Positions 1 through 34,630 of a DNA stretch of 34,630 bases are shown here, piece after piece. The notes beneath the pieces were generated by a model, which searched no databases, was not told where the DNA came from, and was given only the letters and a program-made list of their open reading frames with translations. Origin of the DNA: a virus. Within the stretch, counting starts at the first letter, position 1. Every line of letters begins with the position of its first letter. Made by a program: the position numbers and the translations under genes. The stretch covers positions 1 through 34,630 of the IMG/VR virus record IMGVR_UViG_3300044701_003689; one strand, given 5' to 3'.

Positions 1-212
1 TCTTTGAGAACATAGATGAAATTTCTGCATCGATCATCAAAGATGAAATTGAAAATACTATTAGAAATTATGAACCTAGAGTAAATTTAATTGATGTAGT
101 TGTCGCACCAAACTACGACAATGGTGAATTTAACGTTACTGTGAACTATCGTATTGTGGGAATTGATGTTCTTCCGCAACAATTATCATTTGCACTTCAG
201 CCAACACGATAA
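1..212 (+). CDS. gp25: Baseplate wedge subunit gp25, C-terminal part
   Basis: Partial gene entering from the left edge. The reading frame is open from position 3, giving 69 codons before a TAA at 210-212. The visible part carries the gp25 (lysozyme-like fold wedge protein) C-terminal signature: a helix ending in YEPRV, then beta strands (LIDVVVAP, FNVTVNYRI). In T4, gp25 is a 132-residue wedge protein joining gp6 and gp53 near the sheath; it is structural, not an active lysozyme. Roughly the last half of the protein is present. The stop is followed directly by the gp6 ATG with no gap, so the two are probably co-transcribed and translationally coupled. The start and promoter lie outside the window. 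Confidence 0.9.
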   Translation, partial: FENIDEISASIIKDEIENTIRNYEPRVNLIDVVVAPNYDNGEFNVTVNYRIVGIDVLPQQLSFALQPTR

Positions 213-2129
213 ATGGCATTAGTAAACTTTACAAATTTAGATTTTGATCAAATTAAAACTTCGATAAGAGATTATCTTAGATCGAATTCAAATTTTACTG
301 ACTATGATTTTGAAGGATCTAATCTTTCAACTTTAATTGATGTTTTAGCATACAATACATACATTTCCTCATATAATGCTAATATGATTAGCAATGAGGT
401 GTTTATTGATAGTGCAACATTGAGAGAAAATGTTGTTTCACTAGCAAGAAATATTGGATATGTACCAAGGTCAAGAACTGCAGCAAAAGCATCTATTTCC
501 TTTTTTGTAGACACGACAAATTTTTCAACAAATCCACTTACATTAACTATAAAAAAAGGTGTTGTCTGCACCTCTTCAAGTACTTTTGGATCTGAAAGTT
601 ATACTTTTGCAATTCCTGCTGATATAACAGTTCCTGTTGTAAACGGAATTGCATTTTTTGAGGATGTTGAGATTTATGAAGGAACTTTTTTAACAACTAA
701 CTTTATAGTTGAATCAGAAAATCCAGCACCACCACAAAGATATATTCTAGAAAATGCAAATATAGATACTTCAACAATTAGGGTGTCGGTTAGGGATACA
801 CAAGCAAGTACATATTCGAAAAAATTTATTCTTTCTGATAACTTATTTTCAGTTACATCAACATCTAGAGTATTCTTTTTACAAGAGATTGAAGATCAAA
901 GATACGAATTAATCTTTGGTGATGGTATATTTGGAGAGAAACTAAAATCTTTAAACTACATTGATGTTTCTTATATTATTACTAATGGAGAAAGTGGCAA
1001 CAGAGTTTCTTCATTTTCTTTTAATGGTAGAATATTAGATAACAATAATAATACTGTTACTACTGGTATTTCTTTAATAACAACAAATACTTCCTCACAG
1101 GGAGGAAAACAAATTGAATCTATAGATTCAATCAAAAAGTATGCACCAAGAATTTATGCCGCACAAAATCGCGCTGTAACTGCATCTGATTATGAATCAT
1201 TAATTCCAAAAATATACCCAGAAACTCAATCAGTATCTGTATTTGGTGGAGAGGATTTAGATCCTCCACAATATGGAAAAGTCTTCATTACAATTAAACC
1301 ATTTAATGGACCATTTATTTCAAATTCAATCAAAGATAATTTAAAAAACGAACTTAAAAAGTATAGTGTTGCTGGAATAGTTCCAGAAATTCTTGATTTA
1401 AAATATCTTTATGTTGAAGTGGATACAACTGCATATTATAATTCAAATTTAGCTCCAAGTTCAGATTATGTAAAAAGTATAATAAGCAATAATATCAATA
1501 CATATGTAAGTTCTACAGAATTAAATAAGTACGGAGCAAGATTTAAGTATAGTAAGTTTCAAAAAATAGTTGATGATAGCCATGAGTCAATTACATCTAA
1601 TATTACAAAAGTTCAAATTAGAAGAGATTTAAGAGTTGCTTTAAATCAATTTGCTAACTATGAAATTTGTTTTGGCAATGCTTTTCACATTAAAAACACA
1701 AATGGATATAATATTAAAACCTCTGGGTTTGTGGTGGATGGAATTGCAGAGACTGTTTATATTGGCGATGTACCAAATTCAGATGGAAAAACTGGAACAA
1801 TATTTTTATTTTCCAATCCAGATATTCCACAACCGACAGTTAAAAGAAACTCTGTAGGAACTATTGATTATGAAAAAGGTGAAATTTTATTAAATCCAAT
1901 TAATGTATTATCAACCTCCAAAACTTCTGGTGGAGAACCAATTATTGAAATTGCAGCAGTTCCAGTTTCTAATGATGTTCTTGGAAAACAAGATCTTTAT
2001 TTGCAACTAGATATTAATAGAAGTATTTTAAATATGAAAACTGATGATATTTCTTCTGGAGCAAATGTTTCCGCATCACTATATGATGTTACTACAAGTT
2101 ACACAAACGGCAGTCGCATAAGACAATAA
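213..2129 (+). CDS. gp6: Baseplate wedge subunit gp6
   Basis: 638 residues, close to T4 gp6 (about 660). The N-terminus (LDFDQIKTSIRDYL, then DVLAYNTYISSYNANMISNE and LRENVVSLARNIGYVPRS) is the characteristic opening of gp6 and of the related J-like wedge proteins. The middle has the SYIITNGESGNRV strand region and an APRIYAAQNRAVTASDYESLIPKIYP segment, also typical of the J-like family. gp6 dimers form the inner ring that links the wedges. The ATG immediately follows the gp25 stop, and only 4 nt separate its stop from the next gene. No clear Shine-Dalgarno precedes it, so translation probably depends on coupling to gp25. Confidence 0.95.
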   Translation: MALVNFTNLDFDQIKTSIRDYLRSNSNFTDYDFEGSNLSTLIDVLAYNTYISSYNANMISNEVFIDSATLRENVVSLARNIGYVPRSRTAAKASISFFVDTTNFSTNPLTLTIKKGVVCTSSSTFGSESYTFAIPADITVPVVNGIAFFEDVEIYEGTFLTTNFIVESENPAPPQRYILENANIDTSTIRVSVRDTQASTYSKKFILSDNLFSVTSTSRVFFLQEIEDQRYELIFGDGIFGEKLKSLNYIDVSYIITNGESGNRVSSFSFNGRILDNNNNTVTTGISLITTNTSSQGGKQIESIDSIKKYAPRIYAAQNRAVTASDYESLIPKIYPETQSVSVFGGEDLDPPQYGKVFITIKPFNGPFISNSIKDNLKNELKKYSVAGIVPEILDLKYLYVEVDTTAYYNSNLAPSSDYVKSIISNNINTYVSSTELNKYGARFKYSKFQKIVDDSHESITSNITKVQIRRDLRVALNQFANYEICFGNAFHIKNTNGYNIKTSGFVVDGIAETVYIGDVPNSDGKTGTIFLFSNPDIPQPTVKRNSVGTIDYEKGEILLNPINVLSTSKTSGGEPIIEIAAVPVSNDVLGKQDLYLQLDINRSILNMKTDDISSGANVSASLYDVTTSYTNGSRIRQ

Positions 2130-2133
2130 AGAC

Positions 2134-5100
2134 ATGGCAGATACAAGAGTCAAAATTAGTTCAGTTGTTGAGAATCAACTTCCAATTTTTGTCAAGGAAG
2201 AGTTTCCATTAGTCAGTGAATTTTTATCGGAATATTATAATTCACTAGAAAATCCTGGTGGAATTTTAGATATTCTTCAAAATATTGACCAATATCTAAA
2301 ATTAGAACAACTTACTAATCTTGTTGATTCGACAGTCACTACTTCAAATGTCACTTTTAGTGATGATACAATTAATGTATCATCAACACTTGGATTTCCT
2401 GAATCATATGGATTGTTAATGATCGGATCGGAAATCATTACATATACTTCCAAAACAAATACTACATTTGATGGATGTGTAAGAGGATTTAGTGGAGTTA
2501 CCTCTTATCAAGATCCATCAAAGACAGATCATTTAGTATTTTCATCTTCAAATGTTGAAGAACACTTAAATGGGTCTTTAGTATCCAATTTGAGTATTAC
2601 GTTTTTAAAAGAATTTTTTAGAAAAGTAAAGAATCAGTTTGCGCCTGGATTTGGTGAAAGGGAATTATATTCAAATATAAACCAAAATTTATTCATTAAG
2701 CAATCAAAAGACTTTTACTCAACAAAAGGAACAGATCAATCATTTGAAATTCTTTTCAGGGCTTTATATGGAGAAGATGTTGAAGTAATTAAACCTAGAG
2801 ATTATCTTTTTATTCCATCAAATGCCCAATATCGTGTTAGTAGAGATTTAGTTGTTGATGCTTTGGAGGGAAATCCACTTGAGTTAAACAATAGAACTTT
2901 ATATCAAGATCAGGACTCTAATTTTTCAAAAGCATATGGATCTATTAATAATGTAGAAAAAATTATAAGGGATAATAAAGAATATTATGTAATAAGTTTA
3001 GATTATGATTACAATAAAGATATTATTGTAGATGGATCAATATTTGGATCCTTTTCAATTCACCCTCAAACAAAACTCATAACAACTGCTGAAATAGGTA
3101 GCACAGTTATTGATGTTGATTCGACTGTTGGATTTCCAAAATCGGGATCATTAATTGCCGATCTTGATAATGGAACTTCTACTACTATTACATATACTTC
3201 AAAATCATATACTCAATTTTATGGATGTTCCGGAATTGATCAAAATTTAATTTCTGGACAAAATTTAAGAATTAATTCTTATGCTTATGGTTATTCTGGA
3301 ATTGGTACGGAAAATGTAGTAAAAGTTAGAATTACTGGAGTTCTTTCTGATCTAGAAATTCCACCAGATACAAAATATTACACTGATGGCAATAAAATTC
3401 AATTAAAAACTCTTGGAAAAGATATTGAGGATGTTAGAGCAAATAATTGGATTTTCAATATTGCAACAACTTATTACATTGATACATTAACCATTGTTGA
3501 TTCATCAAATTTTTCGTACAGAATTACTACATTTGATAATCATAATTTGTTTGTTGGGGATATTATTAAGTTATTTTTTACTGATAGTATTGAAGTAAAT
3601 TCTTCGGTTTCTGAAATTTTAAATGAAAAATCCTTTATAATTACCGGTCAAGGTCAATTAAATGTTTCCAGAAAAGATAAGTTTCAAAAATTAATTAAAA
3701 AATCTAATTTTTTAAATTTTCCTTCGTCTAGCATATACAGCACTGATGTTCAAAACACATATCAAGATCAAAATGGATCTTTTTATGTGACATCATCATC
3801 TTTACCAAGTTATTTAAATGAGTCATTAACAGTTAAGAATAAATCTGTAACTTTTTCTGGTACATTTATTGGAACTGATTTAATTGTAGGAAATCACGGA
3901 TTTTATACTGGAGATGCTATATCATATATTCCAGTATCATCCACAAATACTCTAGGTATTCAAGACGGTATTTATTTTGTAAAGAGAGTAAATTCTACCA
4001 CCATAAAACTTGCAAGAAGTAGGTCAAATCTTTATAATGGAAATTATATTTCTTTTAATTCTACAGTAACAAACAATCAAATTACTTTAAGCGAATTTGC
4101 TGACCAATCTTTAGATAATCAAAAATTAATAAGGAATATTTCACAACCACAAAGTATTGAGAATCCAGAAAATACATCTTCCGGTCCAATTGGAATTTTA
4201 GTTAATGGTGTTGAAATTTTAAATTACAAATCAAAAGATAAAATTTTCTATGGGCCTTTAGAAGAAATTAATGTATTATCTCCAGGATCAAATTATGATG
4301 TAATAAATCCACCAATACTTTCAATTTCAGATCCTGTTGGAACTGGAGCTATTGCGTATTGTGAAGTAGAGGGTCAATTTGATGAAATTCAAGTAGTTGA
4401 TGGTGGTTTTGATTATATTTCAGAACCTACTATTACAATTACTGGTGGAAATGGGTCTGGAGCAAAAGCAAAAGCGCAACTTTTTGAATTTGAACACTCT
4501 GTTATTTTTAATGCAATTCAATCAGCAGGTCAAGTTAATTTAGTAGATAATATAATTGGATTTTCTTCTCACCATAAATTTAGAGATGGAGAAAAAGTTG
4601 TTTATAAACCTGATGGGCAGCAAGCAGTTGGTGGATTAACTACAGATTCGGTTTATTATGCATCTGTTCAAGACGCATTTAACGTAAAATTACATAAAAC
4701 TTACAGTGATGCAATCGCTGGTATTGGTACACTTGATTTGTCTTCATATGGAGTTGGTAGTCAAAGAATTTTATCTTTCAATTTGAAGAAAAAAATCTCT
4801 TCAATTACACTTTATGATAATGGAAGTGGATATAAAAATAGAAAAATTTCAGTATCAAGTACTGCGGTTGATAATATTTCAGATGTTATTACTGCAAAAA
4901 ATCATAGATATTCTACTGGAGATATTATTCAATATTCAACTACAGGAACTGAGATTGGAGGATTATCTTCTGGACAATTATATTATGTAACATCTCTTGA
5001 TGACAATTCTTTTAAATTGTCTAATGTAGGATCTTCAACAACTATAGGAATTGGATCTGCAATTGTTGGAATCTCTACAGTTTCTGATTTTTACTTTAAA

Positions 5101-8100
5101 ACAAATCAATATGTAGATATTATTTCTTCTGGTAGTGGCCAGCACATTTTTAATTACCCACCAATCAATGTTACTATTGAGGGTGTGATTGGCGTATCTA
5201 CAAAAACTGATCAAAATTTTAATGCAATACTGCAACCGATAGTTAGAGGAGAAATTAAGTCGGTATTTGTAGAATCTGGAGGATCTGATTATGGATCAGA
5301 AGAAATTATAAACTATAACAGACAACCTACATTTTTATCTCAAAGTGGAGAAGGTGCTGAGGTTATTCCTATCATTTCTGATGGAAAAATTGTTGAGGTT
5401 TTAGTCACAAATCCAGGTTCTGGATATAATTCCCCACCATCATTTGTAATATCTGGTGCAGGAATTGGTGCAAAATTAACTCCTATTATTTCAAATGGAA
5501 CTCTTTCTAAAGTAAATGTAGTTTATGGAGGTCAAAATTACGAATCCAAAAAAACTACAATTACAGTTGTTTCATCTGGTTCTGGAGCAGAATTTCAATC
5601 TATTGCGTTACCGTGGACAATTAATCTAGTAGAAAGAAATATTCAAAGTAATCAGATTACTGATGATGATGGAATTATTGATAGTGGTATTAATTCTAAT
5701 TATGGATTGCAATATACACATTTATACGCACCAAGAAAATTAAGACAGACGGTTCTTTCTAAGAAGATAGTAAACGGACAAAATGTATATTCTCCAGATC
5801 TAAAATTCATTAACAATAGAGAAGTCACATCAGATTCTCACTCCCCAATTATTGGATGGGCATATGATGGAAATCCAATATATGGCCCATATGGATATGA
5901 GACTATACGGGGTGGAAATATAAAAGCACTAGAATCTGGATTTTCTATTTCATCAAAAGAAAATAGACCATCTACTTCCGTTTATCCTTTAGGATTTTTC
6001 ATTGAGGATTATTCTTATCAGGGAACTGGAGATCTTGACGAGCATAATGGAAGATTTTGTATAACTCCAGAATTTCCTAACGGTGTTTATGCATATTTTT
6101 CAACCATTAATGGATTTAGTATTGAATCATCTGGTATATTCAAAAATTACAGAAAACCAACTTTTCCATATTTCATAGGAAACACCTTTAAGTCAAAATT
6201 AAATGAATATAATATTTCCACCAAATCAAATCAAGATGATGTTGATTTAAATACTACATCGTTCTTCAGAAATATAAAACCATACAATTTACTTAATTCA
6301 AATAGTGAATATAATTTTTTAATAGAACCAAATAAAATTAGAAAACAGAGTTCACTGATTACAAATACAAAATCAGGAAATGTTGATTTTATTGGAATTA
6401 AAACTGGTGGATTTGATTATCAAGTAAAAGACAGAGTTATTTTTGATAATTCAAATTCTAATGGACAAGGAGTATCTGCAGAAGTTGGAGCAGTAAAGGG
6501 GAAAAATGTAAATCAAATTAGTGTTAATACTATCACAATAGATGGAGTAGAATTTGTTCCATCACCAAGTCAAAATAATTTTATTGCATTTGCAAATTCT
6601 CCTCATAATCTTTTAAATTTAGATACAATTAGTATAACTGGAATTAATACAATTTCATCTAATTTAGAAGGATCTTATAGTATTGGTGTAAGGAGTGATG
6701 CGTTTAGTGTCCTCACTGGAATAGGTACAACAGGGGTAACTGGAATTGTTACTTACTTCAATGTTGCCGGAAAATTAACTTACCCAACAATTAGAGAAAA
6801 TGATATTTTACAAATTCATTCTGAAGAAGTAAAAGTTTTAAACATTGATACTAAATCTTCTAGAATAAGAGTTTTAAGGGAACAAAATGGATCTGTAGGT
6901 TCTTCTCATACGGCATCGACGATTCTTTATGAAAGACCCAGAAAATTTTATTTTACATCAAACTCAAATTCAGCAGTATTTCCGTCTAATTTTAATAGAG
7001 AACTTTATTTTAATCCAATAGAATCAATTGGAATTGGAACATCTTATGGTGTTGGTATTGGAGTAACTTTAGTATTTTCAAATCCAGGAGCCGGAAGTTC
7101 TTCTATTTTTATTCCAACAAGATCAATATACCTCCCAAATCACAATCTTAATACTGGCGACCAATTGATTTATTCATCAAATGGTGGAACGGCAGTATCA
7201 GTTTCTACAGATGGACTTTCAAATTTTCAACTTACGAATAATCAAATTGTTTATACTGCAAAAATTGACGACAATTTAATTGGCATTTCAACATATAAAG
7301 TTGGTCTTGGATCTACAGGATCTTTTGTTGGAATTAATAGTTCTATTAGCACAAATATTTTATATTTTACAAATATTGGAGTTGGAGAAATCCATAGTTT
7401 TACTACAAATTATGGAAATACAATTAATGGTCAGGTAAATAAAAATTTAGTTACTGTTTCCACAGCATCAACTCACGGATTAAATGTTGGGGATAAGGTT
7501 TCTGTAGATTGTTTGTCTGGTATTTCTACGACATATACAATTAAGTATGATGATTATAATAGAAGACTAATAGTAAATCCAAAAACTTTTATGTCAGGTG
7601 ATGTTGATACATCTAATGATACTATCCAAATTAATTCACACGGATATTTCACTGGTCAAAAAGTCATTTACACGTCATCAACCCCTATGGTGGGTTTGGA
7701 AAATGAGGGTATTTATTATATAATAAAAATTAGCAATGATAAGTTTAAATTAGCAAAAACATATTATGATTCTACGTCAAATAATCCAAAGAATATAGAC
7801 ATTACAAGTACCTCAAACGGAACTTTATCACCAGTAAATCCACAGATCGTCGCAACTAAAAATCAAGAGGTAATCTTTGATTTATCAGATAGTTCTCTAT
7901 CGTATGTGAAAAATTTTAATAGTTATTCCGCATTTAAATTTAATTTATACGTCGATTCTTTATTTGATACTGAATTTGAATCACAAATTGATACAAACGT
8001 ATTTTACGTTACAAGAAATGGAAGGATTGGTATAGACACTAATGCTACTGTAACTTTACGGTTATCAACTGATATTCCGGAAAATTTATACTATAAATTA

Positions 8101-11100
8101 ATTCCAGTAGACTATGATAAAAATGACCAAACAAAATTAGAAATTATAGTTGATTCTGAAAATATTGTAGATAACAATAAGTTAGTAGTAACTGATAGTG
8201 TTTATAGTGGAGACCATTTGGTATCTGGCATAACAACCAATACTTTTACATATAACGTAGTAAAAAAACCAGAAAGATCTTCTTATATTTCTTCTGAGGC
8301 ATCTCTATCTTATGTAACAAATTCTTTAACTTCTTTTGGTGAAATTGCTGATATTAATGTTATTTTTGGAGGAAGATCATATAAAACTCTTCCCCAAATT
8401 ATTGGAGTAAATTCTTATCTAGGATATGGTGCAGTTTTAGAAGTATCAAGTTCCAATATTGGAAATATTTTTTCTACAGAGATTAAAGACATTGGATTTG
8501 AGTATTCTTCGGACAATACTTTAAGGCCTACTGCACAGATTCCACAAATATTAGAGTTAACATCTCTTTCTTCATTCGAAAGAATAGGAATTTCTTCTAT
8601 TGGAAAAAATTATACTATTGCTCCAGATTTAGTTGTTATTGATAGTATTACTAATAAGGTAATAAATGATGTTAATTTGACATATGATCTAGAAGACAAT
8701 AAAGTTACTATTTTAAAAAATACAAATGGAATTAATAATGCAATACCAACTATCATTCCAATAAACAATTCAAATGGAATTGGTATTAATTCTATAGCAT
8801 TTAATACCAACACTAAAGAAGTTACCGTTGGATTAGCAGTTAGTTATAGTTCCATTTTAGACTATCCATTTGCTGTTGGAGATAAAGTGCTTGTTGAAAA
8901 CACAAGCGTTGGGGTAACAACTACTTTAAGAGGATATAATTCATCTTCTTATGAATATGCATTGTTTACATTGACATCAGTAGACCCAAATATTGGGGGG
9001 GCAAATGGAACTGTAACTTACACTCTTGAAAATTATTTACAATCAGGGGAAAATCCAGGTACATTTAATCCAACATATTCTTCTGGAAAAATAACACCAC
9101 AAAAATTCTTTCCAATTTTTGATATTACTTTGAAAAAAAATCAATTTTTAATTGATGAGGTGATATCTACTTCAAATTCTAGTGGAATTGTAGAATCATA
9201 TGATTCTCTGAACGATAGGTTAATAGTATCATCTGCAGATACTTTTAAGGACAACGATTTAATCCTTGGTTCTTCTTCCAATTCGTATGCAATAATTAAC
9301 TCTATTCTAAGTTATAATGCATCTTATAATGTCTCTTCCTCATCAATCGTCAAAAAGGGGTGGAAAGTAGAATCTGGATTTTTAAATAATAACTTCCAAA
9401 GGCTTCATGATAGTGATTATTATCAATATTTTTCATACTCTTTAAAATCAAAAATAGAATATGAAGATTGGAAAGACGCTGTAAGTAGTATGAATCATAC
9501 TGCTGGATTTAAAAAGTTTTCTGATTTAATCGTCGAATCAAGTGAATTGCAATTTTCTGGAATATCCACAGAACAAAATTCTGGAGATTTTACAGGTAAC
9601 GTTGATCTAATTTCAGTAATTAAATTAAATTGTATAAATGATTTTGACCTAGCTACAGAAAAAACTTTAGGTATTGATTCGAATATTATTTCAGATAAGA
9701 TAATATTTAAGTCAGCCACAATACAAGATTACTTCGAATCTATTGGAAACCGCGTATTAAGTATTGATAATATTAGTAATCAGTTTAATAGTAACCCAAG
9801 ATCTTCACAATATAGTTCTGTTGATCTATTTGATCTAACTTCAGCAAGATCTAAAAAATATATAACATATGTTGCAGATAAAAGATTTACATCAGAAAGA
9901 CAAATTCTTCTTGTAACTTTATTGCATAATGATCTTTACGGATTCTTAAATCAATATGGTAGAGTCGAAACACAAAATGATCTCGGATCTTTTGACTTCA
10001 ATATTTCTGGTTCTGAGGGACAACTTCTGTTCTATCCAACAAAATATGAATTTAATGATTATGATGTAAACTTATTTTCATATGATATAAGAGATACAAT
10101 TTCGGGAATTGGAACCTTAGATTTAGGTGATTCTGTAAAAATTTCTAGTGCTACTAAGACCATCCCTGTAGGATTTAGTACTACAACAACTTTAGTTGGG
10201 ATTGCATCAACGTATAGAACATCTAAACTTTTAGTTCAGTATGTTGCTGCAGATAACTCTTATTATGAATATGACGAATTAACCGTTATTCACGATGGTT
10301 CTAACGTTGATCTTTTAGAATATGGTCAAATATCAACCGACGTATTGGTATCACTAGGTTCACCTGGAATAGGAACTTATAATGCTTACTTATCCGGTTC
10401 AAATATAAACATTGATTTTACACCTAATGTTGGTTTAGGAGTTACTTATTATACAAATATACTTCAAGTTTCTATAGCAAATACTTCTTCTAGTGGAGTA
10501 TCTACATCAAATTTGAATACGGGAAGTGTAGAATCTAGAATTACGTCAATTGGATCTAGTACTTCTCCAATAGCAAATGTTATATCAGAGTATTCCAATT
10601 TAGTGTATTCGTGTGCTTATTATATTGTAAGTTTAGAAGATACTACAAATAATCAATATCAAGTATCGGAAATTGTTGTTGTAGATGATGGCAGTACAGC
10701 ATCTTTAACTGAATTTGGAATTGTTCAAACTAAGTCTAATATTGGTAATTTTGATGTCACAATATCTGGAGGAAAAACTCAACTTACATTCACACCAATA
10801 TCAAATGCTAATGTTCAAATAAGAGTTTTCCAAAATGCACTAAGGATCATTGATACAGAAAATCCAACCACCTCAATAGATCTAACAAATGCAGCAATTA
10901 AATCTGGTTATGGGACTTATAGAGGCACATTTTTTGACGTAAAGAGATCTTTTGATTTAAATCACAAACAACTTCCAATTTTCCAAAGATATTTTGTTGG
11001 AAGTGCTTCTAGTGTAGTCAACACAACAAATAATTTGATAAAAATTCCAAATCACTTCTTTGTTACCGGAGAAGAATTGGTTTATAGTTATGATGGAGTA

Positions 11101-14100
11101 GATACAACCCAAGCTATTGGAATTGCAACAACATCTATTGTTGGTGTTGGAACAACAAACAAACTCCCAACAAATGTTTATGCTATTAAAATTGACGAAT
11201 CTAATATTCAACTTGCATCTTCTGCAGAAAATGCACTCAAAACAGTGCCGATACCTATTACCATCTCTTCAGTTGGAATAGGAACACGACACTCATTTAC
11301 ATCGAAAAAGCAAAATTCCAGAGTTTTAATTAGTATAGACAATGTAATACAGTCTCCAATTGTATCCACTTCAGTTACAACAACTCTTTCTAATCAAATT
11401 TCAATAGTTGACAATACAATTACAGTTTCTGGAATAACTTCATTTTTTGGCGGAGATTTAATAAAAATTAATAATGAAATAATGAAGATTGAGGTAGTTG
11501 GATTTGGAAGTACAAACATCTTCTTTGTAAAGAGACCTTGGATGGGTACTGGAATTTCTTCACACTCTAATGGATCTTTAGTTACAAAAATAACTGGAGA
11601 TTATAATATTGTCGATAATACATTAAATTTCATAACCGCACCTTATGGACCAGTTCCTATTGGAACAACTTCGGGAAGTCCAGATAATGTAGATTACATT
11701 GGAATCAGCACTTTTTCTACTTTTAGTGGAAGATCATTTATTAGATCTGGCGTTCCAAATACAAATGAAGATCCTTATACTAAAAATTATGTCTTTGATG
11801 ATATTTCATCAAACTTTACTGGATATTCCACTTCCTTTACTTTAAAATCAAATGGGGTAAATGTCACTGGAATTTCAACTGATAATTCTATAGTCATAAT
11901 CAATCAAATATTCCAAGGTCCACAAAGAATAAGTGGGCCAGTAAATATTTTAGGTGATTATACTCTTAGAGAAAACTCTGGAATCACTAGTATTCAATTT
12001 ACTGGATCAATTTCATCAACTTCATATGATGTAAATACCTCCAATGTTCCTCTTGGTGGAATGATTGTTTCTGTTGCCTCAACTGCAGGTCTTGGATATC
12101 AACCATTGGTTGCTGCTGGTGGAACTGCGATTATTTCTGGATTTGGTACAGTATCTGCAATTAGTATTGGTAATAGTGGATCAGGATATCGTTCAGGACT
12201 TCAGACTGTTAGAGTTGGAGTTCAGACTGAAGATCTTAATGACACCAATATTACATATATTGGTATTGCCTCAATTAGTGATGGGCGTATTGTAAGCATT
12301 GCCATTACAAACCCAGGAATTGGTTATACTTCCACCAATCCCCCACTTGTTATATTTGATTCTCCTCTAAGTTATTCTAATATTCCATTAGTTTATAGTT
12401 CATCTTCAGTTGCAGGATTTGGAAGTGGTGCAAAAATTAATATTGTTGTTGGGCAAGGTTCTAGTGTAATTGATTTTGAAATAACCAACATCGGATATGG
12501 ATATGGTCAAGGAGAAATACTAACAGTTGGTCTTGGTGGGACTGTTGGAATTCCAACTGATTCAACAATTCAATATAAAGAGTTTCAAATTACTGTTGAT
12601 AGAACATATTCAGATAGTTTTTGTGGATGGTCACTTGGAAATCTTTTGATTTTGGATCCAATTGATTCATTATTCGATGGTGTCACACTATCTTTTCCAA
12701 TTTCTGTAGATGGTCAACAAAAATCAATTAGATCTAGATCTGGATCCAATATTGACGTGCAAGAGACCTTATTGGTCTTTATAAATGATATTTTACAAGT
12801 TCCTGGGGAGGGATATGTATTTGATGGTGGAAGTTATATTAATTTTACAGAACCACCGAAGGAAGGAGATACCTCAAAAATTATTTTTTATCAAGGAACT
12901 TCTTCTGTTGATGTTCTTGATGTTGATATTTTAGAAACAATCAAAGTTGGAGATAAAATTAGATTAAATGATGATAATATCAGTTATAAGGAAAATGAAA
13001 GAATCGTTAACACTATTAATTCTATTGATAGTGTTAATACAAATCCATATGCAGGTCCTGGAATAACTGCGAATGAAACTTATGTTAGACCAGTAATTTG
13101 GTGCAAACAAACTGAGGATTTATTCATTAATGGAAAAGAAATAACTAAGGATAGAATTTGGCACGAACCATTAATTTATCCAAATACAAGAATAATACAA
13201 TCTGTAGGTGTTGCGTCAACGGTCATTTTTGTTGAAAGTGTAAAAACTTTCTTTGATAATGCTAAAGAAAATTTTACAAAACAGAATAAGATTAGAATAG
13301 TATCTCAAAAAAATGTTGTTGGAGCTTCTGCTAGTGCTGTTGTTTCTATTGCAGGAACAATTTCATCAGTATCTATTGTAAATGGTGGTATCGGATATAC
13401 CTTTGCACCGTCAATTGTTTTTGCAAATCCAGTTGGTCTTGGAATAACCCAAAGAGCGTCTGCAATTTCATCAATTACATCTGGAATTGTCACCTCAATT
13501 ACTGTAACCTCTCCAGGAACTGCATATACATCAACTAATCCTCCAGTCGTACTTATTGAAAATCCAAAAGTTTCTAATTATATTGAAGATATTTCATCTG
13601 TTACTTATGAGGGTGATTTTGGAATTATTTCTGGAATTTCAACGACATCAGTTGGAGTTGCGTCAACTGGAATTGTGTTTGATCTAGTAATTCCAAGCAA
13701 TTCCTTCTTAAGAGATTCTTCAATAGTAGGTACTGCAATAACTGTAAGTGGAATTAAGACCGATTATTATTTTGTAGTGTATAATTCTAATATTGGAAAT
13801 GGTGTTATTTCATTAAGACAAGATGGTTCGGTTGTTGGTATTGGATCTACTTTCTTAGATAACGTTTATTCAGTATCTGCAGTTTCAATTGCACAAACAA
13901 GTGTGGTTGGATTTGGAATTACTTATGTTGCAAAAGTAACAGTTAGTGTTGCAAATTATAATAATTTAATTGGAATTGGATATAGTAATTTCTTTGGTGA
14001 ATATAGTTGGGGTAAAATTTCTATTCCAATTAGAGATAATGCAAAAGATTTTGAATTCTATAATAATGGTTTAATTGGTGTTTCAACATCTCCAATTGTT

Positions 14101-14139
14101 GAGAGATATAATCCTCTCAAATATTTAAATTATACTTGA
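2134..14139 (+). CDS. gp7: Giant gp7-like baseplate wedge protein with YHYH domain and beta-repeat modules
   Basis: 4001 residues without interruption, about four times T4 gp7 (about 1030). It lies between gp6 and gp8, as gene 7 does in T4. Residues 190-218 contain FYSTKG (194-199) and ALYGEDVEV (210-218), which resemble the T4 gp7 wedge-core segment around FYSTKGIEASYKFLFKVLYN. The first ~235 residues therefore look like the wedge-binding core, here at the N-terminus. The rest is a chain of beta-rich modules: EIITYTS-type modules near residues 72-125 and 320-370, a YHYH-type domain (residues ~1196-1350, with GWAYDGNPIYGPYG at 1241-1254 and HNGR at 1304-1307), GxGY repeats, a tandem triplicate at 2570-2908 and an INDILQVPGEGY module at ~3510-3594. 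No signal peptide or membrane segment. The long arm probably extends from the baseplate periphery. The wedge assignment is strong; the role of the extension is inferred. Confidence 0.85.
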   Translation: MADTRVKISSVVENQLPIFVKEEFPLVSEFLSEYYNSLENPGGILDILQNIDQYLKLEQLTNLVDSTVTTSNVTFSDDTINVSSTLGFPESYGLLMIGSEIITYTSKTNTTFDGCVRGFSGVTSYQDPSKTDHLVFSSSNVEEHLNGSLVSNLSITFLKEFFRKVKNQFAPGFGERELYSNINQNLFIKQSKDFYSTKGTDQSFEILFRALYGEDVEVIKPRDYLFIPSNAQYRVSRDLVVDALEGNPLELNNRTLYQDQDSNFSKAYGSINNVEKIIRDNKEYYVISLDYDYNKDIIVDGSIFGSFSIHPQTKLITTAEIGSTVIDVDSTVGFPKSGSLIADLDNGTSTTITYTSKSYTQFYGCSGIDQNLISGQNLRINSYAYGYSGIGTENVVKVRITGVLSDLEIPPDTKYYTDGNKIQLKTLGKDIEDVRANNWIFNIATTYYIDTLTIVDSSNFSYRITTFDNHNLFVGDIIKLFFTDSIEVNSSVSEILNEKSFIITGQGQLNVSRKDKFQKLIKKSNFLNFPSSSIYSTDVQNTYQDQNGSFYVTSSSLPSYLNESLTVKNKSVTFSGTFIGTDLIVGNHGFYTGDAISYIPVSSTNTLGIQDGIYFVKRVNSTTIKLARSRSNLYNGNYISFNSTVTNNQITLSEFADQSLDNQKLIRNISQPQSIENPENTSSGPIGILVNGVEILNYKSKDKIFYGPLEEINVLSPGSNYDVINPPILSISDPVGTGAIAYCEVEGQFDEIQVVDGGFDYISEPTITITGGNGSGAKAKAQLFEFEHSVIFNAIQSAGQVNLVDNIIGFSSHHKFRDGEKVVYKPDGQQAVGGLTTDSVYYASVQDAFNVKLHKTYSDAIAGIGTLDLSSYGVGSQRILSFNLKKKISSITLYDNGSGYKNRKISVSSTAVDNISDVITAKNHRYSTGDIIQYSTTGTEIGGLSSGQLYYVTSLDDNSFKLSNVGSSTTIGIGSAIVGISTVSDFYFKTNQYVDIISSGSGQHIFNYPPINVTIEGVIGVSTKTDQNFNAILQPIVRGEIKSVFVESGGSDYGSEEIINYNRQPTFLSQSGEGAEVIPIISDGKIVEVLVTNPGSGYNSPPSFVISGAGIGAKLTPIISNGTLSKVNVVYGGQNYESKKTTITVVSSGSGAEFQSIALPWTINLVERNIQSNQITDDDGIIDSGINSNYGLQYTHLYAPRKLRQTVLSKKIVNGQNVYSPDLKFINNREVTSDSHSPIIGWAYDGNPIYGPYGYETIRGGNIKALESGFSISSKENRPSTSVYPLGFFIEDYSYQGTGDLDEHNGRFCITPEFPNGVYAYFSTINGFSIESSGIFKNYRKPTFPYFIGNTFKSKLNEYNISTKSNQDDVDLNTTSFFRNIKPYNLLNSNSEYNFLIEPNKIRKQSSLITNTKSGNVDFIGIKTGGFDYQVKDRVIFDNSNSNGQGVSAEVGAVKGKNVNQISVNTITIDGVEFVPSPSQNNFIAFANSPHNLLNLDTISITGINTISSNLEGSYSIGVRSDAFSVLTGIGTTGVTGIVTYFNVAGKLTYPTIRENDILQIHSEEVKVLNIDTKSSRIRVLREQNGSVGSSHTASTILYERPRKFYFTSNSNSAVFPSNFNRELYFNPIESIGIGTSYGVGIGVTLVFSNPGAGSSSIFIPTRSIYLPNHNLNTGDQLIYSSNGGTAVSVSTDGLSNFQLTNNQIVYTAKIDDNLIGISTYKVGLGSTGSFVGINSSISTNILYFTNIGVGEIHSFTTNYGNTINGQVNKNLVTVSTASTHGLNVGDKVSVDCLSGISTTYTIKYDDYNRRLIVNPKTFMSGDVDTSNDTIQINSHGYFTGQKVIYTSSTPMVGLENEGIYYIIKISNDKFKLAKTYYDSTSNNPKNIDITSTSNGTLSPVNPQIVATKNQEVIFDLSDSSLSYVKNFNSYSAFKFNLYVDSLFDTEFESQIDTNVFYVTRNGRIGIDTNATVTLRLSTDIPENLYYKLIPVDYDKNDQTKLEIIVDSENIVDNNKLVVTDSVYSGDHLVSGITTNTFTYNVVKKPERSSYISSEASLSYVTNSLTSFGEIADINVIFGGRSYKTLPQIIGVNSYLGYGAVLEVSSSNIGNIFSTEIKDIGFEYSSDNTLRPTAQIPQILELTSLSSFERIGISSIGKNYTIAPDLVVIDSITNKVINDVNLTYDLEDNKVTILKNTNGINNAIPTIIPINNSNGIGINSIAFNTNTKEVTVGLAVSYSSILDYPFAVGDKVLVENTSVGVTTTLRGYNSSSYEYALFTLTSVDPNIGGANGTVTYTLENYLQSGENPGTFNPTYSSGKITPQKFFPIFDITLKKNQFLIDEVISTSNSSGIVESYDSLNDRLIVSSADTFKDNDLILGSSSNSYAIINSILSYNASYNVSSSSIVKKGWKVESGFLNNNFQRLHDSDYYQYFSYSLKSKIEYEDWKDAVSSMNHTAGFKKFSDLIVESSELQFSGISTEQNSGDFTGNVDLISVIKLNCINDFDLATEKTLGIDSNIISDKIIFKSATIQDYFESIGNRVLSIDNISNQFNSNPRSSQYSSVDLFDLTSARSKKYITYVADKRFTSERQILLVTLLHNDLYGFLNQYGRVETQNDLGSFDFNISGSEGQLLFYPTKYEFNDYDVNLFSYDIRDTISGIGTLDLGDSVKISSATKTIPVGFSTTTTLVGIASTYRTSKLLVQYVAADNSYYEYDELTVIHDGSNVDLLEYGQISTDVLVSLGSPGIGTYNAYLSGSNINIDFTPNVGLGVTYYTNILQVSIANTSSSGVSTSNLNTGSVESRITSIGSSTSPIANVISEYSNLVYSCAYYIVSLEDTTNNQYQVSEIVVVDDGSTASLTEFGIVQTKSNIGNFDVTISGGKTQLTFTPISNANVQIRVFQNALRIIDTENPTTSIDLTNAAIKSGYGTYRGTFFDVKRSFDLNHKQLPIFQRYFVGSASSVVNTTNNLIKIPNHFFVTGEELVYSYDGVDTTQAIGIATTSIVGVGTTNKLPTNVYAIKIDESNIQLASSAENALKTVPIPITISSVGIGTRHSFTSKKQNSRVLISIDNVIQSPIVSTSVTTTLSNQISIVDNTITVSGITSFFGGDLIKINNEIMKIEVVGFGSTNIFFVKRPWMGTGISSHSNGSLVTKITGDYNIVDNTLNFITAPYGPVPIGTTSGSPDNVDYIGISTFSTFSGRSFIRSGVPNTNEDPYTKNYVFDDISSNFTGYSTSFTLKSNGVNVTGISTDNSIVIINQIFQGPQRISGPVNILGDYTLRENSGITSIQFTGSISSTSYDVNTSNVPLGGMIVSVASTAGLGYQPLVAAGGTAIISGFGTVSAISIGNSGSGYRSGLQTVRVGVQTEDLNDTNITYIGIASISDGRIVSIAITNPGIGYTSTNPPLVIFDSPLSYSNIPLVYSSSSVAGFGSGAKINIVVGQGSSVIDFEITNIGYGYGQGEILTVGLGGTVGIPTDSTIQYKEFQITVDRTYSDSFCGWSLGNLLILDPIDSLFDGVTLSFPISVDGQQKSIRSRSGSNIDVQETLLVFINDILQVPGEGYVFDGGSYINFTEPPKEGDTSKIIFYQGTSSVDVLDVDILETIKVGDKIRLNDDNISYKENERIVNTINSIDSVNTNPYAGPGITANETYVRPVIWCKQTEDLFINGKEITKDRIWHEPLIYPNTRIIQSVGVASTVIFVESVKTFFDNAKENFTKQNKIRIVSQKNVVGASASAVVSIAGTISSVSIVNGGIGYTFAPSIVFANPVGLGITQRASAISSITSGIVTSITVTSPGTAYTSTNPPVVLIENPKVSNYIEDISSVTYEGDFGIISGISTTSVGVASTGIVFDLVIPSNSFLRDSSIVGTAITVSGIKTDYYFVVYNSNIGNGVISLRQDGSVVGIGSTFLDNVYSVSAVSIAQTSVVGFGITYVAKVTVSVANYNNLIGIGYSNFFGEYSWGKISIPIRDNAKDFEFYNNGLIGVSTSPIVERYNPLKYLNYT
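2347..2502 (+). repeat. EIITYTS-type beta module, copy 1 in gp7-like protein
   Basis: Encodes the pattern INVSSTLGFP...G-LMIGSEIITYTSK...FDGCVRGFSG, just before the wedge-core segment. A second copy lies at about 3090-3240 (VIDVDSTVGFPKSG...ITYTSKS...FYGCSGI) and a third, more divergent, at about 11395-11590 (ISIVDNTITV...GGDLIKINNEIMKIE...VKRPWMGTGISSHSNGSLV). Related copies occur in gp15 and in the 823-residue protein. These are protein-level repeats; the DNA copies have diverged. Confidence 0.6.
5701..6180 (+). other. YHYH-type domain within the gp7-like protein
   Basis: This segment encodes residues ~1190-1349. The family hallmarks are an early histidine strand (YTHLYAPR), SPIIGWAYDGNPIYGPYGY, then LDEHNGRFCITPEFPNGVYAYFST and a final PTFPYFIGNTF. 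The established YHYH family (named for its motif) typically shows a G-x-x-x-D-G-x-P-I-Y-G-P core followed by L-D-x-x-N-G-R, and both are present. YHYH domains are found in secreted or surface bacterial proteins and in large structural proteins of marine T4-like phages; their biochemical role is not established. Domain identity is fairly sure, function unknown. Confidence 0.8.
9841..10857 (+). repeat. Three tandem protein repeats (~125-residue period) in gp7-like protein
   Basis: Three diverged copies start near residues 2570, 2694 and 2820. Each follows the order: an S-K/Y-tyrosine strand (SKKYITYV, SKLLVQYV, SCAYYIVS), a Y/Q-rich turn into a strand (ILLVTLLHNDL, ELTVIHDGSNV, EIVVVDDGSTA), then L-x-x-Y/F-G (FLNQYGRVET, LLEYGQISTD, LTEFGIVQTK), LG/IG-x-F/Y strand, ISG or LSG, and a closing F-T/Y-P (LLFYPT, IDFTPN, LTFTPI). 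Spacing is 124 and 126 residues. The internal linkers are GIST/GIGT-rich. It looks like a triplicated beta-sandwich unit in the extended arm. Confidence 0.7.
12145..13570 (+). repeat. GxGY-P beta repeats near the C-terminus of gp7-like protein
   Basis: Repeated units of the form I-x-I-x-N-x-G-x-G-Y-x-x-x-x-P-x-V/I-x-I occur here: SIGNSGSGYRSG, AITNPGIGYTSTNPPLVIFD, FEITNIGYGYGQGE, SIVNGGIGYTFAPSIVFAN and TVTSPGTAYTSTNPPVVLIE. They are grouped at about 12145-12540 and 13330-13570, on either side of the INDILQVPG module. Further copies in the same protein lie at about 4270-4485 and 5251-5605. The same unit appears in gp8, gp14 and the 823-residue protein. Confidence 0.65.
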
Positions 14140-14145
14140 TAAATA
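14138..14145 (+). promoter_or_regulatory. Putative late promoter GATAAATA before gp8
   Basis: GATAAATA overlaps the stop codon of the gp7-like gene, and an AATAAATA register overlaps it at 14142-14149. The T4 late promoter consensus is TATAAATA, with NATAAATA in marine T4-like phages. The gp8 ATG lies 16 nt downstream, leaving only a short leader. It would start a gp8 plus DUF4815-protein transcript. Confidence 0.45.
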
Positions 14146-14161
14146 AATAAAAAACTGTAAA

Positions 14162-15715
14162 ATGTCTGCAATAATAACTGATCAACTTAGAATTTTAAAT
14201 GCGAAGAATTTTGTAGCAGCAGCAACTTCTTCTGCAAATTCTTATTATTCTTTTGTTGGTTTACCAAATGCTACTGAATATTCTTCAACTTGGGATACAA
14301 CTCCACCAGCACCTAAAGACAGTTTTGATCAAGAAAATGATTATTGGGACACAATTATTGGATTGAAAAAAATTTCTAGTGGAGATGTAAATCAAGTTGT
14401 AAAGAAAAATGTGTGGGTGTCGGGTACAACTTACGATATGTATCGTCACGATATTAGCAGGACAAATACATCAAATCCATCAGGAGCAACCAATTTATAT
14501 TCCGCAAATTATTACATAATTAATGAAGATTATAAAGTTTATATTTGTCTTCAAAATGGAACTGACCCCGAAAACCCTAGCGGAAGACCTTCTTTAGACC
14601 AACCAACTTTTACTGATTTAGAACCAAGAGCCGCAGGGGATAGTGGAGATGGATATATTTGGAAATATCTTTACACTATTAAACCAAGTGAAATTATAAA
14701 GTTCGATTCTACCAATTTTATGCCTGTCCCAAAAAATTGGGAAACAGGAACCGAAAATGCAGCAGTAAGGGACAATACACTTACTAGTGGACAGTTAAAA
14801 ATAGTAACAATAAAAAATAGAGGAGTTGGACTTGGAACTGCAAATAGAACTTACACTAGAGTTCCTATTAAAGGTGATGGTTCTGGTGCTGAAGCAACAA
14901 TAGTTATTGACAATGACTCTAAAGTAGATTCAATTACTATTTCTAAAGGTGGATCTGAATATACTTATGGAACAGTTGATTTAGTTTCTGGAGGAGTTCC
15001 AACTGGATCAACATCGCCAATTTTTGATGTTATTATACCTCCCCAAGGCGGCCATGGTGCAGATATCTACAGAGAACTAGGAGCACAAAATGTTTTAATT
15101 TTTTCCAGAATTGAAAATGACACAGAAAATCCAGATTTCATAACAGGAAATCAAATTGCTAGGGTTGGAATAGTTGAAAATCCAGAAGCATATGGATCAT
15201 CATCATTATTAAGTGAAAACAAAGTTAGTGCATTGTATGCCATTAAATTAACTGGAATTGGATATAGTAGTACAATTTTTGCTGCAGACTCTAGAATTAC
15301 TCAAACAATTGCAACAGGATCTACTGCTATAGGTAGAGTTGTTTCTTATGATGCAACTACAGGAGTTCTTAAATATTGGCAAGATAGGTCATTGGTAGGA
15401 TTTAATACTGACGGAACGCAAAATGCATCTCCTACTTATGGATTTAATTTAAATAAATTTACTTCATCTCCAACAACTGGAGGATCACTAAATGTTATTG
15501 GTGGTAGTGTAACTTTAGGAATAGATACTAGTTTTACTGGCATCTCCACTACAATAAATAATAGAATATATAACCTTGGACAATTTTTTACAAATGGAGT
15601 ATCAAATCCAGAGGTTAAAAAATATTCTGGAAATATAATATATGTTGATAATAGACCATCAATAACTAGGTCTACAAATCAAAAAGAAGATATCAAAGTT
15701 ATTTTGCAATTCTAA
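14162..15715 (+). CDS. gp8: Baseplate wedge subunit gp8
   Basis: 517 residues against 334 in T4 gp8. Conserved landmarks are in order: RILNAKNFVAAATSSANSYY at the N-terminus, a VWVSGTTYDMYRHD strand matching the R-Y-x-D region of gp8, DGYIWKYLYTI at about 163-173 (T4: DGYVWEYLFEI) and the C-terminal IYVDNRPSITRSTNQKEDI...LQF, which mirrors the T4 ending IYMENRPPI...INILFTF. gp8 dimers form part of the wedge next to gp7. The extra length is an insertion of about 200 residues (from roughly residue 212) containing GxGY-type repeats (ITISKGGSEYTYGTVDLVSGG) and a TGSTAIGRVVSYDATTGVL module. No clear Shine-Dalgarno is present; six nt separate it from the next gene. Confidence 0.92.
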   Translation: MSAIITDQLRILNAKNFVAAATSSANSYYSFVGLPNATEYSSTWDTTPPAPKDSFDQENDYWDTIIGLKKISSGDVNQVVKKNVWVSGTTYDMYRHDISRTNTSNPSGATNLYSANYYIINEDYKVYICLQNGTDPENPSGRPSLDQPTFTDLEPRAAGDSGDGYIWKYLYTIKPSEIIKFDSTNFMPVPKNWETGTENAAVRDNTLTSGQLKIVTIKNRGVGLGTANRTYTRVPIKGDGSGAEATIVIDNDSKVDSITISKGGSEYTYGTVDLVSGGVPTGSTSPIFDVIIPPQGGHGADIYRELGAQNVLIFSRIENDTENPDFITGNQIARVGIVENPEAYGSSSLLSENKVSALYAIKLTGIGYSSTIFAADSRITQTIATGSTAIGRVVSYDATTGVLKYWQDRSLVGFNTDGTQNASPTYGFNLNKFTSSPTTGGSLNVIGGSVTLGIDTSFTGISTTINNRIYNLGQFFTNGVSNPEVKKYSGNIIYVDNRPSITRSTNQKEDIKVILQF

Positions 15716-15721
15716 AGAATT

Positions 15722-18700
15722 ATGCCACAAGAAACTAATCTCAATGTCTCTCCTTATTTTGATGACTTTGATCTAGAAAAAGACTACTATAAAGTTCTTT
15801 TTAAACCGGGATATCCAGTTCAGGCAAGAGAATTGACTACTATTCAGTCAATTTTGCAAAATCAAATAGAACAGTTTGGAAGTCATACTTTTAAAGAAGG
15901 GTCTGTTGTTATTCCCGGCAATGTAATTTATAGAAATGATTTAAATGTTGTAGTCATAGAAGATTCTTATCAAGGAATACCTGCAGATTACTATTTAAAT
16001 AGTTTGGTTGGTATAAGGATAAGAGGACAAAGAAGTGGAGTTACTGCGGTAATTAATGATTATTTGAAAATTGGGGAAGGTGTAAGTAAGATTACATTAA
16101 TTATTAGATACTTAGCATCTAATTCCGAAAATAACTTAGAGTCAAAATTTTTAGATGGAGAAAATCTGCTAGTCGATCAAGACGTACTGGCAATTGATGA
16201 AAATACTTTAGATCAAAATGATTCGGAATTTATTCAAATACAATCTGGCGAAGGATTTGCAACTACAGTATCAGAAGCAAGCACTGCTATAGGATCTGCA
16301 GTTTATTTGGAAGAAGGAATATATTTTATTAGAGGATATTTTGTTAAAGTTCCAACAAGTGTTTTATATTTAGATCCATTTTCAAATACTCCGAGTTGTA
16401 AAGTTGGACTTAGAATATTTGAAGATATTGTCAATTCTTTTGATGATGATAGTTTGAATGATAATTCCCAAGGATTCTCTAACTACGCTGCTCCTGGAGC
16501 AGATAGATTTTCTATTTTTACAAAATTAGAAAAAATATCATTAGATTCTACAGATGTAGATAATTTTATAGGATTGTTAGAAATTTCTAACGGAAAACTT
16601 AACAATATTACAGTTAAACCAGAATACAATATTCTTGCTCAAGAATTTGCAAGAAGAACTTATGACGAATCTGGCGATTACCATATAAATCAACCAATAA
16701 TTGAAATTCAAGAAACTTTAAATAATCTTAAAGGAAATGATGGTATATTTACAGAAGATCAATTAACATATAACGGAAATGTTCCTAATGAAAATTTGGG
16801 AACTTACATTATTTCTCCACTCAAATCTTATGTTAGGGGATTTGAAATTGAAACTATAAATTCAACATTTTTGGATTTTCCCAAACCTAGAGATACAAAA
16901 ACATTAGAAAATCAAAGTATAAATTATTTTACAGGACCATCTCTTTCTCTCAACAGAGTTTATGGATCTCCGTTAGTTAGTATTGCAACAACTTATTCTG
17001 TAAGTCTTAGAGATTCTAGAGTTGGAGTCTCGCAAACCACAGCACCTGGAAGTGAAATTGGATTAGCTAGAGTTTATGATTTTGCTTTGGAGTCTGGATC
17101 TTATTTTACATCCAATCCAAATGAAAATCAATGGGATATTTCTTTATATGATATTCAAACATACACAACTATTGTGTTAAATGAACCGATAACACTATCC
17201 ACTCCAACTCATATTAAAGGTAAAGAAAGTGGAGCTTTTGGATATCTTAGGTATGATGTAACTAATAGTAGTAATTTGACAGTTTATAATACTAAGGGAA
17301 GTTTTTCTTTGGGAGAAAAACTCATTTTTGACGGTATAGAAAACACAAGGCTAACAAAAACAGTTCGCTCATATGGAATAAATGACGTAAAATCCATTTA
17401 CGGTATAGTTGGGACTGCATACACCTTTACTGCAGATACAGTTCAATATGGATCAATAGAAATTGGAGAAGTAAATATAAGTGCCGCCTCAGGTGGAATT
17501 AGTACAGTTACCTCAACAAATACTATTTTTGCTGGTATAGCAACTGTAGGAAACTTAGTTGGTTTTTCTAATCCAGGTCTGTCAACAAATACTTACGCTA
17601 AAGTTGAATCAGTTTCTACAAATTCATTAACGATTAGTGGAATAACGACTGTAACTGGAATTTGTGATGGTGGTCTTCCTGTTTCAACAATAAATCCATC
17701 CAATTTTACAATTTTATCTACAAATTTTCAGCAATCTTCTGACAATACTTTATATACAACTCTTCCTAAAGTAAATATATCAAATGTAGATTTGACACAA
17801 TCAAATTTATCTATAAGGAAGCAATTTGATGTTACTATAACTTCAAACTCAACCGGAGCAATAACTGCCGGATCGAATGAAACTTTCTTACCATTTGACG
17901 AAGAAAGATATGTCTTGATAAGAGAAGATGGGACAACTGAAGCGTTGAGTTCTGATAAATTTGCATTTACAAATGGATCTCAAACTTTGACCATTAGTGG
18001 ACTTTCTGGCAATGGTAATGGCAAATTGATTGCAACTCTTAGAAAAATAAATATAAAATCAAAAATTAAAAACAAAAATAGAATAAAAACAATTTTGATT
18101 GACAAATCAAAATACTCAGCATCTGGAATTGGTGCAACATCTTTAAATGACGGACTTACATATGGAAATTATCCATATGGTACTAGAGTTCAAGATGAAG
18201 ATATTTGTTTACTTGAACCGGAAGTTACTGAAGTATATGGAATTTTTGAGTCAAATGATACTAACAACCCAGATCTTCCATCCATAGTCTTTAATTCTTT
18301 AGACGGTCAAACAAATAAAACTGGAGACCTTCTTATTGGAGAAGAATTTGTCGGTCAAAGTAGTAAAGCAATTGGAATTTATGCAGAAAAAATTAATGAT
18401 TTAAAAATAGGATTTACTTACTTAAATTCAAATAATTTTATTGAAGGTGAAAAAATAACATTTAAAGAATCTGGAATTAGTGGATTTGTTTCTTTGATAG
18501 ATATTGGCGATAAAAATATTTCATCTTCTTTCACTTTAGATATAAATCAAAGCGAAACAATTTATGATTATTCTAAACTTATTAGAAATAAAACTTCAAA
18601 AGAACCAACTAAAAAATTAAAAATTGTTTTTGAATCCGCAAGTTTTTCTTCATCAGATACTGGAGATTTAACTACAGTAAACTCATATCAACAATTTGAT

Positions 18701-19927
18701 TATTGTAATATTGATAGTGTAAATGGTATATCAAAAAATTCCGATATACTTGACATTAGGCCTAGAGTTTCTCCAATTAATCCAACAGAAAATTCAAGAT
18801 CACCATTTGAATTTTTGTCAAGAAATTTTACTGCACTGGGAAATTCAGCATCAAATATTTTGGCATCCGATGAATCAATTCTTTTATCGTATTCCTTTTA
18901 TCTTCCCAGAATTGATACTATAATTTTAAACAAAAATGGAAATCTTGAATTAAGATTGGGAGTTTCTGCAGAAGATCCACAAATTCCAATCTCAAATGAA
19001 GATGGATTACAAATAGCTACTGCGTATTTACCACCATATCTTTGTAATATTACTGATGTAAATATCGACTTAAAAGAATATAAAAGATATCGTATGTCTG
19101 ATATCAGCAGACTTGAGGATAGAATAGAAAACTTAGAATATTATACTTCCCTCTCTTTACTTGAAGTTGATGCATCAAATCAAGCAGTTATCGATGAAAA
19201 TGGACTTAATAGATTTAAATCTGGAATTTTTGTTGATAATTTTTCATCAAATATCTCTCAACGAAAAACAACAATTGTTAAAAATAGTATAGATATTCAG
19301 AATTTAGAATTAAGACCTACTCATTATACTACAGAAATAGATTTATTATTAGCAACATCATCAAACTCTTCAATAGATTCTAGAACAGATGAAAATTTAA
19401 TTGGTAATGGCGTAAAAAGAACTGGGCAACTTATAACTTTAGACTATGAAGAAGTTGCTGTTATAAATCAACCATATTCCACAAGATCAGTAAACGTTAA
19501 TCCATATTCTCAAGAGTTTTTTGGTGGATCAATTACACTATTTCCCTCCTCAGATGTTTGGGTTGATCAAGTCAGACTGTCTACGAAGAGTGTTGAAATT
19601 GAGCAACTTTATTTTGAGTCTGTAGAACAAAAAGATGTGGGAAGATCAGATCCACAAAAAGGATATAATCCACCTACCTGGAATGCTCCTAGTTCACCTT
19701 CAAAATCAAAACCTAAATCAATTTCATCTATCCCATCTAAATCATCATCTCCGCGCAAATCAGCGCCGGCACCAAAACCTGCCCCCAAACCAACTCCAGT
19801 TGTACCAAAGGCCGCACCTCCGAAGCAGGTAAGTTATCCCGTTTTTGGAAAACCAGGATCAAATATGACGACGATCACTCAAGGAGGAGCATTTTCTTCT
19901 AAAATCAACTGGAACAATGTTAAATGA
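15722..19927 (+). CDS. DUF4815-type virion structural protein (baseplate/fibre), N-terminal part of a split protein
   Basis: 1401 residues. The first ~65 residues (NVSPYFDDFD, YKVLFKPGYPVQARELTTIQSI, FGSHTFKEGSVV-PG) are the hallmark of DUF4815 proteins of large tailed phages. The central part has G-E-x-hydrophobic modules (SLGEKLIFDG, IGEEFVGQSSKAIG). Near residues 1150-1310 come SDISRLEDRIENLEYYTSLSLLE, a helix conserved in this family, and GSITLFPSSDVWVDQVRL. In the homologues I recall, the chain then continues into an IPYMRSR-type domain; here it ends after a P/K/S/A-rich linker (about residues 1313-1370) and a short YPVFGKPGSNMTTITQGG tail, and that next domain is encoded by the following gene. 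It takes the place of T4 gp9-gp12. A baseplate-peripheral or fibre role is inferred. Confidence 0.8.
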   Translation: MPQETNLNVSPYFDDFDLEKDYYKVLFKPGYPVQARELTTIQSILQNQIEQFGSHTFKEGSVVIPGNVIYRNDLNVVVIEDSYQGIPADYYLNSLVGIRIRGQRSGVTAVINDYLKIGEGVSKITLIIRYLASNSENNLESKFLDGENLLVDQDVLAIDENTLDQNDSEFIQIQSGEGFATTVSEASTAIGSAVYLEEGIYFIRGYFVKVPTSVLYLDPFSNTPSCKVGLRIFEDIVNSFDDDSLNDNSQGFSNYAAPGADRFSIFTKLEKISLDSTDVDNFIGLLEISNGKLNNITVKPEYNILAQEFARRTYDESGDYHINQPIIEIQETLNNLKGNDGIFTEDQLTYNGNVPNENLGTYIISPLKSYVRGFEIETINSTFLDFPKPRDTKTLENQSINYFTGPSLSLNRVYGSPLVSIATTYSVSLRDSRVGVSQTTAPGSEIGLARVYDFALESGSYFTSNPNENQWDISLYDIQTYTTIVLNEPITLSTPTHIKGKESGAFGYLRYDVTNSSNLTVYNTKGSFSLGEKLIFDGIENTRLTKTVRSYGINDVKSIYGIVGTAYTFTADTVQYGSIEIGEVNISAASGGISTVTSTNTIFAGIATVGNLVGFSNPGLSTNTYAKVESVSTNSLTISGITTVTGICDGGLPVSTINPSNFTILSTNFQQSSDNTLYTTLPKVNISNVDLTQSNLSIRKQFDVTITSNSTGAITAGSNETFLPFDEERYVLIREDGTTEALSSDKFAFTNGSQTLTISGLSGNGNGKLIATLRKINIKSKIKNKNRIKTILIDKSKYSASGIGATSLNDGLTYGNYPYGTRVQDEDICLLEPEVTEVYGIFESNDTNNPDLPSIVFNSLDGQTNKTGDLLIGEEFVGQSSKAIGIYAEKINDLKIGFTYLNSNNFIEGEKITFKESGISGFVSLIDIGDKNISSSFTLDINQSETIYDYSKLIRNKTSKEPTKKLKIVFESASFSSSDTGDLTTVNSYQQFDYCNIDSVNGISKNSDILDIRPRVSPINPTENSRSPFEFLSRNFTALGNSASNILASDESILLSYSFYLPRIDTIILNKNGNLELRLGVSAEDPQIPISNEDGLQIATAYLPPYLCNITDVNIDLKEYKRYRMSDISRLEDRIENLEYYTSLSLLEVDASNQAVIDENGLNRFKSGIFVDNFSSNISQRKTTIVKNSIDIQNLELRPTHYTTEIDLLLATSSNSSIDSRTDENLIGNGVKRTGQLITLDYEEVAVINQPYSTRSVNVNPYSQEFFGGSITLFPSSDVWVDQVRLSTKSVEIEQLYFESVEQKDVGRSDPQKGYNPPTWNAPSSPSKSKPKSISSIPSKSSSPRKSAPAPKPAPKPTPVVPKAAPPKQVSYPVFGKPGSNMTTITQGGAFSSKINWNNVK

Positions 19928-20000
19928 TTTAAATTAATTGATATTTTACTAAAAATATATAAATACATATAACCAGTTAATATCATAAATTCAATATCAA
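19928..20000 (+). promoter_or_regulatory. Intergenic leader with perfect late promoter TATAAATA (19958-19965)
   Basis: This 73-nt AT-rich gap has the exact T4 late consensus TATAAATA at 19958-19965, 35 nt before the next ATG. No Shine-Dalgarno is seen; the start context is ATCAAATGA, shared with the next downstream gene at 21227. It is the best-matching promoter in the window. Confidence 0.65.
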
Positions 20001-21158
20001 ATGACATCACTATTACCAAGCACTACAGGCGCTCCAGCAGCCACAAGAACTTCTTTTGGTGATCAGGTATTGAATTCACAGTCAATACCTTATATGAGGT
20101 CTAGAAATATTGAATTTACTTGCAAAAGATTAAAACCATTTACTAGAGTATATTCCTTTTTTAGTGGAATTGATGTCAATTCATATATTATACCAAAATT
20201 ACTTGATATTACTATGACTAGTGGAGTCTTTGAGGTTGGAGAAACCGTGATAGGATCTTTTGATACTCCAAATATACTTTCACCAACAATTAAATTTAGA
20301 GTTGCTCAACAAAATCACAAATATGGTGCATATAATTCCCCATCAGATGTTTATACGACAAATCCATATAATTCTGCTACAACTATTCCCGAATTATATT
20401 CATCAACATCAACAATACTTAATGTAGATACTTATAGTTTATCAAATCAACCTCAAGGGCAATTCAATGGTTATGTTGCAGTTGGAATGAAGTTACGTGG
20501 ACAAACAAGTCAGGCTGAAGCCACTATTAGTAGTATAAGATTAGTGACAGATCAAATTGGTGTTGTTATTGGATCATTTTTTATTCCAAATGGAAACATA
20601 GATGTTAATCCAAAATTTGAATGTGGCACCAAATCCTTTAGAGTTACAAGTAGTAATACAAATTCACAAATATTTGGGACATATTCCACAAGTGCCGAAG
20701 AGAGGTATTTTTCTGAAGGTAAACTTAATACTGTTCAAGAAAATGTAATTGTCACTAGGCCATTAAAAATTGATAGTAATAATGGTGATATATCAGGTCC
20801 AGGAACTCCAAATAATGATGTTCCATCTAGCAATGATGGAGGTAGTGGTAGTGGAAGAAGTTATAGTTCCGGATCTAGTTCTAGAACTAATGTATACTAT
20901 AATTATGGATCATCTCCACTTGGTCAAGGAGCAGTTAGGGACTTGACTGCACTTGCAAGCAAAGCAGGGGTTCCGACAAAAAATATTAGCACTACTATGA
21001 CAGCTCAACAACAAGCAAATATAGTTGCAAAAATTAATAGTAGTAGTTGGGCATCTAATAGTGGCGTTAAAGTTTCTACGAGTACTTCGGGAACTTATAG
21101 GTCTGCGGCGCCAGCTGGAAGAACAGTTGGTGGCGTAACAACGGGTGCTAGAAGGTAA
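20001..21158 (+). CDS. Virion structural protein, middle part of the split DUF4815-type protein
   Basis: 385 residues. Residues ~28-68 (SIPYMRSRNIEF, RLKPFTRVYSFFSGIDVNSYIIPKL) form a widely conserved block that, in other large phages, follows the DUF4815 region within one polypeptide. Next come FEVGETVIGS and GMKLRGQTSQAEATIS modules and FECGTKSFRVTSS...EERYFSEGKLNTVQENVIVTR, again in the order of the fused homologues. From about residue 270 the protein departs from that pattern: a Gly/Ser-rich linker (SGSGRSYSSGSSSR), then a small, probably helical segment (GAVRDLTALASKAGVPTKN, MTAQQQANIVAKI) and a Ser/Thr/Gly-rich tail. I do not recognise this C-terminal module. It probably assembles with its two neighbours into one baseplate or fibre component. 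Confidence 0.75.
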   Translation: MTSLLPSTTGAPAATRTSFGDQVLNSQSIPYMRSRNIEFTCKRLKPFTRVYSFFSGIDVNSYIIPKLLDITMTSGVFEVGETVIGSFDTPNILSPTIKFRVAQQNHKYGAYNSPSDVYTTNPYNSATTIPELYSSTSTILNVDTYSLSNQPQGQFNGYVAVGMKLRGQTSQAEATISSIRLVTDQIGVVIGSFFIPNGNIDVNPKFECGTKSFRVTSSNTNSQIFGTYSTSAEERYFSEGKLNTVQENVIVTRPLKIDSNNGDISGPGTPNNDVPSSNDGGSGSGRSYSSGSSSRTNVYYNYGSSPLGQGAVRDLTALASKAGVPTKNISTTMTAQQQANIVAKINSSSWASNSGVKVSTSTSGTYRSAAPAGRTVGGVTTGARR

Positions 21159-21226
21159 TCCTATAAACAATAAATTTTTAAAAGAAAATAAACAAAATAA
21201 ATAAAACAATAGTAGTAAATTATCAA
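21159..21226 (+). promoter_or_regulatory. Intergenic leader with putative late promoter AATAAATA (21196-21203)
   Basis: A 68-nt, nearly all-A/T gap. AATAAATA at 21196-21203 lies 23 nt before the next ATG, and a weaker TATAAACA lies at 21162-21169. No Shine-Dalgarno; the start context ATCAAATGA is the same as for the gene at 20001. Confidence 0.45.
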
Positions 21227-23698
21227 ATGAAAGTCATAGATCCATTAGCACAGTCATTTTATATAGAAAACGAGGATGGTGCTTTTATAACATCAATAGA
21301 TTTATATTTTTCTACTAAAGATGATAACTTACCAGTAACTATTCAACTTAGACCAATGGAACTTGGTCTACCATCACCTAAAATATATCCATTTAGTGAA
21401 ATTGTAATAGATCCAAAAGATATTCAAGTTTCTGAAGATGCAACAATACCAACTAATATAAAATTTGAGTCTCCTGTATATTTGTTGGGTGAAAGATTTC
21501 ATTCAATTGTTATTTTATCAAATTCAGAAAACTATAATGTATGGGTTTCTAGATTGGGAGAAGTTGATGTTACCACAAGTTCTGGTCCAGAATCAAAGCA
21601 AGTTTTAGTAACAAAACAACCACTATCTGGAGGTTTATTTAAATCACAAAATGCTGCTACTTGGAATGAAAGCCCATATGAAGATTTAAAATTTACTTTA
21701 TATCGCGCAAACTTTATAGAATCTCAAGGTAATTTTAATTTTTACAATCCAGAATTAAATCTAGGAAATAATCAGATTGCTACATTAGTTCCAAATTCAC
21801 TCGAATTTACATCAAAAAAAATTAGAGTCGGTTTAGGAAGTACTGTACAAGATGCTAATCTCCAATTTGGAAACACAATTATACAACAGGGAAGTAATGC
21901 AAGTGGAAATTATATAGATTCTGCTGGAATTGCAACTGGAAATTTAACCGTACTAAATGCTGGTATTGGATATACACCATCAACGGGAAGTTTAACATTT
22001 AATGGCGTATCTGTCACAAATCTCACTGGAAATGGAAGAAATGCAACAGCAAATATTACCATTTCGAACGGAGTTGCAATAGCAGCAACAATATCTAATG
22101 GTGGAACTGGTTATGTTGTAGGAGATGTAATTTCACCATCACAAGTAGGTTCACAGTCTCTCGGCCAAGATTTAATACTTTCAATTTCTCAAATAGGTGG
22201 AATAAATGAACTAATCTTAGATAATGTTCAAGGAGATTTTGTAATTGGTGCAGGAAAAACAATTCAATATATTAACAGTCTTGGAATAACTACAAATTTA
22301 AATGCATCATCTGGTGGTGGAGTTTTAATTTCAGTTGATGGAATTCAGACAGAAACTGATGGTTTACATATTAAAGTAAATCATAAAAACCACGGAATGC
22401 ACGCAGAAGAAAATTCCGTAATAATATCAAATGTTTTTACCGATACAAAACCAATTAAATTAACTGCAAATTATGAAAAAAATTCCAGTGATAATCTTTT
22501 AGTTGACAGTACATTAAATTTTTCAACGTTTGAAAATGTTGGTATTAGCAGCACAAATCCAGGATACGTATTAATTGGCAATGAGATTATTTCTTATGAA
22601 GGTGTTACTTCTAATTCATTAACCGGCATAACTAGACAAATAGATCAAACACTGGCATTTACATATTCTCAAGGAACTCCTGTTTACAAATATGAGTTGA
22701 ATGGAATTTCATTGAGAAGAATTAATAAAACGCACACTTTACAAGATGCCACTGTTTCAGATCCTATTGATTTTGACTTTTATACTTTAAAGGTAGATAC
22801 CTCTCAGTCAGGAAAAACAGATCCTCTTCCATACGGTCAAGTTGATAGAAGTATTGGAACAAACTTTCCAAAACTTTATGTGAATGAAACTAAATCTACA
22901 GGTGGAAATTTTGTTAATGCAACTCAAAATATTCAATACGAAATTGCAAATCCAAATATTCAAACTTTGTCTTTTAATGGAACAAATATTACAACACAAA
23001 TGAGAAGCGTTAGTGGAACTAGTGTTGATGGACAAGAAATTTCATTTGAAGATCGTGGATTTGATCTTGTGGAATTAGATTCATATAATTACTTCGATTC
23101 TCCAAGATTAATTTGTTCCAAAATAAACGAACAGGAAAGATTGGGAAATCTTCCAGATAATAAGTCTTTAACTGTCAATATGTCATTAGAAACAACAAAT
23201 TCATATTTATCACCTGTTGTTGATTTAGACAGAACTTCTATGATTTTCATAAGCAATAGAATCAATAGTCCTGTTGAGAATTATGTTACAGATAACAGAG
23301 TCAATACTTTATCTGACGATCCATCATCTTTTGTTTATGCTACAAATGATATTCAATTAGAAATTCCTGCAACATCATTGAAGGTTATTGTTTCTGCATA
23401 TGTAAACATTTTTAGTGATTTGAGAGCTTTGTATTCTATAAAAGATGGTATTGAGAATGAATCAGTATACTCATTATTCCCAGGAAATAGTTTAAGTTTT
23501 GATGGCACTTCGGATAAAAAAATTATCAAATCCGATGCTCTTTCTTTTAGTAGTGAAGAATTAGAATTCAAAGATTATGAATTTACAATTTCAAATCTCC
23601 CAGCATTTAAATATTTTAGTATTAAATTAATTGGTTCTGGGACTAATCAAGCGTTCCCACCAAGATTAAAAGATCTTCGAGTAATTGCTCTTGCATAA
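21227..23698 (+). CDS. Virion structural protein, C-terminal part of the split DUF4815-type protein
   Basis: 823 residues. It begins exactly at a conserved domain boundary: KVIDPLAQSFYIENEDGAFITSIDLYFSTKDDNLPV, then SEDATIPTNIKFESPVYLLGE, YNVWVSRLGE and GGLFKSQNAATWNESPYEDLKFTLYRA. In homologues this block is internal to the DUF4815 chain. Residues ~235-325 hold two GxGY repeats (LNAGIGYTPSTGSLTFNG, ISNGGTGYVVGDVISPSQVG), and residues ~417-493 hold an EIITY-type module (GYVLIGNEIISYEGVTSNSL). The C-terminus is conserved: SPVVDLDRTSMIFISNRIN, a Y-x-F-T-I-x-N-L-P-A-F-x-x-F-x-I-K strand and the ending TNQAFPPRLKDLRVIALA. A distal baseplate or fibre-anchoring role is inferred. The next gene starts 1 nt after its stop. 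Confidence 0.78.
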   Translation: MKVIDPLAQSFYIENEDGAFITSIDLYFSTKDDNLPVTIQLRPMELGLPSPKIYPFSEIVIDPKDIQVSEDATIPTNIKFESPVYLLGERFHSIVILSNSENYNVWVSRLGEVDVTTSSGPESKQVLVTKQPLSGGLFKSQNAATWNESPYEDLKFTLYRANFIESQGNFNFYNPELNLGNNQIATLVPNSLEFTSKKIRVGLGSTVQDANLQFGNTIIQQGSNASGNYIDSAGIATGNLTVLNAGIGYTPSTGSLTFNGVSVTNLTGNGRNATANITISNGVAIAATISNGGTGYVVGDVISPSQVGSQSLGQDLILSISQIGGINELILDNVQGDFVIGAGKTIQYINSLGITTNLNASSGGGVLISVDGIQTETDGLHIKVNHKNHGMHAEENSVIISNVFTDTKPIKLTANYEKNSSDNLLVDSTLNFSTFENVGISSTNPGYVLIGNEIISYEGVTSNSLTGITRQIDQTLAFTYSQGTPVYKYELNGISLRRINKTHTLQDATVSDPIDFDFYTLKVDTSQSGKTDPLPYGQVDRSIGTNFPKLYVNETKSTGGNFVNATQNIQYEIANPNIQTLSFNGTNITTQMRSVSGTSVDGQEISFEDRGFDLVELDSYNYFDSPRLICSKINEQERLGNLPDNKSLTVNMSLETTNSYLSPVVDLDRTSMIFISNRINSPVENYVTDNRVNTLSDDPSSFVYATNDIQLEIPATSLKVIVSAYVNIFSDLRALYSIKDGIENESVYSLFPGNSLSFDGTSDKKIIKSDALSFSSEELEFKDYEFTISNLPAFKYFSIKLIGSGTNQAFPPRLKDLRVIALA

Positions 23699-23699
23699 T

Positions 23700-23927
23700 A
23701 TGAAATACTCTAAAGTTGAAGGACATTTAAATCTAGTAAGAGATGAACAAACTAAAGCAATTTTAAATATTAATAATACTGAATATGAAAATTATATTAA
23801 ATTAAAAAAAATAAAAGAAGATGATAATAATAGAATAAAAAATTTAGAATCTGATGTGAATGATATGAAAAGTGATTTAAATGAAATTAAAAATTTGTTG
23901 AGGAATTTAATCAATGAACCCAGATGA
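23700..23927 (+). CDS. Small coiled-coil protein upstream of the neck genes
   Basis: 75 residues from the ATG at 23700, one nt after the preceding stop. An in-frame ATG at 23685 lies inside the upstream gene and is less likely. It opens with MKYSKVEGHLNLVRDEQTKAI; the G-x-x-N-L-V-R-D start is a pattern I recall from small proteins of T4-like marine phages. The second half (from about residue 40) is a strongly charged heptad-like helix (IKNLESDVNDMKSDLNEIKNLLRNLI), predicted coiled coil. Function unknown. Its position just upstream of gp13, where T4 carries the coiled-coil fibritin gene wac, is suggestive but there is no sequence similarity to claim. Confidence 0.7.
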   Translation: MKYSKVEGHLNLVRDEQTKAILNINNTEYENYIKLKKIKEDDNNRIKNLESDVNDMKSDLNEIKNLLRNLINEPR

Positions 23928-24078
23928 AATTAACTTAGAAAATATTAACAAAATGTTTGAATATGAAAAACTTGCTAGAGATATAGATAGTATAGATGAT
24001 TTTGATATCTTGAGAAATTATGCAAAATCTTACATAAAACTTTACTTTAAACAACAAGAAGTTATATCTAAATTCTAA
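23914..24078 (+). CDS. 54-residue acidic helical protein overlapping gp13 start
   Basis: ATG at 23914, overlapping the previous gene by 14 nt in another frame, with TAA at 24076-24078 sharing one base with the gp13 ATG (TAATG). The product reads MNPDEINLENINKMFEYEKL, continues ARDIDSIDDFDILRNYAKSY and ends IKLYFKQQEVISKF. The F-E-Y-E-K, R-x-I-D and A-K-x-Y-x-K-L-Y-x-K-Q-Q-E-V pattern resembles small proteins I recall beside gp13 in marine T4-like phages. It is predicted all-helical. The stop-start overlaps on both sides indicate translational coupling and argue that it is real. Function unknown. Confidence 0.75.
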   Translation: MNPDEINLENINKMFEYEKLARDIDSIDDFDILRNYAKSYIKLYFKQQEVISKF

Positions 24079-24926
24079 TGGCACAACCATCTACCAGACA
24101 AGAACTTATTGAGTATTGCAAAAGAAAACTGGGAGCTCCAGTTTTGGAAATTAATGTTGCGGACGAACAAATTGAAGATCTAGTAGATGATGCTATACAA
24201 TTTTTCCAAGAACGTCATTTTGATGGCGTATATCCAACTTTTTATAAGTATAAAGTAACCCAAGCAGATATTGATAGGGGAAGAGCTAGAGGAGGATCTT
24301 CTCCTGCTGTTGGAATTGCATCAACAACGGTTACAACTAATATTGTAGGAACCGCAACAACTTTTACTTACGAAGAAAATAGCAATTATCTGCAAGTTCC
24401 ACCAAATGTTATTGGAGTAAATAAAATCTTTACCTTTGATGGTGCTAATACCATTACTCATAATATGTTTAGTGTAAAGTATCAGTTGTTTTTAAATGAT
24501 ATTTACTATTGGGGAACAACAGAACTCTTAAGTTATGCGATGGTTAAAACTTATTTGGAAGACCTAGATTTTCTATTGAATACACAAAAACAAATTAGAT
24601 TTAACAAGAGGCAAGACAGATTATATCTTGATATTGATTGGGGATCAGTAACAACAAGTCAATATTTTGTAATTGATTGCTATTCAACCCTCGATCCAAA
24701 TGATTATTCCCGAGTATGGAATGATTCATTCATTAAACCATACTTAACATCTTTAATTAAAAGGCAATGGGGGCAAAATATGATGAAATTTACTGGAGTA
24801 AAACTTCCTGGTGGTGTTGAATTAAATGGAAGGCAAATGTTTGATGATGCCCAAAGAGAAATTGATATTTTAATGGAAAAAATGTCAAATACTTATGAAC
24901 TTCCACCTATGGATATGATTGGTTAA
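24078..24926 (+). CDS. gp13: Neck protein gp13 (head completion)
   Basis: 282 residues (T4 gp13 has 309). The opening TRQELIEYCKRKLGAPVLEINVADEQIEDLVDDAIQFFQERHFDG is the defining gp13 signature. Later landmarks are VIGVNKIFTF, RFNKRQDRLYLDIDW and VWNDSFIKPYLTSLIKRQWGQNM...GVKLPGGVELNGRQMFDDAQREIDILMEKM near the C-terminus. gp13 forms the connector ring under the portal and, with gp14, closes the filled head for tail attachment. A short insert near residues 74-104 (GGSSPAVGIASTTVTTNIVG) has the same GIAST composition as the giant gp7 protein. Its ATG overlaps the preceding stop, so it relies on coupling. Confidence 0.93.
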   Translation: MAQPSTRQELIEYCKRKLGAPVLEINVADEQIEDLVDDAIQFFQERHFDGVYPTFYKYKVTQADIDRGRARGGSSPAVGIASTTVTTNIVGTATTFTYEENSNYLQVPPNVIGVNKIFTFDGANTITHNMFSVKYQLFLNDIYYWGTTELLSYAMVKTYLEDLDFLLNTQKQIRFNKRQDRLYLDIDWGSVTTSQYFVIDCYSTLDPNDYSRVWNDSFIKPYLTSLIKRQWGQNMMKFTGVKLPGGVELNGRQMFDDAQREIDILMEKMSNTYELPPMDMIG

Positions 24927-24931
24927 GACAT

Positions 24932-26353
24932 ATGCTCAATCCATTCTTCTTACAGGGATCTAAAGCAGAACAAGGGTTAATTCAGGATCTTATCAACGAA
25001 CAGTTGAGGATGTATGGTGTTGAGGTTCATTATCTTCCTAGACAGTATATAACAGAAAAAACAGTTATAAGAGAAGTTATTGAATCTGAATTTAATAACG
25101 CATATCCTATTGAGGCATATGTTGATAATTTTGATGGATATGGCGACAATCCAACAATTTTATCAAAGTTTGGTATTCAAGCACTTAATGAAATTACATT
25201 AATTATTTCAAGAGAAAGATTTAAAAACTATATCTCACCTTTAATTGAAAATCAATCGAATGTTAAATTATCATCAAGACCAAAGGAAGGAGATCTAATT
25301 TATTTTCCTTTAGGTAAGCGTTTATTCGAAATTAAATATGTAGAGCACGAAAAACCATTCTATCAACTTCAAGGAAGTTACACATATCAGTTAAGATGCG
25401 AACTCTTTAGATATGAAGATGAACTTATTGATACAAGTATTAATGAGATTGATGAATTAATATCTGGTGATAACTCAACTGATCCAGAAAAAAATCCTAT
25501 TGGAAATCTTGTCAATCTTACAATGGCAGGAGTTGGAATTACTGCAACAGCAACCGCTTCAATTGTAAATGGTGGTATAAGATTCATCACAATTACAAAT
25601 CGCGGTGGAGGTTATACTAGTACCCCTACTGTTGGCATTTCTTCTGCTCCAGCTCCTACAGGTAGAACAGCAACTGCAATTGCTGAAATGATTGGTGGGG
25701 TTGTTGTATGTAATGATAATATAAATCCACAGGCAAAATCAGTTCAGAGAGTTTTACTCACTAACGCTGGATATGGATATACTACAACTCCAGGAGTAAG
25801 ATTTATTGGGGGTGGTGGCAGTGGTGCAGCTGCAACTGCTACTCTTGGAGATGGAATTGTAGGCATAATTACCGTTACAAACTCTGGTTCTGGATATATA
25901 AATCCACCAAGTATTACCTTTACTGGAGTATCAACAATATCTGCCGCAGCAACAGCAGTTGTATCTGCTGCAGGATCAATTACTGCAATTTATATTACAA
26001 ATGCTGGTCTTGGATATACTGCAAATCCAATACTTACAATTGGAAATCCACTCTTAACTTCTATTGGAAACTTTATTTTTAATGAATTGGTGACTGGATC
26101 ACAAAGTGGTGTAACTGCAAGAGTTAAATCTTGGAACTCTACTACAAAAGTTCTTCAAGTCTCTCAATTGACTGGTAATTTTATTTCTGGAGAGAATATT
26201 GTTGGTTCTGCATCAAGTGCTTCCCATTATTTACGTTCAGTTAATGTTGTCCCTTCTCTTAACAGAGATGGATATGCAACAAATGATGAAATTGAAGAAG
26301 AAGCAGATGATATTATTGATTTTGACGAGACAAATCCATTCGGAATGCCATAA
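24932..26353 (+). CDS. gp14: Neck protein gp14 with inserted GxGY beta repeats
   Basis: 473 residues against 256 in T4. The N-terminal ~185 residues (MLNPFFLQGSKAEQGLIQDLINEQLRMYGVEVHYLPR, AYVDNFDGYGDNPTILSKFGI, GDLIYFPLGKRLFEIKYVEHEKPFYQLQG) are typical gp14. The C-terminal DIIDFDETNPFGMP is also family-like. Between them, about residues 190-435 are an insertion: four GxGY-P repeats followed by a QSGVTARVKSWNSTTKVLQVSQLTGNFISGENIVGSASSA module. gp14 lies under gp13 in the neck. The insert should decorate the neck surface, perhaps replacing a collar or whisker function. It starts 5 nt after gp13 without a clear Shine-Dalgarno. Confidence 0.92.
   Translation: MLNPFFLQGSKAEQGLIQDLINEQLRMYGVEVHYLPRQYITEKTVIREVIESEFNNAYPIEAYVDNFDGYGDNPTILSKFGIQALNEITLIISRERFKNYISPLIENQSNVKLSSRPKEGDLIYFPLGKRLFEIKYVEHEKPFYQLQGSYTYQLRCELFRYEDELIDTSINEIDELISGDNSTDPEKNPIGNLVNLTMAGVGITATATASIVNGGIRFITITNRGGGYTSTPTVGISSAPAPTGRTATAIAEMIGGVVVCNDNINPQAKSVQRVLLTNAGYGYTTTPGVRFIGGGGSGAAATATLGDGIVGIITVTNSGSGYINPPSITFTGVSTISAAATAVVSAAGSITAIYITNAGLGYTANPILTIGNPLLTSIGNFIFNELVTGSQSGVTARVKSWNSTTKVLQVSQLTGNFISGENIVGSASSASHYLRSVNVVPSLNRDGYATNDEIEEEADDIIDFDETNPFGMP
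25553..26050 (+). repeat. Four tandem GxGY-P repeats in gp14
   Basis: The units centre on ITITNRGGGYTSTPTVGISS, VLLTNAGYGYTTTPGVRFIG, ITVTNSGSGYINPPSITFTG and IYITNAGLGYTANPILTIGN. Between them are Ala/Thr-rich strands (GRTATAIAEMIGG, GAAATATLGDGIVG, ISAAATAVVSAAG). The period is about 35-55 residues. The array sits between the conserved N-terminal core and the conserved C-terminus of gp14, so it is an insertion and not a C-terminal extension. Confidence 0.8.
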
Positions 26354-26355
26354 AA

Positions 26356-26363
26356 CATAAATA
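26356..26363 (+). promoter_or_regulatory. Putative late promoter CATAAATA before gp15
   Basis: CATAAATA lies 2 nt after the gp14 stop and 22 nt before the gp15 ATG. It fits the NATAAATA late motif and would drive gp15-gp16. Confidence 0.55.
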
Positions 26364-26367
26364 TTAT

Positions 26368-26381
26368 TTAACTTAAGTTAA
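26368..26381. other. Perfect 14-bp palindrome TTAACTTAAGTTAA in the gp15 leader
   Basis: TTAACTTAAGTTAA is exactly self-complementary and is centred on CTTAAG. It starts 4 nt after the CATAAATA motif and ends 4 nt before the gp15 ATG, at the expected transcription start and leader. It could be a protein-binding site or a chance AT-rich palindrome; it has no loop and is not a terminator. Confidence 0.5.
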
Positions 26382-26385
26382 TTGT

Positions 26386-27387
26386 ATGTTTGAGTATTTT
26401 TATCACGAAATTTTAAGAAGAACTGTAGTTTCATTTGGTTCTTTATTTAATGACATTACAATTAAGCACACAAATAATAATCAACAAGTTGTTAGTGTGC
26501 TTAAAGTTCCTCTTGCTTATGGGCCAACTCAAAAGTTTCTTGCAAGATTAAACCAATCACCAAATTTAAATAAACCAATTCAAATTACATTGCCGAGAAT
26601 GTCATTTGAATTTACTGGATTAACTTATGATGCTAGTAGAAAATCAACAACAACTCAAACCTTTACAGCAAAGTCTGTAGAAGACGGTACAGAAACAAAA
26701 AAAGCATATCTACCTGTTCCATATAATATGCAATTTGAGTTGAGTATTATGTCAAAATTAAATGACGATGCTCTTCAAATTGTGGAGCAAATCTTACCAT
26801 ATTTTCAACCAGCATATACTATGACTGTAGATTTGGTTGAAACGATTAATGAGAAAAGAGATATTCCTGTGATTCTTGAAAATATCACTATGCAAGATGA
26901 TTATGAGGGAGACTTTACGACCAGAAGAGTTTTAATTTATACTTTACGATTTACGGCAAAAACCTATCTATTTGGTCCAGTTTCTTCTGCAACGAAAGAT
27001 ATTATCAAAAAAACTACTATCAGTTATATTGCAGGAGATTCTACGTCTACTCCTTCAAGAGAAATTGTATACTCAGTAGAACCAAGAGCAATTCAAAATT
27101 ATACTGGCATTATTCTTACAAATATAACAAATGATATTACAACTGATAGCGTCTTAATAGAAGTAAACGATGCAAGCTCTATTTCAACTGGTACGTATCT
27201 AGATCTAGAAGGAGAGGAACTTTATGTAACTTCAAAGGCAGGAAATATTCTTACAGTTGAAAGAGGTAGAGATGGAACGACAATTACTTCACATTTAGCA
27301 GGAGCTGCAGTTAAATCAATTACAACTGCAGATAATGCTTTAATTGAAGATGGAGATGATTTTGGATTTAGTGGTTCTGCATTTTGA
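26386..27387 (+). CDS. gp15: Tail completion / sheath stabiliser protein gp15
   Basis: 333 residues (T4 gp15 has 272). The N-terminus MFEYFYHEILRRTVVSFGSLFNDITIKH closely matches the MFGYFYN...RRY...GDLFSNIQIK opening of T4 gp15. Further landmarks are VPLAYGPTQKFLARLNQ, LPRMSFEFTGLTYDASRK and PVILENITMQDDYEGDFTTRR. gp15 hexamers cap the tube and sheath and contact gp14. Residues ~243-315 add an EIITY-type module (VLIEVNDASSISTGTYLDLE, GEELYVTSKAGNILTVERG, RDGTTITSHLAGAAV) that is not in T4 and resembles modules in the giant gp7 and 823-residue proteins. A late promoter and a palindrome lie just upstream. Confidence 0.93.
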   Translation: MFEYFYHEILRRTVVSFGSLFNDITIKHTNNNQQVVSVLKVPLAYGPTQKFLARLNQSPNLNKPIQITLPRMSFEFTGLTYDASRKSTTTQTFTAKSVEDGTETKKAYLPVPYNMQFELSIMSKLNDDALQIVEQILPYFQPAYTMTVDLVETINEKRDIPVILENITMQDDYEGDFTTRRVLIYTLRFTAKTYLFGPVSSATKDIIKKTTISYIAGDSTSTPSREIVYSVEPRAIQNYTGIILTNITNDITTDSVLIEVNDASSISTGTYLDLEGEELYVTSKAGNILTVERGRDGTTITSHLAGAAVKSITTADNALIEDGDDFGFSGSAF

Positions 27388-27393
27388 TAGAGT

Positions 27394-27828
27394 ATGAAAA
27401 TGACAAAAAAGTTTGATAAGTTAAATGAGACTTTTAATGTAGATAGTGAGATAGTTCCTGTCGAAGCAGAAAAGGTTTCTGAAAAAATAGAAAAATATGC
27501 ATCAGATGCTGATGATATTAAAAAAGATTATGATTATGCAAGAGGAAATTTATATTCTCTTGTAGAAAAAGGACAAGAAGCAATTAATGGAATTCTTGAA
27601 TTGGCACAAGAAAGTGAAATGCCCCGTGCTTATGAAGTTGCGGGACAATTGATTAAGAATACGAGTGAAATTGCAGAAAAACTTATGGCATTACATAAGA
27701 TTAAAAAGGATGTTGAGGAGGATAGTCCAAAAGGGCCTACAACCGTCAATAATGCCCTTTTTGTTGGGTCTACTACAGAACTGGCAAAACTGCTCAAGCA
27801 ACAAACACAAAATCAATCAGAACAATAA
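27394..27828 (+). CDS. gp16: Terminase small subunit gp16
   Basis: 144 residues (T4 gp16 has 164). The gp16 pattern is visible: an acidic N-terminus, DYDYARGNLYSLVEKGQEAINGILELAQESEMPRAYEVAGQLIKNTSEIAEKLMALHK (the two long central helices) and the C-terminal NNALFVGSTTELAKLLK (T4: NATVFMGSPTELMD). gp16 oligomers recognise DNA and regulate gp17 during packaging. The ATG at 27394 is 6 nt after the gp15 stop; a second in-frame ATG at 27400 is equally possible, and neither has a clear Shine-Dalgarno. A terminator-shaped inverted repeat lies within the 3' part of the coding region. Confidence 0.9.
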   Translation: MKMTKKFDKLNETFNVDSEIVPVEAEKVSEKIEKYASDADDIKKDYDYARGNLYSLVEKGQEAINGILELAQESEMPRAYEVAGQLIKNTSEIAEKLMALHKIKKDVEEDSPKGPTTVNNALFVGSTTELAKLLKQQTQNQSEQ

Positions 27829-27831
27829 ATA
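27824..27831 (+). promoter_or_regulatory. Putative late promoter AATAAATA before the 647-residue gene
   Basis: AATAAATA overlaps the gp16 stop codon (27826-27828) and lies 21 nt before the next ATG. It would drive the inserted gene together with gp17 and the zinc-ribbon gene. A weak AAAGGG (27835-27840) is the only possible ribosome site. Confidence 0.45.
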
Positions 27832-27852
27832 CATAAAGGGTTCATTTAACTA

Positions 27853-29796
27853 ATGAATAAATTTAAGTCTCATAAAACAGTTGAACAAATTGCAAAGAAG
27901 CATCGTCTAGAAGTTTCTTTCATACAAAAGCAACTTGATATGGGAGAACCTATTGAGCACGAACATACCCAAGATCATAATTTAGCAAGAGATATTGCTC
28001 TTCAACATCTTGACGAAATTCCAGACTATTATACTCGGTTGAAAAAAATGGAAGCAGATGCTAAAAAGCATCATAAAAAATTCAAAGATGTAAAAGAACA
28101 TTGTGGATGTGAAGATACTGCGGTTGCAGAACTTGAAGATCAATTAAAAAAATTAAAAGATACTTCTTATGATTCTATTGATAAATTAATGCGTAATATT
28201 ATGAAAAAACATAATATGACCGCAAAACAATTGCACAATGCCTTTGCAGATAAAAATGGTAAAACTCCTGATGATTGGATTGATAATTTAAAAGAAGAAA
28301 CTAAATCAGGCGATGAAGGTCTTCGTGATTGGTTTGGTAAATCTAAATCTTCTGATGGTAAAAGTGGATGGGTTCAACTTGGTGGAAAGTGGGCAGGAAA
28401 ACCGTGTGCCCGTCAAGAAGGTCAAACTTCTACACCAAAATGTGGGAGTTCTAAAATGAAAAGATCACTTTCAAAAGATGAAGAAGAAGCAGCAAGACGT
28501 AGAAAAAATATTCAAGACCCAAATCAACCACAAAAAACTGGTGGAGCAAAACCAACTAACGTAAGAACTGAAGAAATGGACCTACAAGAAGTCAAAGACA
28601 AACCAGGTAAAGGTAGTGGAAAAAAAGATGCTTGTTATCATAAGGTAAAGTCTAGATATGATGTTTGGCCTAGTGCATATGCATCTGGAGCACTTGTTAA
28701 ATGCCGTAAAGTTGGTGCAGACAACTGGGGAACTAAATCGGAGGCAACTATGCACGAAGAAGAGAGATATTGTCCATTATGTGACAAAAGAGAAACAAGA
28801 TCTCAATGTTCTTATGGAGAAAAGGCATGGGATAAAGTTTCTGTGAAGGACGAAGAGTATTCAATGGCAAGATCAGAATTAAAAACTATTCACGATGCAA
28901 TCAAAAGATTGGAAAAAAAGGTTGGTAAAGGTGAAGGTGATTTAGAAGCATGGGTTCAATCAAAAATTACTAAAGCAGCAGATTATATCGATACAGCCGC
29001 AGATTATGTTACAAGTGGTGAAATGGAAGAGCAAAAATTGGTAGATAAAATTATGGATGAGATGAAATGTTGGCCTGGATACGAAAAGAAAGGTACTCAA
29101 AAACTTTTTGGCAAAAAATACAATAGGTGTGTAAAAAAAGAAGACGTAACCATTGAAGACTTGGATGGAAATACTTTTGCCGAAGTTATAGATTTGATTA
29201 AACCAGAACCAATTACAGGATTCAAATCTCAAGTAGATGAAGCAACAAGACTTCAAGCACAAACAGGAAATATCATCGCAGTTACTCTTTCTTGGAGAGG
29301 AAAATACTATTCACTCAAAATATTTTTCCCACAAGTAAAACTTCCTACTCGTAAAGAAATTAACGATGAACTTCAAAAAGTTTATCCTGGATGCAACGTA
29401 CTTTACTATTCTGTTTCTGATCTTCAACCAGGGCAACCATTAATTCAAGCATTTGGTCCTCAGGGAGGAAGTGCAGCGAAACCAGGGGCAAACAAAAATT
29501 ATGTAAAACCAATGGGAGAAGAAGTTGAGATTGAGGAAGATTGGCAAGCAGTTAACCGGAGGGATAGGACTGATGGATTAAGTCCAGATGCAGTTAAGGC
29601 ATATCGTAGAGAAAATCCCGGTTCAAAACTGCAAACTGCAGTAACTGAAAAAAATCCAACAGGAAAAAGAGCATCTCGTCGCAAGTCCTTTTGTAGCCGT
29701 ATGTCTGGGATGAAATCAAAACTTACTTCAGCAAAAACTGCAAGAGATCCTGACAGCAATATTAACAAAGCACTCCGTCGTTGGAATTGTAATTAA
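27853..29796 (+). CDS. Mosaic multi-domain protein of unknown function between gp16 and gp17
   Basis: 647 residues, hydrophilic and highly charged. Visible modules in order: residues ~8-68, an IAKKH...QLDMGEPIEHEHT...ARDIALQHLDEIPDYYTRLKKME helix pair that I recall as the DUF5661 type; ~157-222, a LRDWFGKSKSSDGKSGWVQL, CARQEG...TPKCGSSKMKRSLSK basic Cys motif; ~260-293, a CYHKVKSRYDVWPSAYASGALVKC motif; ~307-319, CPLC-x8-C; ~367-390, a WVQSKITKAADYIDTAADYV helix; ~404-428, CWPGYEKKGTQK...YNRC; ~470-535, a beta segment; and ~575-646, a basic GLSPDAVKAYRRENPGSK, RKSFCSRMSGMKSKLTSAKT end, perhaps DUF6321-like. These cassettes recur in marine phage proteins, but I know no function. Cys-rich basic modules could bind DNA or metal (inference). 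In T4, genes 16 and 17 are adjacent. Confidence 0.7.
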   Translation: MNKFKSHKTVEQIAKKHRLEVSFIQKQLDMGEPIEHEHTQDHNLARDIALQHLDEIPDYYTRLKKMEADAKKHHKKFKDVKEHCGCEDTAVAELEDQLKKLKDTSYDSIDKLMRNIMKKHNMTAKQLHNAFADKNGKTPDDWIDNLKEETKSGDEGLRDWFGKSKSSDGKSGWVQLGGKWAGKPCARQEGQTSTPKCGSSKMKRSLSKDEEEAARRRKNIQDPNQPQKTGGAKPTNVRTEEMDLQEVKDKPGKGSGKKDACYHKVKSRYDVWPSAYASGALVKCRKVGADNWGTKSEATMHEEERYCPLCDKRETRSQCSYGEKAWDKVSVKDEEYSMARSELKTIHDAIKRLEKKVGKGEGDLEAWVQSKITKAADYIDTAADYVTSGEMEEQKLVDKIMDEMKCWPGYEKKGTQKLFGKKYNRCVKKEDVTIEDLDGNTFAEVIDLIKPEPITGFKSQVDEATRLQAQTGNIIAVTLSWRGKYYSLKIFFPQVKLPTRKEINDELQKVYPGCNVLYYSVSDLQPGQPLIQAFGPQGGSAAKPGANKNYVKPMGEEVEIEEDWQAVNRRDRTDGLSPDAVKAYRRENPGSKLQTAVTEKNPTGKRASRRKSFCSRMSGMKSKLTSAKTARDPDSNINKALRRWNCN

Positions 29797-29811
29797 CAAA
29801 TAGGTTTTATT

Positions 29812-31458
29812 ATGTCAAATGATGTTTATCTTGGTAATCCTTTATTAAAAAAAGCAAATACTGCTATTGAATTTACTCAGGAACAAATTCTTGAGTTTGT
29901 TAAGTGTCAGGAAGATCCTGTTTATTTTGCAAACAATTATGTAAAAATTGTAACTCTTGACCACGGATTGCAGACGTTTAAACCATATCACTTTCAAGAA
30001 AAATTAATTAGAAATTTTCATAATCACAGATTCAATATCTGTAAGATGCCGCGCCAAACGGGAAAAAGTACTACTGTAGTATCTTTTCTTCTTCACTACG
30101 CAGTATTTAATGATAATGTAAACATTGGCATTCTTGCAAACAAAGCGGCAACGGCAAGAGAACTATTAGATAGACTTCAGACTGCTTATGAAAATCTTCC
30201 CAAGTGGATGCAGCAAGGTATCATATCTTGGAACAAAGGATCTCTTGAATTGGAAAATGGAAGTAAGATCTTGGCTGCTTCTACTTCTGCTTCTGCAGTT
30301 CGTGGTATGTCATTCAATATCTTATTTTTGGATGAATTTGCTTTCGTTCCAAATCATATTGCAGATTCTTTCTTTGCCTCAGTTTATCCTACAATTACTT
30401 CAGGTAAAAATACTAAAGTTATTATAGTTTCTACCCCACACGGTATGAATCATTTTTACCGAATGTGGCACGATGCCGAAAAAGGTAAAAATGAGTATAT
30501 ATTCACCGACGTTCACTGGAGCGAAGTTCCTGGACGAGATGAAGAATGGAAAAAACAAACAATTGCAAATACTTCAGACTCTCAATTTAAGGTTGAGTTT
30601 GAATGTGAGTTCTTAGGATCTGTTGACACTTTAATCGCTCCAAGCAAACTCAGAACCCTCGTGTATGACCACCCCAAGACCCGTAGTGCGGGTTTGGACG
30701 TTTATGTGGATCCTGTAGAGGAACACGACTATTTGATTACTGTAGACGTTGCTAGAGGCGTAGGAAGCGATTACTCTGCGTTTGCTGTAGTAGATATCAC
30801 ACAATTCCCACATAAGGTAGTTGCCAAGTATCGAAATAATGAAATCAAACCAATGTTGTTTCCAAGTATTATTTACGATATAGCAAAAAGTTATAATGAT
30901 GCTTACATTTTATGTGAGGTTAATGATGTTGGAGATCAAGTAGCTTCAATTCTTCAATATGACTTAGAATATAATAATCTTCTTATGTGCTCTATGAGAG
31001 GAAGAGCTGGTCAAATTGTGGGACAGGGATTTTCTGGAAAGAAAACTCAATTGGGAGTTAAGATGTCTAAAACAGTAAAAAAAGTTGGATGTCTAAATCT
31101 CAAAACAATGATTGAGGAAGATAAGTTATATTTAAATGATTATGAAATTATTAGTGAACTTACAACCTTTATACAAAAACACAATTCATTTGAAGCAGAA
31201 GAAGGATGTAATGATGATTTGGCAATGTGTCTTGTAATTTACGCTTGGTTAGTGGCTCAAGACTACTTCAAAGAACTTACCGATCAAGACGTAAGAAAAA
31301 GATTATATGAGGAGCAAAGAAATCAAATTGAACAAGATATGTCTCCATTTGGATTTGTTTCTGACGGTTTAGATGAAGATAGTTTTGTTGATCAGGATGG
31401 TGATAGATGGCATTTAGATGAATATGGAGATCGTGCTTATATGTGGGAATATATGTAA
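29812..31458 (+). CDS. gp17: Terminase large subunit gp17 (packaging ATPase and nuclease)
   Basis: 548 residues (T4 gp17 has 610). ATPase domain: Walker A MPRQTGKST at 79-87, Walker B ILFLDE at 170-175 with the catalytic Glu at 175, and a coupling motif STPHG at 207-211. Nuclease domain of RNase H fold: catalytic Asp in ITVDVARG (Asp312), Glu in CEVND (Glu369) and Asp in CNDDLAM (468-469), so all acidic residues are present. It translocates DNA into the prohead through the portal and cuts concatemers. A weak AGGT Shine-Dalgarno (29802-29805) precedes the ATG. The stop shares one base with the next ATG (TAATG). The protein appears intact and functional. Confidence 0.97.
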   Translation: MSNDVYLGNPLLKKANTAIEFTQEQILEFVKCQEDPVYFANNYVKIVTLDHGLQTFKPYHFQEKLIRNFHNHRFNICKMPRQTGKSTTVVSFLLHYAVFNDNVNIGILANKAATARELLDRLQTAYENLPKWMQQGIISWNKGSLELENGSKILAASTSASAVRGMSFNILFLDEFAFVPNHIADSFFASVYPTITSGKNTKVIIVSTPHGMNHFYRMWHDAEKGKNEYIFTDVHWSEVPGRDEEWKKQTIANTSDSQFKVEFECEFLGSVDTLIAPSKLRTLVYDHPKTRSAGLDVYVDPVEEHDYLITVDVARGVGSDYSAFAVVDITQFPHKVVAKYRNNEIKPMLFPSIIYDIAKSYNDAYILCEVNDVGDQVASILQYDLEYNNLLMCSMRGRAGQIVGQGFSGKKTQLGVKMSKTVKKVGCLNLKTMIEEDKLYLNDYEIISELTTFIQKHNSFEAEEGCNDDLAMCLVIYAWLVAQDYFKELTDQDVRKRLYEEQRNQIEQDMSPFGFVSDGLDEDSFVDQDGDRWHLDEYGDRAYMWEYM

Positions 31459-31688
31459 TGGATTTAGATAAGCAAATTAAATTAGGTCATTTATTGCTTA
31501 CTGATAGAGAGTGTAGAGTTTGTTTTGAAGTAAAAAATTTAATAGATGGGTTTTATAGAACACGCAAAGATAGAGGACCAGTAGCATCTTCATTTTCTTA
31601 TGAATGTAAAGAATGTACTGTAAAAAGAGTTATTGAATCAAAGAGAAAATACTCACAGATCACCAAATGGGAATATCCTGATTGGTAG
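31458..31688 (+). CDS. Small zinc-ribbon protein between gp17 and gp18
   Basis: 76 residues from the ATG at 31458, which overlaps the gp17 stop as TAATG. A GTG at 31443 in the same frame would add five residues, but the stop-start overlap favours the ATG. The product has two CxxC pairs (Cys19/Cys22 and Cys50/Cys53) separated by 27 residues: ECRVCFEVKNLIDGFYRTRK and YECKECTVKRVIESK. This is a zinc-ribbon or treble-clef layout, like that of the zinc-binding half of phage HNH/endonuclease VII-type proteins, but no catalytic nuclease motif is visible. Function unknown; a role in packaging or late gene control is only a guess from position. It is coupled to gp17 translation. Confidence 0.8.
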   Translation: MDLDKQIKLGHLLLTDRECRVCFEVKNLIDGFYRTRKDRGPVASSFSYECKECTVKRVIESKRKYSQITKWEYPDW

Positions 31689-31694
31689 ATATTC
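31671..31694. other. 7-bp inverted repeat across the zinc-ribbon gene stop
   Basis: GAATATC (31671-31677) and GATATTC (31688-31694) can pair perfectly around a 10-nt loop containing part of the last codons. The stem is AT-rich and no T-run follows (ACGTCTTGTTTCCCC), so it is a poor intrinsic terminator. It may be an mRNA-end or processing element, or chance. Confidence 0.3.
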
Positions 31695-31727
31695 ACGTCT
31701 TGTTTCCCCTACGTAAAGTGTCGTTTT

Positions 31728-31735
31728 AATAAATA
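31728..31735 (+). promoter_or_regulatory. Putative late promoter AATAAATA before gp18
   Basis: AATAAATA lies 34 nt before the gp18 ATG in an 81-nt gap that otherwise has no gene. It would drive gp18-gp19, since no such motif occurs between those two genes. Confidence 0.55.
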
Positions 31736-31759
31736 ATTTCTAGTTAAACTGAGATTTAC

Positions 31760-31764
31760 GGAGA
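31760..31764 (+). promoter_or_regulatory. Shine-Dalgarno GGAGA of gp18
   Basis: GGAGA ends 5 nt before the gp18 ATG. It is one of only two clear ribosome binding sites in the window and fits the very high copy number of sheath protein. Confidence 0.75.
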
Positions 31765-31769
31765 AAAAA

Positions 31770-33971
31770 ATGGCGACTCCTCAATTATCTCCAGGCGTAC
31801 TCGTCAGAGAGGTTGATTTAACAGTAGGAAGAGCTGATAATGTTTTAGATAACATTGGAGCAATTGCTGGTCCTTTTGCAATTGGTCCAGTTGAAGAACC
31901 AATTGATATTACTACAGAGAACGAATTACTTACGGTTTTTGGAAAACCAATCTCATCAGATTCACAATATGAGTATTGGATGAGTGCATCATCATTTCTT
32001 TCATATGGTGGTGTTCTTAAAGTAGCTAGAGTAGATGGCACCAACCTAAGATCTGCAAATGCTATTCGAAATTCTGCAGGAGTTTCTACTGCAGGAGATC
32101 CCTCACTCAAGATCAAGAATTTTGATGACTATGAGGCAAACCACGCAGATGATATTGCTAATTATATTTTCGCAGCAAAAAATCCAGGTTCCTGGGCAAA
32201 TAACTTAAAAGTTTGTGTAATTGATGATAAAGCAGACCAAATCTTAAATGTTGGTGCTGCAGTTACTGCAAATGCCTCAATTGGTATGGGAGTAACTACT
32301 ACACTTACTAATGTTGCATCTGCTGGTATTGGTACAACTTCCTCATTTAATGGATATTTAAAGGGAATTGTAACTGGCATTGGAGCAAGCACTCTTGATG
32401 TTAAAATTAATTCTATCGTTTCTACCGATGGAACAGAGACTAAAGTAACTTATGCACAAAAGTCTCGTTTAGCATCATTTACACCATCAACAAGTGGTGG
32501 AAGTATTACTGTAAGAATAATTGACGACACCGGTGCTTTAGTAGATAGTTGTACAATTAATACTGGATCTAATCCAATTCTTGATTGGTATGATCAGCAG
32601 ACTCTTAACTTATCAAATACTTCAATTTATTGGAATTCAATTGCACCAAAACCAGGCACTTCACAATATGCCGCTAATAGAAATGGTAAGAGTGATGAAA
32701 TTCACGTAGTTATTGTTGATGATACTGGAACAGTTACTGGAATTCAAGGAAATCTTCTTGAAAAGCATATTGGACTATCTAAAGCAACTGATGCAGTTTC
32801 TGCGGTTAATTCCCCACAAAAAATCTGGTGGAAGAACTATCTTGCAACATATTCAAATTATGTTTATGTTGGAGACAATCCTTCAGATCAAGCAAATGCA
32901 AACGAACCAGTTGTTGCAACTGGATTCTCTTCAGCATTTACTGATTATACAACTACAGAAGGTCTTTGGAACAAAGACGCACAAGACAAAGTTTACAGTG
33001 CTCTTGGAAATGTAACTTATAATCTAACTGGTGGAAAAGATTATAATGGTTCAACTGGTGGTATGACAGCAACTCTTGGAGATCTCTTTACTTCCTACAA
33101 TTTATTCTCAAATAGAGATGAAATTCAAGTAGATTATTTAATTATGGGCCCAGGATTAGGAAATAAACTTGATTCTCAGGCAAAAGCAAATCATCTCATT
33201 TCAATTGCTAATGGAAGAAAGGATTGTATTGCAGTAATCTCACCTCATCGTGCAGATGTTGTAGATATTACAAATACTGATACCCAAACTGATAATATAT
33301 TGGAGTTCTTCTCTCCACTTTCCTCTTCATCTTATGCAGTTTTTGATTCTGGATATAAGTACACATACGATAGATTTAACAATAAGTTCCGCTATATTCC
33401 CTGCAACGCTGATGTTGCCGGTTTAATGGTTAGAACAAATATTGTTGCATATCCTTGGTTCTCTCCTGCAGGACAGCAGAGAGGTATTTTAAATAATGCG
33501 ATTAAACTTGCATACAATCCAAGTAAGGCACAGAGAGATCAACTTTATCCATTAAGAATTAACTCAATTGTTAATCAACCTGGTGTTGGAATTCTTCTCT
33601 TTGGTGATAAAACTGCTCTTGGGTATGCATCCGCATTTGATAGAATCAATGTTCGCCGTCTGTTCCTTACAATTGAACAGGCACTAGAAAGAAGTGCTCA
33701 GGCACAACTCTTTGAACTTAATGATGAGATTACGAGAGCGAACTTTAGAAACATTGTTGAACCTTACCTTCGCGATGTTCAAGCAAAGCGTGGTCTTTAT
33801 GGATTCTTAGTTGTTTGTGATGCATCAAATAATACACCAGATGTTATTGATAATAATGAATTTAGAGCTGACATTTACCTGAAACCTGCTAAGTCTATTA
33901 ATTATGTCACACTTACTTTTGTTGCTACAAGAACTGGAGTAAGTTTTGATGAAGTTGCTGGTACTGTTTGA
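31770..33971 (+). CDS. gp18: Tail sheath protein gp18
   Basis: 733 residues (T4 gp18 has 659). N-terminus: LSPGVLVREVDLTVGRADNV, GAIAGPFAIGPVEEP, FGKPISSDSQYEYWMSASSFLSYGGVLKVARV, as in T4. C-terminus: AFDRINVRRLFLTIEQALERSAQ, LYGFLVVCDASNNTPDVIDNNEFRADIYLKPAKSINYVTLTFVATRTGVSFDE, which is nearly diagnostic for T4-type sheath. It polymerises round the gp19 tube and contracts to drive the tube into the host. Residues ~161-231 hold an insert rich in GIGTT/GVTTT (ASIGMGVTTTLTNVASAGIG) in the surface-domain region, of the same style as inserts in gp7 and gp13. It has a good Shine-Dalgarno and its own putative late promoter. Confidence 0.97.
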   Translation: MATPQLSPGVLVREVDLTVGRADNVLDNIGAIAGPFAIGPVEEPIDITTENELLTVFGKPISSDSQYEYWMSASSFLSYGGVLKVARVDGTNLRSANAIRNSAGVSTAGDPSLKIKNFDDYEANHADDIANYIFAAKNPGSWANNLKVCVIDDKADQILNVGAAVTANASIGMGVTTTLTNVASAGIGTTSSFNGYLKGIVTGIGASTLDVKINSIVSTDGTETKVTYAQKSRLASFTPSTSGGSITVRIIDDTGALVDSCTINTGSNPILDWYDQQTLNLSNTSIYWNSIAPKPGTSQYAANRNGKSDEIHVVIVDDTGTVTGIQGNLLEKHIGLSKATDAVSAVNSPQKIWWKNYLATYSNYVYVGDNPSDQANANEPVVATGFSSAFTDYTTTEGLWNKDAQDKVYSALGNVTYNLTGGKDYNGSTGGMTATLGDLFTSYNLFSNRDEIQVDYLIMGPGLGNKLDSQAKANHLISIANGRKDCIAVISPHRADVVDITNTDTQTDNILEFFSPLSSSSYAVFDSGYKYTYDRFNNKFRYIPCNADVAGLMVRTNIVAYPWFSPAGQQRGILNNAIKLAYNPSKAQRDQLYPLRINSIVNQPGVGILLFGDKTALGYASAFDRINVRRLFLTIEQALERSAQAQLFELNDEITRANFRNIVEPYLRDVQAKRGLYGFLVVCDASNNTPDVIDNNEFRADIYLKPAKSINYVTLTFVATRTGVSFDEVAGTV

Positions 33972-33988
33972 TTTAATTTAAAAACACC

Positions 33989-33996
33989 AAGGAGGA
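33989..33996 (+). promoter_or_regulatory. Strong Shine-Dalgarno AAGGAGGA of gp19
   Basis: AAGGAGGA is a near-perfect complement of the bacterial 16S rRNA 3' end and ends 9 nt before the gp19 ATG. It is the strongest ribosome binding site in the window. The gp18-gp19 gap has no late promoter motif, so gp19 output is probably set by this site on a shared transcript. Confidence 0.85.
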
Positions 33997-34005
33997 CTTA
34001 AAAAA

Positions 34006-34572
34006 ATGCCACACTCTATTCAGGACTTTAAATCAGCACTCATTGGTGGTGGTGCTCGTCCCAATCTATTTGAAGTAACAATTCCAGCTCCACCATCTGG
34101 AATAAATTTAACCGAAAACTTCCCCATTTTATGTAAGGCGGCCGCCCTTCCTGCATCAAATATTGCATCAGTTGACGTTCCTTTTAGAGGAAGAACCTTT
34201 AAAGTTGCAGGGGATCGTACATTTGATCCTTGGACTATTACTGTAATTAATGATCAAGACTTTCTTATCAGAGATGCTATGGAAGCTTGGATGCAATCAA
34301 TAGGACAATATGCTGATGGTAGTGGTTTTACCAATCCATCAGATTATATGTGTGATGCTTTTGTAAAGCAATTTAGAAGAGGAAATAGTGCAGTAGGTAA
34401 AAATACGGCCGTTGGAACTGGTCTTGAAACTGCTGCTACATATAAATTCTTTGATATTTTCCCCACTAACATTGCTGCAATTGACCTTTCCTATGATAGT
34501 AGCGATACTATTGAGGAATTCACAGTAGAATTCCAAGTTCAGTACTGGACACCTTCAACTGAAGAAGCGTAA
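34006..34572 (+). CDS. gp19: Tail tube protein gp19
   Basis: 188 residues (T4 gp19 has 163). Conserved landmarks are RPNLFEVTIPAPP, ILCKAAALPASNIASVDVPFRGRTFKVAGDRTFDPWTITVINDQDF (T4: CKATALPAG...RKINVAGDRTFDDWTVTVMND), VKQFRR and the C-terminal IFPTNIAAIDLSYDSSDTIEEFTVEFQVQYW. Hexameric rings of gp19 stack into the tube through which DNA passes. It lies 34 nt after gp18 and is probably co-transcribed with it. The extra length lies near the N-terminus (PAPPSGINLTENFP) and around residues 105-150. Confidence 0.97.
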   Translation: MPHSIQDFKSALIGGGARPNLFEVTIPAPPSGINLTENFPILCKAAALPASNIASVDVPFRGRTFKVAGDRTFDPWTITVINDQDFLIRDAMEAWMQSIGQYADGSGFTNPSDYMCDAFVKQFRRGNSAVGKNTAVGTGLETAATYKFFDIFPTNIAAIDLSYDSSDTIEEFTVEFQVQYWTPSTEEA

Positions 34573-34578
34573 TAAATA
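34571..34578 (+). promoter_or_regulatory. Putative late promoter AATAAATA before gp20
   Basis: AATAAATA overlaps the gp19 stop codon (34570-34572) and lies 29 nt before the gp20 ATG. It would start the head-gene transcript continuing off the right edge. Confidence 0.5.
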
Positions 34579-34607
34579 GACTAAAGAACTAAGTTAAAAA
34601 ATAAATT

Positions 34608-34630
34608 ATGGCGAAACTTTTTGGTTTTTC
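34608..34630 (+). CDS. gp20: Portal protein gp20, first codons only
   Basis: Only seven full codons are visible (MAKLFGF, then a partial codon consistent with Ser) before the window ends. This beginning, directly after gp19, matches the start I recall for portal gp20 of marine T4-like phages, and gene 20 follows gene 19 in T4. The portal dodecamer sits at the head vertex and docks gp17 and later gp13. No Shine-Dalgarno is visible in the A/T-rich leader. Identity rests on order and seven residues. Confidence 0.75.

Follow-up and report, generated by a model that had tools for sequence, protein, structure and literature searches.

Probable successive gene fissions of a DUF4815/VrlC baseplate protein into three genes in an uncultured cyanophage-like virus

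Large viral machines consist of chains that occur elsewhere as separate subunits, and the steps lying between these two conditions are rarely visible. VrlC, an integral baseplate component, is shared by the pelagimyophages and the cyanomyophages with which they were compared (PMC7029224). In sampled annotated isolate cyanophages, the corresponding family, phrog_358, is encoded by one ORF of ~2400-2670 aa; the isolates sampled were S-SM2, Bellamy, P-TIM68, B23, S-SSM7, S-SRM01, ACG-2014f, SynMITS9220M01, S-RIM2, S-CREM2, S-SCSM1, S-CAM9, DSL-LC03, Sf-FS3, S-CAM7, P-RSM6 and RN05-S. A single ORF is also found, by our own ORF scan, in AG-345-O18, an unannotated single-cell marine virus. The record of S-SKS1 has no annotated gene at the locus and shows a frameshift inside the region of gene 1 (see below), which is probably an error in the record. 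The Kuttervirus member of the family is a single chain too, as is the relative with a structure in the PDB, from phage phi812 (1152 aa). A division of a different kind has been described for the T5-like phages DT57C and DT571/2, where two tail fibre genes, encoding LtfA and LtfB, stand against one in relatives; both proteins carry C-terminal Peptidase_S74 chaperone domains, and fused mutants have been observed (PMC4728585).

The window analysed here is a virus contig of 34,630 bases (IMG/VR record IMGVR_UViG_3300044701_003689). A T4-like tail module extends across it: gp6 (213), a wedge protein of 4001 aa and gp8 (14162) are followed by a trio of genes, on whose 3' side lie gp13 (24078), gp14 (24932), gp15, gp16, the large terminase (29812), the sheath (31770) and the tube (34006). 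The trio, all on the plus strand, consists of gene 1 (P0001, 1401 aa; 15722..19927), gene 2 (P0002, 385 aa; 20001..21158) and gene 3 (P0003, 823 aa; 21227..23698), and these three consecutive ORFs were recovered with the overall span, the lengths and the sequence blocks that the original prediction had given. Adjacent genes are in differing reading frames, and the intergenic regions at break 1 (19928..20000, 73 nt) and break 2 (21159..21226, 68 nt) contain stops in all three frames.

The three products match consecutive stretches of one family in a PHROG profile search, phrog_358 being covered at positions 1-1156 by P0001 (E 0), 1184-1402 by P0002 (E 1e-72) and 1421-2055 by P0003 (E 4e-190). 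Together they account for positions 1-2055 of 2056, in order, without overlap and with two short gaps. At the sequence level this excludes chance as the source of the consecutive matches, and the trio is homologous to the phrog_358 family, from which it departs in chain continuity: the one continuous chain that is usual in the family, though outside its sequence definition, is here replaced by three ORFs. In addition, P0001 matches single-chain cyanophage proteins in tblastn searches, and the gene order gp8 - VrlC - gp13/gp14 of isolates such as S-SM2 is found in the window as well. The original prediction that the pieces are consecutive parts of one protein, whose blocks follow one another in a single chain elsewhere, is thus borne out, the family being a single chain in the sampled isolate cyanophages, the Kuttervirus member and phi812; none of the pieces aligned to an unrelated protein instead. 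Its description of the trio as DUF4815-type holds insofar as all three pieces belong to the one phrog_358 family, but the Pfam DUF4815 profile itself is scored by P0001 only (4e-60).

These matches are best explained by successive gene fissions that divided a single ancestral DUF4815/VrlC baseplate chain into the trio, a reading to which we assign a probability of about 0.88. Gene 1 would then correspond to the N-terminal ~56% of the ancestral chain, gene 2 to its middle part and gene 3 to its C-terminal part. Comparison with the relatives shows an ancestral gene of ~2400-2700 aa that was first cut in the linker between the middle and C-terminal parts, the downstream piece carrying a late promoter motif and a start codon of its own (M-x-x-x-DPLAQSF); inside the clade so formed, a second cut fell in the linker that joined the N-terminal part to the middle one, giving three genes. 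The three proteins would be made separately late in infection and, as the conservation of their bodies suggests, would reassemble at the baseplate position of the single chain. The breaks would moreover convert two already variable internal linkers into free C-termini, which, unlike an internal linker, could bear chaperone-linked, fast-changing or extra domains.

Uncultured contigs show three states of this locus, namely one gene, two genes (1 and 2 fused, 3 separate) and three genes, and every split case is an uncultured contig. In a first tree of 64 rows, the states of gene number are explained by two changes. In a later tree of 110 rows (the full-set tree was made by fast search), all 58 of the 58 one-gene rows fall outside a clade that holds every two-gene and three-gene row (SH-aLRT 98), comprising 45 rows with two genes, five with three and a further row that is split between genes 1 and 2 and ends before gene 3. 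Rows with three genes are thus few, and they are nested inside this split clade. With the one-gene rows outside and the three-gene rows nested, the break between genes 2 and 3 is the older one and the break between genes 1 and 2 the younger, having arisen within the split clade. The differing age of the two breaks is a feature that the original prediction had missed.

The history of break 1 is less simple. Three-gene rows occupy two places in the 110-row tree, one group consisting of the window, L055 and L057 (with L058, a near-copy) and the other of L003, L181 and L180. A clade of 12 two-gene rows adjoins the latter group, and its linker between parts 1 and 2 measures ~13-39 aa, against 53-71 aa in most of the earlier two-gene branches. 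The two placements imply, as far as the tree goes, either two origins of break 1 or one origin followed by a reversal through re-fusion, these being equally short histories. The start of gene 2 is alike (MTS...SFGDQ) in L003, L055, L058 and the window and looser in L180 and L181, and this shared start leans towards a single origin. The first trees had joined all three-gene rows in one clade, with weak support (40 and 51/4); this grouping was dropped because the 110-row tree separates them, and break 1 may have occurred once or twice.

Single chains could in principle come from fusion, the three-gene state being ancestral, and one of the two equally short histories for the 12-row clade does have genes 1 and 2 fusing again. 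As an account of the whole family, however, a fusion origin is very improbable, since one-gene rows surround the split clade when the tree is rooted, and the protein is a single chain in distant relatives too. The three-gene state, named beforehand as a possible ancestral and universal condition, is therefore neither: one-gene rows lie outside, the two-gene form is intermediate and the three-gene form is nested. It could also be held that the gene is in fact intact and was broken up by errors of sequencing or assembly. Isolated frameshifts do exist in the family, but those of S-SKS1 (L169), L113 and L231 break within the region of P0001, away from the linkers, whereas the window has gaps of 73 and 68 nt stopped in all frames, tails that have been replaced, new starts and promoter motifs. 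In 45 tree rows the position of the 2/3 break is the same, and the 1/2 break recurs in six further contigs (L003, L055, L057, L058, L180, L181); with the same junctions in independent contigs, error is already refuted as an explanation and retains a negligible probability.

Split phage genes are at times rejoined after transcription or translation, by a programmed frameshift, an intron or an intein. Against such rejoining here, no Rfam match, group I introns included, was found in the window and five relatives, the gaps (68-73 nt) hold multiple stops and would make a short group I intron, and the pieces have their own starts, their promoter motifs and dissimilar tails, all of which makes rejoining very unlikely. 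About as poorly placed is the view that the gene is decaying and the trio consists of non-functional fragments. Fast evolution of the tails would fit decay, but the long ORFs are kept and the three whole genes show pN/pS of 0.25-0.46 against L058 (gene 1 0.30; gene 3 0.25). Successive fission of a functional gene, rather than a frameshift error, thus agrees best with the intergenic DNA, the new tails and starts, the promoter motifs, the purifying selection and the recurrence of the arrangement in other contigs, as had been proposed at the outset.

The late promoter of cyanomyoviruses, described in S-PM2, has the sequence NATAAATA (PMC2984593). The window contains 10 sites of this motif on the plus strand, seven of which sit 20-43 nt 5' of gene starts. 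Genes 2 and 3 are included among these, and the motif also lies upstream of gp8, gp15, 27853 and the sheath gene. The copy before gene 2, TATAAATA (19958..19965, plus strand), is of the T4/cyanophage type and lies 43 nt before the ATG; that before gene 3, AATAAATA (21196..21203, plus strand), lies 31 nt before the ATG. As sequence motifs, both are thus placed a short distance 5' of late genes, in the manner of cyanophage late promoters. Upstream of gene 3 the motif is present in 29 of 38 distinct split loci (6.7 expected from shuffling), and at the homologous place of unsplit loci in none of 46 (1.1 expected); with loci chosen less strictly, the motif had earlier been counted in 35 of 45. Before gene 2, it is present in the window and in L003 and absent from L055, L057 and L058, in which gene 2 overlaps or abuts gene 1 behind an AGGAGG or AGAGG ribosome-binding site. 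In L180 and L181, AT-rich gaps of 75 and 81 nt precede gene 2; the gap of L180 holds CATAAATA, and that of L181 contains no exact promoter motif match in the sequence printed. The claim that each downstream piece has a start and motif of its own, the motif being one of DNA, therefore stands for the window, but not for gene 2 of its sister contigs L055, L057 and L058. Separate genes would allow subunit ratios free of 1:1:1; since gene 2 of these sister contigs is without a promoter motif, unequal expression is not general.

Regarding the sites of the breaks, unsplit relatives have linkers of variable length at both of them. Among the isolates shown, the 2/3 linker spans 28-68 aa; certain uncultured one-gene phages have one of as much as ~310 aa, with collagen-like repeats and added domains. 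Judging from this comparison, fission makes the former 2/3 linker a C-terminal tail. In gene 1, the tail is Pro/Ser/Lys-rich (residues ~1322-1401; 19685..19924, plus strand) and evolves fast, with a pN of 0.62 against L058 compared with 0.15 in the body. The tail of gene 2 (20733..21155, plus strand) has a pN of 0.46, and the body a pN of 0.15 and a pS of 0.51. All three bodies are under purifying selection, which is relaxed in the tails. An AlphaFold2 model of P0002 contains a beta domain at residues 28-240, with pLDDT mostly above 85, followed by a low-confidence stretch (245-297) that is probably a disordered linker, and then by a small helical domain (~298-360; 20892-21080). This last domain has a homologous segment ('LNK') in near split relatives; it had no match in PHROG and one weak match in Pfam, under the curated cut-off. 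The upstream pieces had been said to gain new C-termini: their tails do evolve fast, but the material is not wholly new, variable linkers being there in unsplit relatives.

In split relatives, the tail of gene 2 may end in part of a chaperone. Of 59 distinct split loci, 21 have a gene 2 whose product finishes with SDxxLKxNI and then NALNRL or a similar sequence. This is a Peptidase_S74 chaperone's N-terminal half; a separate ORF of ~83-110 aa directly after gene 2 encodes the remaining half. The halves co-occur in 21 of 21 loci, are both missing in 38 of 38 and are never fused. The C-half alone scores 36.4 bits against the Pfam S74 profile, and 50.6 bits with the N-half joined; the Ser-x4-Lys spacing (S587/K592) equals that known from MyRF and endoNF, and both halves are under purifying selection (pN/pS 0.39 and 0.32; 18 loci tested). 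The two halves may work together in trans. A programmed frameshift between gene 2 and the C-half was rejected, as relative frames 0, 1 and 2 all occur, with gaps of -17 to +7 nt. The 2/3 gap of some relatives holds the S74 C-half ORF and/or an ORF with a SET domain, of which only the end is left in L002 and, judged by eye, a SET-like scrap in L006. A homing endonuclease was likewise discarded as the cause of the break, the gap ORFs being S74 and SET and no nucleases, as was an origin of break 1 by copying of the cassette at break 2, since the window has no repeat that would convincingly show it. L003 has a second S74 N-half at the end of gene 1, without a C-half of its own. In the window, neither the gene 1 nor the gene 2 tail carries the S74 motif, and neither an adjacent S74 C-half ORF nor a SET ORF is present. 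It is conceivable, though rather doubtful, that fission freed a C-terminus which took up a two-part S74 chaperone, with a catalytic N-half on the structural protein, a separate C-half completing the domain in trans and possibly two clients in L003, the three-gene form of the window being a descendant or sister without the chaperone. A literature search found no paper on a two-part S74 chaperone.

With respect to function, P0003 matches the baseplate DUF4815 protein of phi812 (9euf) in sequence (phmmer 3e-19), and its model matches the fold of 9euf, 9eui and 9euj at phi812 residues ~789-1151 with Z of 12.5-13.2, the next rows reaching ~8; P0001 matches a different part of the same chain. The best PDB fold match of P0002, to a Klebsiella phage baseplate chain (Z 5.8, 70 residues), is too weak to use. 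By analogy with the phi812 structure, the trio would be located in the baseplate of the virion, where three subunits most likely do jointly what one chain does in relatives. Literature searches gave nothing useful on function under the name DUF4815 and found no paper on the phi812 baseplate structure.

The locus represents a well-documented case of part of a viral machine breaking into subunits, in a branch of uncultured cyanophage-like viruses where one-, two- and three-gene states all survive among close relatives, so that one can read off directly in which order the breaks came, that a promoter motif is present at the earlier of them and how new tails grew. The series is a natural one in which to ask whether splitting a baseplate protein alters its assembly, subunit ratio or surface display, and it suggests, besides, a chaperone domain with its coding sequence in two pieces.

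Compared with known systems, the trio is closest to the VrlC/DUF4815 protein of T4-like cyano- and pelagimyophages (phrog_358), with which it shares the family, the position between gp8 and gp13 and the order of blocks; that protein is one chain of ~2400-2670 aa, whereas the window has three proteins from three genes. ORF65 of phi812 (PDB 9euf, 9eui, 9euj) is matched by P0001 and P0003 in sequence and by P0003 in fold, but it belongs to a Staphylococcus phage and is a single and much shorter chain. The Peptidase_S74 intramolecular chaperones, such as those of endosialidase and the ICA domain of MyRF, have in common with the split relatives the Ser-x4-Lys motif together with the remainder of the domain; in these relatives the domain is divided between two ORFs, and the window has neither half. 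Finally, LtfB is not a remainder of the T5 Ltf, since no T5 protein is homologous to it, and the LtfA/LtfB pair has complete S74 domains in both members (PMC4728585); here, unlike in that pair, the conserved pieces of one protein have been separated.

The junction between gene 2 and gene 3, which encode the middle and C-terminal pieces of the ancestral single-chain DUF4815/VrlC baseplate protein, holds an inserted ORF with a SET domain in the relative loci L004, L005, L063, L065, L080 and L191. This ORF has decayed in some relatives, leaving a remnant in L002 and possibly in L006, and among deposited phages a near relative of it was found in only two records, both of 735,411 bases and belonging to one uncultured phage. 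Also between gene 2 and gene 3 of split relatives, a Peptidase_S74 chaperone domain is spread over two ORFs, with the N-terminal half joined to the structural protein and the C-terminal half forming a separate ORF. Both halves co-occur perfectly (21 loci), and the loci with this two-ORF form include L004, L005, L063, L065, L068, L073, L074, L080, L081, L085, L086, L088, L100, L181, L182 and L191, together with others. In the unsplit, one-gene relatives L150 and L151, the corresponding linker of the baseplate protein contains GPPGPR repeats, which are collagen-like, together with an additional domain, and the sequence resembles DUF4214 by eye.

The region of gene 1, the N-terminal piece, is interrupted by internal frameshifts in L169 (S-SKS1), L113 and L231, which are probably sequence errors or broken copies.

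Regarding the other tail proteins of the window, the baseplate wedge (gp7-like) protein (2134-14139; 4001 aa) includes a YHYH domain. In the gp14-like protein (24932-26353), the C-terminal half has hits to PHROGs made up of baseplate proteins and virion structural proteins. Some of these families are also common to the gp7-like and gp8 proteins, which suggests that one domain recurs across tail proteins (gp14-like, gp7-like and gp8).

Finally, the interval from gene 3 to gp13 contains two small ORFs of about 75 and 54 aa (23700-24078), the first of which appears coiled-coil-like by eye. Isolates likewise present small genes in the corresponding place between the gene 3 region and gp13, one of them annotated as prefoldin.
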